The notes under the pieces: model-generated
Told to the model about the DNA's origin: nothing
The model's database searches: none
What the model saw: only the letters and a program-made list of their open reading frames with translations
Assembly: GCA_029212405.1 (NCBI GenBank)
Contig: JARGNR010000011.1
Span: 1-64,000 of the forward strand
DNA length: 64,000 nt
Direction: 5' to 3'
Source of the DNA: Saprospiraceae bacterium
GTDB taxonomy: Bacteria; Bacteroidota; Bacteroidia; Chitinophagales; Saprospiraceae
Translations under genes and position numbers: made by a program
Part shown: in pieces, positions 1 through 64,000 of the stretch
How the letters are laid out: each line of letters starts with the position of its first letter
Numbering within the stretch: position 1 is the stretch's first letter

Positions 1-630
1 CATCCATCCTATTTCTTCTTCATCTGCTTTGTCAAATTTTAGAATATATCCTCCCGTCAGCTCTATTCCGTCAATATCATCATCTTTCAACTTGGCTATA
101 TCTACTCGACTATCGTCTCGCTTTATTTTTTCTGTGAATAAGTATACCCCTTGATAATCATCATTCACGATAACTTCGACCATTTGCACTCTGGGAGAAT
201 AGGAAAGAATATCGTCGGCCATCGTGTAGAGAAGTGCATTTCGCATTAAGGATTTATCACTAAACGGTCCATGCATGATCCAGTCGCTTTCTTTTGGCAT
301 CCCTAATAAATTCACAGTTGAATCTTTTCCTTCTGCATCGATTATTTCGAGTCGATATGATTTCTTATCGAATAAAAAAAGTGAAGTTTGACCTCTTAAT
401 TTGATGTCAATTTTACCGTTAAAATCATTGGGCGCATCATTGATAGAATTTGTACTGCCATCTTCCTTGTAGTAAATTTTCATTACGGCTTCTACTTTAT
501 TATCATCATTGATTTCTTCCCCATTTGAATCAATAGTGACAATGGGTAGATTGGATTCAGTGAGCACTTGTGAAGTAGCCAACAGCGGAAATACGAGAAG
601 GATAAAGAAAATATAGATCAGTTTATTCAT
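1..630 (-). CDS. CotH-family secreted protein, truncated by window edge
   Basis: An open frame of 210 codons runs from an ATG at 630 to the window edge without a stop, so only the N-terminal part is visible. Residues 1-20 form a Sec signal peptide ending near ATSQ. The mature part has features of CotH-like kinase-fold proteins: an RGQTS segment followed by DKKSYRLEI, then GMPKESDWIMHGPFSDKSL and a VYLFTEKIKRD stretch. CotH of Bacillus is a spore-coat protein kinase. Bacteroidota have many secreted homologues whose substrates are unknown. A second CotH-type gene lies at 56633-58105. The family call rests on motif recognition only, and the catalytic half is outside the window. Confidence 0.72.
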   Translation of the reverse strand, partial: MNKLIYIFFILLVFPLLATSQVLTESNLPIVTIDSNGEEINDDNKVEAVMKIYYKEDGSTNSINDAPNDFNGKIDIKLRGQTSLFLFDKKSYRLEIIDAEGKDSTVNLLGMPKESDWIMHGPFSDKSLMRNALLYTMADDILSYSPRVQMVEVIVNDDYQGVYLFTEKIKRDDSRVDIAKLKDDDIDGIELTGGYILKFDKADEEEIGWM

Positions 631-735
631 AAGATTTCATTGTGGTTATAAAAGTATGATTTTTTCTACCATAGCATACAGATTTCTTAAGAAAGGTATA
701 CTAATAAAGACAATTTGGAACAACTGCACTTATTT

Positions 736-2388
736 TTAAGTCATTAGCTCCTTGGCATTTTCAATAGCTGCAGTGGAAGGTGGATTCCCACTCAACATTT
801 TTGCAATTTCTGTTATTCTTCCTTCTTGATCTAATTCTTTGACTGCAGTTACAGTTCTGTCTGCTCTGTCATTTTTATGGACAAAATAGTGCTTGTCTGC
901 TTTGGCTGCAATTTGTGGAGAATGTGTGATGGAAAGGACTTGATGTTTTTCCGCTAAGGATGCAAGGATTTCACCCATTCTAGAGGCAACTTCACCCGAA
1001 ACACCTGTGTCTATCTCATCAAAAATTAAAGTGGGCAAAGTCATTGCATCAGCAACCAAGGATTTGATGCATAAGGTCAACCTGGATATTTCACCACCTG
1101 AAGCAATATCTTTTAGTGGTTTGAAATTACTGCCCTTATTAGGAGCAAATAAGAAAGAGATGACGTCCATTCCAGAAGGCCCAGGAGTTTCCAGAGACTC
1201 AATGGATACCTTAATGAAGGCATTCTCCATGGAAAGAGGAACCAAAAGCGCATGCACTTTACTTTCAAAATCTGAGGCTATTTTCTTTCTTTTTTTAGAT
1301 ATCACTTGGGCTTGTTTGACCAAAGATGCTTCTAGTTTTGCTATCTGTTTTTTTAATTTTTCAATGTCTTGGGTAATGTCACCAAAACCAGCCAACTGAC
1401 TTGAAATACTATCTTGGACTTCGATCAACTCTTCCAACGTGTTTACATTGTGTTTTTTCTGAAGTCGATAAATCAAATTTAATCGGCCATTCAATTCATC
1501 TATGAGGCCTTCGTCATATTCTGTTTCATCCGCTATTCCATTTCCTTCTTTAGAAATATCTCTCAATTCCTCTTGGACAGCGGAGAGGCGTTCATACAAT
1601 TGTGCCAATGACTCATCCGAATCCATCACATTGGATACCTCATTGAGCAAAGATTGGAGGGTATCTATTACGTTGATTTCTCCATCCTCCAGACTATGGA
1701 ACAATAGATTTCCTACTCTTTGAATGTCTTCAGCGTTCGTTAGTTTTACTAGTTGTTTTTCTTTTTCTTCTTGTTCTCCATCGATCAATTCTGCCTCATT
1801 AAATTCCTTCATTTGGAAGTTGAGGAAATCCATTTCTTGATTGGAATTACGATGCTTTTCTTCCAATACCACCAACTTTTTCTTGGACTTGGTATACGAT
1901 GCATATTCATGTTGATAAGCATCTACAAGGTCTAAGGTGTTGGCTAATGCATCTATAGTTTTTGTTTGAAAAGATACACTATGCAAGTCTAAGGTATCAA
2001 ACTGTTGGTGCAAGTCTACAAGGTTGTCTGTCAATGCTTTTAATACACTGAGATTGGTCGGTTCGTCATTTACGAACGCCCTACTTTTTCCATTCGGACT
2101 GATTATCCGTCGTATGATCGTTTCATCTTCATATTCCATCCCTTCGTCTTCAAAAATCTGTTTGAGATTGTAGTCAGAGATATCAAATACAGCTTCTACA
2201 ACACACTTTTTTCCTTCTTCGTACAATACCTTGGTATCTGCTCGTTTGCCCATAATTAAACCTAAGGCACCTAGCAATATGGACTTCCCTGCACCTGTTT
2301 CTCCTGTGACAATGGTCAATCCATTCTTTAAGTCTAATTCTAAAGACTCAATAATGGCATAATTTTGAATTTCTAATCGTTTGAGCAT
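736..2388 (-). CDS. recN: DNA repair protein RecN
   Basis: This SMC-like ATPase acts in double-strand break repair in the cytoplasm. The protein has 550 residues, the usual RecN length. A Walker A motif GETGAGKS lies at residues 29-36, followed by a long coiled-coil region (about 150-380). The ABC signature ASGGEISRL and the Walker B/D-loop LIFDEIDTGVSGEVA are near the C terminus. The ATG at 2388 is preceded by a TAATTTTG element ending only 4 nt upstream, so the transcript may be nearly leaderless. The gene is divergent from the pseudouridine synthase gene at 2619. Identification is secure. Confidence 0.96.
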   Translation of the reverse strand: MLKRLEIQNYAIIESLELDLKNGLTIVTGETGAGKSILLGALGLIMGKRADTKVLYEEGKKCVVEAVFDISDYNLKQIFEDEGMEYEDETIIRRIISPNGKSRAFVNDEPTNLSVLKALTDNLVDLHQQFDTLDLHSVSFQTKTIDALANTLDLVDAYQHEYASYTKSKKKLVVLEEKHRNSNQEMDFLNFQMKEFNEAELIDGEQEEKEKQLVKLTNAEDIQRVGNLLFHSLEDGEINVIDTLQSLLNEVSNVMDSDESLAQLYERLSAVQEELRDISKEGNGIADETEYDEGLIDELNGRLNLIYRLQKKHNVNTLEELIEVQDSISSQLAGFGDITQDIEKLKKQIAKLEASLVKQAQVISKKRKKIASDFESKVHALLVPLSMENAFIKVSIESLETPGPSGMDVISFLFAPNKGSNFKPLKDIASGGEISRLTLCIKSLVADAMTLPTLIFDEIDTGVSGEVASRMGEILASLAEKHQVLSITHSPQIAAKADKHYFVHKNDRADRTVTAVKELDQEGRITEIAKMLSGNPPSTAAIENAKELMT

Positions 2389-2392
2389 GGCG

Positions 2393-2400
2393 CAAAATTA
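2393..2400 (-). promoter_or_regulatory. Putative -7 promoter element of recN
   Basis: On the minus strand TAATTTTG matches the Bacteroidota -7 consensus TAnnTTTG exactly and ends 4 nt before the recN ATG. No clear TTG was found 19 nt further upstream, so only the -7 half is supported. If it is used, transcription would begin at or next to the start codon. Confidence 0.4.
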
Positions 2401-2618
2401 GCTTTTTTGTTGGATTGTAGAAAAGTATACTTAAGAAATAGCAACTGAAAATTATCCGAACTTTATCTTCTTTGCTGTTATAGTAGTTCGAATAGGGACA
2501 AATCAAAAGAGAACAAACTTGATTAAATTGGAGAATACGAGAATATTGTTCTGAAATTCTAAATTATAAGAACCATTTTTTCCATATCCTTGTACTTACA
2601 ATGCATAACAACTAAGAT

Positions 2619-3326
2619 TTGAGATTAAATAAATATATAGCGCATAGTGGAGTTTGCAGCCGAAGGGCTGCAGCAGAACTCGTTAAAGGAGGCGAAATAA
2701 AAGTGAATGGAACTACTGAGTTGAACCCTTCGTACATGGTAGAAGAGGGAGATAACGTAGAGTACAAAGGCAAAACGCTTAAAAGAGAAAAAAATAAAGT
2801 GTATCTATTGCTTAACAAACCGATTGGCTATGTGACGACCTTGGACGATGAAAAGGGACGACGGACGGTCATTGATTTGGTGAAGAAAAAAGTAAGTGAG
2901 CGAGTTTATCCAGTAGGTAGATTGGATTTGAATACATGTGGCTTACTCCTATTAACCAATGATGGGGATTTGGCTCACAAATTATCTCACCCAAGCCATG
3001 AAGTAGTCAAAGTCTATCATGCAGTGTTAAACGATGAAATATCAGAGGCTGAATTGGATAAGATTCGACAAGGATTAACCTTAGAAGATGGATTTGCCAA
3101 GGTAGATGAAATTGAATTTGTGAAAAATGCACCTAAAAATGAGGTGGGCCTCAAGTTGCATATGGGAAAAAATAGAATCGTTAGGAGACTTTTCGAACAT
3201 TTAGGGTATCATGTCAATAAATTGGATCGGACTTATTACGCTGGTTTGACTAAAAAAGACCTCCCAAGAGGGTTTTCTCGGTTTTTAAATAAAGAAGAGA
3301 TTATTCGACTTAAGCATTTAAGTTGA
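2619..3326 (+). CDS. RsuA/RluB-family pseudouridine synthase
   Basis: The enzyme isomerises a uridine in ribosomal RNA to pseudouridine. Residues 1-50 form an S4 RNA-binding domain (RLNKYIAHSGVCSRRAA). The catalytic domain has the conserved GRLDLNTCGLLLLTNDG segment with the predicted nucleophile Asp103. Length (235 aa) fits RluB/RsuA family members. The start is a TTG at 2619: the upstream ATG at 2601 is in the same frame but meets a stop after four codons, and the S4 motif begins immediately after the TTG. The exact rRNA target (RsuA, RluB, RluE or RluF type) cannot be decided from sequence reading; RluB-like is favoured by the N-terminal S4 domain. Confidence 0.9.
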   Translation: MRLNKYIAHSGVCSRRAAAELVKGGEIKVNGTTELNPSYMVEEGDNVEYKGKTLKREKNKVYLLLNKPIGYVTTLDDEKGRRTVIDLVKKKVSERVYPVGRLDLNTCGLLLLTNDGDLAHKLSHPSHEVVKVYHAVLNDEISEAELDKIRQGLTLEDGFAKVDEIEFVKNAPKNEVGLKLHMGKNRIVRRLFEHLGYHVNKLDRTYYAGLTKKDLPRGFSRFLNKEEIIRLKHLS

Positions 3327-3354
3327 TTGCTGCATTTCTTAATTAAAAAGTAAA

Positions 3355-3867
3355 GTGGATACACTATTTGAGACTAAAAGAGTCAGAGTTCGAAGATTGA
3401 TATTGGATGATTTAGATGGATTTTATGATATGCAGAGCAATGCCAATGTCATGCAATTCATTAAACCCACTCAGAATTACGAGGAAAGCAAGTTAGAGCT
3501 CAAGAAGTTTATTCAATATTATTCAGATAAAGAACGGTTTTTTCGATTGTGGGCATTAGATTTATTGGAGGACCAAACGTTTTTTGGTATTTGTGGGGTG
3601 TATGACAATCCAGAAGGCGAAAAAGAAATTGCCTATAGAATAAGAGAACAATTTTGGAGAAGAGGATTTGGAAGTGAGGTAGCAAAAGGGTTAATTAATT
3701 ATTGCAGGCAAACATTACAATTGAAGCATATTGTCGCCTATGCTGATGAAAGGAATACTGGATCGATCCATATATTGGAGGAGTTAATGCACTTTACAAA
3801 GAGGATATATTCTGAAAAGAGAAATCGATATTCAATTAAGTATGAATTGTCAGAACCTAAGAGTTGA
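3355..3867 (+). CDS. GNAT-family N-acetyltransferase (RimJ/RimL-like)
   Basis: A 170-residue single-domain acetyltransferase. The N-terminal ETKRVRVRRLILDDLDGFY is typical of RimJ/RimL-type GNAT proteins, which acetylate N-terminal amines or small molecules using acetyl-CoA. The acetyl-CoA loop is seen as WRRGFGSEVAKGL at about residues 101-113, followed by an IVAYADERNTGSIHILE segment common in the family. The start is a GTG at 3355, 28 nt after the pseudouridine synthase stop, so the two may be co-transcribed. The end overlaps the convergent gene at 3857 by 11 bp. The substrate is unknown. Confidence 0.85.
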   Translation: MDTLFETKRVRVRRLILDDLDGFYDMQSNANVMQFIKPTQNYEESKLELKKFIQYYSDKERFFRLWALDLLEDQTFFGICGVYDNPEGEKEIAYRIREQFWRRGFGSEVAKGLINYCRQTLQLKHIVAYADERNTGSIHILEELMHFTKRIYSEKRNRYSIKYELSEPKS

Positions 3868-4219
3868 CCCGTTTATTTCCAGCTAAGTAAGAATAATAAG
3901 CCAAAACCAGTGCACAAATTCCTAAACCAAAAAATTCTCGAATAAATTCTATGAATGGAGATTCAGCTTTCATGGAACCCGTGATGGAAGGTGTACCTTC
4001 TTTAATCCAATTGATTACTTCAGGATAATATAAAAACATAGCTAGTATGTACAATGCTGTGAGCACTTTGAAAATGGATGGATTGTAGACACCTCGACCA
4101 AAAAAAAAGACCACAATTGCTACGACCATATAAATAGGCACCCAAATATAGAAGTCTGGATCATTGTACTGAAAAGCAGCAAAAAGAAAAAATAACCCAG
4201 ATAAGAGTAGGTGACGCAT
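3857..4219 (-). CDS. TMEM220-like small membrane protein
   Basis: A 120-residue protein with about four predicted membrane helices: near 3-15, 25-40, 50-64 and 94-111. The FQYNDPDFYIWVPIYM segment near the N terminus is characteristic of the transmembrane family 220 (TMEM220) fold, whose biochemical role is unknown. It overlaps the convergent acetyltransferase gene by 11 bp at the 3' ends. The ATG at 4219 starts directly with a membrane helix. Confidence 0.72.
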   Translation of the reverse strand: MRHLLLSGLFFLFAAFQYNDPDFYIWVPIYMVVAIVVFFFGRGVYNPSIFKVLTALYILAMFLYYPEVINWIKEGTPSITGSMKAESPFIEFIREFFGLGICALVLAYYSYLAGNKRVNS

Positions 4220-4279
4220 AATGAAATTTGGGTAAATATACTGAAATGCATTTTTATCACCTACATTTGATCATTGGGA

Positions 4280-4987
4280 TTACTTATTTATCAGCGCAGA
4301 TATTTGAGTATACCCATACCCTCCATTTCCTCCGCTTTCACTATACGTAACGATGGAATCTGTGTTAAAGTAATATCTTATGAAGTCTATATTTCTGGGA
4401 TAATCATGATCAATTCTATATAAAACGTAATCTTGCCCAAGTAATTCGGAAAACGGTACGTTTACCTTTCCATTTGAATTTTCAGATTCGTAAGAAATGG
4501 AATGATCGTCTCCTTTCCAAATTTTTAATATAGTCTGAAATGTTGTATCCGTTGTAGCTCCTTGAAGTCCATTCCAGGCATACTTCTTTATGGTAGCATC
4601 ATATGAGCCACTAAGATGATCGGCATAATCAATTATTTGAAACTCACTTTTTTGAGAAATCTCGGAATCCACTCCTGTCACTCTCCAATTGTAGGTGTTG
4701 CGAGGAGTTAGAAATGAAGGGAACTCAAAGGAAGTACCTAGCACCACAGTATCTAGTAAGAGATCATTGAAACTGCTGTACTTTGCTATTTGAATACGGT
4801 ATTCATTTTCATTATTCGGATCGTCCCATTCAAAAGAAAAACAACAATAATGCACTTCATCACCTACTAAAGGGTAGGTAAGTTCCATCATTTGCTCAGG
4901 TGGATTCTCTACCGGTGGTTCTGATTCTGAGCAAGCACAAAGCAATGAAACTGCAAGTAACGTGAAATAGAAGTTTTTAATTTTCAT
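4280..4987 (-). CDS. Lipoprotein with Fn3-like region, function unknown
   Basis: A 235-residue predicted lipoprotein. The signal sequence ends in a lipobox LLCAC with the modified cysteine near residue 19, followed by a Glu/Pro-rich linker. Residues about 35-115 resemble a fibronectin-type III beta-sandwich (FEWDDPNNENEYRIQIAK, then TYNWRVTGVDSE). The C-terminal half has a beta-rich pattern with no recognised motif. It probably sits in the periplasm or on the outer membrane. No specific function is supported. Confidence 0.75.
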   Translation of the reverse strand: MKIKNFYFTLLAVSLLCACSESEPPVENPPEQMMELTYPLVGDEVHYCCFSFEWDDPNNENEYRIQIAKYSSFNDLLLDTVVLGTSFEFPSFLTPRNTYNWRVTGVDSEISQKSEFQIIDYADHLSGSYDATIKKYAWNGLQGATTDTTFQTILKIWKGDDHSISYESENSNGKVNVPFSELLGQDYVLYRIDHDYPRNIDFIRYYFNTDSIVTYSESGGNGGYGYTQISALINK

Positions 4988-5050
4988 CGAGATAGTTTTA
5001 GTATGCTTCTTATATAAAACTATAACGATAAAAAGATATTGTATGACGTC

Positions 5051-7867
5051 CTACCGAGTTAAAAACATACTTCTATTTCTATCCAATTCTCGGAAGAAAG
5101 GATCATTCAAGTCTTTTATAAATCGAATTGCTTCTCCTGTACTTTTCATTTCAGGTCCCAATTGTTTATCGACATTTGGGAATTTGTTGAAGGAAAAAAC
5201 AGGAACCTTTATGGCATAGCCTTCCAGTTTTTTCTCTATGGTAAAGTCTTTTATCTTTTTACTTCCAATCATCACATGCGTAGCAATGTTTAAAAAAGGT
5301 ACTCCATATGCTTTGGCAATAAAAGGCGTTGTTCTGGAAGCTCTAGGGTTGGCTTCGATCACATATACTTTCTCATCTTTGATTGCAAACTGAATATTGA
5401 TTAATCCTCTAATGCTTAATGCTTCAGCAAGCAAGGCAGTATATTCTTTCATTTTTTCAATGACCGCATCCGATAAGCTATATGTTGGCAACATAGCAGA
5501 ACTATCACCTGAATGTATACCTGCTGGTTCGATGTGTTCCATGATGCCCATAATCAATACTTCCTCTCCATCATAAATGGCATCAACTTCAGCTTCTTTG
5601 GCACGTTCCAAAAATTGATCTACCAATACCTTATTGTCAGGCATATGTTTAAAAATTTCCAACACCTGCCTTTCTAGTTCATCATCATTGATGACAATTT
5701 TCATTCGTTGACCTCCCAATACGTAAGATGGCCTTACGAGTACAGGATAGGTAACTTCATTGGCCACTTTTAATGCCATGTCAGCATCTTCAGCAACCCC
5801 AAATTTTGGATAAGGAATCCCCAAGTTTTTCAACAAATCGGAAAATCTACCTCTATCTTCAGCCAAGTCGAGTGCATTGAAACTACTTCCTATAATATTT
5901 ATTCCTTTTTTGTGTAGTGTCTCTGCTAACTTTAGTGCTGTCTGACCTCCCAATTGAACAATGATTCCTTCTGGTTTTTCCAATTCAATGATTTCTTCCA
6001 GATGCTCCCAATAAATAGGTTCAAAGTATAGTTTGTCAGCAATATCAAAATCAGTTGATACCGTCTCCGGATTACAATTGATCATGATGGCTTCATAACC
6101 AGCTTCTTTGATGGCCATGAGTCCATGCACACAACAATAATCAAATTCTATTCCTTGACCAATTCTGTTGGGTCCAGAACCAAGGACTATAATTTTCTTC
6201 TTGTCTGAAGGAATACTTTCGTTTTCTTTGTCAAATGTAGAGTAAAAGTAAGGAGTTTGCGCTTCAAATTCAGCGGCACAAGTGTCTACCATCTTATATG
6301 TTCTACGAATTCCAAGTTTCTTTCTTTGTTTGGTCACTGCTTGTTCTTCAATTCGCAACAACCAAGCAATTTGCGCATCGGAATATCCAACTTCTTTCAA
6401 ATCTCTGAAAAAATCAGCTGGAATATCTTCGGGAACATTGTACCGAACTACTCGATCTTCCATTTTTACCAAACGTTTGATTTGGTTGATGTACCATGGG
6501 TCGATTCGTGTCAATTTTTGAACGGTTTTCGCAGGTACACCTAGTCGGAGTGCATCTTTTAATCTGTAAATACGATCATCACTTGCCGCTTCTAATCGAG
6601 CAAGTATATCTTCTGTCCGTATCCACTCTTTTTTATCTGCTCCTAATCCACTTCTATTATTTTCTTGGGATTGACATGCTTTTTGAAGGGCTTCTAAGAA
6701 ATTTCGACCAATGGCCATTACTTCCCCCACTGATTTCATTTGAAGACCGAGCCTCTTATCTGCACCATTGAATTTTTCAAAGTTCCAACGTGGCATTTTT
6801 ACAATTACATAATCCAATGTCGGCTCGAAATAAGCAGATGTAGTCTTTGTAATTTGATTTTTCAATTCATCTAAGGTGTACCCAATCGCAAGTTTTGCTG
6901 CAATTTTTGCAATAGGATATCCAGTTGCTTTACTGGCCAAGGCAGAAGATCGAGATACTCTCGGATTGATTTCAATACAAATCAACTCTTCAGTTTCTGG
7001 ATTTTGAGAGAATTGAATATTACATCCTCCTGCAAAATTACCCATGGATCGCATCAATTGGATCGCATCATTTCGCATTTTTTGATAAGCTTTGTCTGAT
7101 AGTGTCATTGCAGGAGCAACAGTTATACTATCCCCAGTATGGATACCCATTGGATCCAAATTCTCTACGGTACAAATGATCACAACATTATCATTGGCAT
7201 CTCGTAACAACTCTAACTCATACTCTTTCCAACCCAAGACTGCTTTTTCTACCAACACCTCGTGCGTTGGTGATGCATTTAATCCTCTTCGCAGCGATTC
7301 ATCAAACTCATTAGGTTCCATAACGAATCCTCCACCATATCCTCCAAGTGTGTAGGAAGGTCTAATAACTAATGGAAATCCAATTTTTTGAGCGGCTTCT
7401 TTACCTTCCAAAAAACTATTGGCTATAAAAGAAGGAGCTACTGCTTGTCCCAGTTTTACCACATGCTCTCTAAATGCTTCTCTGTTTTCAGCTAATTCAA
7501 TTGCTTCAAGGTCAACACCGATAAGTTTAGTACCAAATTCGTCCCACAACCCTTGTTTTCCTGCTTCAATGGCAAGATTTAGGGCAGTTTGTCCTCCCAT
7601 CGTTGCCAAAACAGCATCGATCGGCCGTTCACTGAGGATCTCTCTAAGGCTCTCTACAGTTAATGGTTTGAGGTAAATATGATGTGCAGTTATAGGATCT
7701 GTCATAATCGTTGCTGGATTACTATTGATCAAACTAACTTCAATGCCTTCTTCTACGAGAGATCGAGAGGCTTGAGTTCCAGAATAATCAAATTCACATG
7801 CTTGTCCTATAATGATGGGTCCGCTACCAATTATTAGTACGGATTTGATTGAAGTATCTTTTGGCAT
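5051..7867 (-). CDS. carB: Carbamoyl-phosphate synthase large chain, short form
   Basis: CarB makes carbamoyl phosphate from ammonia (delivered by CarA), bicarbonate and two ATP, feeding pyrimidine and arginine synthesis. The N-terminal SGPIIIGQACEFDYSGTQA and the second-half GSGPNRIGQGIEFDYCCVHG mark the two homologous synthetase halves, each with an ATP-grasp domain (RPSYTLGGYGGG and RPSYVLGGQRMKI). Length is 938 residues against about 1070 in E. coli. The chain stops after the second ATP-grasp/PreATP half, so the C-terminal MGS-like allosteric domain is absent. Some Bacteroidota CarB proteins are known to be short. carA is not in the window. Confidence 0.95.
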   Translation of the reverse strand: MPKDTSIKSVLIIGSGPIIIGQACEFDYSGTQASRSLVEEGIEVSLINSNPATIMTDPITAHHIYLKPLTVESLREILSERPIDAVLATMGGQTALNLAIEAGKQGLWDEFGTKLIGVDLEAIELAENREAFREHVVKLGQAVAPSFIANSFLEGKEAAQKIGFPLVIRPSYTLGGYGGGFVMEPNEFDESLRRGLNASPTHEVLVEKAVLGWKEYELELLRDANDNVVIICTVENLDPMGIHTGDSITVAPAMTLSDKAYQKMRNDAIQLMRSMGNFAGGCNIQFSQNPETEELICIEINPRVSRSSALASKATGYPIAKIAAKLAIGYTLDELKNQITKTTSAYFEPTLDYVIVKMPRWNFEKFNGADKRLGLQMKSVGEVMAIGRNFLEALQKACQSQENNRSGLGADKKEWIRTEDILARLEAASDDRIYRLKDALRLGVPAKTVQKLTRIDPWYINQIKRLVKMEDRVVRYNVPEDIPADFFRDLKEVGYSDAQIAWLLRIEEQAVTKQRKKLGIRRTYKMVDTCAAEFEAQTPYFYSTFDKENESIPSDKKKIIVLGSGPNRIGQGIEFDYCCVHGLMAIKEAGYEAIMINCNPETVSTDFDIADKLYFEPIYWEHLEEIIELEKPEGIIVQLGGQTALKLAETLHKKGINIIGSSFNALDLAEDRGRFSDLLKNLGIPYPKFGVAEDADMALKVANEVTYPVLVRPSYVLGGQRMKIVINDDELERQVLEIFKHMPDNKVLVDQFLERAKEAEVDAIYDGEEVLIMGIMEHIEPAGIHSGDSSAMLPTYSLSDAVIEKMKEYTALLAEALSIRGLINIQFAIKDEKVYVIEANPRASRTTPFIAKAYGVPFLNIATHVMIGSKKIKDFTIEKKLEGYAIKVPVFSFNKFPNVDKQLGPEMKSTGEAIRFIKDLNDPFFRELDRNRSMFLTR

Positions 7868-7895
7868 AGTAGGTGGTGGTTGGCTAAAATTTGCG

Positions 7896-7903
7896 CAAAT
7901 ATA
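7896..7903 (-). promoter_or_regulatory. Putative -7 promoter element of carB
   Basis: The minus strand reads TATATTTG, an exact TAnnTTTG match, placed 28 nt upstream of the carB ATG. It is followed by GCGCAAAT, forming a short palindrome ATTTGCGCAAAT. No TTG at the expected 19-nt spacing was found. Confidence 0.42.
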
Positions 7904-8102
7904 AACGGAAAATAATAGATAGTTAAATTGATAATATGATTCTTAAGAAAGTTATCCACTTTTTGTTCAGACTTTCGTGTATTTTGTTTCAGTAGATGAT
8001 GATTTTTTAAATTAAAATTGTCTTTTGGTAGGGTAAACAAACGATTAACTGTCTCATCAATACAACTCTGCTTTTTATTTATCGAATTGAAAATAATTGA
8101 AG

Positions 8103-9929
8103 ATGAAAAAATTTTTACCAACGCTTGCTTTCATTTTTACCCTTCAGCTTGTTTTTAGTCAGGCCTACACAGATTATTTAGGTGCTGGACATGCTCAAGA
8201 TTTTGTGGTGACCAGCAGTGATGCACAATCTGATGGATTGAATACTGTCAATGGAAATGGATTGGATTTGGATATTCTAGGGTCGTCCAGATTTCTGGCA
8301 CGTACAACTCTCGGATATACGATTGAAGACATTCAAGAACTGACTGAAATCAATTTACAAGATTGGATTGATGCTCAAATAGTTGTAGAACCTTCGTACA
8401 ATACGCTACCAACAATCGACATCATTTTTAAGTTGTATAATACATGCTTGGAAGAGTTGGGTCCAGAATGCTTGTTGCAATTTAACTTGAATACCAGCAT
8501 GTGGAGATATTCCTGGTGGAATAATGTGATGAATGGAGAAGACAGGCTGAGACAAAGAATTGCATTAGCGTTAAGTGAAATATTGGTTATTTCCGATAAG
8601 TCAATGCTAAACAGTTATCCTCATGGACTTTCTAATTATTATGACATCCTTATCCGAAATGCCTTTGGTAATTATAAAGATATATTAAGAGAGGTAACCC
8701 TGAATCCAAGTATGGGTTTTTATTTGAGTCATATCAATAACCCCAGATCATTTCCTTCTTTAAACATTCGACCTGATGAGAACTATGCGAGAGAAATCAT
8801 GCAACTGTTCAGTATTGGTTTATTTGAATTGAATAATGACGGTACCAGGAAATTAGATCCAGTGACTGGATTGTGGATACCGACCTATGACAATGATGAT
8901 ATCAAAGGACTGGCAAAAGTATTTACAGGTTTGAGTGGAAGTAAATGGGCAGATGATAATAATACATCCCCAGTTACATTTGGAAGAAGATTCTCCGCCT
9001 ATTCCTTATTGGATCCAATGAAAATGTATGAAGAATGGCACGAGCCCGGAGAGAAGCATATTGTGGGGGATTATACCATTCCATCAGGACAAACGGGCAT
9101 GCAAGATATAGATCAAGCGATAGATCATTTATTTAATCATCCTAATGTTGGTCCTTTTTTGGCCTACCGGTTGATTCAGCGGTTGGTAAAATCCAACCCT
9201 TCGCCGGAATACATTGATAGAGTGGCATCGGTTTTTAATAACAATGGTTCAGGTGTAAGAGGGGATATGGCAGCAATGATTCGTCAGATTTTTATGGATG
9301 AGGAAGCATTGGATTGTTATTGGTCAGAGGATGAAAAAAATGGAATGCTTCGTTCGCCAATTTTGCGCCTTACTCAGTTATTAACAGGACTGAAGGCAGA
9401 AACAGAGAATGGTACTTTTTGGAACTCAGGATTGAATTTTGAAGGATTAGCAGGCCAACATCCTTTAGGGTCACCTACAGTTTTCAATTTTTATGCTCCG
9501 GATTATGTTCCAGATGCAGAATTTGCCTACTTAGAAATGGTAGGTCCAGAATTTCAAATACTTAACTCGTCTACCTCTTCCAATTATGTCAATTATATGT
9601 TGATTGCATTGATGAGAGATTATATAAATACGACGTACGGAACTACTTTTGAGAATATTTTGAATGAATCTTTTGCCATTCCATATATTGAAGATAAAGA
9701 GGCCTATGAAGCCTACCTATCAGATCCTTTATGGATGGATTTAGCGTTTTCTCCTGAAGAATTGGTGGATTATTTAGACATTCTTTTAGCAAATGGACAA
9801 TTGAGTGAGGATACCAAATCCTCTATCGTAGAATCCATGAAACGAACAGATATTATTGATCCGATGAATAGCGCTTATTATGCAGCGTACATGATTATGA
9901 TTCATCCAGAATATGTCATCATGAAGTAA
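8103..9929 (+). CDS. DUF1800 family secreted protein
   Basis: A 608-residue protein of the DUF1800 family, whose biochemical function is unknown. An in-frame TTG lies 6 nt upstream, but the ATG at 8103 gives a clean Sec signal peptide (KKFLPTLAFIFTLQLVFSQ). Family hallmarks are the N-terminal RFLARTTLGYTIEDI and LQDWIDAQ, and the central ENYAREIMQLFSIGLFEL. DUF1800 genes are usually followed by DUF1501 genes, as here (40-nt gap), which suggests the two products act together at the cell surface or in the periplasm. No T9SS sorting domain is visible at its C terminus. Confidence 0.88.
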   Translation: MKKFLPTLAFIFTLQLVFSQAYTDYLGAGHAQDFVVTSSDAQSDGLNTVNGNGLDLDILGSSRFLARTTLGYTIEDIQELTEINLQDWIDAQIVVEPSYNTLPTIDIIFKLYNTCLEELGPECLLQFNLNTSMWRYSWWNNVMNGEDRLRQRIALALSEILVISDKSMLNSYPHGLSNYYDILIRNAFGNYKDILREVTLNPSMGFYLSHINNPRSFPSLNIRPDENYAREIMQLFSIGLFELNNDGTRKLDPVTGLWIPTYDNDDIKGLAKVFTGLSGSKWADDNNTSPVTFGRRFSAYSLLDPMKMYEEWHEPGEKHIVGDYTIPSGQTGMQDIDQAIDHLFNHPNVGPFLAYRLIQRLVKSNPSPEYIDRVASVFNNNGSGVRGDMAAMIRQIFMDEEALDCYWSEDEKNGMLRSPILRLTQLLTGLKAETENGTFWNSGLNFEGLAGQHPLGSPTVFNFYAPDYVPDAEFAYLEMVGPEFQILNSSTSSNYVNYMLIALMRDYINTTYGTTFENILNESFAIPYIEDKEAYEAYLSDPLWMDLAFSPEELVDYLDILLANGQLSEDTKSSIVESMKRTDIIDPMNSAYYAAYMIMIHPEYVIMK

Positions 9930-9969
9930 TCCATTCTATTCCATTATTAAACGAATAATAAAAAAGATC

Positions 9970-11364
9970 ATGTCAATACATAAACATTCAAGAAGACATT
10001 TTTTAGGAAGCCTACCTTGTCTCGCATTAGGAACTACCACTCTGTATTCATCATTGATAAATCTCAAGGCGATGAACTCAATTATGGGATCTACTAGTGT
10101 AGTAGGCGGAGATTATAAAGCTATTGTTTGCCTCTTATTAAGTGGAGGAAACGATTCTTATAATATGCTTATTCCTAGAGGAAATGCTGAATATGCCGAA
10201 TACGCAACGGTGAGATCCGATATGGCGATTCCACAAGAAGATATTATTCCTATCAATCCAGAGGTGACAGATGGAAGGGAATTTGGATTACATCCTTCAT
10301 TAACAGGTTTAAAAGACTTGTTTGAGCAAGGGAAAGCTGCATTTATTAGCAATGTGGGCACTTTAGTGGAGCCAACAACTAAAGAGGGAGTGCAAAGTGG
10401 TTTGTCAAATTTACCTCTTGGATTGCTTTCTCATTTAGATCAAGTGATGCACTGGCAGACCGCATTTCCTCAAGATCGTACCAATGAAGGATGGGGTGGA
10501 AAAATGGCAGATATTCTTAAAAGTATGAATGAAGATAATGGGGTTTCTATGAATATCTCATTAGCAGGAAATAATGTTTTCCAAAGAGGCAATACCGTGA
10601 CGGAATATGCTATTAACACAGATGGTGGTGTTGCCATTGCAGGATGGAACGAACAAGCACCATTTCTTCAAATGATGACCGAAGACATTACGGATATGAT
10701 GAACAAAGAATATGAAGATGTATTCATGGACTCATATAAAGGGGTCTTAAAAAGAAGTGTAGAAAGTAATGAAGTTTTTAATGATGCAATTGAAGGTGTA
10801 CCCGTATTAGGGACAGTATTTGGACCGTCACAGTTGGCACAACGAATGAGAATGATTGCACAAACCATTGCAGCCAGAGAAACACTCGGTACAAAACGAC
10901 AAATTTTCTTTGTGGATTTAGGTGGATTTGACAATCATGATGAGTTGATCAACTCCCATGCAGGACTCATGAGTATAGTGGATGATGCAATGACCTCTTT
11001 TTATTTAGCGACAGAAGAAATGGGAGTATCCGATTGTGTGACTACATTTACAATTTCTGACTTTGCTCGGACACTGACCTCCAATGGAAATGGAACAGAT
11101 CATGCATGGGGTGGAAATGCATTCGTAATGGGTGGAGCTGTTAAAGGTAAAAACATGTACGGAACTTATCCAATATTGAATTTGGGAAGTGATTTGGAGT
11201 TGGGTGGAGGTATATTGGTACCTACTACCAGTGCCGATGAATATTTTGCTGAGATTGCCTTATGGTTTGGTATCTCTCCGAATGATTTATCACAGATTTT
11301 GCCCAATATTGGTAATTTTTATGATGTGGCTTCGTCTGAGCGACCACTAGGATTTATGCTTTAA
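9970..11364 (+). CDS. DUF1501 family protein with Tat-type signal
   Basis: A 464-residue DUF1501 protein, related to the sulfatase/alkaline-phosphatase superfamily fold. The N terminus carries a twin-arginine-like signal, SRRHFLGSLPCLALG, at residues 7-21, suggesting folded export. Family motifs include CLLLSGGNDSYNMLIP, FFVDLGGFDNHDE and TISDFARTLTSNGNGTDHAWGG. These contain conserved Asp/His residues that resemble metal-binding positions in the superfamily. It follows the DUF1800 gene by 40 nt and precedes a T9SS cargo gene by 25 nt, so a three-gene operon is likely. The substrate is unknown. Confidence 0.9.
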   Translation: MSIHKHSRRHFLGSLPCLALGTTTLYSSLINLKAMNSIMGSTSVVGGDYKAIVCLLLSGGNDSYNMLIPRGNAEYAEYATVRSDMAIPQEDIIPINPEVTDGREFGLHPSLTGLKDLFEQGKAAFISNVGTLVEPTTKEGVQSGLSNLPLGLLSHLDQVMHWQTAFPQDRTNEGWGGKMADILKSMNEDNGVSMNISLAGNNVFQRGNTVTEYAINTDGGVAIAGWNEQAPFLQMMTEDITDMMNKEYEDVFMDSYKGVLKRSVESNEVFNDAIEGVPVLGTVFGPSQLAQRMRMIAQTIAARETLGTKRQIFFVDLGGFDNHDELINSHAGLMSIVDDAMTSFYLATEEMGVSDCVTTFTISDFARTLTSNGNGTDHAWGGNAFVMGGAVKGKNMYGTYPILNLGSDLELGGGILVPTTSADEYFAEIALWFGISPNDLSQILPNIGNFYDVASSERPLGFML

Positions 11365-11389
11365 TTTAAACCATTTCAAACAGACAATT

Positions 11390-12130
11390 ATGAAACAGAT
11401 ACTATATACATTATTGATTTTTACGTTCACAGCTTTTTCTTCGAACCCATTGCATGCTCAATGCTTTGACGATGGACACAGTCCTTTTCAAAATCAAGGG
11501 TGGTTATCTTGCAGTACGAATGTAGGACCTATACCTGAACGAGGAGATGCACATTGGATTTTGTATGATTTTGGACACTCTTACTCATTGGACTCGCTTC
11601 ATTTTTGGAATCATAATGTGTGGGGAGAAACAGGAATGGGAGCCAAAAGTGTGCTCATCGATTTTTCATTGGATAAAGAAAATTGGAAGACAGTAGGACC
11701 TATTAATATTGACAAAGCACCAGGTTCTTGGAAATACACAGGTGTAGATGGCCCTGTTTTAGACAATGTTTTTGCACGATATGCACTAATTACTGTGTTA
11801 TCTACTTGGGAAGATGGTGCATCTTGTGCAGGTTTAGGAGAAATCAAATTTGGTGTTAATGGAGTCGTAGATGTGGAAGATGTTGAGCCGGACGTGGAAT
11901 GGTCAATCTCGCCAAATCCAGCCATCGATCGAATCAATGTGCAAATGCCAGCGGATAGAGAAATAATCCAACTATCAGTGTACAATGCAGTGGGACAATT
12001 AATGGAAAACATTCAGATTCCTTCTAGCAATGAAATGATCGTTCCCATCCAAGACTACCGAGAAGGAATGTACTTCTTTACAATAACAACAGAGAAAAGC
12101 ATATTAACAAAATCGTTTATTAAAGGATAG
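11390..12130 (+). CDS. Secreted discoidin-like protein with T9SS sorting domain
   Basis: A 246-residue protein with a signal peptide ending near PLHAQ. Residues about 40-160 look like a galactose-binding (F5/8 type C, discoidin-like) beta-sandwich: WILYDFGHSYSLDSLHFWNH, then SVLIDFSLDKENWKTVG. Residues about 172-246 form a type A T9SS sorting domain (WSISPNPAIDRINVQMP, YNAVGQL, YREGMYFFTI, KSFIKG). It is likely exported to the surface or medium and may bind glycans. It is the last gene of the DUF1800/DUF1501 cluster. Confidence 0.85.
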   Translation: MKQILYTLLIFTFTAFSSNPLHAQCFDDGHSPFQNQGWLSCSTNVGPIPERGDAHWILYDFGHSYSLDSLHFWNHNVWGETGMGAKSVLIDFSLDKENWKTVGPINIDKAPGSWKYTGVDGPVLDNVFARYALITVLSTWEDGASCAGLGEIKFGVNGVVDVEDVEPDVEWSISPNPAIDRINVQMPADREIIQLSVYNAVGQLMENIQIPSSNEMIVPIQDYREGMYFFTITTEKSILTKSFIKG

Positions 12131-12202
12131 AAAAAGGGATAGTTGTAACTGTCAATTCAAATTTACTGGAAATATGCTCCTTCATATTGATAGATATTTA
12201 CA

Positions 12203-14170
12203 CTATTTTGAACTGAATAAAGTAATCCGTTCGACTTCTGACATACTGGAATTACTTGTAGTCATACTCATACCTTTAATGATACCTGAAGAAAAGTCAG
12301 CGTAATACTTGATGTTGACATTTTTTCCCTTTAATTCTACATAGGCGGTGTTGTCTTCATCAGAAGTAATGTAATATTTCAAAAAAGCTTTTTCTTTATT
12401 CAATCGGGCAGCAGGGTAATCCTTATTGGTAGATTCTGATATCGTATATCCAAAGATGTTTTCTAAGGTATAAAAGCTTCCCTGTCTCAAATATTTATTG
12501 TTTGCAAGGTTAATGTTCTGTACAGCAATTGCAAATTTGTCCACAGTTTTTACAGGCTGAATAGTAGTCATTGAAAGAATGTACTTTCGAGAGAAATTGA
12601 TTTTTTTATTAGTAGATCGTATGGTAGTGGTAAACTCCTTGGTTTCACTGTCATAGTCAATTCGAAAGCGGGTAGCATGTAAGATTTTTCCATCGGAAGC
12701 TCTAGTTCTCGATAATACTCCATTTAAGGGATAATTCTGATAGGGAATTCTTTTTATGGATAATTTTAGATCTTGGTCGGTGTCACTTTTTTTGAAGTTG
12801 TAATCGATTGGAAAACTTTTGGATTTAGATTTAAAGTCCACTCGTATTCTGTGTTCGACAGTGGAATTTTTTATATTCTTTTGTTTAAAGATCATTACTA
12901 CGGGCCATAATTTCCCCTTGTATTTTTCTCCCATTTCTTTAGGAATAAGCTGACCGAAATATTTATGTTTACTAGGGAGGATGTCTACATCATATGTAAG
13001 TTCAGTCAGTGTTTCACGATCAACTCGATTGACTAGTTTTGCATTCAGAGCATGTTTTTTATCTCCTGAATAATCTTTTAGTACTTCTTCTTTTGTTCTT
13101 CTATGATTAAAGTCCTTTGATTTAGTGTTTTCAGCTATTTTTTGTTTTGGGGTAGGGGTGTAGGTATAGGGTTTTTTGTTGTAATTCTTTGAGGTGTAGG
13201 TTCTATTATTATAAGTATAAGATTTGTTTCGCGATGAACTCGAATTGCTAGAACACTTGCCTATAAATATTATTAAACGTATAAATACGATGATAAAAAT
13301 TATGACTTGCCAGGCAGATGTTCCTGATTCTACCTTGTTGGCTGTTGTTCGCTGTTCCAAATAAGATTGGATTGCTTTGGCAATCTTTAAATTTCCTTCC
13401 GTATTGACTTCTTTTGCAGCAATTCGAGCTGCATTGCGAATGATACTCAAGGTATCACGGTTGTATTTGTAAAGACTTTTTTGCCTTTTCATTGATTCGT
13501 ATACAATAGCATTATTACACCAATTGCAATATTGTCGAGTTAATGCTTTAAAGGCATCGGGCAATTCTTCCAATACCGCATAAAATGAAGAGCTTACATA
13601 TTGACCAATATCTGATTTGAAATAGGTATTGCTATCATTTACGAAAGGATGTGAAAATTCTTCTTCCAAATATTCCAAATGATTTTTCACTTCAGCAAAT
13701 GTAGAAGAGTAGGCTTCGTCCATCAAAGAACCATTGAGTCGCTCTATAAAACGGTGGATGGTTTTGAGTTTGTGAGGAGCATAAACATTGGAATCTTGGA
13801 CCAGGGCCAAAATCATAGGTCTCAATTTATCAACAATTTGAGTTTCAACTCCTGGGCCATAAAATTCAAGATTTCTTATCTCTTGGATCGTTTCTTCATC
13901 TTTGAATAAGGCTGTATCTCCATCATTCAAAAAAGATAAAATAGAGGGGTTTCTGTTTATGAATTGATGCAGTGGAAGATTATGTTCCAACTCATCAAAT
14001 AATTCCAACAAACTATTTTTATCAAATTCTTCACCATTAATTTGTATGGTAGATTGATTGGTCAATTGAAATTCTAATAAAAATTCTTTTTTCAGATTTT
14101 TCAGATTTCCTCGCTCAATGCTTTTCAACTGATCGTCAGAAAATATGCGTAATGGATTTTTCGTATTCAT
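12203..14170 (-). CDS. Conserved membrane-anchored protein, function unknown
   Basis: A 655-residue protein without a signal peptide. Residues 1-280 are helical and hydrophilic, opening with NPLRIFSDDQLKSIERGNLK. A single membrane helix follows at about 287-305 (WQVIIFIIVFIRLIIFIG), then a Ser/Asn/Tyr/Thr-rich linker (about 306-345) and a beta-rich C-terminal domain. The topology suggests a cytoplasmic N-terminal domain and a periplasmic C-terminal domain. It lies 38 nt downstream of the GrpE-like gene and is probably co-transcribed with it, so a chaperone-linked role is possible. I do not recognise a characterised family. Confidence 0.7.
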   Translation of the reverse strand: MNTKNPLRIFSDDQLKSIERGNLKNLKKEFLLEFQLTNQSTIQINGEEFDKNSLLELFDELEHNLPLHQFINRNPSILSFLNDGDTALFKDEETIQEIRNLEFYGPGVETQIVDKLRPMILALVQDSNVYAPHKLKTIHRFIERLNGSLMDEAYSSTFAEVKNHLEYLEEEFSHPFVNDSNTYFKSDIGQYVSSSFYAVLEELPDAFKALTRQYCNWCNNAIVYESMKRQKSLYKYNRDTLSIIRNAARIAAKEVNTEGNLKIAKAIQSYLEQRTTANKVESGTSAWQVIIFIIVFIRLIIFIGKCSSNSSSSRNKSYTYNNRTYTSKNYNKKPYTYTPTPKQKIAENTKSKDFNHRRTKEEVLKDYSGDKKHALNAKLVNRVDRETLTELTYDVDILPSKHKYFGQLIPKEMGEKYKGKLWPVVMIFKQKNIKNSTVEHRIRVDFKSKSKSFPIDYNFKKSDTDQDLKLSIKRIPYQNYPLNGVLSRTRASDGKILHATRFRIDYDSETKEFTTTIRSTNKKINFSRKYILSMTTIQPVKTVDKFAIAVQNINLANNKYLRQGSFYTLENIFGYTISESTNKDYPAARLNKEKAFLKYYITSDEDNTAYVELKGKNVNIKYYADFSSGIIKGMSMTTSNSSMSEVERITLFSSK

Positions 14171-14208
14171 TGATAGACCTTAAAGTTTATTGTTCATGCA
14201 TCCAATAG

Positions 14209-14532
14209 TTATTTGCTCTCCACAATAACTACGCCTCGCTGAATAATTTGATTTGTATTTCCTTCTCTTAAGAAAACGATGGGTTTGATTACCTCTACAA
14301 TATGAAGATTATCTGTTTTGTCTCCTGCCACTGAGGCTTCACAGTCAATACGAGTCTCATCGTACGGTTCATCGATTGGGTTGTGTACGTGCAAGTCCAA
14401 TTCTTGAAATTGTTGTTTGATTCTGTTGAATCTTCGATCTAGTTTATGATTTTCTGGTAGTTCATTAATCTTATTTTCTATGGCGTGCAATTGGTTGATG
14501 ATATTGCAAAGTATGGATTGAGTTGGCTGCAT
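14209..14532 (-). CDS. Short GrpE-like protein (putative nucleotide exchange factor)
   Basis: A 107-residue protein. Residues about 10-50 form a helical, coiled-coil-like stretch. The C-terminal half follows the order of GrpE signatures: NPIDEPYDETRIDCEASV parallels the GrpE pattern ending GExFDPxxHEAV, then HIVEVIKPIVFL parallels GxVxEVxxxGYxL, and IIQRGVVIVE parallels the final beta strand. Canonical GrpE is about 180-200 residues, so the long N-terminal helix is largely missing. No dnaK or dnaJ is nearby. A dedicated exchange factor for an Hsp70-like protein is an inference; the family assignment is from pattern reading alone. Confidence 0.5.
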   Translation of the reverse strand: MQPTQSILCNIINQLHAIENKINELPENHKLDRRFNRIKQQFQELDLHVHNPIDEPYDETRIDCEASVAGDKTDNLHIVEVIKPIVFLREGNTNQIIQRGVVIVESK

Positions 14533-14708
14533 AAGTGTTCAAATAATTGTAATTCGTGATCAAAAAGTTCAAATTAGTATGATGCTATTGGCTTTATTTT
14601 AATGGGTGAAAGATAAGGAAATGGATGCAAGGCACAAAAATTAAAAGAACTGCGGCAATTTTTACGTTTAGATGAATCTATAGATTAGTATATTCATGTA
14701 ATATTAGA

Positions 14709-14716
14709 TAGATTTG
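14709..14716 (+). promoter_or_regulatory. Putative -7 element upstream of the M1 peptidase gene
   Basis: TAGATTTG matches TAnnTTTG exactly, 16 nt before the ATG at 14733. No TTG was found at the expected distance, so support is partial. Confidence 0.3.
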
Positions 14717-14732
14717 TTAGCCAAATTGATTG

Positions 14733-16628
14733 ATGTTGAAAAGCCTTGTATTTGTTATTGTTTGTACGATGAGTTGGTTTACCTCTTTAGCTCAATGTAA
14801 TACCGCTTATCCTCAAGACCAATCTCCAAAAATCGCCAGCTACAATATTGAAGCATATCTGGACCATGATGCAAAACGTGCTACGTGTCAACAAACCATA
14901 AGATGGAAAAACACATCTCCTGATACGATACGAGAATTGAGAATGTATATGTATATGAATGCATTCCAAGGCCTTCATACCACCTATTTGAAAGGGGGAG
15001 ACAGCAACATCTTTGGTCAAGATCTTTTGCAACGAACAGAAAAAGAGTGGGGCTTCATTACCATTAACTCTATGGAGGATGTGAATGGTAATTCATTGAG
15101 TCAACAATACGTACAGCCTAATGATCAAAATCCAGATGATGAATCTGTTGTCGAAATTGCGTTGAATCAACCCATCTACCCAGGAGAAACTCAGACATTT
15201 ACCCTTGATTTTGTGGTGAAATTGCCGAAGACAATTGTGCGTTCAGGTTTTGGAAAGGATGATTTTTTTCTTTTTGTGCATTGGTTTCCACAAATGGGAG
15301 TTTACGAACAGAATAAATCAGGAGAATGGGCATGGAACTGCCATCAATTTATGCGTGGGACAGAGTTTTTCGCTGATTTTGGAGATTATACAATAAAGAT
15401 CAATGCTTCAGATCATTTAGTCATCGGAGCATCTGGATGTAGAATTTCGGAAGAAAAAATAGACGGGCGTCAGATTATCGAATTTCAAGCGCATGATTTG
15501 ATTGATTTTGGATGGGTAGCCTATCCAACGTATGATGTGTATACCTCAACATTTATGGATGTTGATATTGAAATATTAATGCCTCCTGAACATTGTGCAT
15601 TTGCAGATCGATATTTGAAGGCAGTGGAGCATGGATTGGAATATTTAGGTAAAAATGTAGGGAAATATCCATATCCAAAAATCACAGTTGTGGACCCTCC
15701 TGTTCATACCCTTAATTCTGGGTTTATGGAATATCCAATGATGATTACTGGAGCTACTTTTTTTGGGATTCCCCAAAGTGTACGTTCTGTAGAATCACTC
15801 GTTATTCATGAATTTACGCACATGTATTTTATGGCCACTTTGGCTTCTAATGAAAAAGAGGAAGCGTGGTTGGATGAAGGCTTCGTAACCTATTATGAAG
15901 ATCGGATATTGGACCACTATTATGGGGATAAAAAATCGTTATTTAACGTGCTCGGTTTTACTTCTGGAAATGCAGAGAATTCTAGGTTGGAGTATACTGG
16001 ATTACCTGATCCTAGTGTTGGAGCAATTGCGCGACCTGGCTGGGAATTCAGAGGGTCTTATAAAGGGTTGATTTATGCAAAGACAGCAACCGTATTAAAA
16101 ACGTTGGAAGGTATCGTGACTAGACCTGTAATGGATGATATTATCCAGACGTATTTTGAGGCGTATAAATTCAAACACCCTAAAGAAGCTGATTTTCGTG
16201 GTATTGTCGATGAGGTATTAAAAAAATATGAGGTAGAATTGCCTTTTGATGTATCCATGTATTTTGATCAATGTCTTCATGGAACAGATATTTGTGATTT
16301 TGAAGTAGTCAGTATAAAAAATAATACACTTCATGTTCGACAAAATGGAGGATTGATTGTTCCTGTGGAGATTGAAATTGTATTTGAAGGAGGGAAAAAA
16401 GAGGTCGTGGTATGGGATGGAAAAGGAGCAGATAAAACCTATTCATTTAGTGAGGATACGAGCATTCACTCGGCTCATATTGACCCAGAACAAAAGATTT
16501 ATTTGGATTTAAATTTTATTAATAACTCTAAAACCAAGCATACAAATAGTAAACCACTGGTAAAATATGCTGCAAAAAGTCAAAATTGGATTCAAGTATT
16601 GGCACAGCTGGCAAGCTATTTAATGTAA
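14733..16628 (+). CDS. M1-family zinc aminopeptidase, secreted
   Basis: A 631-residue gluzincin metallopeptidase. A TTG lies 3 nt upstream, but the ATG at 14733 starts a Sec signal peptide ending near TSLAQ. The zinc site is HEFTH (residues 359-363) with Glu382 in EEAWLDEGF, the HExxH-X18-E spacing of the M1 family. GFMEYPMMI near residue 331 corresponds to the GxMEN exopeptidase motif in altered form. It probably trims peptides in the periplasm or at the surface. The downstream membrane protein gene begins 4 nt after the stop, so the two form an operon. Confidence 0.9.
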   Translation: MLKSLVFVIVCTMSWFTSLAQCNTAYPQDQSPKIASYNIEAYLDHDAKRATCQQTIRWKNTSPDTIRELRMYMYMNAFQGLHTTYLKGGDSNIFGQDLLQRTEKEWGFITINSMEDVNGNSLSQQYVQPNDQNPDDESVVEIALNQPIYPGETQTFTLDFVVKLPKTIVRSGFGKDDFFLFVHWFPQMGVYEQNKSGEWAWNCHQFMRGTEFFADFGDYTIKINASDHLVIGASGCRISEEKIDGRQIIEFQAHDLIDFGWVAYPTYDVYTSTFMDVDIEILMPPEHCAFADRYLKAVEHGLEYLGKNVGKYPYPKITVVDPPVHTLNSGFMEYPMMITGATFFGIPQSVRSVESLVIHEFTHMYFMATLASNEKEEAWLDEGFVTYYEDRILDHYYGDKKSLFNVLGFTSGNAENSRLEYTGLPDPSVGAIARPGWEFRGSYKGLIYAKTATVLKTLEGIVTRPVMDDIIQTYFEAYKFKHPKEADFRGIVDEVLKKYEVELPFDVSMYFDQCLHGTDICDFEVVSIKNNTLHVRQNGGLIVPVEIEIVFEGGKKEVVVWDGKGADKTYSFSEDTSIHSAHIDPEQKIYLDLNFINNSKTKHTNSKPLVKYAAKSQNWIQVLAQLASYLM

Positions 16629-16632
16629 GTCT

Positions 16633-17481
16633 ATGAGTAAGGTAGCACATGTGTTAAAAGAAACGATACTGCAATGGAAAGTGGTTTTTATTGTATATAT
16701 CTCTCAATTCTTTTTTGGGTTGATCTTGGCGTATAGCATGTATGCCGAAATGTATACGTCGTATGATGGATCGTTGGCTCTAGAGTACCTTGCTAAGGGA
16801 TTTGATCGCACCGTATTTATGGATATGGTGAATTCTCAAAATGAGATGTTTTCGAGCAGTAGAGGACTTGCTATAATCTTATTGATTGTCTATTGTTTTA
16901 TGAGTGTTTTATTGCAAGGGGGATGGTTGTATACGATACGAAAAAAAGAGTTCTCCATTAGATCATTTCTCCGAGGGGGTTGGAAGTATTATTTCCCTTT
17001 TTTAGGATTTGCGGGTATTTCTTTACTCCTTTTCCTGTTGTTTGGAGGGGGAGTAGGTTATCTATTTACATCTTGGGTAGGTGACCCTTTAATGACATTT
17101 TCTTCTGAAAAACCGTATGTCCTTTGGATAATATTTCTGGTTTGTTTGTATGCATTATGGACCATATTGGTATGGTCCTGGAGTGTCACTGCTAGGTTAC
17201 ATTATATAAATCAACCATCGTTTATTAAGGCGGTGAAATTGGGCTTTGATAAAGTCAAGCAAAACCTTGGGAAATACATAGCTATTGGTTGGTTAATCAT
17301 TGGGATTCATGTGTTTTTAATGTTTTTATATTACTGGATTATGGGAGATCGAGGAGCTTCGTCCTGGTATATAGTGGCGGTGGGCATCATCTTTCAACAA
17401 ACGATAGCATACAGTCGAGTGCTTCTAAGAGGTTTTTCTTACAGTTTAGTGGAAGACTTAAACCCAATACCTACAGAATAA
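16633..17481 (+). CDS. Multi-pass membrane protein, function unknown
   Basis: A 282-residue integral membrane protein with about six hydrophobic helices: near 18-36, 77-97, 115-140, 160-185, 218-240 and 245-262. Short charged loops separate the helices, and there is no signal peptide beyond the first helix. It starts 4 nt after the M1 peptidase stop, implying translation from one transcript. No transporter or enzyme motif is seen. Confidence 0.8.
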   Translation: MSKVAHVLKETILQWKVVFIVYISQFFFGLILAYSMYAEMYTSYDGSLALEYLAKGFDRTVFMDMVNSQNEMFSSSRGLAIILLIVYCFMSVLLQGGWLYTIRKKEFSIRSFLRGGWKYYFPFLGFAGISLLLFLLFGGGVGYLFTSWVGDPLMTFSSEKPYVLWIIFLVCLYALWTILVWSWSVTARLHYINQPSFIKAVKLGFDKVKQNLGKYIAIGWLIIGIHVFLMFLYYWIMGDRGASSWYIVAVGIIFQQTIAYSRVLLRGFSYSLVEDLNPIPTE

Positions 17482-17592
17482 TTTTTTAAATAATAGACAC
17501 ACCATTTTTTTTCTTTTGTACATCTTCTTTGTACGTCGCGACTGGAAATACATTTTTCACAACCAGAACAAACTGGTACAAATTTCCAGATT

Positions 17593-18342
17593 ATGAAATA
17601 TCAGAAACGTTTACATTGGGATCGACATCGTCCGGAATTTCTCAAATTAGGATTTGTTATGGCCCTAGCTATCACACTTATGGCATTCAATTACACCTCT
17701 CAGAAACCAAGTATTGAACCCTTTGAGTCTGAACCTTACGAGGTGGATTATTTGATTACCCCACCTCCAACTGTGCACAAAAAGAAAGTGGTTCCTCCAC
17801 CACCTCCTCCACCAAAATTGACCCCTAATTTGGAGATTGAGCCAGTAGATGAGCCCGTTGTAACTTTTGAAAAAGAAGTTGATGTGAAAGAAACAGAGAA
17901 AGTGATTGTAGGTGAGTATGCGACAGCTCCAATTATTGAAGCTGCACCTATTGTTGAGGTGCATATTCCTGATGAACCTGAGGACAAAACTCCTCTGTTG
18001 TTGGCAGAACGAATGCCCATTTATGGTGATTGTGATTTGGATTTGGATGAGGCAACAAGAAGGTTGTGTACACAAAAAAATCTTATGAAACACATCTATT
18101 CCAATGTAAAATATCCTGTAGAAGCAAGAGATATTAATGTGGAAGGAATGGTGGTCGTTTCGTTTATTGTCAATAAAAAGGGCGAAATTGAAGACATTGA
18201 TATTGTAAGAGACATTGGATTTGGATGCGGACGAGAAGTAGTAGCGTCCGTAAATAAATTGGGCAAATTTCTACCTGGCAAACAAAATGGAAAGCCTGTA
18301 AGAGTGATCTATCGCTTGCCTGTGAAATTCAAATTGCACTGA
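17593..18342 (+). CDS. Energy transducer TonB
   Basis: TonB couples the proton gradient of the inner membrane (through ExbB/ExbD) to outer-membrane receptors. The 249-residue protein has one membrane anchor at about 18-35, then a proline-rich periplasmic stretch (PPPTVHKKKVVPPPPPPP at about 57-74) and a Glu/Val-rich spacer. The C-terminal TonB domain spans about 165-249 (VKYPVEARDINVEGMVVVSF and VRVIYRLPVKFKLH). The ATG at 17593 fits the short cytoplasmic tail. No exbB or exbD is adjacent. It could energise the receptor at 37900-40476, but partner choice is unknown. Confidence 0.92.
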   Translation: MKYQKRLHWDRHRPEFLKLGFVMALAITLMAFNYTSQKPSIEPFESEPYEVDYLITPPPTVHKKKVVPPPPPPPKLTPNLEIEPVDEPVVTFEKEVDVKETEKVIVGEYATAPIIEAAPIVEVHIPDEPEDKTPLLLAERMPIYGDCDLDLDEATRRLCTQKNLMKHIYSNVKYPVEARDINVEGMVVVSFIVNKKGEIEDIDIVRDIGFGCGREVVASVNKLGKFLPGKQNGKPVRVIYRLPVKFKLH

Positions 18343-18497
18343 TTTTTATTGGAATAGAGATTTGGGTTAGGAATACTAGAAAGATGAGTGTAAACATGTT
18401 TCCTGGTTGAGAAATGATTTTTGGGTTGAGTTGTCCAACATTTTGTAAAGTGTTATCGTTTTCTTAATATCACAATATGAAATAAATCACAAAACGC

Positions 18498-19664
18498 ATG
18501 AAACCACGATTTACATTTACTCTTTTAATACTACTTTTTTCTCTCTGTCAAATTCAGGCAAAACACCTGCTCGGGGGTACAGTATCGTATAAGGTCCTTG
18601 GAAAATCAAGTTCTTCAACACAGGTTGAAATTTCTTTTTTTATGTATAAAGATGATACTGGAGGAGGAGCCAATTTTGATTCGTTTGCACCATTTGGCGT
18701 ATATGGAGCGAATGGTAATAATTATAATTTTTTGTTTACGATAAATGAAAACCCTTCTAATGTTGAGCAGATAGAGATAATGAGTACGGATTCATGTTCA
18801 TTCTTGAGTTATTCTGTTGCGAGATATACATTTGAGGTGGAATTGCCTAATTCGACGTATGAAAAGTATGTGATTGGTTATGTCCGATGTTGTACGGCAA
18901 CCAATATTTCTAATATTGATCCGATGGAGTCAGGAATGGCGCTCGCATTGACATTATACCCTGCAGCATTTGAATTTGAGGAAGAAGCAAAAGTTGTACC
19001 CGTCACTTCTATTCCTTTTTTTACTGGGGAATATATAGATACCTTGATTGACATGAGTATTGATGATGAATACACAAAGGAATACCTATTGACTCGTCCA
19101 TTAGTTGGTGGAGGGATTGCAGGTGTCAACTTTGGTGACCCCCAAGCATGTGACGGAATTACACCCAATCCTTTAAACTGTCCGCCTCCTTATGCTGGAG
19201 TGGTTTATCTTGATGAGGACACGCCTTACGGAATGGGTTCGGAAGTGAATTTAGATGCTATGACAGGTGAGTTTCATTTTAATATTCCTACACTTGGTAT
19301 TATTCTTTTTGAAATGACGATTAACCGCTATGCTGAGGGTGAAATTTTGAGCAGTGTCAATCACCGATGGACGACCAATACTTCAGTATGTATTGAAACG
19401 AATGTAGAAGAACCAGAGCCCTCTTTTTGTCAGGATATTAAGATTATACCGAATCCTACTGCCGATTTTATTTCAGTGAATTGCAATATTCTAGATGTAG
19501 TTATCTTGGATGCTACGGGAAAGGTGGTTAAAAAATACGATGCTTTTTTATTTGGGTTGTCCACGGATGTTTCTGATTTAAGTAATGGATTATATACGGT
19601 AAAGGCAACCACCTTTGATGAAGAACCAATCACCCTGCGATTTGTAAAGACTGGACCCAGATAA
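18498..19664 (+). CDS. Secreted surface protein with T9SS sorting domain
   Basis: A 388-residue protein with a signal peptide ending near CQIQA. The mature N terminus KHLLGGTVSYKVLG, and later YVIGYVRCCTATNISNIDP, follow the opening seen in many large Bacteroidota gliding or adhesin-like surface proteins. This copy is short. The C-terminal part from about residue 310 is a T9SS type A sorting domain (IIPNPTADFISVNC, LDATGKVVKKYD, LSNGLYTVKA). It is likely displayed on or released from the outer membrane. Molecular function is unknown. Its 3' end faces the radical SAM gene with a 12-nt gap. Confidence 0.82.
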   Translation: MKPRFTFTLLILLFSLCQIQAKHLLGGTVSYKVLGKSSSSTQVEISFFMYKDDTGGGANFDSFAPFGVYGANGNNYNFLFTINENPSNVEQIEIMSTDSCSFLSYSVARYTFEVELPNSTYEKYVIGYVRCCTATNISNIDPMESGMALALTLYPAAFEFEEEAKVVPVTSIPFFTGEYIDTLIDMSIDDEYTKEYLLTRPLVGGGIAGVNFGDPQACDGITPNPLNCPPPYAGVVYLDEDTPYGMGSEVNLDAMTGEFHFNIPTLGIILFEMTINRYAEGEILSSVNHRWTTNTSVCIETNVEEPEPSFCQDIKIIPNPTADFISVNCNILDVVILDATGKVVKKYDAFLFGLSTDVSDLSNGLYTVKATTFDEEPITLRFVKTGPR

Positions 19665-19676
19665 TTTCGAGCAATT

Positions 19677-20753
19677 TTAAAACAGTTTGAGTTGAGGGCT
19701 TTTATCCCGATCAAAAACGGAGGTATTGTATTGAAAGGGCGGATTATCCAACAAGTACATCCGTTTTGCCATTTTGAATTGCTGATCGATCATATCGGCA
19801 ATGATACCAGTGCCACGCATTCGTTCTCCATAGACAGAACTGCCTAGTTTTCCGTTGTGCATTTCAGCGACTTTGTTCAATACTTTTTTCGCTCTATCTG
19901 GGTACGACTTGTCCAGCCAATCAGAAAATATTTCTGGAAGGTCTCCATTCAATCTCAGTACAATGTGTGTAATCCTTCGTGCACCTAAACTTGCTACCTT
20001 TTTGACCAAGTTAAAGATGTCGTGATCGTTCAGTCCTGGAATAATGGGAGCCGCTAAAACGGTAACGGGAATGCCTGCGGAAGTCAATCGTTTGATCAAA
20101 TCCAGTCGTTTCGAGATAGAACTCGCGCGAGGTTCGAGTTTCCTTCTCAATTTGTCATCTAAGGTGTTGATGGATATGGCTACAGAGACAAGGTTGTATC
20201 GGTTCAATTTTTTCAGAAGATCCAGATCTCGCAAAATGAGTGTGTTTTTTGTGACAATACCGACTGGGTGTTTGTATTGTAAGAATACTTCCAACAATTG
20301 TCGGGTAAGTTGTAATTTTCTTTCAACGGGTTGATAGCAGTCGGTATTACCAGAAAGCATAATAGGATGAACTTTCCACCGCTTGGAGGTAATTTTCTTT
20401 TCGAGTAATTCTGCCGCATTCTTTTTGGCCAAAATGGTGGTTTCAAAGTCTGTACCGGAACTGTATCCCCAATAGGTATGGGTCGTTCTGGCATAACAGT
20501 ATACACAGCCATGTTCGCATCCTTGATAGGGATTCAATGAATATTCCATACCCGTATCTGGACTCATGACCTTGTTGACAATAGTCTTTGGAAAGGTATC
20601 TACAATCCTTGTCTTGGTCACAGGCAATTCGTTGTCAATCCATACCTCATCGATGTCGGTACTTTTGACTCTATTTTCAAATGGATTGTTGGGGTTGATT
20701 TGTGCCCCTCTACCTGAAATAACGTCTCGTGAAATTCTGATCTCTCTTCTCAT
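19677..20753 (-). CDS. PA0069-family radical SAM protein
   Basis: A 358-residue radical S-adenosylmethionine protein. The iron-sulfur cluster motif is CEHGCVYCYAR (CxxxCxxC), preceded by YSLNPYQGC, as in the PA0069/Rv2578c group related to spore photoproduct lyase. IMLSGNTDCYQPVERKLQLT and GIVTKN are further family-typical segments. The ATG at 20753 gives the expected charged N terminus (RREIRISRDVISGRGAQ). The reaction catalysed by this family has not been established. It is monocistronic as far as can be seen. Confidence 0.9.
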   Translation of the reverse strand: MRREIRISRDVISGRGAQINPNNPFENRVKSTDIDEVWIDNELPVTKTRIVDTFPKTIVNKVMSPDTGMEYSLNPYQGCEHGCVYCYARTTHTYWGYSSGTDFETTILAKKNAAELLEKKITSKRWKVHPIMLSGNTDCYQPVERKLQLTRQLLEVFLQYKHPVGIVTKNTLILRDLDLLKKLNRYNLVSVAISINTLDDKLRRKLEPRASSISKRLDLIKRLTSAGIPVTVLAAPIIPGLNDHDIFNLVKKVASLGARRITHIVLRLNGDLPEIFSDWLDKSYPDRAKKVLNKVAEMHNGKLGSSVYGERMRGTGIIADMIDQQFKMAKRMYLLDNPPFQYNTSVFDRDKSPQLKLF

Positions 20754-20769
20754 GTGTCGTATAATATGA

Positions 20770-21030
20770 CAAATAATATCGCAATATACGACTATTAATT
20801 GTAAGTGTCAAGGGGTCAAGGGATTAAAATATAGAGATGGGTTGATTTTTCCTGTTGAAATACACCAAACATAAAATAGTTGGAATAAGCATGTGTGTTG
20901 AAACACTGGAAGTTAAAGCATGGAGTAGGTATACTACGGTTAAAAAATTAGGATCCGATGATTGTAATTAAAATATGTTTGGTAGTTAGTAGGGATTATC
21001 ATGCTATAGAAATGATGAAGTGTAAATGGT
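20770..21030. other. Intergenic region without recognised gene
   Basis: About 260 nt of AT-rich sequence between the radical SAM gene and a small membrane protein gene. No open frame with coding character, RNA gene or strong hairpin was seen. Confidence 0.5.
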
Positions 21031-21225
21031 TTATTGTATGTATTTGAAAAATAAATAGAAGCCTAGTATAATCATAAAGATTCCGGTAGACCAGTCTCGT
21101 AGTAGTGAATATGAATTTTGATTGGTAAATTTTTTCCCAAGAGCTTCTTTATAAATCCAAAAAACACCAGCCCCACAACATACAATTGCACACAGAATAA
21201 TGAATATTGTTTTGACCATGTTCAT
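21031..21225 (-). CDS. Small two-helix membrane protein
   Basis: A 64-residue frame with two hydrophobic helices (about 3-24 and 46-63) around a polar loop, KEALGKKFTNQNSYSLLRDW. The hydrophobicity pattern and clean ATG start support a real small gene, but length is short and no family is recognised. It stands alone between two gaps. Confidence 0.5.
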   Translation of the reverse strand: MNMVKTIFIILCAIVCCGAGVFWIYKEALGKKFTNQNSYSLLRDWSTGIFMIILGFYLFFKYIQ

Positions 21226-21277
21226 ATATTACACTACGTATTTGCTTATGAATTAGAATGCAAACCTCGCTATTTTA

Positions 21278-21413
21278 TATTTGTAACGTAAGATAAATAT
21301 ATTAATGTAGATGTAAACTTGGGATAGCGGGTGCGAAATTATTTTACCACGTAATCTTAAGTTTGTAACCCCGCAATCCACGCAATCTTAAGTTTGTAAC
21401 TTAAGATAAATAT
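21278..21413. repeat. Short direct repeats with a perfect dyad
   Basis: TTTGTAACGTAAGATAAATAT at 21280-21300 recurs at 21393-21413 with one mismatch. A 23-nt segment containing AATCTTAAGTTTGTAAC occurs at 21347-21369 and again at 21378-21400 with one mismatch, giving a 31-bp tandem period. The second copy ends in a perfect inverted repeat, ATCTTAAGTT-TGT-AACTTAAGAT, at 21385-21407. The role is unknown. Confidence 0.65.
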
Positions 21414-21533
21414 TCCCCATCTAGCATTTCAATTACATACGTATCTTTCTTCAGAACCTAAATCAATATTTTTTACTTTTATAAGATAATCATCCTGTTT
21501 ATGGTTGCACTAATATCGACTCCTAATCCTTTA

Positions 21534-21758
21534 TTTATAAATGTTTGAAGTTGCCAACTTCAAACTTCGATGATTGATATAAATTTTTATGCTAAACTGA
21601 TGAATTCTAGTCGCTACATTGAGCGCTCCATTGCCCTCAAAATAGTGGATTTCCATTCCAAAGAGATTGGCATTGGTGCCTCCACCTGGAGTATCGGGTA
21701 CTTCTGGGAGTTGACCATCAGGGCCAATATCGAGAGCGTCGTAGTTATCCCCTCCCTC
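21534..21758 (-). pseudogene. RHS-repeat-like coding remnant
   Basis: Immediately after the TGA of the LytTR gene (21759-21761) the same minus-strand frame stays open for about 75 codons. It reads GDNYDALDIGPDG, then PEVPDTPGGGTNANLFGMEI, then HYFEGNGALNVATRI. The NLFGMEIHYFEGNGAL stretch resembles the C-terminal core of RHS/YD-repeat proteins of Bacteroidota. There is no start codon or full domain, and the frame ends within an AT-rich stretch. Its base composition is richer in GC than the flanking gap. I interpret it as a decayed or translocated gene fragment; the RHS identity is tentative. Confidence 0.4.
21543..21565. repeat. Perfect inverted repeat with AAGTT-N3-AACTT core
   Basis: GTTTGAAGTT-GCC-AACTTCAAAC has two perfect 10-bp arms around a 3-nt centre. 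It shares the core AAGTT-N3-AACTT with the dyad at 21385-21407, 136 nt away. It lies next to the RHS-like coding remnant. No U-tract follows on either strand, so it is not a typical terminator. Confidence 0.65.
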
Positions 21759-22514
21759 TCAATTTATAAACGTATTCTTTATCTTCTCAATTATCGTTGC
21801 CTTCTTTCGTGTGCTGATGGGCAATTGAGATTGATCAGAGGTCTCTAGATATCCCCCGTCCTGTTTTTTGAGCGCAACCACATGATGCAGGTTCACCAAA
21901 TAAGAATGATGGCAACGCAAAAAATTATAGGGCAACAACAACTGCTCATATTCTTTTAAATTGGTAGATGTGATGATTTTTCTCTTCTCTGTCAACATGA
22001 AATTGGTATAACTTCCCTCCGCAAAGCAATAAATGATGTCTTTTACCTGAATCAAATGCATGCTATCTTGGTCTTTCAATATAATCTTATTGTCTTGATC
22101 GGTTGGGCGACTAAGGTTGGATTCCAGTACTTGTACTCTGTTGATAGACAACGATTGTTGGATGGAGTTTCGAGCTTTTTCAATGGCCTTTTTTAGCAAG
22201 TCTGGAGCTACTGGTTTGAGGAGGTAATCCACCGCACTGAGTTTGAAGGCATCTACCGCATACTTTCCATATGCAGTGACAAATATGAGCATGAAATCAA
22301 TAGATTCTAGACGATACATCAAATCAAATCCAGAACCATCTGGAAGATTAATGTCCAAAAAAAGTAAGTCAAAATCAGTTTCTGTGATCATCTTCAAACC
22401 CGTCTCTACACTATCCGCTACTCCGACCACTTCTACTTCTGGGCAAAAGGTGGCCAATAATTTTATAAACCCTTCACGTACATTTGTTTCGTCCTCAATT
22501 ATTATTACTCTCAT
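21759..22514 (-). CDS. LytTR-family response regulator
   Basis: A 251-residue two-component regulator. The receiver domain (1-120) has the acidic pocket IIIEDE, the phospho-acceptor Asp54 in LLFLDINLPDGSG, the switch Thr in FVTAYG and Lys in LLKPVAP. The C-terminal LytTR DNA-binding domain (about 145-248) includes FAEGSYTNFML and FLRCHHSYLVNLHHV. It binds promoter repeats when phosphorylated. The gene lies 28 nt downstream of a His_kinase-type sensor gene, its likely partner. Targets are unknown, though the neighbouring peptidase gene is a candidate. Confidence 0.93.
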   Translation of the reverse strand: MRVIIIEDETNVREGFIKLLATFCPEVEVVGVADSVETGLKMITETDFDLLFLDINLPDGSGFDLMYRLESIDFMLIFVTAYGKYAVDAFKLSAVDYLLKPVAPDLLKKAIEKARNSIQQSLSINRVQVLESNLSRPTDQDNKIILKDQDSMHLIQVKDIIYCFAEGSYTNFMLTEKRKIITSTNLKEYEQLLLPYNFLRCHHSYLVNLHHVVALKKQDGGYLETSDQSQLPISTRKKATIIEKIKNTFIN

Positions 22515-22542
22515 GGATATCTATTCTACTGATCGGTTGGGG

Positions 22543-24480
22543 TTAATTCAAAGCAACAGATGGAACGTTTAAGTTGACAATCGTGCCATTTCCTGATTCG
22601 TTTGGTTTTATTTCTAGATGAAATTTTCGTTTCATAAGTTTGGATAATAGATGGAGTCGTTCATTGGTTATGGTGATGGATAAAGATTTCTTCTTGATTA
22701 AGAGAGGGCTTTGTCCGTTCTCTTCATCTAAATTGTCGATCCCTACACCATTATCCACAATCTGAATGACCAAATCTCCTTTTTGCTTAAAGATATTAAT
22801 TTTTAAAAGCCCATTTTCGACCAGGTATATTTTTCCATGATCAATTGCATTTTCGATAAATGGTTGAGTGAGTAAAGGTGGGATAGACAAATACGTCGGG
22901 TCGATGTCTGCCGCTATATTAATCTCATATTGGAATTTTTCATCAAATCGTAATTTTTGCAGATTGAGGTAGTTTTTTAAAAATTCAATTTCTTCTTCTA
23001 GAGGAATAAAGCGCTCTCGACTGTTTTCTAGCATTTGACGCATTAATGTCGCGAATGTGGATAAGTGGTGGATGGCCTTCTTAGAATCACCTTCGTCAAA
23101 TAAATAGTTTTGAATAGAACTGATAGCATTAAAAATAAAATGAGGATTCATCTGAAGAGACAGCATTTTTTGCTCAATTTGATTGACTTTTGCTATCTCT
23201 TTTTGTCGTTTTCGATAATGCCAAAAATATCCCAATAGTCCGACAACTGCGAGTCCTAAAATTCCTGATAGTAGAAATCCATTGTTTCTTTTCAATTCTA
23301 GATTTTCTACCTTTTTTTCTTCGATCTCTTTGTCTTTTTTGACCAACTCGAACTTCCGTTCCATCGTCAGAATCTTTTCTTTCTGTTCGACACTTAAAAG
23401 TGAATCGTTCAACGTCTTTAATTTATCCAAATGGAAGTAGGCATTTTTGTAGTCTTCAATTCGTTCACTCAAATCATAAATGAATTGATACAGATTTTTT
23501 TTATGCAACACATTGGTTCCATCTAACCTTGATTTCAATTGCTTGATGATTTGCTGGACCTCATCAGTTTTTTGCTGACTTGCCAACCCCTTCCCTTTAA
23601 AATAGAGTAAGAACGCATATATCTCGCGATCTTTTCCTTCGGTTTCATTGATCAAAGGCAGTTTTTTATTTACAAACGCATAGAGCTCTTCCTCCTTTCC
23701 TTTTTCGTCCAATGTTAGTGCTTCCGCCAAAGTAAGACGTGCTTCTAGATTGAACATCTTCATGGAATCAACCATCAAACGAGCTTTTTTGATCACCACA
23801 TCATTTTTTTCCATTTGTTTAGTTCTGCGGTAGAGATCGGCGAGATTGATGTAAATTCCAACAGTAGACAAATCTGTTTGTGGCGAATTGGTCTTAGCCA
23901 GATAATCCAATGCAGATTCATTGATTTTTATAGCATTCAACGTATCGTTCGTATTGTTGTAAATGATGGCCATATTGGTAGAGATAATGGCAACAGTTTC
24001 ATAGTCTTCTATGTCTAGAGCAACATCATATGCTTCTTGATATTGACTCAAAGCCTCTTCATATTTGCCTTGCATCATATCCAACGATGCTATAGCATTA
24101 TTGATCGATGGAATTCGTTCTGTTTCATTGGCCTCTATGACCAATTCTTTGGTAGTGAGAAAATATTCTTTTGCCAAATCAAAATCTTCTTTGCCATACC
24201 AAGTACCCATTGCCAAATAATAGTTTGCCCTTTGCTTGCCTTTCATATAGTCCAATTCTTCCGACAGATCAAGGGCGATTTGAGCATGCATTAGGAGACT
24301 GTCATATGCGTTGGGAAGAAATTGGTAATGTGTCGCAATAGTTAAATGGGCATCAGCCTTTTGCTCGGCTTCCAAGTTTTCTAAGGTCACGAATACACTA
24401 TCAATAATGTATCGTGGACTTTGCCCACAACATAGGGCACTCCACCCGACGAGCAGACAAATATTGATCAGTATTCGCAT
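22543..24480 (-). CDS. LytS-like sensor histidine kinase with TPR sensor region
   Basis: A 645-residue membrane sensor. A signal peptide (to about CCGQ) is followed by a periplasmic tetratricopeptide-repeat region (about 30-370), a charged coiled coil and one membrane helix near 400-420 (GFLLSGILGLAVVGLLGYFW). The cytoplasmic part holds the His_kinase motif MNPHFIFNAISSIQNYLF, with the phosphorylated His near residue 445. The ATPase region includes PPLLTQPFIENAIDHG and IVDNGVGID. It should phosphorylate the LytTR regulator encoded 28 nt downstream. The signal sensed is unknown; TPR sensors often bind protein or peptide ligands. Confidence 0.92.
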   Translation of the reverse strand: MRILINICLLVGWSALCCGQSPRYIIDSVFVTLENLEAEQKADAHLTIATHYQFLPNAYDSLLMHAQIALDLSEELDYMKGKQRANYYLAMGTWYGKEDFDLAKEYFLTTKELVIEANETERIPSINNAIASLDMMQGKYEEALSQYQEAYDVALDIEDYETVAIISTNMAIIYNNTNDTLNAIKINESALDYLAKTNSPQTDLSTVGIYINLADLYRRTKQMEKNDVVIKKARLMVDSMKMFNLEARLTLAEALTLDEKGKEEELYAFVNKKLPLINETEGKDREIYAFLLYFKGKGLASQQKTDEVQQIIKQLKSRLDGTNVLHKKNLYQFIYDLSERIEDYKNAYFHLDKLKTLNDSLLSVEQKEKILTMERKFELVKKDKEIEEKKVENLELKRNNGFLLSGILGLAVVGLLGYFWHYRKRQKEIAKVNQIEQKMLSLQMNPHFIFNAISSIQNYLFDEGDSKKAIHHLSTFATLMRQMLENSRERFIPLEEEIEFLKNYLNLQKLRFDEKFQYEINIAADIDPTYLSIPPLLTQPFIENAIDHGKIYLVENGLLKINIFKQKGDLVIQIVDNGVGIDNLDEENGQSPLLIKKKSLSITITNERLHLLSKLMKRKFHLEIKPNESGNGTIVNLNVPSVALN

Positions 24481-24601
24481 CTTTCTTAATTATTACAATA
24501 AACAATACTACTCATTCTATTTGATATTTAGATATACAATCCGTAGGTGTAGGCAATTTTAAAATAAGTGTACTCGAATTTTGTATAAGTGTTATGGGGG
24601 A

Positions 24602-24640
24602 CAAAAAACGCATTCACCGATTTCAAACCGATGAATGCGT
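24602..24640 (-). terminator. Rho-independent terminator of the M4 peptidase gene
   Basis: Just downstream of the peptidase stop the minus strand forms a hairpin (24608-24640): ACGCATTCATCGGTTT pairs with AATCGGTGAATGCGT, nearly perfectly with G-T pairs. A run of six T follows (24602-24607). Confidence 0.82.
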
Positions 24641-24664
24641 GAAAAAGTAATTAAAAATGAGTGC

Positions 24665-27600
24665 TTATTCCGTTTTTACAAATTTTAGTGTGGATACCTC
24701 TTTTGATTTTAATTGAACTTGGAGATAGTAAATACCTTCCGAAAGTTGTGAAATATCGATATTTTTATAATTGGAAGTTTGCATTATTTTCTGCCCTTGA
24801 ATCGTAAACAGGGCTACATTTTGCAGTTGATCCATATCATCATACCGAAGAGAAATAGTGTGCTGAGCAGGGTTTGGATACACATCAATATCCACTACTT
24901 CTTTGGGCTCTATTTCCTCTGAGGGTGCATTAGAAAGAGAGGCAGGTTCTCCAAAAATTAAAAATTCATTGATATCATATTCTGGTTGATCCAATGGTAC
25001 AAAATTGGTACTTGTTCCATAGGCCGTTATGACTACTGCATCTATATAAATCTTATCTCCATTCCCACTGGCATCACACTGAAATCGGAAAGAATTATTG
25101 CTGGCAAATGCATATTGTGAAGCAGAAAGCAACACACTTCCAGAATAAAATCCATCGCTGGTAAAGTCTACATTTTTGACATACGATTTTATATTGGTCC
25201 AGGTATTATTCTCTTCAAAGAGTAACCAAAAGTCCTCGTTGTTTTCCATGCTTTGAGCATAATATTCAAATTCTACTCGGACAGAATCATAACTCGTTAA
25301 ATCAAAGTCCTGAGATGTCATGCTGGATGCTACACCACTGTTGTCTCGTATTCGTACAGATTTTGCTCCTTCAGCAGCATATTGGGTAGACATGCGACGA
25401 CAATCATTTCCACCGTCGATCCAACCATCCCATCCAGTTTCGAAATAGCCTTCATGAATTACTGTAGAAGTAACTCCACCAGTTGTAGTAAACGTAATGG
25501 TATTGCTTTTTTCTGAAAAGTTGCCAATTATATCTCGTGAAACAATGAATAAATCATAGGTGGTATTGGGTGACAATCCTGGCAACGTCAAAGATGAAAA
25601 AGAATAATCTACCCATCCATAATAAGTGCCATTCAAGAAAAATCCATAGCCAAAAAGTGTTTCGTTGTCCGTAGACGGGGTCCATGATAGGTCTATGGTC
25701 GTACTGCCTATATTGCTGTAACTCAATACAGGAGTAGTAGGTGGGATTTTATCTATGACATCTCCATTGGTTTGGTTGACACAGAATTGAGTCACTTTTG
25801 AAAAATCATAGTTGGATCCGCTCACTATAATAGCGGTTCCATCAGTAATTTGGTAAGAGCCATTTCCATTGGCACAACAGAGACCGTCTCCTTTTGAATC
25901 ATACATGACAAAGGCATAATCACCATCCGATAAAGAAGGAAGTGCAATTGAAATTGTACTGCCAGGCAATTGATTGATGTAGTCATTTTGACTGCTAAAC
26001 GCGTAGGTTTGATTGTTTTTATCTTTCAATTCCCATGCTACTTGATTTGGGTTATTATCAAAATTGATCGTTAATGTCAATGGTCCAGAGGCACATACCG
26101 GTCCACTGTTAGAAGTAGTAGTAGATAATGTTGTACTTGCAATAGAGGTGTTTCCAGCGGCATCCACTGCAACTACATAGTTGTCGTACATCGTATTGGC
26201 AGATAAACCTACTAGAGCAGTGGTGAGATTGGAGGTGGAGGTGTAGAGATTTCCATCCAAGAAGACGTCGTAATGGTCTACGCCTACATTGTCCGTAGCG
26301 GCATCCCATGATAAATCAAAACTATTGGCTGTTATATTGGAAGCCATTAAGTTGGTGGGCGATGATGGAGGAGCTGTGTCGGTGCTGATTAACGTGTTAA
26401 AGGTGAGTGTTTGTCCTTTTACCGAAAAGTTGTTCAATTGATCTTGTGCAAATACATCAATCGAATACAATGTGTTTGGAATTAATCCAGAAAGTGAAAG
26501 AGAATTGGTGGGTACAGCTTGCCAAACTCCATTGACAAATACAAAATATTGAAACAATCCTGTGTCATCAGTGGAGGCATCCCAGTTCAAATCTGCTGAA
26601 TTGCTCGTGATATTTGAGACAGTAACATTTTGTGGGACAGTAGGTCGGTTGGTTTCTCGATTTGGACCAGCTTCTACATCTACACAAAATTCAATATTAT
26701 CCGATAAGTCAAATATTGAACCTGAATGAACCACGGTATTGCCATCCATGAGTGCAAATGAGCCATTCCCACCTGTACAACATAGACCATCCGTTTCCAA
26801 GTCGTAAAAATTCAATCGATACAATCCACTACTTGAAATTTGAATGGGCTCATTGATTGTGCTATTGGCTTGATTGATCGAATAGTCGTTGACAAATTTT
26901 GCTGCGATAAAGTTGCCTGTTACGTTGTCATTGATATTCCAAGCGATCAAATCTGGACGATCATCAAATGTAATCATCAAAGTAAGGTTGGGAGATGTGC
27001 AAGAAAGAGGATTTGGGTTGTTGTAATAGGTTCCGACACCTACAGCATGCCATGCATTGGTTACAGCGATTTCTTCTGCAGAACCATTTCCATATAAATC
27101 AATAGCGGATTGGATCGCTCCTGTTCTGGCATCTGCATATCCTGAGGTAGGAGTCAGATAGACCGTAAGATTTCGATAAGCAATAGCTTCCGCTTTGGCT
27201 TTACCAATTCCAGTAACAGAATAGGAATTGTTCCAATCATTGCTTCCTGTTCCTCCGTTGACTAAGAGATAAAACCAATGATTTTGCACGCCACTATTAA
27301 AGTGCACTCCTCCATTGTCATAGCTTCCAGTAACCCAGTAAGTGCCTTTGTAGGTGTCAGGATGCGAATATGTATTGGGATTGCTCATAGATCGGAACGC
27401 TTGACCGGAACCGATTTTAGTGTCTTCTCCTAATAACCAATCGTTTGAGCCTTGGGTGTTGGCTTCGACACATTCACCAAATATATCTGCAAAGGATTCA
27501 TTGAGGGCACCGGATTCATAACTGTAAATGAGGCCCGCTGATGTGCCCACTACGCCATGTGCTATTTCATGACCTACAATATCTAGTGATGCAAAATTGT

Positions 27601-28606
27601 CATAGGTGGTCCCATCTCCATTACCAAAGACAGCTGTGGTTCCTGTCCAGTAGGCATTGTTATAATTGGGAATATTTGTAACCATAGTAATCTTGGAACC
27701 ATTGCCGTCGTACGATAATCTGCCATGTACGGTGGAGAAATATTCAACTGTTTGTTCAGCAGCCCAATGTGCTTGAACCCCGATGTCATCGGTAAATACT
27801 GTGGTGTTGCTAGTAATATCGGTAGTAACAGATGGTCCATTGATGGCTTTGACGGTATGGATACCTCCAGATGTGATGACGGTGTTGAACAAACGATTGG
27901 AACCATTATAATTTTCGGCATCAAAAGAAACCGGTCCATCAAAATAGGCATTGCCAGTAGCGGGTACATTGGAGTGACAAATAATGGAGTTTTCATAGAT
28001 GATTTCACCAGATTGTGCATCTACATAATAGTACGCAGCACTCATGGGCTCGATGCTATAAATGAAATATTTGTAAGTCAAATGGGCGGTTTCACTTACT
28101 CCAGGAATGGGAGGCAGAATTACCAACTCACCCTTAGGTTTACTGTAATTGGTATAATAGATATCGGGGTTTTCTATTTCCCATAAGTAAGTTTTTGCAT
28201 TGATGTGATGGGTGGCGATGTCAAATCCTGCTTCTGGTGTTATACTGGGAGCAATCGACAATGCTTGATCAGGTAGGGGAGTACCGCTAATGCTATAGAT
28301 CGCATTTTGGTTCTTGTGGACCGTATAGTGGCCATACTCAATAGGGATCGAATTGTAAGAAGCAACAAATTTTTCGTGGGATAATCCTTTTGCTTTTTCA
28401 GATTGGACAGATACCGATTTGTAAGCAATGGAAATAGAGGGAGCGAAATAATTGCGTAATAGGTCTTGAGCACTTTTGTTGGCCTCGGACTTGGTTCTAT
28501 CAATTGAGATCAAAGTGGGTTTCAATGTGGAGTGTTGTCCTACTATGGTCATACTAAAAGAGCAGACCATTAAGTAGAGGATGAGGGATACTTTTTTACT
28601 TTTCAT
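24665..28606 (-). CDS. Secreted thermolysin-like (M4) metallopeptidase with Fn3 and T9SS domains
   Basis: A 1313-residue modular exoenzyme. The signal peptide ends near TIVGQ. An FTP/PepSY-type propeptide (about 40-210) precedes the M4 catalytic domain, with HEIAH near residue 350 and the third ligand Glu in GALNESFADIFGE. Two copies of a domain with DGLCC-x-GNGS motifs (ETDGLCCTGGNGSFALMDG and KGDGLCCANGNGSYQITDG) are interleaved with three fibronectin-type III domains. A MAM/carbohydrate-binding-like domain follows, then a T9SS type A sorting domain (VYPNPAQHTISL to TLKFVKTE). It probably degrades extracellular protein. The gene has its own terminator, and the adjacent two-component system may regulate it. 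Confidence 0.92.
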   Translation of the reverse strand: MKSKKVSLILYLMVCSFSMTIVGQHSTLKPTLISIDRTKSEANKSAQDLLRNYFAPSISIAYKSVSVQSEKAKGLSHEKFVASYNSIPIEYGHYTVHKNQNAIYSISGTPLPDQALSIAPSITPEAGFDIATHHINAKTYLWEIENPDIYYTNYSKPKGELVILPPIPGVSETAHLTYKYFIYSIEPMSAAYYYVDAQSGEIIYENSIICHSNVPATGNAYFDGPVSFDAENYNGSNRLFNTVITSGGIHTVKAINGPSVTTDITSNTTVFTDDIGVQAHWAAEQTVEYFSTVHGRLSYDGNGSKITMVTNIPNYNNAYWTGTTAVFGNGDGTTYDNFASLDIVGHEIAHGVVGTSAGLIYSYESGALNESFADIFGECVEANTQGSNDWLLGEDTKIGSGQAFRSMSNPNTYSHPDTYKGTYWVTGSYDNGGVHFNSGVQNHWFYLLVNGGTGSNDWNNSYSVTGIGKAKAEAIAYRNLTVYLTPTSGYADARTGAIQSAIDLYGNGSAEEIAVTNAWHAVGVGTYYNNPNPLSCTSPNLTLMITFDDRPDLIAWNINDNVTGNFIAAKFVNDYSINQANSTINEPIQISSSGLYRLNFYDLETDGLCCTGGNGSFALMDGNTVVHSGSIFDLSDNIEFCVDVEAGPNRETNRPTVPQNVTVSNITSNSADLNWDASTDDTGLFQYFVFVNGVWQAVPTNSLSLSGLIPNTLYSIDVFAQDQLNNFSVKGQTLTFNTLISTDTAPPSSPTNLMASNITANSFDLSWDAATDNVGVDHYDVFLDGNLYTSTSNLTTALVGLSANTMYDNYVVAVDAAGNTSIASTTLSTTTSNSGPVCASGPLTLTINFDNNPNQVAWELKDKNNQTYAFSSQNDYINQLPGSTISIALPSLSDGDYAFVMYDSKGDGLCCANGNGSYQITDGTAIIVSGSNYDFSKVTQFCVNQTNGDVIDKIPPTTPVLSYSNIGSTTIDLSWTPSTDNETLFGYGFFLNGTYYGWVDYSFSSLTLPGLSPNTTYDLFIVSRDIIGNFSEKSNTITFTTTGGVTSTVIHEGYFETGWDGWIDGGNDCRRMSTQYAAEGAKSVRIRDNSGVASSMTSQDFDLTSYDSVRVEFEYYAQSMENNEDFWLLFEENNTWTNIKSYVKNVDFTSDGFYSGSVLLSASQYAFASNNSFRFQCDASGNGDKIYIDAVVITAYGTSTNFVPLDQPEYDINEFLIFGEPASLSNAPSEEIEPKEVVDIDVYPNPAQHTISLRYDDMDQLQNVALFTIQGQKIMQTSNYKNIDISQLSEGIYYLQVQLKSKEVSTLKFVKTE

Positions 28607-29132
28607 AATGTGTAATTTTGGGTAATTGAATGTGTTATAAAAATTTTATGTCTAGACTCTAGTGCTTCATCTATAATGAGTTAAGTCTAGGTGTTACAAT
28701 ATTACCCTAGGTGTAAGAATTTATACTTCAAGGATTTAGAAGTGATGGGTTTGGGTAAATAAGTGTGGGGCAAACGGTAAATTAAAGGCCATAATTTATT
28801 CAAAAAACCAACATATTTTACTAGATTTTCAGTGATTCAACTGGTTGTGTTAAATTAGGAATGTCGATTATTTCGGTGCTATAGTGTCGAAAAAGCAAAC
28901 AGTTTTTCCTGCAAAATGATAGGTGGTTTCGAGTGTGGCAAATATTCAATTTTTCATTTTCAATATCGAATTTAAAGATTTAGATATCTAATTGATTGAA
29001 AATGAATTTTGTAGGTAAAAACTATTTAACGATATCACTAATTATAAAATATTCTAATAAATATCTTTTCTCAATACGAGGTATAAGTGACAGAAAAGAT
29101 TTACCTTCATACTTGAATAATTAGCACTATTT
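28607..29132. other. AT-rich intergenic region
   Basis: No gene is seen between the peptidase start and the flippase terminator. It holds a short direct repeat (CTAGGTGTTAC and CTAGGTGTAAG near 28686-28714) and a 12-bp inverted repeat TTCATTTTCAAT/ATTGAAAATGAA (28953-28964 and 28995-29006). The latter flanks a TAGATATCTA palindrome. The peptidase promoter should lie here, but no TAnnTTTG match was found on the minus strand close to the gene. Confidence 0.5.
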
Positions 29133-29175
29133 AAAAAAATCGTTTTCGGGAGACGTCCTGATCACGATTTTTTTT
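29133..29175 (-). terminator. Hairpin terminator downstream of the flippase gene
   Basis: AAAAAATCGT and ACGATTTTTT form the outer stem, and CGGGA-GACG-TCCTG forms an inner stem, leaving T-runs on both strands. On the minus strand it follows the flippase stop at 29260 by about 85 nt. It could also act on the plus strand. Confidence 0.65.
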
Positions 29176-29259
29176 GTTTAAACAGATCCATTTAAAATGT
29201 CACTTTTTAGTTTTCTGTGGATAAGAATAAATGGGCAAAAAAGTAAAGTTGAACTGTGC

Positions 29260-30735
29260 CTATTCTGCAAATAACTTTTTCCATTCCAATTTATAAATGA
29301 CGATAACCAAGATTCCAAGTAATAGGGTGACAATTCCAAAATAGGAAATACTAACTCCCAGCACTGGTCTGAGATAGAGAACAAAAATAGAAAGTGCAAC
29401 AGTAACTCCTACATAGGAAAGAATCCTTCGTACTGGATAATTTACTGGGTAGTACCTCTGTCCTACAAAATACCCAACAACAACCATACTTACATAACAT
29501 GCAAGAGCCGCCCAAGCAGAGGCAATCGTTCCAATTTTGGGTAATAAAAGCAGGCTGATACATATCGTGATGAATGCTCCCATAAAAGAGATCAAGGCAC
29601 CGATATACGTTTTATCTTTTAATTTGTACCATATAGATACATTGTAATACAGACCAAGAAAAACATAGGCGAAAAGTAATATAGGAACAATATTGACTCC
29701 TGAACGATACGTTTCACCTAAAAGTAAAATAATGACATCAATATAAAAAATGAGTCCTACTGCCGCCAAGCAAGCTACAATAGTAAATGCAAGAGCCACT
29801 TTCCCATAAATCTGAAGAGAATCTTTTCGGTCAGCATTATTAAAAAAGAAGGGCTCTGCTGCATAATTAAATGCAGTAGTAAACAAATTCAATAAGATGG
29901 CCAATTTTGCAGCGGCCCCATACACTCCTGCATTAGCAAGATTATCCATAATGTCATTTCCTAAAAAGTACTTTTGTAATGGGGCTGCAAACGCTTGATT
30001 TATGTTTCCTGCCAAGGCAACAGCAACGAGAGGTAAAGCGTACCACAGCATTTTTTTAAACAAGTCATAATCAAAAGAAGGTCGGAAGGATTTGAATTCA
30101 GGTAGCATGGCAATCACTACTGCTCCTGAAGCCAAAAGATTGGCAAAAAAGACATAATCAATTTGTCGATGTACCCCTAGAAATGTATTCAATCTATCAA
30201 ACTCCGCTGGAAAATAAGAAGGAAGAAACTCCAGAAATGCTAAGACAAGAACTAAGGTGAGTCCCACATTGATCAATTTATATACCATAAAGCGAATGGG
30301 CCTACTTTGTAACCTTAATCGGGCAAAAACAAGTGCTGTAATTGCATCTAAAACAAGGATGTAGGCAAACCATTTTATATAGTGTGGTGATTCGTTGTAC
30401 TTCAATATTTTTGCTAAACTGTCAATATTGGGAAGCAAAATCAGCAATACAATGGCACAAAATCCGAGTACACCTAAAAATCCCGTATTGAATACTTTCT
30501 GTAAATCTCCCTTGCTCCCGTAACGAAAAAAGGCCGTATCCATACGAAATACCAATATGGTAAGAATGACAGCGGCATAGCTATACATATCGGTATAAAT
30601 ACCATATTCTGTAGTATCACCATCAAATCTTCGAGTGAGATAAAACGTGAAAACGATAAATAGTAATACCCTAGAGAGGATATGACTCAATCCATAGATC
30701 GCCGTTTCACCTGCAAGTTTTTTTAATAAGGACAT
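29260..30735 (-). CDS. Polysaccharide biosynthesis flippase (Wzx/MATE-like)
   Basis: A 491-residue integral membrane protein with about 12-14 hydrophobic helices and the N-terminal KKLAGETAIYGLSHILSRVL segment typical of polysaccharide flippases of the MOP superfamily. It would move lipid-linked oligosaccharides across the inner membrane for surface polysaccharide assembly. No glycosyltransferase genes are adjacent, so the substrate is unknown. The gene ends before a strong hairpin terminator and is separated from the upstream HD-domain gene by 95 nt. Confidence 0.85.
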   Translation of the reverse strand: MSLLKKLAGETAIYGLSHILSRVLLFIVFTFYLTRRFDGDTTEYGIYTDMYSYAAVILTILVFRMDTAFFRYGSKGDLQKVFNTGFLGVLGFCAIVLLILLPNIDSLAKILKYNESPHYIKWFAYILVLDAITALVFARLRLQSRPIRFMVYKLINVGLTLVLVLAFLEFLPSYFPAEFDRLNTFLGVHRQIDYVFFANLLASGAVVIAMLPEFKSFRPSFDYDLFKKMLWYALPLVAVALAGNINQAFAAPLQKYFLGNDIMDNLANAGVYGAAAKLAILLNLFTTAFNYAAEPFFFNNADRKDSLQIYGKVALAFTIVACLAAVGLIFYIDVIILLLGETYRSGVNIVPILLFAYVFLGLYYNVSIWYKLKDKTYIGALISFMGAFITICISLLLLPKIGTIASAWAALACYVSMVVVGYFVGQRYYPVNYPVRRILSYVGVTVALSIFVLYLRPVLGVSISYFGIVTLLLGILVIVIYKLEWKKLFAE

Positions 30736-30830
30736 AGCGGTTTTTAATACTAGGCCGCAAGATAATGCATTCTTACTTTCATTGGGTTACAACTTTGTTT
30801 TCGTTGTATTTCACAAATTATTTGGAGTGC

Positions 30831-31439
30831 TTAACCAAGTTCTTGTAGTTCTCGAGTGATATTTATTCTTGCCCGTTCTTCGAGTTTATTAAAATAGAAG
30901 TCCGTATAGTACAGTCGTTTTCTTTCTAGAAATTTATGGAGAATTTCTTTTCTTTTTTGTCGATATAAGAAAAAGGGTACCCATTTGTATTCTTTTCGGA
31001 TTTTTTTGGTGTACGCTTCATATTCATTATCAGAACGACCCAATATTGAAATATCAATGTCCATAAGGAGGGCTTCTGAACCATTTTTTGGATACTCTAT
31101 ATGCAAAGTGCTCAAGATTAATTCATAGGTCAAGTCCATAGTGAAGGTATCCGCATTTTGCTTTTTTAAAAACTGAATTGCGGCTTCACCACTTTTAATT
31201 TCATTGTCTTTTTTATAAGGATTGTAGATAAGATCATGAAACCAAATGGCCAATTCTATGATGTCACGATATTCGATTGTATGCTCGTAAGCATCTAATT
31301 GATCCAAGCAGTCTTTTATGTGATTCAAGTTGTGGTACGCACGATGTTTTTCACCATACATCTTTACGAATTGTGCATAGGTGGACGCATTTTTTTCAAA
31401 ATGAAAAGCATCCATTAATTTTTGCCATCTCTCTTCCAT
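30831..31439 (-). CDS. HD-superfamily metal-dependent phosphohydrolase-like protein
   Basis: A 202-residue protein of the predicted HD phosphohydrolase group often annotated as COG4339. The metal-binding pattern is visible as RAYHNLNHIKDCL (His), ELAIWFHDLIYNP (His-Asp), DNEIKSGEAA and MDIDISILG (Asp). Its substrate is unknown; the fold hydrolyses phosphomonoesters or nucleotides. The ATG at 31439 lies 1 nt from the stop of the upstream gene, so it is the last gene of a coupled cluster. Confidence 0.85.
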   Translation of the reverse strand: MEERWQKLMDAFHFEKNASTYAQFVKMYGEKHRAYHNLNHIKDCLDQLDAYEHTIEYRDIIELAIWFHDLIYNPYKKDNEIKSGEAAIQFLKKQNADTFTMDLTYELILSTLHIEYPKNGSEALLMDIDISILGRSDNEYEAYTKKIRKEYKWVPFFLYRQKRKEILHKFLERKRLYYTDFYFNKLEERARINITRELQELG

Positions 31440-31440
31440 T

Positions 31441-31845
31441 TTATAAAGTTGGAGTTATGTAAATATAGAAATAGACCAAAGTCATGTACAACCAAAAGAA
31501 AGTAAAAACGATATGCATTATGGTTTCGAATGTTTTACCCTTCCACAATTTGGAGGAATACCCAAAAAATTGAAAAAATAGTCGAATCATCCAAAAAATT
31601 CCAAGCCCCAAACAAATAAACTTTCCTAATGGAGTATGCACTAAATCCTTTGAATAAAAAATGCACAATATACCTACCATAAAAACCATAAGTGCAATAA
31701 AGAACGTATGAACTTGCATCATTTGTCGATTGATCAATTGAAGACTTTTTAAGTCCTCCTTCCAATTAAAATAGGAAGGGAAAAAGGCATGAACAAGCGA
31801 CAAGGCGCACAGTAAAACTCCAATAAATTTAAGGTGTATTTCCAT
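31441..31845 (-). CDS. Small four-helix membrane protein
   Basis: A 134-residue protein with about four membrane helices: near 4-22, 45-65, 75-95 and 107-128. I place the start at the ATG at 31845 rather than the TTG 3 nt upstream. It overlaps the end of the methyltransferase-like gene by 17 bp and is followed 1 nt later by the HD-domain gene, indicating translational coupling. No family is recognised. Confidence 0.72.
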   Translation of the reverse strand: MEIHLKFIGVLLCALSLVHAFFPSYFNWKEDLKSLQLINRQMMQVHTFFIALMVFMVGILCIFYSKDLVHTPLGKFICLGLGIFWMIRLFFQFFGYSSKLWKGKTFETIMHIVFTFFWLYMTLVYFYIYITPTL

Positions 31846-32584
31846 CAAATAGGATGTATTTTGTTATAAATGGGGTTAGTTTTTCCTGATTTGATATGAC
31901 TAATCCGGCAGACGCAAAGGTATCACACCATGTTTTGTTAGAATGGAAGTGTAAAAACCCAATGGTGTACGCAATAAAATTAGGAAGATCTCTCAGGTGT
32001 TCAACCACTATGATTTTACCGTTTGGTTGAAGCATTTTTTTTAGTTCACTAAAAAATAGAATTCGCTCCTCGGATTTTCTGATTTCATGTACAGATAAAA
32101 AGGCTAAAATGATGTCTTTAGAAGCCGGAGGAATATGCATATTTGTAGAGTTAATAGATACAGTTCCTGGAAAGGGAGGATATATTTTTCGAGCTCGTTG
32201 TATGGAAACTTCCGTATGTTTTTTTGCATCGTAAAAATCCAATACAGTAAGTGGACAAGATGGATATTTCTGATAAAGAATGGGGCTTATTTCATCAAAT
32301 CCAGCAGTGATATTTACAATAGAAGAACCACTTTCAATTGGAGGTAGCCACTTCAATTGATACAATCCAGATCGATCATAGATGTAGTACGTAACACCTG
32401 TAGAGACCAGCAAATTTAAAATAAAAAGAACGATAAAAATGATGCTGATGGTCAGCAAATAAGAGGTAAGGTAGGGGAGTAGTAGGATAGAAATGAAGAG
32501 AAATACAACAGCAATCACATAAAAATGCCAATTAAATCGAATGACATTCCATACTCCTTGAAAGGGTTTTCTCATGGTTTCCAT
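31829..32584 (-). CDS. Membrane-anchored class I methyltransferase-like protein
   Basis: A 251-residue protein with two N-terminal membrane helices (about 15-35 and 38-62) and a C-terminal Rossmann-like SAM methyltransferase domain. SSIVNITAGFDEISPILYQ and PLTVLDFYDAKKHTE correspond to motif I and II regions in weakened form; DIILAFLSVHEIR and LQPNGKIIVVEHLRDLPNF correspond to motifs IV and VI. The glycine-rich SAM loop is poor, so activity is uncertain. It overlaps both neighbours (13 bp and 17 bp). A membrane-bound substrate is a reasonable inference. Confidence 0.72.
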   Translation of the reverse strand: METMRKPFQGVWNVIRFNWHFYVIAVVFLFISILLLPYLTSYLLTISIIFIVLFILNLLVSTGVTYYIYDRSGLYQLKWLPPIESGSSIVNITAGFDEISPILYQKYPSCPLTVLDFYDAKKHTEVSIQRARKIYPPFPGTVSINSTNMHIPPASKDIILAFLSVHEIRKSEERILFFSELKKMLQPNGKIIVVEHLRDLPNFIAYTIGFLHFHSNKTWCDTFASAGLVISNQEKLTPFITKYILFDGNTP

Positions 32585-33309
32585 AGTTCAGTTTTCCCTT
32601 TCTTCCAATGATAAGGAATATTTTGAATTTCAAAAGCACTGGCTAGTTGAATGTTTGTAAAGTTTAATTGTTCAATAAACTGAAATTGATGTCTCAATAC
32701 ATGTATCGGCTGGGGTTTCCAATTGGATCGAACGCCTTCAATGATCATTACTTCCTTTTTTTGAGCATCGTATGTAAAAGTAAACGGCAGTGGCCCTGCA
32801 AATCTTCTTGCTGTTTTCCAATCTAAAAATGGTGAAGAAGAGGGAAGTTCGGTGGTTGGGGTAGAATTGTATTGGATGGTAAAATTGGATTGAATCGAAG
32901 AAATACAATGGTCACTTTCATTTTGAGTTTGTGTGATGTCAGTTGTTGTATATTGATAGTGCGTAAATATGTTTCCCAAAAACTGCATCCTTCTTCGATT
33001 GGTCTCCGACTTCAAAATGTATAAACCTCTTAATTTTTTACCTCTTTGATCTTTGTATCGGACAAAAACTCGATAGCCGATTAAGAAAAAATTGTGTCCA
33101 AAAAATGGAGGAAAACCTTTCGGGCGGAGGTTTTTGGTTTGTACCATGGCAATGGCCACAAAACCCCATTTATCATCATAGGTGTCGAGCGTGACACATT
33201 CTGGTATTAATCTCGCCAACTGGTCTTTGGGTACGGCATAAGTGAGTACGGTGGACCGAGTAAAATATGCTTCCACAGCAAAGGGGTGTTTTTTTGTGAA
33301 AAAACTCAT
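32572..33309 (-). CDS. DUF2071-family protein (acetoacetate decarboxylase-like fold)
   Basis: A 245-residue soluble protein. LTYAVPKDQLARLIPECVTL at about residues 23-42, GFVAIAMVQTKNLRPKG and FFLIGYRVFVRY are typical of DUF2071, a family with an acetoacetate decarboxylase-like fold and unknown function. No signal peptide is seen. It overlaps the DoxX-like gene by 4 bp and the methyltransferase-like gene by 13 bp, within the tightly coupled cluster. Confidence 0.78.
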   Translation of the reverse strand: MSFFTKKHPFAVEAYFTRSTVLTYAVPKDQLARLIPECVTLDTYDDKWGFVAIAMVQTKNLRPKGFPPFFGHNFFLIGYRVFVRYKDQRGKKLRGLYILKSETNRRRMQFLGNIFTHYQYTTTDITQTQNESDHCISSIQSNFTIQYNSTPTTELPSSSPFLDWKTARRFAGPLPFTFTYDAQKKEVMIIEGVRSNWKPQPIHVLRHQFQFIEQLNFTNIQLASAFEIQNIPYHWKKGKTELWKP

Positions 33310-33695
33310 TGGCTGATCGTTGGGTTTAGTTTGTATTCATTGAAATAGATAAGGAAAACAAAAAGCAAGGCAAATACTGAATTCAATTTTCCCCAAAGTA
33401 ACATTTCCGAAGCATAAAAGTATTCTATGATATTCATGGATAGGATTAAAACAATCTGTAACACCGCAGCCCACCTGGACTTTATCCTACTCCAAATCCA
33501 GAATGCAAGTAGGATCTCTGATACTCCAATTAATTTTGTTAATAAAAGAGCATGGTCGGCCCCTAAAATTGTAGCCACGATTTCTTGGTGTCTGGGGACC
33601 AGATCCAACAGTTTACACACGGAGCCATTGATAAACCAGACCAGTCCTATCAAAAGGTTTATCGAATTATAAATGGTATTGTTTGATATATTCAA
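33306..33695 (-). CDS. DoxX-like small membrane protein
   Basis: A 129-residue protein with four helices in the DoxX-like arrangement: IYNSINLLIGLVWFINGSVCK opens the chain, and helices near 50-68, 73-92 and 100-122 follow. The start is a TTG at 33695, with no alternative ATG before the first helix. It is the first gene of a five-gene run in which each coding region overlaps or abuts the next. DoxX-like proteins have been linked to respiratory or thiol-redox membrane complexes, but the role here is unknown. Confidence 0.72.
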   Translation of the reverse strand: MNISNNTIYNSINLLIGLVWFINGSVCKLLDLVPRHQEIVATILGADHALLLTKLIGVSEILLAFWIWSRIKSRWAAVLQIVLILSMNIIEYFYASEMLLWGKLNSVFALLFVFLIYFNEYKLNPTISQ

Positions 33696-33952
33696 AGTAA
33701 CAATAGTTTTATCAGGTGTATCTTGAAATGATCAATCTGAATAATTATTTTAAATAAAACGGGTATTCGATACTATGATCATTACCATTTTTAATTAGAT
33801 ATAGCCGTTTATACGCGTTTATAAATTCCTGATGGCCTCTTCTTTATTCATCTTTGCTGACAACATACGTAAAATTCACGATTTGTGCTCATTGAAAAAT
33901 CTAAATTGAACATTGAGAACGATCATCTACTTATAAAATTATTACTTTCGCC

Positions 33953-35776
33953 ATGACAAACTCACCGCCTACATTAATGACAAACTCAAAACAACTTCAT
34001 GCTATTCTAAAATCAACGTTTGGATATGATACCTTTCGAAGTGATCAAGAAGAAATTATTCAGCATGTTTTGAATCGCAAAGATGCACTAGTTATCATGC
34101 CTACTGGTGGCGGAAAATCATTGTGTTATCAAATTCCAGCTTTGGCCTCAAAGGGTCTTACACTCGTGGTGTCCCCATTAATCGCTTTGATGAATGACCA
34201 GGTAATTAATTTGGAGCAGACAGGGGTTGCCGCGGCCTCTTTACACAGTAACTTGACACCTGTTGAATCCATGGAAGTAGAGCGGAAACTCAATGCAGGA
34301 GAGCTAAAGTTGTTGTACATGTCTCCTGAGCGGATCAATAATGAAGCTACTCAGAACTATTTACGGACGCTGGATATTAACTTAATTGCAATTGATGAAG
34401 CCCATTGCGTATCAGTTTGGGGCAATGACTTTAGACCAGATTATGTAGAGCTCGCCCGATTGCGTCCTATTTTTCCAGAAGCAGCATTTGTAGCTCTTAC
34501 AGCAACCGCAGATCAGACGACCCAGGATGATATCTGTAAGCAATTAAAACTGGTGGAACCCAGAGTGTTTTTGAGTTCGTTTGAACGAAAAAATATTACC
34601 ACTCATGCACATCCTTCATTAAAGCGTCTGGACAAGATTGCGAGTATACTGCGAGAGTATACCGAAGAATGTGGTATCGTCTATTGTTTGAGTAGAAAAG
34701 ATACCGAAAAAGTGTCTACCAAATTGAATATGATGGGCTTGAATACCAAGTTTTATCATGCCGGTTTGGATGCAGAAAGTAGATATAGAGTACAACGCGA
34801 ATTCCAGAATGATGAAATCAAAATCATAGTAGCGACTATTGCATTTGGAATGGGAATAGACAAACCAAATATCCGTTTTGTCATCCATTATAATATGCCC
34901 AAAAATCTAGAAGCCTATTACCAAGAAATTGGAAGAGCAGGGAGAGATGGCAAAGAATCGGTCGCTCATATGTTTGCGAGTTGGGGTGATTTTATCATGC
35001 TCAAGCGCTTTATTGATGATGGAGACGGAAAACAAGAATTTAAAGCGGTGCAATTGGCCAAATTGGAACGTATGTGGGAATATGCCTCTACTTCTGATTG
35101 TAGGACAAATAGTGTGCTTTCCTATTTTGGGGAGTATAAAAAAGAAAACTGCGGGCATTGTGATAATTGTCTTAATCCGCCTATTAAAAAGGATGGAACG
35201 ATACCAACTCAAAAAATACTTTCTGCAATTTGGAGGAGCAATCAATCTATCGGTATGGAGTTGCTCATTGATGTATTGCGCGGTTCTCAAAAACAGGAAA
35301 TACGAGACCGTGGACTAGATGGTATAAAAACATTTGGAGTAGGCCGCGAAACATCCCGTCTAGTATGGAAAGATTACATTATTCAATTGTTAAATAAAGG
35401 CATAATCTCCATCAACTACTCTCAAGGTTCCACGTTGAAATGGACCCCTTTGTCAACACCTGCATTAAAAGGAGAAAAGAAAATTCAATTGGCCGAATTT
35501 GTACCTACTGAGAAAAAGGTAAAGGCTCCACAGCGTCAGAAACGTGAAGTTAACGTAGATAACTCTTTATTAGGAAGATTGAAAGCTTGGAGATTAGAGC
35601 AAGCAAGACACAGATCTGTTCCAGCATATGTAATCTTATCAAACAAGTCAATTGAGGAAATTTCATCTTCTAAACCGACGGATAATATGGAGTTGTTGGA
35701 TATAAGTGGAATAGGAAATGCTAAGCTGAACCTCTATGGCGAAGCAATTTTAGAAATCGTACAGGAATTTATTTAG
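33953..35776 (+). CDS. recQ: ATP-dependent DNA helicase RecQ
   Basis: RecQ unwinds DNA 3' to 5' in recombination and fork repair. The 607-residue protein (E. coli about 609) has Walker A MPTGGGKSLCYQIPAL, the DEAH box IAIDEAHCVSVWGNDFRP, motif VI QEIGRAGRDGKES, the zinc-binding RQC cysteines in CGHCDNCLNP and a C-terminal HRDC domain (about 525-607). The first 24 nt carry a repeat: ATGACAAACTCA occurs at 33953 and again at 33977, in frame, so initiation could occur at either ATG. A TACTTTCG element ends 2 nt before the first ATG, which would favour the second. Confidence 0.95.
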   Translation: MTNSPPTLMTNSKQLHAILKSTFGYDTFRSDQEEIIQHVLNRKDALVIMPTGGGKSLCYQIPALASKGLTLVVSPLIALMNDQVINLEQTGVAAASLHSNLTPVESMEVERKLNAGELKLLYMSPERINNEATQNYLRTLDINLIAIDEAHCVSVWGNDFRPDYVELARLRPIFPEAAFVALTATADQTTQDDICKQLKLVEPRVFLSSFERKNITTHAHPSLKRLDKIASILREYTEECGIVYCLSRKDTEKVSTKLNMMGLNTKFYHAGLDAESRYRVQREFQNDEIKIIVATIAFGMGIDKPNIRFVIHYNMPKNLEAYYQEIGRAGRDGKESVAHMFASWGDFIMLKRFIDDGDGKQEFKAVQLAKLERMWEYASTSDCRTNSVLSYFGEYKKENCGHCDNCLNPPIKKDGTIPTQKILSAIWRSNQSIGMELLIDVLRGSQKQEIRDRGLDGIKTFGVGRETSRLVWKDYIIQLLNKGIISINYSQGSTLKWTPLSTPALKGEKKIQLAEFVPTEKKVKAPQRQKREVNVDNSLLGRLKAWRLEQARHRSVPAYVILSNKSIEEISSSKPTDNMELLDISGIGNAKLNLYGEAILEIVQEFI

Positions 35777-35913
35777 CTTATCCTATATATTATCCGATTG
35801 CGAATAGGTGCAAATCATAAAATTTAATTCAATACTTATCATATTGAACGTACTAAAACAAAAGTAAATTGAGGTAAAAACTTAACTTTTCCTACCATTT
35901 GTTTAGCTAAAAA

Positions 35914-36954
35914 TTATCTGAATATAAACCCTTTCCTATAATCATCACTTGGGTCAAACCAAAATTCATTTTTACCTACAAATGATGCAGTACCGGATAC
36001 TTCTGGGATCACTGCTTTATATCCATGGAATAAAACTTCTTCTTTTACTTCGACAGTCATGGTACTGCCCAAAATGCTTTCTATGGTGATTTTTTCTCTC
36101 AATCCTAATTCTCCTTTGGTATAGTGCAGACTTGCTCGTGCACTGACTCCTGAGCCCGTTGCTGATCTATCCAATTCTCCTTCAGCAAAAATGCACACAT
36201 TTCTACTGTGATGATTTGAATCAAAAGCACTTCCGGTAAAAATTGTCCCATATAAAAAACTGAGGTCATCTGTAGTTGGATGAATGATGTCAAAATTGGA
36301 CATCACGGCATGTTTAATCAATTTTCCAACATGGATCAGTGTGTTGTGATTGGAAGCATCCATTGAAATATTCAATTGATCGGCATCTACGAATGCATAA
36401 AATGCTCCTCCAAATGCCACATCAAATTTTACTTGGCCCAACTCATTTACTTCGACTTCTTTATTCTGCAGATATAGAAACGATGGTACATTGGTAAAAT
36501 AAGTACGTTTAACTATTCCATTTTCAAATTTGGCTCTCGCTTTTACTTGACCCGCAGGTACATTTATGACTAGTTGAGAACTATGTTTTGGTACTAATAA
36601 TTGAGTTTCAAATACAAATTTTGTGAGTGCTATTATGGCATGGCCACACATGGTGGAGTATCCTTCGTTGTGAATAAAGAATACATCAAAATCTGCGTCT
36701 GGAGTTGATGGGTCTGAAAGAATTGCTCCATACATATCAGCATGGCCTCTTGGTTCAAACATGAGCCCCGTGCGTAAATGATCAAAATGTGTTTGAAAAT
36801 AACGACGCTTTTCTAAGACATTCTCTCCTTTAATCTCCGGCAGTCCATGGATAGGAATTCTAAGAGGCTCTCCTCCAGTATGCATATCAATACAAGTGAT
36901 TTTCTTAAAAAAGTCATGTCCATGAAAATCAAATCCATTTAATATTTCTTCCAT
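35914..36954 (-). CDS. Trans-3-hydroxy-L-proline dehydratase (proline racemase superfamily)
   Basis: The predicted reaction dehydrates trans-3-hydroxy-L-proline to pyrroline-2-carboxylate. The open frame extends to 37071, but the ATG at 36954 directly precedes the conserved domain and lies 1 nt after the upstream stop, giving 346 residues. The first catalytic residue is Cys103 in TMCGHAII. The second catalytic position, Cys in racemases and epimerases, is Thr266 in DRSATGSGVSAR. A Cys/Thr pair is the signature of this dehydratase in the superfamily. It is the last gene of the ECF/FecR/receptor operon. Proline racemase or 4-hydroxyproline epimerase activity is unlikely because of Thr266. Confidence 0.85.
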   Translation of the reverse strand: MEEILNGFDFHGHDFFKKITCIDMHTGGEPLRIPIHGLPEIKGENVLEKRRYFQTHFDHLRTGLMFEPRGHADMYGAILSDPSTPDADFDVFFIHNEGYSTMCGHAIIALTKFVFETQLLVPKHSSQLVINVPAGQVKARAKFENGIVKRTYFTNVPSFLYLQNKEVEVNELGQVKFDVAFGGAFYAFVDADQLNISMDASNHNTLIHVGKLIKHAVMSNFDIIHPTTDDLSFLYGTIFTGSAFDSNHHSRNVCIFAEGELDRSATGSGVSARASLHYTKGELGLREKITIESILGSTMTVEVKEEVLFHGYKAVIPEVSGTASFVGKNEFWFDPSDDYRKGFIFR

Positions 36955-36955
36955 C

Positions 36956-37894
36956 TCAAAAATTGTTTTGTTTTTCAAAAATAGCTTGAGCAAGCACCAA
37001 GTCAAAGATTGCATTCCCGACAGACTTAAAAACCATCGTTTTCTTGTTGATTTGTTTGGTGTGACCTGCAAGTACTTGGTCCAAATTAATAATATTTTGA
37101 GGTGTCAGCCACTTTTGATCGATTGCATTGATTACATCGCCGACTTCTGATAGAGCTGTTTCTGTATCAATAATAAGTTCTTCTGTCTGGCGGTATACCT
37201 GCTCAGGAAGTTCCTGCATTTGTTTAGTAAATGAGCCTACACTAATGAAGTGTTTAGTGGATAGATCCATGCCTGAAGCGTTGAAAACTGGCGTTTGTGA
37301 TGTTGTACAAGTGAAGATTATTTCAGATAATTGGACCACTTCTTCTGCTGATGAACACCAATGAAACTTTACGTTTGGAAAGTCCAACTGAAGTCTTTCT
37401 TTAAATTGTGTGAATTTTGAGGGACTTCTTGAATAAGCATATATATGGGGAATTGTTTTCCTACTTAGCATAAATTTGATCTGCCAATATCCCTGCACGC
37501 CTAAGCCGATTACGCCTAATCGATCACATTTTTCAGGGTGTATCAGATCTGCACCGATGTTGCCCACTGCAGCAGTTCGGAGTGCTGTAATGGACGGAGC
37601 ATCCATGGTGCACAATATTTCTCCAGTTTGACTGCGATTCAGCACTAAAATGCCAGATATAACAGGAAGGTCCTGAGAAAGATTATTGGGATTTACGGAA
37701 ATTAGTTTTGTACAAGAAAAGTCTATACCAAATGCAGGCATAATTAATTTTGTAGAATCATTTCTTGAAATATGAGTGCGTTCTGGAATTTCATATTTCC
37801 CATCGGAAAAGTCTTTAATTCCTTTTATAACAATTTCAATCACCTCTTGAGGAGAAAATAAACCTTCGATTTCTTTTTGGGAATAATGATCCAT
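36956..37894 (-). CDS. Ornithine cyclodeaminase-family protein, likely pyrroline-2-carboxylate reductase
   Basis: A 312-residue member of the ornithine cyclodeaminase/mu-crystallin family. The Rossmann nucleotide loop is DRLGVIGLGVQGYWQIKFM (about 133-151). SALRTAAVGNIGADL-like residues (SITALRTAAVGNIGADL) precede it. Because the next gene, 1 nt downstream, encodes a trans-3-hydroxyproline dehydratase, the likely role is reduction of pyrroline-2-carboxylate to L-proline with NAD(P)H, as in LhpI proteins. True ornithine cyclodeaminase is the alternative. It starts 5 nt after the receptor gene stop, so it belongs to the same operon. Confidence 0.85.
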   Translation of the reverse strand: MDHYSQKEIEGLFSPQEVIEIVIKGIKDFSDGKYEIPERTHISRNDSTKLIMPAFGIDFSCTKLISVNPNNLSQDLPVISGILVLNRSQTGEILCTMDAPSITALRTAAVGNIGADLIHPEKCDRLGVIGLGVQGYWQIKFMLSRKTIPHIYAYSRSPSKFTQFKERLQLDFPNVKFHWCSSAEEVVQLSEIIFTCTTSQTPVFNASGMDLSTKHFISVGSFTKQMQELPEQVYRQTEELIIDTETALSEVGDVINAIDQKWLTPQNIINLDQVLAGHTKQINKKTMVFKSVGNAIFDLVLAQAIFEKQNNF

Positions 37895-37899
37895 TATTA

Positions 37900-40476
37900 T
37901 TAATTCAATCTGAAATTTACAGAGATATTAGGTGTAAATCGCAACCCTCTTTCATTGATTTCTAATAAAAGTGGATCCTCTTCATTGGAATTATCGAGCA
38001 AATAATTTCTACCCAAAATATTGATCCTATTCCCCATGTTTTGAAGAGAAAACCCAATGAATCCGTTTACCTCATTTTTCATAGTGAAGTTGTATATAAT
38101 TGAACCATCCATTCGAAAATAATCTTTTAACCGAAGTGTGTTTGGAGATCCATATACAATGCTATCATTGTTTAGAAATGCTTGAGTGGCTGGTAATCCG
38201 CTACGATATTCAAGTCCAAGAGAGAATTCAAATGATTTGTATTTATACATATGTACCCATTTCAAAACATGGGTTTGATCATGAGAGGCGATGATAGGGT
38301 CGAGGGATATTCCTGGAAACTCATATTTTGTTCTGGAAAGGCTATAACTCAACCAACTTCTATACCTTTTTATCCTCTTTTTTATGAGAAAATCAATTCC
38401 TCTTATTCTAGAATTTCCGCTACTAAATGGCTTTTCATTTAATTCAACGAAAGTGCTGGTCAGGGTGGTGATTCCTGCCAATTCTTTTACATAGCCTTCA
38501 ATGTCGAAGGTCCAGCTTCCCTTTTGAAAAAAGATACCTCCCATCCATTGGTTGGATTCAATCACAGGAATAAATCCATTCGTATTTTCTAATTTATTGG
38601 TTGCAGTTACCCATATCTCATTATTTAATCCCAAAAAGTTGGTGTCAAACCCAACCAATTGACTCACGAATTGAAAATGTTTTCCAGTACTGATTTTCAA
38701 TTTTAAATTTTCAGAAATATGAGAAACCATTGAAATTCTAGGTTCAAAGTAATTGTTCTTCAAAATATCTTGGTACAGATATCGAAGACCAACTTCTATT
38801 TGAAGAGACTTGGGCAATCTAAAAGAGTATTCTCCATACAAAGCATGTAGGCGATTCTGTAATACTTGATTTGAAGAGGCGGTATCCTTTCTATTGATTT
38901 GTGTGATGTCTAGCGAAGTCCTGTTTTCAGTATATTGATATCCAAAATTCACATTTTGGTCTTCGTTTAATACATACTTGTTGTTCCAATTCAGCCCACC
39001 ATCAGTTATTGAATTTCTTGAATCTAAAGAAAATGGAGCCTTTGTATTGTCAAATTTACTTCGGAAAGAAAATGTATAATCATACTTATATTCCGCATTG
39101 GTCAAATCTAATTTTGAGCTATATCTTTCATTCCACTGTCTTTCCCAAGAAAAGATCGCCCCTGCATTTCTTAAGTTTAGGACTTCAATAGAATAGAAAT
39201 CCAAATCGTCAAAATTAGACTTGTAGTTCAATGTATTTAAAGTGCCTAATGACGTAAATCGGAATTTGTTTTTCCCATAATCCATCATCCATTTTAAGTT
39301 GGCATCATTAAATTTATATTCATCGCTGAATTGTAGATCGGGAGAGTTAAAGTCATTTTCTTCTACTCGCGTACCTTGAAATACCTTTTCGGCATATCGC
39401 ACAAACGTAGGAGTATTCCAAGCATCTGTAATACTTCTGCGACTGGAGATCATCAACGATGAGTTTTTCCATAATGGAATGTCAAAATCCAAATGTGCAT
39501 GGGTCAGATTAAATCCTGCTCCCATATTAAAATTGTCTGTTATTTCTTCTTTAGAATGAATGTCAATAACACTTGAAACTCTGCCACCAAACTCGCTTCC
39601 AATACCACTTCTGTGTACATTGACATGATCAATAATGTTGGGGTTAAATGCTGAAATGGTACCAAAGAAATGACTGGTATGATACATGGGTATCCCATCC
39701 CACAAGATTAAATTTTGGTCGGGAGTACCTCCTCTCACATGAATACCATCTAAGGATTCACCAGGTGAGGTAATACCGGGAAGGAATTGCATGGTCGCTA
39801 ATACATCTTTTTCAACTGAGCCTGGTAAGACATCCATCTCTTGAGGTTCAATAACAACGATATTGGCGTTTTCAGTTTGATTGATTCCATCTGTTAAGTA
39901 CTCTTTGAGGATCACCGGTTCAAAAGAGACGCTTTGAGAAGCCAATTTATAGGTCAGGCATGGACTAGTTGAGAGGTTTTGTAGAGGGATTTCCAACCTA
40001 TTGTAACCAAGAAAAGAGATGTAAATGGAACGATCAGTAGGCGAAACAGAAATTTTAAAGTAACCATTCTGATCACTTTCGGCTCCATACGATTTTGTAT
40101 CGTTAAAAATAGATGCAAATGGAACGGGTTCATCTGTAAGCGCATCGGTGACATAACCACATAGATATTTCAATTGATGAACACCTTTATTTACAGTTAA
40201 AACAATGTGTTTGGTGTCTATAAATTCAAAATCCAAATCCGTTTGATTAAATATGTCTTGTAGAACTTGTTGAAGAGAGAAACTTCCCTCTTTTGTTGTT
40301 ATGAAATGACTGCTAATACGGTCATCATCATAAGAAAATACTATTTGATGTTTTGACTCGAGATAAACCAGAACTTCCTTTAAAGGAGCTTGATCAAATG
40401 CATCATAGGTATTTTGTGCCACAGCTTGAATGACAAATTGCGTTAAAAAAAGTGTTGTCAAAAGCACCTTCTTCAT
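37900..40476 (-). CDS. TonB-dependent outer-membrane receptor with STN domain
   Basis: An 858-residue receptor. The signal peptide ends near IQAVAQ. An STN signalling domain lies at about 25-95 and a carboxypeptidase-regulatory-like beta domain at about 103-180. The plug is at about 210-320 (GIHVRGGTPDQNLILWDGIP, IGSEFGGRVSSVIDI), and a beta barrel runs to the C-terminal aromatic-rich strand. It imports a substrate using TonB and, through STN, can signal to the FecR protein encoded 20 nt upstream. No SusD partner gene is present. The substrate is unknown; hydroxyproline-containing peptides are inferred from the downstream genes. Confidence 0.92.
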   Translation of the reverse strand: MKKVLLTTLFLTQFVIQAVAQNTYDAFDQAPLKEVLVYLESKHQIVFSYDDDRISSHFITTKEGSFSLQQVLQDIFNQTDLDFEFIDTKHIVLTVNKGVHQLKYLCGYVTDALTDEPVPFASIFNDTKSYGAESDQNGYFKISVSPTDRSIYISFLGYNRLEIPLQNLSTSPCLTYKLASQSVSFEPVILKEYLTDGINQTENANIVVIEPQEMDVLPGSVEKDVLATMQFLPGITSPGESLDGIHVRGGTPDQNLILWDGIPMYHTSHFFGTISAFNPNIIDHVNVHRSGIGSEFGGRVSSVIDIHSKEEITDNFNMGAGFNLTHAHLDFDIPLWKNSSLMISSRRSITDAWNTPTFVRYAEKVFQGTRVEENDFNSPDLQFSDEYKFNDANLKWMMDYGKNKFRFTSLGTLNTLNYKSNFDDLDFYSIEVLNLRNAGAIFSWERQWNERYSSKLDLTNAEYKYDYTFSFRSKFDNTKAPFSLDSRNSITDGGLNWNNKYVLNEDQNVNFGYQYTENRTSLDITQINRKDTASSNQVLQNRLHALYGEYSFRLPKSLQIEVGLRYLYQDILKNNYFEPRISMVSHISENLKLKISTGKHFQFVSQLVGFDTNFLGLNNEIWVTATNKLENTNGFIPVIESNQWMGGIFFQKGSWTFDIEGYVKELAGITTLTSTFVELNEKPFSSGNSRIRGIDFLIKKRIKRYRSWLSYSLSRTKYEFPGISLDPIIASHDQTHVLKWVHMYKYKSFEFSLGLEYRSGLPATQAFLNNDSIVYGSPNTLRLKDYFRMDGSIIYNFTMKNEVNGFIGFSLQNMGNRINILGRNYLLDNSNEEDPLLLEINERGLRFTPNISVNFRLN

Positions 40477-40496
40477 CCCTATTGTTTCATTTGATT

Positions 40497-41420
40497 TTAA
40501 TCAGTAAAGACAACTTTATGCTGGCCTTCCATTTTGTAGGATATTCCCATAGGTGAAAGTACCATATTTAATGCTTTTTTTAAGTCATTGTGGACAAAGC
40601 TTCCAGTAAATCTTCTAGACTTTAACGTTGGAGGCAAGTCAATTGTAACATCATAATTACCGGATAAAGATAAAATGACCTCTTCTAATCGAGCACTTGA
40701 AAAATAGGAATCACCACTCTGCCATGTTCCAATTCTGTTGGGATTTTGAAAAACACGACCTTGAAATTTTTGGTTGTCGATTCGGATGCTTTCACCTTTT
40801 GATAAGACTATAGAATGTGTTCCAGATTCCACTTGCACTTTACCTGTTTTACAGGCAACTACCAAGATTTCGTCTCTAGAAAAAACATTGAATGAAGTTC
40901 CTAAAACTGTAATACTTCCCAAATTTGTTTTTACCCTAAACGTACTGCCTTCTTGCACGTTGAAGAATGCTTCTCCTTCCAAATGCATACGTCGCTCTTC
41001 TGTAAAGTCAGGACGATAATCAATAGCACTATTGCCATTGAGGACGACTTTGGAACCATCTGGAAGGATATGGGATACATATTGACCTACATTGGTATAT
41101 ATTGTTGGTGAGTCAGAAAACAAAAATAGGAATGATACGAGCAAGATTCCCACAGCGGCAATCGCCATTATTGTACGTCGAAGCGTAACAATTTTAGTAG
41201 GTGTTGAGGCTTTTGAATCAGTCTTGGATATTTTTTTAGTAATGTTGGCAAACGCAATTTTTGTATCCATTTGTGGATAGGGTAGGTGTTCGGTTTCTGA
41301 TACAATCTTTTGATAATCTTTAAACTCAGGGGTGTTTTCAAAAATAGAAGATTCCTCTGCTGTAAGATCTCCTTCCAGCCAGCGAATTAATAATTTATCT
41401 TTTTCTTCTTCCGTTTTCAT
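40497..41420 (-). CDS. FecR-family anti-sigma factor
   Basis: A 307-residue inner-membrane regulator. The cytoplasmic N-terminal part (1-80, KLLIRWLEGDLTAEE) binds the sigma factor. A membrane helix lies at about 84-102. The periplasmic FecR domain holds LPDGSKVVLNGNSAIDY and VLGTSFNVFS, and the C-terminal domain (RFTGSFVHNDLKKALNMVL) resembles the STN-binding region. It should relay occupancy of the receptor to the ECF sigma factor encoded 55 nt upstream. Confidence 0.94.
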   Translation of the reverse strand: MKTEEEKDKLLIRWLEGDLTAEESSIFENTPEFKDYQKIVSETEHLPYPQMDTKIAFANITKKISKTDSKASTPTKIVTLRRTIMAIAAVGILLVSFLFLFSDSPTIYTNVGQYVSHILPDGSKVVLNGNSAIDYRPDFTEERRMHLEGEAFFNVQEGSTFRVKTNLGSITVLGTSFNVFSRDEILVVACKTGKVQVESGTHSIVLSKGESIRIDNQKFQGRVFQNPNRIGTWQSGDSYFSSARLEEVILSLSGNYDVTIDLPPTLKSRRFTGSFVHNDLKKALNMVLSPMGISYKMEGQHKVVFTD

Positions 41421-41475
41421 GTATATATTTTCCTATACCTATTCAATAGACAGTTTATTGTATCAATACCCTACC

Positions 41476-41976
41476 TTAAATGTTTGAAATAGTTGTTCTC
41501 AATTGTTTTAAAGCCAGTGCCATTCGTTTTTCCACAGCTTTTTGGCTTAGCTCTAAGAGTTTAGCAATCTCTTTGTATTTATACCCATCTATTCTGTGCA
41601 TTAAAAAAACCTCTCGTTGCTTATCTGGTAAATTTTCTATAGCAGATTCTAATTTTAGTTTAAACTCGCTTTCCTCTAGCTTAAAATGGGGGTCAATATT
41701 TTCAGTTTTTTGGAGTTGATTTGCTTCGTGCTTCTGGACTACATTTTGGTGTGCAATAATGTTGTAAAGTAAATTTTTTGCAGTGGTGTAGAGGTAGCTT
41801 TTTTCCTTTCCTTCTTCAATGGATTCCATTTTATCCCAGTACTTGACGAAGGAATCTTGAACGATGTCTTGTGCTAACTGTTTGTCTTTTGATTTGAAAT
41901 ATATAAAACGAAATAAAGCTTGAGCCCATGCCTCATAATTGGTTTTAAACTTGAGCTCTTTATTATTTTTGTGCAT
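41476..41976 (-). CDS. ECF RNA polymerase sigma factor (FecI-like)
   Basis: A 166-residue ECF sigma factor. Region 2 is seen at about 12-75 (DIVQDSFVKYWDKM, YLYTTAKNLLYN) and region 4 at about 105-160 (LPDKQREVFLMHRIDGYKYKEIAKLLELSQKAVEKRM, split here only for reading). It heads an operon with fecR, a TonB-dependent receptor and two hydroxyproline-metabolism genes, and should activate that operon when released by FecR. The ATG at 41976 is 21 nt downstream of a TACATTTG element. Confidence 0.94.
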   Translation of the reverse strand: MHKNNKELKFKTNYEAWAQALFRFIYFKSKDKQLAQDIVQDSFVKYWDKMESIEEGKEKSYLYTTAKNLLYNIIAHQNVVQKHEANQLQKTENIDPHFKLEESEFKLKLESAIENLPDKQREVFLMHRIDGYKYKEIAKLLELSQKAVEKRMALALKQLRTTISNI

Positions 41977-41997
41977 TTAAAATATATTTCAACGCTA

Positions 41998-42005
41998 CAA
42001 ATGTA
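41998..42005 (-). promoter_or_regulatory. Putative -7 promoter element of the ECF/FecR/receptor operon
   Basis: TACATTTG on the minus strand matches TAnnTTTG exactly, 21 nt before the sigma-factor ATG. The expected upstream TTG was not found at 19 nt, so the assignment is tentative. Confidence 0.4.
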
Positions 42006-42190
42006 TAGAATGATTGAAAATTCTTTGGACTATGTAGGGTTTTATATCGATAATATTTATGGATTGATCTAAGAGTGATCAAGAAATTGTGACCTACAGG
42101 TACAAGAACGTCTAAATAATAAGTTCAATAGCGTTTGAATATAAAATTGTATGTTTACGGCAAATTTATGGTCTTTGGCCTGATGTTTTA

Positions 42191-42214
42191 GTGACAGACA
42201 ATACATTTTGTCAC
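42191..42214. promoter_or_regulatory. Inverted repeat upstream of second ECF gene (possible operator)
   Basis: GTGACA-N12-TGTCAC is a perfect 6-bp dyad centred about 40 nt before the GTG start at 42243. The spacing puts the half-sites roughly one and a half helical turns apart. No regulator can be named. Confidence 0.35.
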
Positions 42215-42242
42215 CTTTCAAATACGAATAGTTTTCAATTTA

Positions 42243-42842
42243 GTGAGTAAAAAAACAAAAAACCAAATCATTTTTGAGGAAGAACTTTTTCCTCACATCG
42301 ATGCACTTAAAACCTTTGCATATCACCTTTCTTACAATGAGGAAGATGCCAATGACCTGGTCCAAGAGACCTACATGAAGGCACATAGATTCATAGATAA
42401 GTACGATTCAGGAACTAATGCTAAGGCTTGGTTGTTTAAGATACTGAAAAACGCCTACATCAACGAATATCGTAAGAAGAGTAAGCGTCCGAAAAAAGTT
42501 GATTTTGAAGATATTGTTTCGTATCAAAATAGCGATTCAGCTTCAAGCTCAAAGTACCTTGACCTGAGGCAGGAAATTTTTGAAAATATGATGGGAGATG
42601 AAGTTACTATCGCCATCAATTCCTTGCCCATAGATTTTAGAACTGTGATTTTATTATGTGATATCGAAGGATTCACGTACGAGGAAATTTCAAAGATCAT
42701 TGATGTCCCGATTGGGACCGTACGTTCCAGATTGTTTAGAGCTAGAAATATGCTTAAAGAAAAACTGAGAAAGTATGCGGAGAAGTTAGGTTATGAAGAT
42801 AAACGTGGTGAGCGAAAAAAATCAGGATCTGAAGAAGAATGA
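42243..42842 (+). CDS. ECF RNA polymerase sigma factor
   Basis: A 199-residue ECF sigma factor unlike the FecI-type one at 41476. Region 2 holds EEDANDLVQETYMKAHRFID and NAKAWLFKILKNAYINEYRK, and region 4 holds SLPIDFRTVILLCDIEGFTY and PIGTVRSRLFRARNMLKEKL. A charged C-terminal tail (GYEDKRGERKKSGSEEE) follows. The start is a GTG at 42243. A small anti-sigma-like gene lies 176 nt downstream. This arrangement is common in Bacteroidota for stress-type sigma factors. Target genes are unknown. Confidence 0.92.
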   Translation: MSKKTKNQIIFEEELFPHIDALKTFAYHLSYNEEDANDLVQETYMKAHRFIDKYDSGTNAKAWLFKILKNAYINEYRKKSKRPKKVDFEDIVSYQNSDSASSSKYLDLRQEIFENMMGDEVTIAINSLPIDFRTVILLCDIEGFTYEEISKIIDVPIGTVRSRLFRARNMLKEKLRKYAEKLGYEDKRGERKKSGSEEE

Positions 42843-42853
42843 CACATTAATTT

Positions 42854-42909
42854 TTGATTGAAAACTGTGTCTGTTATATTTGCTTTACTTTGTAAAATTA
42901 TTATATTTG
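42854..42909 (+). promoter_or_regulatory. Tandem Bacteroidota-type promoters of the small anti-sigma-like gene
   Basis: Two exact TATATTTG elements lie at 42875-42882 and 42902-42909. The second has TTG at 42880-42882 with a spacer of exactly 19 nt, the consensus TTG-N19-TAnnTTTG. The first has TTG at 42854-42856 with an 18-nt spacer. Both lie between the ECF sigma gene and the 43019 gene, so the latter probably has its own transcript. Confidence 0.62.
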
Positions 42910-43018
42910 CCAAGTATTAATTTTAGAAATTAATTTTAGGCAATATTTTATTTTGTTTTTATATTTTTTTGCGGAATTAGTTAAACCTTCCAAAAAAGCA
43001 GGAATAAAACTGGAAAAT

Positions 43019-43255
43019 ATGAGAAATCAGGAAAACGCTAGAAACCTTAGAAGTCAAATCAATCTTTACTTCGACAATGCGTTATCACAAGAAGAGCAGA
43101 ATAGCCTTCTAAACCAAGTAGACTCAGATCCTAGATGTAGCAAAATGTTTAAAAAGGAAAAAACCTTTAGAGACTACATCAAAAATAATGTCAAAAGATC
43201 AACTGTCTCTCCTGATTTGATTCAATCTATAAAAGATAGAATTCGAATCGTTTAA
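43019..43255 (+). CDS. Small anti-sigma-like protein lacking zinc ligands
   Basis: A 78-residue protein from the ATG at 43019; the frame is open up to a TTG at 42953, but those 22 extra residues look non-conserved. INLYFDNALSQEEQNSLLNQ followed by DSDPRCSKMFKKEKTFRDYI, and the C-terminal SPDLIQSIKDRIRIV, match the layout of small anti-sigma proteins that follow this type of ECF gene. The usual HxxxCxxC zinc motif is absent; only one Cys is present. The likely role is binding and inhibiting the sigma factor encoded upstream. Confidence 0.65.
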   Translation: MRNQENARNLRSQINLYFDNALSQEEQNSLLNQVDSDPRCSKMFKKEKTFRDYIKNNVKRSTVSPDLIQSIKDRIRIV

Positions 43256-43399
43256 TTTTATCTTTTTTCCTACTTCTAGTTCAATTTGTTGAAATGGTTT
43301 TCTTTAATACCTTTTGACAAAATCTATGGTAGTTTGATATCTATTTGTTTAGCTATCAGAACATGTTTAATCTTTTTGATTATCTAAATTCTTTTTGGT

Positions 43400-44131
43400 G
43401 TGAGAATAGTATCTTTGGTTCCTTCTTTAACCGAACTTCTATTTGATTTAGGGCTCCATCATAACATTATTGGTAGAACAAAGTTTTGTATCCATCCATC
43501 AGACCAAGTACAATCAGTTGCTAAGATCGGAGGAACTAAAAAAGTGGATATTGAACTCACTCGAAGCTTACAACCAGATTTGGTTATTGCGAATAAAGAA
43601 GAAAACACACGATCCGATGTAGAGGCTCTTCGCACGTTTACTAAAGTGCTAGTTACCGATATTTTCGATTTTCATTCTGCTATTCAGGCGATGGAGACTA
43701 TTGGAAAATTAACAGATACGGAATCAAAAGCTAAAACAATTATAGATCAAATAAATCTTGCTTTTAAGGATATAAAACAACGTAATACGACGAAAAAATC
43801 TGTTTGTTATCTCATTTGGAATGATCCAATTATGTCAATTGGGAGAGATACATTTATCCATGATATGCTTCATAAATGTGGATATATAAATGTATTTGAG
43901 AAGCAAACAAGGTATCCGACCATTAGTGAAGATCTGCTTATAAAGAAGAATCCCGATTGTATCTTTTTATCATCCGAGCCATTTCCTTTTAAACAAAAAC
44001 ATATTCAAAAGTATAGAGAGATTTGTCCAAGCTCTAAAATCGTCATTGTTGATGGAGAGTATTTTAGTTGGTATGGCAGCCGTATGTTAAAAGCGGTAAG
44101 CTATTTTAATGAACTTATTGATAGTGTATAA
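43400..44131 (+). CDS. BtuF-like helical-backbone metal receptor protein
   Basis: A 243-residue protein with the periplasmic-binding fold of BtuF/FhuD-type proteins: RIVSLVPSLTELLFDLGLH, LVIANKEENTRSDVEAL, then the long backbone helix and YLIWNDPIMSIGRDTFIHDM. Such proteins bind cobalamin or siderophore-metal complexes. It starts at a GTG (43400) directly with the first beta strand and has no signal peptide, unlike transporter partners, and no BtuCD genes are adjacent. It may work in the cytoplasm or have another role. The call to family is firm, the ligand is not. Confidence 0.82.
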   Translation: MRIVSLVPSLTELLFDLGLHHNIIGRTKFCIHPSDQVQSVAKIGGTKKVDIELTRSLQPDLVIANKEENTRSDVEALRTFTKVLVTDIFDFHSAIQAMETIGKLTDTESKAKTIIDQINLAFKDIKQRNTTKKSVCYLIWNDPIMSIGRDTFIHDMLHKCGYINVFEKQTRYPTISEDLLIKKNPDCIFLSSEPFPFKQKHIQKYREICPSSKIVIVDGEYFSWYGSRMLKAVSYFNELIDSV

Positions 44132-44206
44132 TTTTTGTTGAGTTGAATTTAAAAGGTCAAATCAAGGTATTTTTTATTTACTCTGATTAAACTTTTTAGT
44201 TAAAAC

Positions 44207-45724
44207 TTACACGATTATTTGCTGTTCTTTTGCCAGTCTAATCAACTCATCGGCAATATTTCTGGTGTTACTCAAATGGGGAATTTTGTTTTGACCACCT
44301 AATTTTCCACTGTTTTTCATGTACCTATTGAAAGTACCTCTAGGAACAGGAGAAAGCTTCAATCGGGTGATTACTTTTCCTGTAATGAGGTCTCTGTAAT
44401 GAAAATTATTGGCCTGCATACACTGGTCCAATATTCTACCAAAAGAGGATAGTTCTAGCGGACTATTTGCAGTTTCGATAATCCATTCATGGTAGGGTAG
44501 ACCCCCTTCTTTAGGATTAACTTGAGGAGCAACTGTAAATTCTGAGATTTGAATACCTGTTCCTGATAGTGCAGTACTCATTGCTGATTCTACTTCATTG
44601 GCTATTATATGTTCACCAAAAGCGGAAATGAAGTGTTCTATTCTCCCCTTTACAATTAAGCGATATGGGTTGAGTGAGGTGAACTCCACAACATCACCTA
44701 AAATAGATGTCCAAAGCCCAGCATTGTTATTTATGATGATTGCATAATCTTTACCTAGCTCTACATCTTTGAGTTGGATTCTTTCCGGATTCTCATCATG
44801 AATTTTGTTTGCAAGAACAAATTCAAAAAATATACCTCCATTTACATTGAGCAGCATGCCTGCTTCTCCCTTGATATCTTGGAATGCAATAAAGCCTTCA
44901 GAAGATGGATAGGTCTCGATACTGTCCATTTCCTTTCCAACGAGTTCTTCTAATTTTTTACGGTAAGGATTAAAGTTGACTCCTCCATAGACAAATAAGT
45001 CATAATTTGGGAATAAATCACTAATGGTATCAGCTCCAGTTTGTTCTAATAAGGATTCATAGTACATCATTACCCAAGGAGGAATACCACTGATCATTGT
45101 CATATTTTCCTTAATAGATTCTTGTGCGATTCGGTACACTTTTTCTTCCCAGTCAGGAATGGTATTCGTTTCCCATGAAGGAATCTGATTAAATTTTAAC
45201 CATCTAGGGATTTGATGATTTACAATTCCTGATAAACGACCTGATGTAATTTTACCTGTTTTTGAAAGCTCTGGACTTCCTGATAAAAAAAGCAATTTTC
45301 CATTAAATATTTTCATTAAGCCATACTTCAATGTGTAGTTGAAGACTGCATTTCTTGCTGAATTGTAGTGATAGGGTAAACTATCTTTAGAAAGTGGAAT
45401 ATATTTGATTCCTCCCGTAGTTCCAGATGTGCCCACTACGTACTTTGGTTTCCCAGGCCACAAAATATTTTTTTCTCCTTCCAATACACGGTTCATGTAC
45501 GGACGTAAATCTTCATATGTATTTAGTGGGACATTTTTTTTGTACGTTTCATAATCATGTATGCCTTTGAAGTCGTGTTCTTTACCAAATTCAGTATTTC
45601 TACCTCGTTTCACATTATTTTGGAAAATACTCTTCTGAAACTTATGAGGATGGGCAGCCATAAACTCTATTTGTTTATGGACTCTTACTGCTATCGTTCG
45701 TACTACATTGGTTATTAGCCCCAT
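44207..45724 (-). CDS. GH3-family acyl-adenylating protein
   Basis: A 505-residue protein of the GH3 superfamily, related to plant acyl-acid amido synthetases. I choose the ATG at 45724 over a TTG 9 nt upstream. The adenylation motif is VVGTSGTTGGIKYIPLSK (about 94-111). SIETYPSSEGFIAFQD and the C-terminal RYMKNSGKLGGQNKIPHLSN are family-typical. The enzyme probably activates a carboxylic acid with ATP and may conjugate it to an amine. Bacterial substrates are unknown. It stands between an A2M gene and a convergent BtuF-like gene, without obvious partners. Confidence 0.88.
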   Translation of the reverse strand: MGLITNVVRTIAVRVHKQIEFMAAHPHKFQKSIFQNNVKRGRNTEFGKEHDFKGIHDYETYKKNVPLNTYEDLRPYMNRVLEGEKNILWPGKPKYVVGTSGTTGGIKYIPLSKDSLPYHYNSARNAVFNYTLKYGLMKIFNGKLLFLSGSPELSKTGKITSGRLSGIVNHQIPRWLKFNQIPSWETNTIPDWEEKVYRIAQESIKENMTMISGIPPWVMMYYESLLEQTGADTISDLFPNYDLFVYGGVNFNPYRKKLEELVGKEMDSIETYPSSEGFIAFQDIKGEAGMLLNVNGGIFFEFVLANKIHDENPERIQLKDVELGKDYAIIINNNAGLWTSILGDVVEFTSLNPYRLIVKGRIEHFISAFGEHIIANEVESAMSTALSGTGIQISEFTVAPQVNPKEGGLPYHEWIIETANSPLELSSFGRILDQCMQANNFHYRDLITGKVITRLKLSPVPRGTFNRYMKNSGKLGGQNKIPHLSNTRNIADELIRLAKEQQIIV

Positions 45725-45764
45725 TAATAACAACTATTCAATTATGATGTTTAAAAATAAATAT

Positions 45765-45797
45765 TTATCTGGAAGAAACATAGATTCTTCCAGATAA
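45765..45797 (-). terminator. Strong hairpin after the alpha-2-macroglobulin gene
   Basis: TTATCTGGAAGAA and TTCTTCCAGATAA form a perfect 13-bp stem around a 7-nt loop, about 40 nt downstream of the A2M stop on the minus strand. The following tract (ATATTTATTTTT) is T-rich but interrupted. It probably ends the A2M transcript. Confidence 0.6.
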
Positions 45798-45837
45798 TAA
45801 TTCTTACTTAATATTTCTTTAATACTTTCATGATATT

Positions 45838-48800
45838 CTATTCTGACGCTTCACTTTTGTTGGTTACTACCTCCACCCATTGCCCTTTTGTTTTGGCTTG
45901 GATTTCATTGTCATACATTGCTTCTGCAAAAACAGGTGGTAAATAAAACCTTCCAGCATATGTTGCATTCAATAAGATAGAGTAAGTCATGGTGTTGATT
46001 CCATTAATATCAAAAAAAGTATAGACCCGGTCATCTCGTATATCTCGGTAATCATACCTGCTGTTTTGAGTGACATTTGACATACTCGATAATCGTTCAT
46101 TTTGAATCTCCCAGCCAGATGGAAATATTTGTGAAAGGGCCATTTCTTGAATGTTATTCGCTCTTGTCCCTAAATTCTGTATGGTTACCTTGACTACAAA
46201 GTCTGTTCCCTGATTTATTCTTGTATGATCTATAGGAGCACCTTTAATATCGGTATAGGTAACCTTCATATTTATGTGCTTGCTTTCAGCAGGTTCTTCC
46301 ACTCCAGGTGGCAGTTGTCCGCTCAATACATATCTAACAAACATGACGGCCTCTGATGTGTTTTTTACTTTGACATTTTTTTCACTCGAATTCTCTACAT
46401 CCACCGTCTTTTGGACAGTAGGTGCAGTAGAAATTCCTGATTCAGTAGCTGCTCCATTAATCGCATATTGGAATTTGAATTCATCACTTTTATATTGTGA
46501 TAAAAACTTACCTAAGCTCAATAAAGCATAGGAAGTAGTCTGCGTGCCATACCATTGTTGCGAACTCATTTCTTTGGCAATTTGCTTGATCAATTGAGCA
46601 TTCTCATTTACATTGCCAATGATCAATTGGGCTTCTGCCATCATAGCCATGTCACGTACATGTGAGCCATAGGTATATCCCGTTTCGATATAAGGTTTTA
46701 TGGTAAGTTCTTTGTTTGCTACCAATTGCTTTGCGATTTCCTTTTTACCAATGAGCGCATAAGAAGCCGCTAGCATGTGCGCTCCAGATAGACTTAAATG
46801 TTTATAATTACGCAGAATGTTCATAGCACCAATATTTGCTCTACCTGCTTTTGCTAAGGTATACAAACGATACGCTTGCGTATTGACTCTCCATTGATGC
46901 TTATTCTTAAAAGTGCTCGGCAAGCTGACACTCTCAGCTTGGCTGTCTTGGTACTTCAGCAACTTATTCAATAGCGATTGAGAAACAAAGTATCCTTTTT
47001 CTTTTGCTTCCAACAAAAAGTGTAGTCCGTAGTTGCTTCCCCATTCATTTGGTCTACTGCCACCTGGCCAATAAGAAAAACCTCCTGAATTGGTTTGAAA
47101 TAATGCCAATCTCTGGATGGCTCGATTGATGTTTTTTTCAATTTTGTACTTTGTTTTTTCATCCAGTTCTGTCACTTTATCCAGATATAATTGAGGAAAA
47201 ACAGAAGATGTAGTTTGTTCAATACACCCATATGGATAACGAACTAGATATTTCAGTCTTCTACTAAAATTCATTGGAGGGATCGTACTTAATTCCAATA
47301 CTCCTTCATTACTACCGTTTGTTCCAAAAGGTATATAATCCATTGCCCATTCTTGCCCTGGTTGGATTGTAGCTTCATATACTTTTGAGGTGTACGGATT
47401 TGGATTTCGGATATTGATATTAACTTCATCGAATGCGCCTTCACCATTCCCTTGTGCTCTAATTTTCACATTGGCTGGACCCATCTCATTGCCTACACTC
47501 ATATCAAAATAGGCTTGTTTGTCACCAATTTTATCAAAGTAGATATTTTGAGTTGTGCCATTTATTAATGAGAGGTTGTCGCTGGTTTCTACGGAGACTT
47601 TAACATCCTTCACTTTATCTTCCATTGCAAAAATATTAGCGGGAAGTTTTAAAGTTTCATTCGGACCTAATACTCTGGGTAAGGTAGCCAATACCATGAG
47701 TGGTTTTTTCACAGGTGTTGCTTCTTCTGCTTTTCCATAGGCATCGTTATGCCTGGCAACAATCATTGTTCGTACGGATCCAACGTAGTTGGGCATTTGA
47801 ATTACATGGCTATGCTCTTCACCAGAAGACATTGTAAAAGGGCCCAAGTGTTTTACTACGGGCACAAATCGATTGGCCTTTTTGCCTTTTTTGCTTCCAC
47901 TCGCCCCCAAATCTCCACCAATTGAAATCAATCGATCGATTGCGCCACCATATCCATCAAGAACCATATCATAAATATCCCATGTTTTGATTCCCAACGC
48001 TTGTTTAGAGTAAAAATGATTCCATAAATCAGGAGTTTTGAATCGAGTTAAATCCAATAAACCTTCATCCACAACTGCAAGTGTGTAACTCATGGGACGA
48101 CCCAATTTTTCAGATACTTTCACCGTAAATGATTGATTGGGTCTTATTTCTTTAGGAAGACTGAGTTCAGGCTCAATTTGGGATGCTCCATCAATCACGG
48201 TAATTGGTACAATTCCGTACATACGCATAGGGAGATCATTGTCTCCATTGTTATGCGGTTGGATTAAATGCACATGGAGATAAACATTTGAGTTCATGGA
48301 AGACTCAGCTGGAATTGTGATACTTGTTTCATCTTTTTCTCCATCTACCCAGAATGTTTTCAAAACGTCTTTCCCATTTTCTATGGAGACCAATAATTTT
48401 GACCCTGCATTGGAAGGGACTTTTAGTGTAATATTATCTCCTGTGGTGTACGATTTTTTATCGGTAGAGAATATCAATTGCTGAGGGCCGTTTTGTTCTT
48501 TATTTCGGCTCCAAGAGTATCCTGTATAAAACATATCTCCAGTACAATGACCGCTTACTTCATCGCATACTCGAATCATATAATTCCCATATCCTTCAAA
48601 CTCTACATTATGCATAGCTTGTCCCATGCTATTTGTTTGAATGGTGGTTTTACTCAAAGCTCCTTTATGTAGGGAAGAATTAAAATTGTATTTTCTGCTG
48701 TATCCTCTATCATACCACCAGTTCCATTCTGCTTTGTAAATGCCGATAGTAAGATTTCTATTTGGAATGGGTTTTCCATCTGTATCCAAAACTACTATTG

Positions 48801-51372
48801 GGATATCTGTTGGAGTATCTTGTTTTATAAATTTACTTCCCCATCGGGTCTTAGGTATATTTAGACCTACATAGGAGCTGTAGAGATCTGCATTCATTGA
48901 AAAATTGTCTTCGCTAAAATTTCCTCCTTTTTCGAATACTTTAGTTTTAAAGTTTGCGCGTAATTTACCAGGTGCAAGCCATTGTTTTTTCTGTTTTAAG
49001 TTGATGGTGGCATGTCCCTCTGAATTTAAATTGCTATCGTATACAGTGATAGGTAAAGGTTCTACTTTACGTGCAGGATCATCAAATACATAGGTATTAA
49101 ACCCCTTAAAGCGAGTAGAGGTGGATTGAATTTGAAGATCTACTTTTGCCTTTAGGCCATTTGCAGGTGCACCATGCAACCATTTTGATTGAAGTTTAAT
49201 AGATTGATTTTGATGTAAAGCTATGGATTGAGATGGATCGATATCATATTCGATTTTCAACCGATTGGGCTTCACGGTTTCAACTTTGAGCGATTTTTGA
49301 AAGTTAGTTCCTCCTACTTTGACCAAGGCTGTCCAATTTCCTGTAGGGTCCGAATCATTGGTAGCTACTGGGAAATTATAGATGTGACCAGCATGTGAAG
49401 TAGTGGTAACGTTGTATTTTTCCTTCCCTTTGGCATCTTTTACCACCATGGATACTGGATGATTGGAGGGCAGTCTGTTTTCTTTGTCTTCCAATACAAA
49501 ATTAAGATAGATTGTATCTCCAGGTCTCCACACTCCACGTTCACCATAAATATACCCATCTATACCCTTCGACTTTGATCGTCCTGAAACTTCAAACTCA
49601 CTCAGGCTGTTTGCATGATGATCCTGCAGATTTATGTAGCCAAAATCCCCATTATGCGTTACAATGGCAAAAGAAGGACTCTTTTCTAATTCTACAGTTA
49701 ATTTTCCTTCGGTATCAGAAGCTGAAGTAATCATTTCCTGTTTTTGAAAATCGTAAAACGATACATTCGCTCCAGAAAGTGGTGCTATGGTTCTCAAATC
49801 ACTGACTACAAGATGAATTTTATTTTCTTTATTTCTTTTTGCGATAATTCCAATATTTGAACCCAGCATATTACGAGTAATAAATCTAGAGCTGTTGTAA
49901 TAGGAACTCTTGCATGGATTATCTCGATCAGACCAATTGTAGTTAGCGGGTCGATTCATGATAGAAGTGAAGCCATCCCTCTGGCTGATTAGGGTAGCTT
50001 CAGGTGTGGATTCACTGCACTCGTAGGTACCTATGTCTTTTTGATCAAATCCGATTCGGACTTGGTAAATTGCCCCAGGGTCTGGAGAAATCATTTTACT
50101 TAGATCCAGAGCATATCTCACATAGTTGGCATCGTTTTTATCGGTATTAATATCCGTCAGTTTAATGTCTTCTTGGTGGATTATTCTGCCGACGGGCTCT
50201 AAACTATAGGTGGTATTCAATCTATTGTATTGTAAAAATTGTAGCACGTTATCACTAAATATCTTTAAGATTTCAATCTTGGCACCTTTTAAATTGATGG
50301 CTTCAAAGGGAAAAATGATCTCTTTGTTGTGAGGAACAATGACACCTTTGCCCGCTAGTCGGATGGCAGGTTTTATAGGATCAAAAGACAACTCACTGGA
50401 ATACGCTTTCTTTAATTTTTTACCACTGGTATTTAGAATGGATTTATTTACAATTATTGAAAATGGACTTACCACTTTATTTTGAGGGTAGACATGAATA
50501 ACAGAACCAGTAATGTCATACTTGAAACCACCGTTGTAGTCTTTAATTTTGATCAGTCCGTTTAAATCTTGAGATTTATTGACGGGGTCAGTGAGACTAA
50601 GACTAATTTTTCTATTATTCCCTTTTGCTACTTCGGCAGAGACAACTTCAAATTCACCTTCGGGATAAATGACGATGGTTCTATCTCCTTTAAAACCCGA
50701 ATTAAATGAATTATCGTTCCATAGTAAATTTAATTCAGAAGGTGTGTCTTTTCGTTCTATACCTGTTACTTCATATCGATGAAAAAAACCACCGTTAGAG
50801 TGAGTCCAATTGATTTGTAGATTTTTATTTCCTTTTTGTTTAACTACTAAGAGGGATTCAACCATTTTTTCATCTACATAGTCATTGGATTCAATATTTC
50901 CTGATAAAGAAAGTAGACTACCTTTGTTGGGATCATAAACGATATCGTTTATATCCATTTCAAATGTCATTGGTCGAGTAAAAAAAGGAAAGTTTACTTT
51001 CTGTAGGTTGGTTGGGACATCATCAAAAAGTGAACCCAGTTGTAGAGTCACCGTATAATTGGTATTATATTGCAATGGTTTTTTTGGACTAAAAACGATG
51101 GTAGACATGTCTTTCCAATAGGCTTCACCTTCGGCTGTAGGAGAAATTGCGAATATGTTGGAATTGATTTTTTCACCTACTTTATCTGCATCGATCACTG
51201 CACCAGACAACCTGAATATCAAGTCTTCTTTTACTGAAATTGTACGCTTTGAATATTCGGTGATGTATTTACCAAAATCTTCACTTTGAGAAGAAGGTTC
51301 AGTAATGATATTGTTATCTTTTGATTTGCAAGAAAAGCAGAGAAGAAGTATAAGAAGCAATAGATTTCTCAT
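45838..51372 (-). CDS. Alpha-2-macroglobulin family lipoprotein with thioester
   Basis: An 1844-residue bacterial alpha-2-macroglobulin, a protease trap anchored by lipid. The signal ends in a lipobox LLCFSC (Cys15). MG domains fill the N-terminal half (about 150-900). YGERGVWRPGDTIYLNFVLE and LAVVDEGLLDLTRFKTPDLW are typical of the family. The thioester motif YGCIEQTTSS near residue 1381 retains the Cys and Gln needed to trap proteases covalently. The thioester/TED helices and a receptor-like C-terminal domain follow. It is longer than E. coli YfhM (about 1650). The frequent partner pbpC is not adjacent. Confidence 0.94.
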   Translation of the reverse strand: MRNLLLLILLLCFSCKSKDNNIITEPSSQSEDFGKYITEYSKRTISVKEDLIFRLSGAVIDADKVGEKINSNIFAISPTAEGEAYWKDMSTIVFSPKKPLQYNTNYTVTLQLGSLFDDVPTNLQKVNFPFFTRPMTFEMDINDIVYDPNKGSLLSLSGNIESNDYVDEKMVESLLVVKQKGNKNLQINWTHSNGGFFHRYEVTGIERKDTPSELNLLWNDNSFNSGFKGDRTIVIYPEGEFEVVSAEVAKGNNRKISLSLTDPVNKSQDLNGLIKIKDYNGGFKYDITGSVIHVYPQNKVVSPFSIIVNKSILNTSGKKLKKAYSSELSFDPIKPAIRLAGKGVIVPHNKEIIFPFEAINLKGAKIEILKIFSDNVLQFLQYNRLNTTYSLEPVGRIIHQEDIKLTDINTDKNDANYVRYALDLSKMISPDPGAIYQVRIGFDQKDIGTYECSESTPEATLISQRDGFTSIMNRPANYNWSDRDNPCKSSYYNSSRFITRNMLGSNIGIIAKRNKENKIHLVVSDLRTIAPLSGANVSFYDFQKQEMITSASDTEGKLTVELEKSPSFAIVTHNGDFGYINLQDHHANSLSEFEVSGRSKSKGIDGYIYGERGVWRPGDTIYLNFVLEDKENRLPSNHPVSMVVKDAKGKEKYNVTTTSHAGHIYNFPVATNDSDPTGNWTALVKVGGTNFQKSLKVETVKPNRLKIEYDIDPSQSIALHQNQSIKLQSKWLHGAPANGLKAKVDLQIQSTSTRFKGFNTYVFDDPARKVEPLPITVYDSNLNSEGHATINLKQKKQWLAPGKLRANFKTKVFEKGGNFSEDNFSMNADLYSSYVGLNIPKTRWGSKFIKQDTPTDIPIVVLDTDGKPIPNRNLTIGIYKAEWNWWYDRGYSRKYNFNSSLHKGALSKTTIQTNSMGQAMHNVEFEGYGNYMIRVCDEVSGHCTGDMFYTGYSWSRNKEQNGPQQLIFSTDKKSYTTGDNITLKVPSNAGSKLLVSIENGKDVLKTFWVDGEKDETSITIPAESSMNSNVYLHVHLIQPHNNGDNDLPMRMYGIVPITVIDGASQIEPELSLPKEIRPNQSFTVKVSEKLGRPMSYTLAVVDEGLLDLTRFKTPDLWNHFYSKQALGIKTWDIYDMVLDGYGGAIDRLISIGGDLGASGSKKGKKANRFVPVVKHLGPFTMSSGEEHSHVIQMPNYVGSVRTMIVARHNDAYGKAEEATPVKKPLMVLATLPRVLGPNETLKLPANIFAMEDKVKDVKVSVETSDNLSLINGTTQNIYFDKIGDKQAYFDMSVGNEMGPANVKIRAQGNGEGAFDEVNINIRNPNPYTSKVYEATIQPGQEWAMDYIPFGTNGSNEGVLELSTIPPMNFSRRLKYLVRYPYGCIEQTTSSVFPQLYLDKVTELDEKTKYKIEKNINRAIQRLALFQTNSGGFSYWPGGSRPNEWGSNYGLHFLLEAKEKGYFVSQSLLNKLLKYQDSQAESVSLPSTFKNKHQWRVNTQAYRLYTLAKAGRANIGAMNILRNYKHLSLSGAHMLAASYALIGKKEIAKQLVANKELTIKPYIETGYTYGSHVRDMAMMAEAQLIIGNVNENAQLIKQIAKEMSSQQWYGTQTTSYALLSLGKFLSQYKSDEFKFQYAINGAATESGISTAPTVQKTVDVENSSEKNVKVKNTSEAVMFVRYVLSGQLPPGVEEPAESKHINMKVTYTDIKGAPIDHTRINQGTDFVVKVTIQNLGTRANNIQEMALSQIFPSGWEIQNERLSSMSNVTQNSRYDYRDIRDDRVYTFFDINGINTMTYSILLNATYAGRFYLPPVFAEAMYDNEIQAKTKGQWVEVVTNKSEASE

Positions 51373-51544
51373 AGTGTTTAGTTTTAAAAGAATGGGTCTA
51401 ATGATACAATTTCTATAAATTTATTCGATTACTCACATCTTACTGTAGCATAATTATTATTCGTTGATGATTATTATATATTCGTACTATTAACCTTTAA
51501 TCAACGGGTAGAAAGTACTATTTTGAAACAAAATATCAAAACAC

Positions 51545-52009
51545 ATGAAAAAATTATTGTACGTCTCACTATGTCTCTCCTTTATTCTCAGTTCATGCTC
51601 CTCTATCCAGGAACCCACATTAGAAAGAATAGAAGACGTCGATATTGTTGAATTCTCAAAAAGCAAATTGGAACTAAATGCCTTTATGGTTCTTAATAAT
51701 CCAAATAGTTTTGCCTTGGATTTAGAAAATGCTGACCTAATTTTATTTGTTGATGATATAGAATTGGCCACAATAAATCAAACCTTTGAGACCACCATGC
51801 CTCAAAATGGCGAATTTAATATGCCAATCAATATAAATATGGATTTGGATAAATTGTATCGAGAGAATCCATTGGAAGCAATTGGGAAGGGTATTCAAAT
51901 CATGTCAGACAAAAAATTGAATGTGCATTTCAAAGGAACTATTGAAGTAGGCAAAGGGATGGCAAAAGTATCTGTTCCAGTAGACCAATTGGAAGAAGTT
52001 AAGTTTTAA
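51545..52009 (+). CDS. LEA14/WHy-like lipoprotein
   Basis: A 154-residue lipoprotein with a lipobox SSCS (Cys18 region, FILSSCSS). The mature part shows the late-embryogenesis-abundant type 2 (WHy) beta-sandwich: LELNAFMVLNNPNSFALDLE, then a second sandwich sheet ending VSVPVDQLEEV. Such proteins are linked to desiccation or stress tolerance in other organisms. It is divergent from the A2M gene with 172 nt between. The function in this organism is unknown. Confidence 0.8.
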   Translation: MKKLLYVSLCLSFILSSCSSIQEPTLERIEDVDIVEFSKSKLELNAFMVLNNPNSFALDLENADLILFVDDIELATINQTFETTMPQNGEFNMPININMDLDKLYRENPLEAIGKGIQIMSDKKLNVHFKGTIEVGKGMAKVSVPVDQLEEVKF

Positions 52010-52192
52010 CAATAGTAGGGATATCAATTAGTTTCTTGGAAGCATTTAAAGTTCTCCATCGTATTGTAATTCAAGACTCCAATTCGGGCAGTGAATAGGT
52101 CAATCTTGCGAGAACTAATTTGATCAAATTGCACTTTGCATATTGATACCTTTCAATTATTAGTATCTTGTTCTTAAATTAACTAAAGGTAG

Positions 52193-53602
52193 ATGCAAGT
52201 AAAATTTTGTGGAGCTGCGCAGTTTGTTACTGGAAGTAGTCATTTAATCACGCTAGACGATGGGTATAAGATATTATTAGATTGCGGACTTTTCCAGGGG
52301 AAAGGTAGACATATTTGGGATTTAAACAATACTTGGCATTTTGATCCCGCTGAGATAGATTGTTTGATATTATCCCACGCGCATATAGATCATACAGGTC
52401 GAGTCCCAAAATTGGTCAAAGATGGATTTACAGGCGATATCCATTGTACGCATGCGACGAGAAGTCTTTGTTCTATCATGTTGCTAGACAGTGCCAAAAT
52501 TCAAGAGCGAGATGTAGAGTGGTTCAACAAGAGACTACTAAAAAAACGGAGGAAAGATCTTAGAAAATTAAGAAAGCCTTTGTATGATAGTGAGATTATT
52601 GCACCTACGTTGAATTTGTTTATTGGGTATAATTATAATCGTTGGCATCGGATCAATGAAAAAGTCTCTGTCATGTTCAGAGATGCTGGGCATATTTTAG
52701 GTAGTTCCAGTGTAACGCTTAAAATCACTGAGAATGGGGAAGAAAAACTCTTTGGTTTCACCGGAGATATAGGAAGACCCAACCGTCCAATTTTGAGAAG
52801 CCCTAAACAAATGCCTGAGGTAGATTATTTGATCTGTGAATCAACCTACGGAGATAAAGATCACCAGCTACCTCCAGAACAATCAGAGGAATTTCTAGAA
52901 ATTTTGATAGAAACCTGCGTGGAGAAAAGAGGGAAGTTGATTATTCCTGCCTTTAGTGTTGGTCGTACACAAGAGATTGTATACATGTTGGATAAACTGG
53001 AGACAGCGGGTTTGCTCCCTAGAATACCTATTTATGTAGATAGCCCATTGGCAGTGAATGCTACTATGATATTTGGTCAGCATCCAGAATGTTTTGACAA
53101 TGAACTTAATGAGTACTTATTGATCGACGACAATCCTTTTGGTTTCAATGACTTGAATTATATACGAGAAGTAAATGAATCTAAAGCACTGAACAATAGC
53201 TCTGATCCATGTATTATCATTAGTTCTTCTGGAATGATGAATGCAGGACGGGTGAAACATCATTTATTCAATAATATTGAAAGTCAAAAAAACACTTTTT
53301 TAATTGTTGGTTATTGTTCTCCTGATACTCCAGGTGGGATGTTGAGAGATGGGATTGAAAGTATTAAGTTATTCGGAGAGCACAAGATGGTAAAAGCAGA
53401 TGTCCGTGTAATGGATTCCTTTTCTGCACATGGAGATAGGAATGAAATGTATGACTTCATTGCGAATCAAACGTCTTTGAAAAAATTATTTTTAGTCCAT
53501 GGTGAGCTTGAACGTCAAGAAAAATTTAAATCATTTCTAAAAGAAAAGGGATTTTCTGACATAGAAATTCCAGCTGAAGGGGATGAATTTACATTGAACT
53601 AG
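52193..53602 (+). CDS. Beta-CASP metallo-beta-lactamase-fold hydrolase (RNA-processing type)
   Basis: A 469-residue cytosolic hydrolase. The zinc motif is SHAHIDHTG with His62, His64, Asp66 and His67. The beta-CASP region includes PAFSVGRTQEIVYML and IISSSGMMNAGRVKHHL, and a C-terminal FSAHGDRNEM segment completes the active site. Family members such as the CPSF73/Ysh1-like bacterial proteins cleave RNA endonucleolytically. The RNA target is unknown. The ATG at 52193 begins the first beta strand (QVKFCGAAQFVTGS). Confidence 0.93.
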   Translation: MQVKFCGAAQFVTGSSHLITLDDGYKILLDCGLFQGKGRHIWDLNNTWHFDPAEIDCLILSHAHIDHTGRVPKLVKDGFTGDIHCTHATRSLCSIMLLDSAKIQERDVEWFNKRLLKKRRKDLRKLRKPLYDSEIIAPTLNLFIGYNYNRWHRINEKVSVMFRDAGHILGSSSVTLKITENGEEKLFGFTGDIGRPNRPILRSPKQMPEVDYLICESTYGDKDHQLPPEQSEEFLEILIETCVEKRGKLIIPAFSVGRTQEIVYMLDKLETAGLLPRIPIYVDSPLAVNATMIFGQHPECFDNELNEYLLIDDNPFGFNDLNYIREVNESKALNNSSDPCIIISSSGMMNAGRVKHHLFNNIESQKNTFLIVGYCSPDTPGGMLRDGIESIKLFGEHKMVKADVRVMDSFSAHGDRNEMYDFIANQTSLKKLFLVHGELERQEKFKSFLKEKGFSDIEIPAEGDEFTLN

Positions 53603-53788
53603 CCAATGAAGTGATTTAAAATCATACCATTAATTTCTTTGCTGGTCATACAAATTATTTCAACGAACGTTTTTTAATCACTTCAATCAATTTCTGGACG
53701 ATTAGTCGGCAAAACGATTAATTTTTAAATAGGAAACCAACCAATAAAGATATCCAATCGTTTACAACACAGAACAATAATTGTTAAC

Positions 53789-55318
53789 ATGCGAAATTCT
53801 CATATTCTTTTATTTTTTTTCCTTTTAATGACAATGTTTTGGGTCCAATCATGTGAAAATTATGAAGATTTAAGCTCTATTGATCGTCCAGAAGAAGAAA
53901 TTGAAATTGCCGTACCTTTGATTAATACCGAGTTTTTGATAAGTGATTTTACTGGTGAAGGGGGACCTGAAAATGTCTCCATTAGAGTGGATTCTGAAGA
54001 TCGAGTTACGCTGATATATAATGGGGATGTGGTCAGGCAAAATGTAAATGCAGTATTTCAACCGGTTCCATTTTTTGAATTCCCTGTTTTGGACACATTT
54101 TTTACCATACCTGTGCCTTTTGCTAGTGATCAACGAGTGGACAAGGCTATTTTTGGAAACACAAATTTTAAATTGAACTTTATTTCTGATTTTGAAGAAG
54201 ATGTGGAAGTGAAAGTAACCATTCCACAATTGAGTAAGAATGGCGAACAGTTTTCGGTTGACCTTACAGTGCCTTATAATGGATCTATTCCAGTAGAATA
54301 TACTTCTGACCTTTTTTCTGTTCAAGGATGGACATTAGAAAGCGAAGAAAATATTATTGATATTATCTATGATGCCAGATTGGCGGATGGATCAAAGCAG
54401 AAATTCACTGCTGTAATTATGGCTTTTGATGTTATTGTTTTTGATTATGTAGAAGGTTATTTTGGCAGTGAAGTATTTGATATTAATGGTGATTTTATTG
54501 CCATTGGAATTTTAGATAATTGGGTGAGTGGAGGTTTGTCTTTTGAGGACCCAAAGGTGAAAGTATTTGTGGAAAATGCGTTTGGATTTCCTGTGCGATC
54601 GATCTTTAATAAGATGCAAGTAGTGACTACGACGGGAGAAGTATTGGATATGGAAAGTGAGATTATTGATAATAATGTAGATTTTGCTTACCCAGCTCTG
54701 GATGAACCAGGAGTTGTAAAAATAACAGAGTTTAGCTTTGATAAGGATAATTCTAATATTGTCGATCTTTTTAAAGAGAAAGTAAGCAGAGTTACTTATG
54801 ATATAGATGCTGGAGCAAATCCTGATATGGATGAAAGCATAACGGGCTTTGTAAATGAGGACAGTTATTTCTTAGTTAGTGTTGATGTAGAATTACCGCT
54901 TGAGGGAACTGTAAATAATCTTGTTTTACAGGATGAAGTAGAATTGGATTTAGGGGATTTGGATGATATCACACGGGCGGAATTTAAAACAATCGTTGCG
55001 AATGATTTTCCAGCGGATGTTTCACTTCAAGGATATATTTATGATGATAATAATGGATTGTTGGATTCATTGTTTGAAGAAAGATTGTTACTCTCATCTG
55101 CTACATTGGATCCATCTACTGGAAAAACTTTACCTGCAGACGAAGTCACAATTTTCACAGAATTCACAGAAGATCGTTTTGTCAATTTAAAGAATGGAAA
55201 AAAGGTAGTGGTAGATTTGAAAATCAATACAGAACAGACTTCTTCAGGTGCATTGTGGATATACAATGACTATGGTATTCTTTTCAAGGTGGGTGCCAAA
55301 TTTATAACAAAGCTGTAG
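53789..55318 (+). CDS. Large lipoprotein of unknown function, first gene of a three-gene operon
   Basis: A 509-residue protein with a signal sequence and probable lipobox VQSC (about residue 22). The chain is acidic, rich in beta structure and has no recognised motif; ENYEDLSSIDRPEEEIEIAV follows the cysteine. It begins a run of three plus-strand genes with gaps of 19 nt and then a 4-bp overlap, together with a DUF5723 outer-membrane protein and a T9SS-secreted CotH protein. A role at the outer membrane is inferred from these neighbours. Confidence 0.78.
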   Translation: MRNSHILLFFFLLMTMFWVQSCENYEDLSSIDRPEEEIEIAVPLINTEFLISDFTGEGGPENVSIRVDSEDRVTLIYNGDVVRQNVNAVFQPVPFFEFPVLDTFFTIPVPFASDQRVDKAIFGNTNFKLNFISDFEEDVEVKVTIPQLSKNGEQFSVDLTVPYNGSIPVEYTSDLFSVQGWTLESEENIIDIIYDARLADGSKQKFTAVIMAFDVIVFDYVEGYFGSEVFDINGDFIAIGILDNWVSGGLSFEDPKVKVFVENAFGFPVRSIFNKMQVVTTTGEVLDMESEIIDNNVDFAYPALDEPGVVKITEFSFDKDNSNIVDLFKEKVSRVTYDIDAGANPDMDESITGFVNEDSYFLVSVDVELPLEGTVNNLVLQDEVELDLGDLDDITRAEFKTIVANDFPADVSLQGYIYDDNNGLLDSLFEERLLLSSATLDPSTGKTLPADEVTIFTEFTEDRFVNLKNGKKVVVDLKINTEQTSSGALWIYNDYGILFKVGAKFITKL

Positions 55319-55337
55319 TCTTAAAAGGATAGTACAT

Positions 55338-56636
55338 ATGCATAAGCTTAGATATATATTTATTTTTTGTGGCGTACTCATTTCAATGAAAGGAATTAGT
55401 CAAAATTTGCACTATTTCTTTATTGATAATGCGTATCAAAGAAGCTACTTCAATCCTGCGTTAAATGATGACCATACATTTTCTTTTGCTTCAGGACTAG
55501 GCGCTGATTTATATACCAATGGTCCTAGTCTCTCAGAAATTACAACTGAAAATCCAACTGGTGGATTGATCATATCGACAGCCGATGCGATTGCGAATAT
55601 GAATGAATTCAATGATATTTTTGCCTCCACCACCGTAAATACGTTTGACGCTTCTGTCAACACCCCTTTTTTTAGAGTCTCGGTGGGCCATGCATGGAAA
55701 GCACAAGGCTGGTTGGAATATCCTAGAGATTTAGCAGAATTGATCACCAAAGGGAATGGAGCTTTCATTGGACAAACATTGAACCTGGCACCTCAAATTG
55801 ATTATCTGAACTACAATGAAGTATATTTAGGATTTCAAAAAACCTTTGGCCCACTTAGTGTAGGACTTCGATTGAAAAGATTATCGGGTGTAGAGACAAT
55901 CCGAACGAATTCTAGTGTGATTGATCTAACTACGTCGGATGATATCTATCAAATCACAATAGAATCTGATTTTGAATTGAATTCTTCCAGGGCTTTTGAA
56001 TACACAGATATTGAAACGGTTGACTTCGATATTGATAATTTCAGCTTTGATAATTTTTTCAAAAATAATGGCGGTTGGGCATTGGATATTGGCGGTTCAT
56101 TGGCTGTAGGAGAGTCATTGGAATTATCGCTTGGTATTATTGATATCGGAAGTATAGGTTGGGACGTGGATCCAAAAACATACACTTCAAAAAAAGTGCA
56201 GACGTTTGATGGAATTGATATAAGTGATTACATTACTTCGGATGAAGAATTTGTAATTTTAGATTCCATTGAAGCATTATTGGATTTAACTGAGACCAAT
56301 GAAAAGTTTAGTACAACATTGCCTGCAAAAATATACTTAGGAGGTACATTAACCATTAGTGATTTATGGAGTGTAGGAGGACTGATTCAAAGTAATGGAT
56401 CGGGTGATCGAAGGTCGAATGTGTTGGCTCTAAATGCTACGGCTAGAGTGTTTAAATTTTTATCCATCGGGGGAATGTATTCAATGAAACAAGGAAACCC
56501 TGCAAATATTGGAGTCTTCGGATCATTGAATGTTGGACCTGTTACAGCTTTCTTATCAACAGACAATATCCTTAAATTTGGGTCTTTTGATAGTAAAAAT
56601 ATAAATCTACAAGCGGGCCTCAGTATTCAGATATGA
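55338..56636 (+). CDS. DUF5723-family outer-membrane protein
   Basis: A 432-residue protein with a signal peptide ending near KGISQ. The mature N terminus, NLHYFFIDNAYQRSYFNPAL, and repeated glycine/aromatic beta-strands point to an outer-membrane beta barrel of the DUF5723 group. The C-terminal strand ends in LQAGLSIQI. Function is unknown. It overlaps the next gene by 4 bp (ATGA), so translation of the CotH-type protein is coupled to it. Confidence 0.8.
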   Translation: MHKLRYIFIFCGVLISMKGISQNLHYFFIDNAYQRSYFNPALNDDHTFSFASGLGADLYTNGPSLSEITTENPTGGLIISTADAIANMNEFNDIFASTTVNTFDASVNTPFFRVSVGHAWKAQGWLEYPRDLAELITKGNGAFIGQTLNLAPQIDYLNYNEVYLGFQKTFGPLSVGLRLKRLSGVETIRTNSSVIDLTTSDDIYQITIESDFELNSSRAFEYTDIETVDFDIDNFSFDNFFKNNGGWALDIGGSLAVGESLELSLGIIDIGSIGWDVDPKTYTSKKVQTFDGIDISDYITSDEEFVILDSIEALLDLTETNEKFSTTLPAKIYLGGTLTISDLWSVGGLIQSNGSGDRRSNVLALNATARVFKFLSIGGMYSMKQGNPANIGVFGSLNVGPVTAFLSTDNILKFGSFDSKNINLQAGLSIQI

Positions 56637-58105
56637 ACATGATTAGAACATTGTTGAAAATTGGTATTTGTACGGTATGCATCTTGGGTATATTTCTTGA
56701 TTTAAGTGCTCAGATGCCAACGATTTCCATTGAAGTTAATGGAGATATTCCAGATGAACCCAAAGTGCCAGCCAATTTTTCATTTGTCGGAGTAGATGGA
56801 GAAGTGATCTCAGGAGTAATTGGTATAGAAACACGTGGCGGATTTTCACAGTCCAACCCTAAAAAGACCTATGATATTGAATTTTGGACAGATGCAAGTG
56901 GTTCTGATACGAAGGATGTACAATTCGCTAATCTTAGGGAAGATGATGACTGGATTTTAGATGCAATGTATAATGAACCCTTACGCATCAATAGTTTTAT
57001 CACACATAAATTATGGTTGGACTTGAATGTCTTGTATTATCAAGATGAAGAACCAAAAGCTAAGTCTGGAGCTGATGTCATGTATGTAAAGGTGTCCATC
57101 AATGGGGATTATCAAGGGATATATCTTTTGTCTGAACAAGTAGATCGATCTCAACTTAAATTAAAGAAGAATACAAATACAGAGATTAAGGGAGAATTGT
57201 ATAAATCTTTTGATAATCAAGATGCTGTGTTTTTTAATCATCCAGGCTTTTTGCCAAGCAATAATTCGTTGACCTGGAGTGGGTATGAATATAGGTATCC
57301 AAATGATATTATTGATTGGACTAATGTTGAAGAGTTAATTGATTTCGTGGCAAATAGTTCTGAAAATGAATTTGTTGAAGAGGTGTCAAATCGATTTGAT
57401 GTGGATAACCTTATGGATTATTTTTTATTGTTGAACATTGCGAGAATTCTTGATAATAGAGGTAAAAACATTTATCTATGTCGGTATGATGAGGGAGAAC
57501 CTTATTTCTTAACTCCTTGGGATTTAGATGGAAGTTGGGGCTTATTATGGGATGGATCCAATGATAGTATTACAGAAGGAATATTATCAAATAATCTCTA
57601 TGATCGTTTGATAGAAAGTGATGCTGATGGATTTCGACAAAAGGTTTCTGATCAATGGAAGACGTTAAGAACTACATTGTTTAGTAATGAGTCTATAAAG
57701 AGTCGAATTACAAACGCACACCAGTTTTTGCTATCCAATTCGATTTATACCCAAGAAAGTGGTCCTTGGGAATACACCTATTCTGAATCAGACCTGACCT
57801 ATATGATGAATTGGATTGATGCTCGGCTAGCGTTTTTAGATTCTTATTTTGATGCGATTACAGATACAAATGATCTCAATTCTACATCTAATATAACCTT
57901 CTATCCTAACCCAGCAATCAACTATATTATTTTGAGAAATGTGTGGACCAAAAATCAGTCTTTTCAAATTTACAGTATGGAAGGAAGATTACAAAAATCA
58001 GGATCCCTGACACAGCTTGAAGATCAAATTAGTATTTCGGATTTAGAGTCAGGTATGTATATTTTGGCGATCGCTGGAAATTCTAGCCGTTTTTATAAGT
58101 TATAA
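56633..58105 (+). CDS. CotH-family secreted kinase-like protein with T9SS sorting domain
   Basis: A 490-residue protein. The signal peptide ends near LSAQ. The CotH domain (about 30-390) has IETRGGFSQSNPKKTYDIEF, EDDDWILDAMYNEPLRINSF, VKVSINGDYQGIYLLSEQVD and the acidic TPWDLDGSWGLLWDGS, which may be the metal-binding motif. A T9SS type A sorting domain covers about 415-490 (ITFYPNPAINYIILR, LESGMYILAI). It is likely a surface protein kinase-like enzyme. Its gene overlaps DUF5723 by 4 bp and the convergent pabC by 6 bp. Confidence 0.88.
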   Translation: MNMIRTLLKIGICTVCILGIFLDLSAQMPTISIEVNGDIPDEPKVPANFSFVGVDGEVISGVIGIETRGGFSQSNPKKTYDIEFWTDASGSDTKDVQFANLREDDDWILDAMYNEPLRINSFITHKLWLDLNVLYYQDEEPKAKSGADVMYVKVSINGDYQGIYLLSEQVDRSQLKLKKNTNTEIKGELYKSFDNQDAVFFNHPGFLPSNNSLTWSGYEYRYPNDIIDWTNVEELIDFVANSSENEFVEEVSNRFDVDNLMDYFLLLNIARILDNRGKNIYLCRYDEGEPYFLTPWDLDGSWGLLWDGSNDSITEGILSNNLYDRLIESDADGFRQKVSDQWKTLRTTLFSNESIKSRITNAHQFLLSNSIYTQESGPWEYTYSESDLTYMMNWIDARLAFLDSYFDAITDTNDLNSTSNITFYPNPAINYIILRNVWTKNQSFQIYSMEGRLQKSGSLTQLEDQISISDLESGMYILAIAGNSSRFYKL

Positions 58106-58678
58106 GTCTATAATTATTTTTTTAAATGGAATCATCGCATTAAAAATGGAGATGGCTTCATACTGGTGTATTTGGTCGATATGAATATCAGTAGGCATTA
58201 CTTTATTTTTATGAAGAAGACGCGCCCTGTTTGTACCCATCAGTAATGGGTGTTTTGGAGTATACCATTGTGTGTTTTTTAGAAGCGCAACGTTGGCGTA
58301 GTAGGTGTCTGTTATTATACCATCACGAGTCATAAGGATGTCATCATGATTACCTCGTTGACTAAAGAAATGATTTAATTTACTTCGATCAGCATACTTG
58401 TAGTTGTATTCAAATTGCCCAATTTCTATTGTTTTCAAGGTCTTTATTGGACGAAGTATATAGGCTTCATATTCTATATCAATAGTCGATTCATTATACA
58501 AAACCCTACATTTTACTTCGGATGAATGGGTTGCATTCGAAGTGTCAATTAAGGCTCTTAAGTCCACTTTTTTATGAATGTTGAATAGTTTTCTTCTAGT
58601 TTCGTTGAATCTGAAATTGTGATATTTAATGTGTCGTACTCGTCCATTTTGGATCCGTATGGTTTCAATTAATTTCAT
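58100..58678 (-). CDS. Aminodeoxychorismate lyase-like class IV PLP enzyme
   Basis: A 192-residue aminotransferase class IV protein, shorter than the usual 260-290. The N-terminal LIETIRIQNGRVRHIKYHNF and the PLP lysine segment YADRSKLNHFF, then ILMTRDGIITDTYYANVALL, are conserved in order. Placed 14 bp inside the end of a pabB-like gene, it likely converts aminodeoxychorismate to 4-aminobenzoate for folate. It overlaps the convergent CotH-family gene by 6 bp. Confidence 0.8.
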   Translation of the reverse strand: MKLIETIRIQNGRVRHIKYHNFRFNETRRKLFNIHKKVDLRALIDTSNATHSSEVKCRVLYNESTIDIEYEAYILRPIKTLKTIEIGQFEYNYKYADRSKLNHFFSQRGNHDDILMTRDGIITDTYYANVALLKNTQWYTPKHPLLMGTNRARLLHKNKVMPTDIHIDQIHQYEAISIFNAMIPFKKIIIDL

Positions 58679-59696
58679 CCTGTTCAGTATACTGCAAAGA
58701 TGGATTTGGAGATGAATTGACCGTAATGGGTAGATAGACCTTATCTAGCATTTCTTGATACTCGTCTTCAACTGTACTCATTGAAGTAATTCCGCCTCCG
58801 CTGCGGTAAAAGAATTCATTTTCGATTTGTTCGACGTATCGAATCATGACACCTGAATCCAAGTTTTTTCCATCGAAATACCCACATATTCCTGTGTAAT
58901 ATCCTCTTGGCTGTGCTTCAGCATTTTGAATGATTTCCACAGTTTTACACTTTGGAGCGCCGCTGATACTACCTGCAGGTAATAGTTTGAAAAATAATGT
59001 ACCTAGATGAGATGTGTAATCATCAGGAAGTTTTCCCGATACCTCAGAACTTACTTGAAGTAAATCTTTTGAGGTTGTTGAGATTTTATCTATATATCTA
59101 AATCGATCTACGTTTACTTGAGAAGCAATTTGACTCAAATCGTTTCTGATTAGATCTACAATAGTATAGTGTTCTGCCAACTCTTTTTTATTTTCCAGAA
59201 TGCTTTGTTCTGCATTGGGCAGATTAGCATCAATGGTACCTTTCATTGGATAGGAAGAGATTTTGCCATCTCTGATTTGAACAAATATTTCGGGGGAGTA
59301 ACAAACAAATTGATCTTTTAGAAATACCTTATATTTTGCATCTGCAGAGTGGTAAAGATTTTCCAAAGAAATATCTGTAATGACTTTTGTAGCAGAGGAT
59401 AGATTGAGTAAAAATGAATTTCCTCTTTGGATTTCAGATTTTACAAGTTGGAATTTTTCGTTGTAGTGTGATTTATCAATAGGGTAGGCTTCAAAAAAAG
59501 ATACAGATTGAGAAGATGTTTCCTTAGAATGGTTGGTATATCCATTCATATCAAATTTTAAAGAGGTATTATTTTCTAACGAGGTAGAAATAATAATCTT
59601 TTTCATTTCGTAATCAATCAGAAAAACAAAAGCTTGACCTTTTTTTCCTAATTCATTCATGACCGAGATGGCCTGCATTTTATTATAAATCAACAT
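58665..59696 (-). CDS. pabB: Aminodeoxychorismate synthase component I (PabB-like)
   Basis: A 343-residue chorismate-binding enzyme from the ATG at 59696; a TTG lies 3 nt upstream and another ATG at 59678 is possible. Conserved pieces are SYPMKGTIDANLPNAE, LLQVSSEVSGKLPDDY, LPAGSISGAPKCKTVEII and YTGICGYFDG near the end, in the order of the PabB/TrpE family. It makes aminodeoxychorismate from chorismate and ammonia. It is short, as in many Bacteroidota, with the N-terminal extension reduced. The amidotransferase subunit PabA is not in the window. It overlaps pabC by 14 bp. Confidence 0.85.
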   Translation of the reverse strand: MLIYNKMQAISVMNELGKKGQAFVFLIDYEMKKIIISTSLENNTSLKFDMNGYTNHSKETSSQSVSFFEAYPIDKSHYNEKFQLVKSEIQRGNSFLLNLSSATKVITDISLENLYHSADAKYKVFLKDQFVCYSPEIFVQIRDGKISSYPMKGTIDANLPNAEQSILENKKELAEHYTIVDLIRNDLSQIASQVNVDRFRYIDKISTTSKDLLQVSSEVSGKLPDDYTSHLGTLFFKLLPAGSISGAPKCKTVEIIQNAEAQPRGYYTGICGYFDGKNLDSGVMIRYVEQIENEFFYRSGGGITSMSTVEDEYQEMLDKVYLPITVNSSPNPSLQYTEQDEIN

Positions 59697-59791
59697 CAAT
59701 AATATAATACCAATTTAAAGTCCAATAGTTCAAATATTTTAATTATTAACTCCCTTTTATATCTATGATAAGAAATCAGCTAGAGTAAGAA

Positions 59792-60532
59792 CTACATTAA
59801 CGTATATGCCATTGCTGCACCAACAATACCTGCGTTATTCAGCATTTTTGCGGGTTCTATGGTAGCATCTGTATCTAAGTATTCTTTATACTTTTCAAAC
59901 TTTTTACTTATTCCACCGCCGATAATAAAGTGATCTGGAGCTAGCACAAATTCAATATGGTTCAGTACTTTATTTAATTCTTTTCCCCAGGTTTTGTAAC
60001 TTAAATCTTTTAATTCTCTAGCACTATTAGAAGCATACTTTTCCGTAACACTGTCCTTGTATTTCAAATGACCCAATTCAGTATTTGGTAACAAAACACC
60101 ATTGTAAAATAATGCTGATCCAATTCCTGTGCCCAAGGTTAATAAAATCACCAACCCTTTTTTATCGCTTCCTCCACCAAATTTTTTCTCCGCTAAGCCA
60201 GCAGCATCTGCGTCATTGATTACATTTAGCGGACACTTCAATTTTTTATTCAAAAATCCTACAATTGGGAAATTCAACCAGGTATCATCGATGTTACTCG
60301 CTGATAAAGCTACTCCTTCTTTGATTATTGCTGGAAATCCTACTCCTACAGGCTTTCCCTTCCAATTAAAATCAGAAATAAGCTGTTTCATGACTTCTGT
60401 CATCGATTGGGGCGTAGCTGGTTTGGGTGTAGGGTACTTTATTCTTTCAGTAATAAGTTCCCCTTTGTCAAGATCAACGATTGCTCCCTTGATGCCCGTT
60501 GCTCCTACGTCTATTCCTAATATCTCTTTCAT
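59792..60532 (-). CDS. ROK-family glucokinase, polyphosphate-glucokinase-like
   Basis: A 246-residue sugar kinase of the ROK/PPGK type. The phosphate loop is ILGIDVGATGIKGAIVDL, the sugar-binding segment VINDADAAGLAE and the adenosine/phosphate segment LTLGTGIGSALF. Length and sequence resemble polyphosphate glucokinases, which can use polyphosphate or ATP to make glucose 6-phosphate. The phosphate donor cannot be read from sequence. The gene stands alone with gaps of about 90 nt on each side. Confidence 0.85.
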   Translation of the reverse strand: MKEILGIDVGATGIKGAIVDLDKGELITERIKYPTPKPATPQSMTEVMKQLISDFNWKGKPVGVGFPAIIKEGVALSASNIDDTWLNFPIVGFLNKKLKCPLNVINDADAAGLAEKKFGGGSDKKGLVILLTLGTGIGSALFYNGVLLPNTELGHLKYKDSVTEKYASNSARELKDLSYKTWGKELNKVLNHIEFVLAPDHFIIGGGISKKFEKYKEYLDTDATIEPAKMLNNAGIVGAAMAYTLM

Positions 60533-60621
60533 TTTGTTTCGCTGTGACCTGAGGTGGTCTTCAATTTAATAGTTTTTATAACAAGGAAAGTAAACGGACT
60601 CAGTCATTTCCATTTACTTCA

Positions 60622-61515
60622 TTATTTTATGACTCGCATTTTAATTATTTTTACATCCTCTAACGGTCTGTCCGACGCATTGGTCTTAGTTGTGGCTATT
60701 TTATCAATCACTTCCATTCCTTTTTCTACAATTCCATATACCGTGTAGGCTTGATCTAATGGCGGGAATCCTCCATTTTTTAAATACTGTTCTTTAATTT
60801 CTTCTGGGTATTGAATGCCCTTTCTCATTTCATTATTAGCCAGATTGTCTTCATTGATTTCTCGACCATGAACGATGTAAAATTGCGATCCAGAAGAATT
60901 AAATTTAGGATTGACATTATCCGGTTGACGTGCTGCTGCCAATGCTCCTTTTACATGTGCATATTTTTCTGTTATTTCTTCTGGAATGGTATATCCAGGA
61001 CCTCCAGTTCCAAGTCTTTGCTCAGGCTTTGCATTTTTAGAATTGGGATCTCCTCCTTGAATCATGAATCCATCGATAACTCTGTGAAATAATAATCCAT
61101 CATAAAACCCAGATTCTGCTAATTTTATGAAATTATCTCGGTGTTTTGGAGTTTCGTCATACAAGCGAATGGTAAGATTCCCTAAGGTAGTTTCTACCGA
61201 TACAAGACAGTCTTGTGGAGGGTTGACAATCAATTCCTTTTCCATGGTATTTTCCTTTTTCCCTTTTTTGGCAGTCAATTTTACAATATACTTTCCTGAT
61301 AAAAAGTATTTGTGCTCTGGAGATTCTTCTGTAGATGTATTACCATCTCCAAAGTCCCAAATATAGGTCTCCGCTTTTTCGGAAGTATTATTGAAAGTTA
61401 CGGTAGATGGTGCTCGATTATCGTCATTTTCCAGTGCAAACTTGGCTAAAGGTTTTGCACATCCAAATAGCAAAACGGCACAGAAAACAACCCAACTATA
61501 TTTATTTAACTTCAT
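60622..61515 (-). CDS. PKD-domain cyclophilin-type peptidyl-prolyl isomerase, lipoprotein
   Basis: A 297-residue lipoprotein from the ATG at 61515 (the frame extends 7 codons further upstream). Lipobox LLFGC, then a PKD domain at about 30-105 (FNNTSEKAETYIWDFGDGNT, EHKYFLSGKYIVKLTAK), then a cyclophilin domain with FHRVIDGFMIQGGDP and GSQFYIVHG. The conserved Arg, Phe and Gln positions suggest active prolyl isomerase. It lies 27 nt after the second cyclophilin gene in a three-gene operon. Confidence 0.9.
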   Translation of the reverse strand: MKLNKYSWVVFCAVLLFGCAKPLAKFALENDDNRAPSTVTFNNTSEKAETYIWDFGDGNTSTEESPEHKYFLSGKYIVKLTAKKGKKENTMEKELIVNPPQDCLVSVETTLGNLTIRLYDETPKHRDNFIKLAESGFYDGLLFHRVIDGFMIQGGDPNSKNAKPEQRLGTGGPGYTIPEEITEKYAHVKGALAAARQPDNVNPKFNSSGSQFYIVHGREINEDNLANNEMRKGIQYPEEIKEQYLKNGGFPPLDQAYTVYGIVEKGMEVIDKIATTKTNASDRPLEDVKIIKMRVIK

Positions 61516-61542
61516 ATGTCCTCGTGTATTAGGCAATCCAAT

Positions 61543-62184
61543 TTATCGAATAATATTCATTTTGATGTCTTTCAAAGGTCGATTTGCTGCTCCTACTGGG
61601 ACTGCTGCTATCTGATCAATGATCTCAATTCCTTCTACAACCTCTCCGAATACAGTATACTCTGCATCCAAATCAGGTCTTCCTCCTAACGTTTTATATT
61701 TTTCTCGTTGAGCAGCATTGTACTTGAATCCTTTTGTTCTTTCCCAGTTGTCCAATTGTTGGTCGGATTGAGGAGAACCCTGTACCAAATAAAACTGAGA
61801 CCCAGAAGACTTTTTTTCTGGATTTGCAGCATCAGGTTGTCTTGCAGCGGCTAGTGTTCCTTTGAAATGAGGAGCTCCAATTTCAGCATCCACTCGCTCT
61901 TTTGGTCCACCACCACCTAATCTTGCTTCAGGTCCTGCATTTCTAGAATTAGGATCACCGCCTTGTACCATAAAACCTGCAATCACTCTATGGAATAATA
62001 AGTCTTTATAATATTCTTCATCGACTCGTTTTAGAAAGTTTTCTTTGTGATTGGGTGTAGAGTCATATAATTCTACTTTAAGGTCTCCGAATTCAGTCTT
62101 TATAGTGACGTAAGTTTTTGAATCTGAATTACATGATACCATAAAGAATACACATAATATAAAAGCAAAATAGTTCAATTTCAT
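61543..62184 (-). CDS. Cyclophilin-type peptidyl-prolyl isomerase, lipoprotein
   Basis: A 213-residue lipoprotein (lipobox FMVSC) with a cyclophilin domain: FHRVIAGFMVQGGDPNSRN and GSQFYLVQG hold the usual catalytic Arg, Phe and Gln positions. It speeds folding of secreted proteins in the periplasm. It is a paralogue of the adjacent PKD-fused gene and shares an insertion around the NAGPEARLGGGGP segment. It starts 22 nt after the unknown gene upstream. Confidence 0.92.
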   Translation of the reverse strand: MKLNYFAFILCVFFMVSCNSDSKTYVTIKTEFGDLKVELYDSTPNHKENFLKRVDEEYYKDLLFHRVIAGFMVQGGDPNSRNAGPEARLGGGGPKERVDAEIGAPHFKGTLAAARQPDAANPEKKSSGSQFYLVQGSPQSDQQLDNWERTKGFKYNAAQREKYKTLGGRPDLDAEYTVFGEVVEGIEIIDQIAAVPVGAANRPLKDIKMNIIR

Positions 62185-62206
62185 CTATCTAGATAATTTT
62201 ATAAAT

Positions 62207-62581
62207 TTATTTAATAGCATCTTTTTCAAGCTCTTGTAATGCTTGAAAATAGCGGATCACTTTCTTCTTTAAAAAGAGTTCTTGATCAGCAAGGCCAGCA
62301 ATGTCAAACGACTTGTTTTCACTCCAATGAGGCCATCCATCTTGGTCTCTTCCTTCAAAGATGTAATATCCCTCATCTTCTAAAAGTGTGCAAACAGCGA
62401 TATGCATTAAGTCTTGCTTTTCTTCTTTGGTAAAGGATTTTTCACCATCCCATCTACCCAATTCCTGTATTCCAATCAAATACAATATGGATTGTAAATC
62501 AGGTAAATCTTTTTTACCCATAGCATCTTTTACTATATGCCTCACTTGCAACCATTCAAAATCCAACTGCCATTCTTCCAT
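62207..62581 (-). CDS. Conserved protein of unknown function
   Basis: A 124-residue acidic cytosolic protein, start at the ATG 62581. Aromatic and charged residues are frequent (MEEWQLDFEWLQVRHIVKD and IFEGRDQDGWPHWSENKSFD). No motif or family is recognised. It lies 22 nt upstream of the two cyclophilin genes and probably shares their transcript. Confidence 0.72.
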   Translation of the reverse strand: MEEWQLDFEWLQVRHIVKDAMGKKDLPDLQSILYLIGIQELGRWDGEKSFTKEEKQDLMHIAVCTLLEDEGYYIFEGRDQDGWPHWSENKSFDIAGLADQELFLKKKVIRYFQALQELEKDAIK

Positions 62582-62626
62582 CCTTAGGTCTAAGTTTTGT
62601 CTTTACAAGATCGATTTTATGCTGCA

Positions 62627-62654
62627 CAAATATAATATTTCCGCATTAAGTCAA
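62627..62654 (-). promoter_or_regulatory. Promoter of the 62581 gene and cyclophilin operon
   Basis: The minus strand has TATATTTG (62634-62627), an exact TAnnTTTG match. A TTG lies upstream at 62654-62652 with a 17-nt spacer (consensus 19). It lies about 45 nt before the ATG at 62581. Confidence 0.5.
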
Positions 62655-62659
62655 TGCAC

Positions 62660-62990
62660 CCTTGTGTTGAATACCACTTAATTTTTTTTGCATGTAAAAT
62701 AGAGGACATAAAATTCATATTGCTTTAGCAGAAAATAAGGGCTGGATGCTACCATCTAAACCAAAAGGATATTTAAAATAGAAGTTGTTAAATGGATGTT
62801 TTGAAGCTCAACTGTCATCATTTTGGCTAGAAAGAAGGATGATTTTACCTTGATTGACACTTAATTTTGATGTTTGACATCATTAAATCAACAATTCTAT
62901 CGTTTTTTATATTTTCTATAAGATGAAAAGGAGTAAATTTTATTCATATTTGCATCCTTTGTTTGGAACCAAATTCCTAAAATAATTTAA
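62660..62990. other. Intergenic region between divergent genes
   Basis: AT-rich sequence with no coding frame, RNA gene or strong hairpin seen. A CATATTTG element at 62945-62952, one base from the -7 consensus, might serve the plus-strand gene starting at 62991, but no TTG is properly spaced. Confidence 0.4.
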
Positions 62991-64000
62991 GTGATTAACG
63001 AAATAACATTTCAATATCCATCTTGGTACATCGTTTTATGTGTCTTATTAGGCCTCATTTATGCTGGAGCCTTATACTATAAGGATGATAAATTTTCAGA
63101 ATCACCTGGCTGGTCAAAGTGGGTGATGGCTTTCTTACGAATGCTGGCAGTAACTGGTATTTCTTTGTTATTGCTCACTCCATTGATTAAGACCATTTCT
63201 GAAGATGTCAAACAACCCATTGTAATTATTGGGGAAGATAACTCTCAATCGATAGTAGCGAATCTAACGCCTGAAGCCACAGATGCGAAAAAGGCAGAAA
63301 TCAACCAAATTGCGGAGAGTCTTGAAGAAAAGTATGAAGTTAAACGCTTGGTGTTTGGAGATAAAATTGAAAATGGTGCAGTAGATAGCTTTTCCAGTAA
63401 GGTGACGAACTTGTCAGAGTCGATGGAATATATCTATGATAATTTTGGAGATCAAAACCTAGGGGCTATAATCTTAAGCACAGATGGGATTTATAATGAA
63501 GGGAAGAACCCCCTATATTCAAACATAAATTTTACAGCACCTGTATACATTGTAGCACAAGGAGATACAACGATTCAAAAAGATCTTTTAATTAAAAATG
63601 TGTTCAATAACAAGATTGCATATTTAGGGGATAAGTTTTCAATCCAAGTGGACATAAGTGCAAAGAACTGTATAGGAAACTCTTCTACATTGTCTGTGTC
63701 AAAGGTGGATGGAAGCAATGTAAAGAGACTCCAGTCTGAACCTATCCGAATCAATAAGGATAATTATTTTAATACCTCTGAAATCATCCTAGATGCAAAT
63801 ACAGTAGGCTTGAATAAATATAGAGTGGCGATTTCACCCGTAAACGGAGAAGTATCCAAAGCAAATAATTATAAAGATATATTTATTGAAGTATTGGATG
63901 CTAGACAGAAAATTGTGTTGTTGGCGAATGCGCCACATCCTGATTTATCAGCGATGAAGTCCTTGATTACAACCAATAAAAATTATGAAGTGAATATTCA
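62991..64000 (+). CDS. VWA-like multi-domain membrane protein, truncated by window end
   Basis: An open frame from GTG at 62991 runs to the window end (336 codons) with no stop. Two N-terminal membrane helices (about 10-28 and 43-62: IVLCVLLGLIYAGALYY, MAFLRMLAVTGISLLLL) are followed by a von Willebrand factor A-like region (PIVIIGEDNSQSIV at about 75-88 and AIILSTDGIYNEG near 160). A beta-rich part follows. The metal site DxSxS is seen only in altered form (EDNSQS). Similar Bacteroidota proteins are large membrane proteins near BatA/BatB clusters; the function is unknown. Confidence 0.78.
   Translation, partial: MINEITFQYPSWYIVLCVLLGLIYAGALYYKDDKFSESPGWSKWVMAFLRMLAVTGISLLLLTPLIKTISEDVKQPIVIIGEDNSQSIVANLTPEATDAKKAEINQIAESLEEKYEVKRLVFGDKIENGAVDSFSSKVTNLSESMEYIYDNFGDQNLGAIILSTDGIYNEGKNPLYSNINFTAPVYIVAQGDTTIQKDLLIKNVFNNKIAYLGDKFSIQVDISAKNCIGNSSTLSVSKVDGSNVKRLQSEPIRINKDNYFNTSEIILDANTVGLNKYRVAISPVNGEVSKANNYKDIFIEVLDARQKIVLLANAPHPDLSAMKSLITTNKNYEVNI

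Follow-up and report, generated by a model that had tools for sequence, protein, structure and literature searches.

Gene organisation of the locus

The locus lies in a 64,000-nucleotide stretch of a Saprospiraceae bacterium genome (contig JARGNR010000011.1; the whole stretch is referred to as the window) and consists of five minus-strand genes separated by intergenic gaps of 55, 20, 5 and 1 nt, an arrangement given in a preliminary description of this DNA and verified here in both coordinates and order. The five genes, together with a cluster outside the unit that bears on its history, are:

41476..41976, minus strand: ECF sigma factor (FecI-like, Bacteroidota type), by Sigma70_r2 and Sigma70_r4_2 (Pfam) and TIGR02985
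40497..41420, minus strand: FecR-type anti-sigma factor, by PF04773 and PF16344 above cut-off (Pfam)
37900..40476, minus strand: TonB-dependent receptor carrying CarbopepD_reg_2 and, at its N-terminus, a weak STN-like domain, by Pfam plug/barrel, relatives and tree
36956..37894, minus strand: OCD/mu-crystallin family protein, predicted Pyr2C (ketimine) reductase, by OCD_Mu_crystall (Pfam)
35914..36954, minus strand: proline-racemase-family protein, predicted T3Hyp dehydratase, by Pro_racemase (Pfam), residues and PDB relative
8097..12130, plus strand: DUF1800 / DUF1501 / discoidin-T9SS-tail cluster, outside the five-gene unit, by BLAST relatives

The dehydratase gene was taken to start at the ATG at 36954, in agreement with its homologues, and not at the TTG at 37071 given by the mechanical ORF list. 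ECF sigma factor, FecR and TonB receptor stand together in one unit, the sigma gene scoring 128.3 bits against TIGR02985 (cut-off 126.4) and the receptor carrying Pfam plug, barrel and CarbopepD_reg_2 domains. In its isolated N-terminus the STN profile PF07660 remained sub-threshold at 23.2 bits (cut-off 28.4), and FecR_C reached 25.3 (cut-off 24.4). Pfam profiles recognised no SusD or transporter besides the receptor within the unit, in agreement with the preliminary description. A Peripla_BP_2 gene is found outside it, on the opposite strand at 43400-44131.

Predicted activities of the two enzymes

Residues 21-343 encoded by the last gene matched positions 1-324 of the 325-position Pro_racemase profile (Pfam) at 330.5 bits, and the Cys103 and Thr266 already reported for it were verified by alignment. 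This C/T pair was present in 69 of the 70 dehydratase-clade rows of the family alignment, from which ORF selection had left out two of the 72 family loci, and the remaining row lacked the Cys segment. T3Hyp dehydratase is described as being of the Cys-Thr type in PMC4364671. The best PDB match was 6r76, the T. litoralis T3Hyp dehydratase (375.9 bits), and Met102, Tyr186 and Ser268 align with Met103, Tyr188 and Thr270 of T. litoralis T3LHypD, for which PMC9309405 gives Met103, Tyr192 and Ser275 in the human enzyme; at Ser268 the window protein thus has the serine of the human enzyme as opposed to the threonine of T. litoralis. The top NCBIfam model scored 330.1 bits, under its cut-off, so the dehydratase is predicted only by its residues, its nearest solved relative and its gene context, with no equivalog assigned. 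A proline racemase or 4-hydroxyproline epimerase was rejected for this gene because of Thr266 and because the other PF05544 gene of the genome is the epimerase; that paralogue (L104) has C/C and scores 578.6 bits as 4-hydroxyproline epimerase (cut-off 376).

The neighbouring gene, the sole PF02423 match found in the genome, scored 137.1 bits against OCD_Mu_crystall (Pfam). Its nearest solved chain is the Pyr2C reductase 6t3e (113.1 bits, PDB), on which ground a true ornithine cyclodeaminase was rejected. In the segment compared for the cyclodeaminase aspartate (Asp228 of ornithine cyclodeaminase), it reads VGSFTKQMQEL, aligned with IGADGPGKQEL of alanine dehydrogenase. Scores against NCBIfam fell under the equivalog cut-offs (NF045512, 129.1 vs 400 bits; NF006379, 183.5 vs 417 bits), and the gene was therefore assigned to neither. 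The earlier readings of the two genes as dehydratase and Pyr2C reductase hold as predictions, the first from the C/T residues, the nearest solved relative and the pairing with a reductase gene, the second from the proximity to 6t3e and the recurrent pairing with a dehydratase. The name LhpI is ambiguous, since PMC5144071 uses it for an aconitase-X cis-3-hydroxyproline dehydratase (LhpG there being T3Hyp dehydratase and LhpH/K the reductase) and NCBIfam NF045512 for a reductase.

Recurrence of the enzyme pair and its linkage to receptors

Of the 72 dehydratase loci of the window's family, 21 have a reductase gene immediately upstream. Immediate neighbours were also found in the genome_contigs set (80 dehydratase loci; reductase upstream in 21, downstream in 5) and in the order/phylum set (31 dehydratase loci; upstream in 4, downstream in 13). 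That the two enzymes form a standard pair, predicted to convert 3-hydroxyproline to proline, is well supported as a prediction from the nearest solved relatives and from gene context. The dehydratase would turn trans-3-hydroxyproline into Delta1-pyrroline-2-carboxylate, which the OCD-family reductase would convert to L-proline, and this could in turn be oxidised by the proline dehydrogenase for which the same genome has a gene at another place. Three family dehydratase loci (L074, L087, L091) contain a relative (42-48%) of the gene found at 29260-30735 in the window. In the window this gene is 5.2 kb beyond the dehydratase; in the three loci the distance is 1.6-6.4 kb, two upstream and one downstream.

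That the pair was acquired recently by horizontal transfer from a source beyond the family was rejected on gene tree and base composition: the dehydratase clusters with nine family members (10-row set, SH-aLRT 98), and GC per kb in the unit (0.34-0.37) is close to that of the flanks (0.32-0.41).

The preliminary description had proposed that cell-surface signalling controls the uptake and catabolism of 3-hydroxyproline. In such a functional operon, the receptor would sense and import 3-hydroxyproline peptides and, with FecR relaying the signal to the sigma factor, would induce itself and both enzymes. The 5-nt and 1-nt gaps on one strand and the lack of a terminator-like site between receptor and OCD gene would suit this, as would other genes of the genome, which carries a predicted trans-4-hydroxyproline operon as well as the proline dehydrogenase and a partial M9 (collagenase-type) match, which covers positions 154-265 of the 289-position profile at 29.7 bits (cut-off 26). 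Elsewhere in Bacteroidota, and in further phyla, the dehydratase is often found among proline-peptide-type peptidase genes and in one locus beside SusC/SusD; in L218 SusC/SusD adjoin hydroxyproline genes. FecR and a receptor-like gene also lie on the same strand within 6 kb of the dehydratase, non-contiguously, in L034 (downstream) and L047 (upstream). Against this reading, however, none of the peptidase types searched was found within five genes of the window dehydratase, no inner-membrane transporter was recognised in the unit by Pfam, and of the 161 distinct dehydratase loci whose upstream sequence extends to 400 nt or more, only the window has this receptor immediately in front. Among the other paired family loci, the 17 for which this much upstream sequence is available were all without the trio, the upstream sequence of three more being too short to tell. 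The neighbourhood search for the receptor-enzyme order, named beforehand as a test, thus showed metabolic and receptor genes unlinked in the related genomes of the sample. This is the outcome that the preliminary description had named, in its genomic part, as refuting the proposal, and it speaks against a trio-pair linkage conserved in relatives.

Relatives of the signalling trio

Receptor relatives with 42-53% identity were found in seven genomes and form with the window receptor a group of eight (100/100), in which the latter pairs with that of G157 (99/96). In all six of the closest receptor relatives from outside the genus, an ECF/FecR/receptor trio is divergent to a DUF1800/DUF1501/discoidin cluster (L138-L143; BLAST identities to the window of 45-55% for sigma, 35-40% for FecR and 42-47% for the receptor). 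Relatives of that cluster persist in the window at 8097-12130, about 26 kb away, with 46-64%, 56-70% and 37-50% identity. A dehydratase-clade match was present in one of the seven closest-receptor genomes, G149, on another contig; the comparison genomes are mostly drafts, and such absences can therefore be gaps. G157 has its receptor on one contig and the best sigma/FecR pair on another, and the genome search found no dehydratase match. With the closest receptors beside other genes and six of their seven genomes showing no dehydratase-clade match, the proposed signalling control is not supported by the relatives examined, and we consider the functional operon unlikely.

Against solved structures, a single-sequence search with the receptor gave no match, and its profile gave six weak matches, mostly in the plug/N-terminal region, with no clue to a ligand. 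We infer that the ligand need not be hydroxyproline, and sensing of hydroxyproline is possible. A capture of the salvage pair by a FecIRA-type module, whose receptor would sense 3-hydroxyproline-containing (collagen-like) peptides and induce the degrading enzymes, so that signalling would serve an amino acid and not iron or glycans, is in our view unlikely.

Transcription signals and proposed history of the unit

No terminator-like site was found at the receptor-OCD junction (overall, 5 such sites vs 4.3, chance level), and this, together with the 5-nt gap, makes co-transcription in this genome likely. Alternatively, the pair could be a mere neighbour, transcribed from a separate promoter in the last part of the receptor gene and outside sigma/FecR control, in keeping with its occurrence elsewhere without the trio. 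Sigma-70-like matches do occur inside the receptor gene, although the region as a whole holds 18 against 25.1 expected from shuffles. Against this alternative, the Bacteroidota promoter pattern TTTG-N17-23-TAnnTTTG was not found on the coding strand of that gene, the one nearby match lying at 37006-36976 inside the OCD gene (six in the whole window vs 4.7 expected, chance level). We regard this alternative as quite improbable.

The account that we favour, with reasonable though far from full confidence, is that two native modules were joined into one transcription unit by local rearrangement in the window's lineage. The first would be the ECF sigma/FecR/TonB-receptor surface-signalling trio, next to the DUF1800/DUF1501/discoidin cluster in close relatives, and the second the putative trans-3-hydroxyproline salvage pair. 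Local rearrangement probably set the enzyme pair 5 nt behind the receptor, so that receptor and pair today most likely share a transcript; no sister genome with the site empty was found. Because the relatives examined hold trio and pair apart, we rate a common function as possible but not as likely; the lineage-specific link may still be functional.

Comparison with known systems

The preliminary description knew of no characterised example of this layout, and the titles and abstract beginnings found in literature searches on FecR/receptor systems with hydroxyproline likewise show none; those on hydroxyproline with SusD or collagen, and on Saprospiraceae with hydroxyproline, contain no described example. 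Gene neighbourhoods with the same two enzyme families are described for T3Hyp dehydratase and OCD-superfamily Pyr2C reductase (PMC4113996; T. litoralis OCC_00387 and OCC_00362(7), PMC4364671), and as far as described there these systems share with the window the Cys/Thr catalytic pair and the predicted pathway from T3Hyp through Pyr2C to L-proline. The L-hydroxyproline clusters of PMC5144071 contain ABC-type transporter and regulator genes, and the main text of that article does not mention TonB, whereas the window has a TonB receptor. On the signalling side, E. coli FecI/FecR/FecA, as presented in PMC9249621, likewise comprises an ECF sigma factor, a FecR with FecR_C and a TonB receptor, in the same order, the receptor's N-terminal STN domain having a sub-threshold counterpart in the window; in contrast, the window receptor bears CarbopepD_reg_2, its unit is without a recognised iron-transport gene, and two amino-acid enzymes come after. 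Also close are the L138-L143 trios, with related sigma, FecR and receptor, which differ in that they are transcribed divergently from the DUF1800 cluster and have no enzyme pair. The parts are known, and their combination is seen once. If the link is functional, hydroxyproline peptides would be a ligand class for a Bacteroidota ECF/FecR receptor; if not, the locus would exemplify how neighbour-based transfer of function can mislead, since two modules that have separate partners in relatives look like one operon when only one genome is considered.

Layout and predicted activities of the five-gene unit

The preliminary description had reported five minus-strand genes separated by 55, 20, 5 and 1 nt, and the coordinates of the genes bear out this gene set, its strands and its gaps. 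Its recognition of the parts, which are all of known kinds, was right, with domain scans in agreement.

41976-41476, minus strand, ECF sigma factor (TIGR02985 match above cut-off)
41420-40497, minus strand, FecR protein (FecR and FecR_C domains)
40476-37900, minus strand, TonB-dependent receptor (plug/barrel and CarbopepD_reg_2 domains)
37894-36956, minus strand, OCD-family protein, predicted Pyr2C reductase (OCD_Mu_crystall domain)
36954-35914, minus strand, proline-racemase-family protein, predicted trans-3-hydroxyproline (T3Hyp) dehydratase (Pro_racemase domain)

The third gene, previously called an STN receptor, does encode a receptor by its plug/barrel domains, with the STN domain a sub-threshold match only. 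The unit is flanked by a convergent RecQ gene at one side and another, divergent ECF sigma gene at the other. The window also encodes an M4 metallopeptidase (thermolysin-type) that is secreted and carries fn3 domains as well as a type IX secretion tail (24665-28606, 7 kb from the unit) and a bacterial alpha-2-macroglobulin of 1844 aa (45838-51372).

Alignment placed Cys103 and Thr266 at the catalytic positions of the proline-racemase-family protein, as had been claimed. In a solved-structure search its closest relative was 6r76 (375.9 bits), described as the T. litoralis T3Hyp dehydratase (PMC9309405), and that of the OCD protein was 6t3e, a Pyr2C reductase (113.1 bits). Purified members of both enzyme families are described as having these activities, their discovery aided by gene-neighbourhood networks (PMC4113996). 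As neither protein reached the equivalog cut-offs in an NCBIfam scan, both enzyme names are predictions. A genome-wide profile search gave one PF02423 match in the window's own genome.

Separate occurrence of the trio and the pair

Dehydratase loci were drawn from a family set of 72 (the window and 71 dehydratase-clade loci among the matches listed from 298 same-family genomes), a wider contig scan of other Bacteroidota and further phyla (80 loci kept, among at least 588 matching stretches) and an order/phylum set of 31, duplicates of family loci excluded. Removal of duplicates and ORFs below 300 aa left 174 distinct dehydratases, of which 161 were informative, their upstream sequence, counted from the pair or from the dehydratase, being 400 nt or longer. 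The trio had no share in the recurrence of the pair: a receptor immediately upstream was detected in the window only, of the 161 distinct loci listed, using a model built from the receptor's own kin, with best matches listed only, short flanks that could conceal truncated receptors, and draft assemblies for most compared genomes. No description of the layout was found in titles and abstract starts of the open-licence literature.

We consider the unit to be probably two modules, likely co-transcribed; most simply, a local rearrangement would have set two native modules one after the other. Nearby FecR or receptor-like genes on the dehydratase strand at four loci in a 6-kb search speak against this: L034 (FecR 3.5 kb and a receptor-like gene 4.6 kb downstream), L047 (FecR 3.8 kb and a receptor-like gene 2.1 kb upstream, two genes between), L083 (a weak receptor-domain match within 6 kb) and L218 (a SusC gene within 6 kb). 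The first two weigh little, because the FecR density of the window's own genome (7 matches in 6.8 Mb) predicts an estimated number of about one such coincidence in 71 loci, although other genomes may carry more.

An OCD gene lies immediately upstream of the dehydratase in 21 of the 72 family loci listed. Of the 80 wider-scan loci listed, 21 have the gene immediately upstream, 5 downstream and 11 on the same strand within 4 kb, and for the order/phylum set (n=31) the corresponding counts are 4, 13 and 1. The pairing recurs, yet is not the rule. At L077 and L086 the dehydratase starts 2 nt after a gene judged by eye to resemble a threonine dehydratase/serine racemase-type enzyme.

In a tree of 21 receptors, the window receptor was one of 8 that separated from the rest at 100/100, and grouped with that of G157, a genome of the same genus (99/96). 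All six group members from outside the genus (L138-L143) have sigma, FecR and receptor genes divergent from a DUF1800/DUF1501/discoidin-T9SS cluster. A DUF1800/DUF1501/discoidin cluster is present in the window too (8097-12130), where about 26 kb separate it from the receptor gene. DUF1800 and DUF1501 are described as of unknown function and linked to bacterial chitin synthase genes (PMC5122149). The trio's position beside such clusters seems a more promising guide to what the receptor does.

G157 has its receptor on one contig without adjoining sigma/FecR genes and its best sigma/FecR pair on another without a receptor; a dehydratase was searched for there and not found. G220 has a sigma/FecR pair with no adjoining receptor, and G064 a FecR fragment. 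Two-gene units of sigma/FecR relatives (60-61% and 41-43%) with no adjoining receptor were seen in same-genus genomes (L287:4822-6287, L288:8244-9713). Among the seven genomes with the closest receptors, a match to the dehydratase clade came from one (G149), where it and the receptor lie on separate contigs; the search gave only a 35-36% type in G016 and G197 and no match in the other four. Receptors are therefore kept without hydroxyproline genes, and pairs without the receptor, in the compared genomes.

Transcription and control of the unit

A shared transcript is likely now, because the last two gaps are 5 and 1 nt and no terminator-like site was found at the receptor-OCD junction; a weak minus-strand match lies inside the OCD gene. 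Control of the pair by the trio's sigma factor could have been gained, and mere adjacency of pair and trio is quite improbable.

The preliminary description had gone further, proposing a functional operon in which surface signalling by the trio governs hydroxyproline uptake and catabolism. The gaps and the terminator-free junction agree with this, as do the single partial M9 match in the window's own genome, barely above cut-off, dehydratase neighbourhoods in other Bacteroidota and further phyla that point to peptide-derived hydroxyproline, and the SusC/SusD genes of the L218 dehydratase locus; but the trio-pair combination was met once in the sample, and we think the proposal unlikely.

The window's own genome also holds, at L104, a C/C paralogue of the dehydratase, above the 4-hydroxyproline epimerase cut-off, on the same strand as genes of DHDPS, aldehyde-dehydrogenase and D-amino-acid-dehydrogenase type (all three short of their NCBIfam cut-offs), a predicted trans-4-hydroxyproline route. 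Proline dehydrogenase is encoded as well, and catabolism of both hydroxyprolines by this organism is plausible.

Comparison with hydroxyproline loci elsewhere

Within five genes of the dehydratase, the 80 wider-scan loci listed carried relatives of M24 Xaa-Pro aminopeptidases (20 loci), S37 (14), S9 (13) and C69 (12) peptidases, and glycyl-radical trans-4-hydroxyproline dehydratases (8, the NCBIfam check covering L175 and L220 only). Of these types M24 alone was present in family loci (2/70), and none was found in the window within that distance. At L175 (563-10044) and L220 (5674-10041) the T3Hyp dehydratase has an activase-like gene and a glycyl-radical trans-4-hydroxyproline dehydratase nearby, the latter above the NF043068 cut-off at each locus.

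L190 (4322-13062) has, by Pfam, the order M24 aminopeptidase, OCD, S9 dipeptidyl peptidase, dehydratase, S37 peptidase and C69 dipeptidase, and L212 (4176-13422) the same order by sequence resemblance; both are proline-peptide catabolic clusters. L218 (1859-19030), from Cytophagales bacterium Alg240-R148, is a merged hydroxyproline locus with all genes on one strand: DHDPS, aldehyde dehydrogenase, OCD, a second proline-racemase gene (4HypE-like by eye), a D-amino-acid-dehydrogenase-like gene, an Xaa-Pro-dipeptidase-like amidohydrolase, T3Hyp dehydratase, S9 peptidase, SusC, SusD and M24 aminopeptidase. This locus is a better candidate for hydroxyproline-peptide utilisation than the window's unit.
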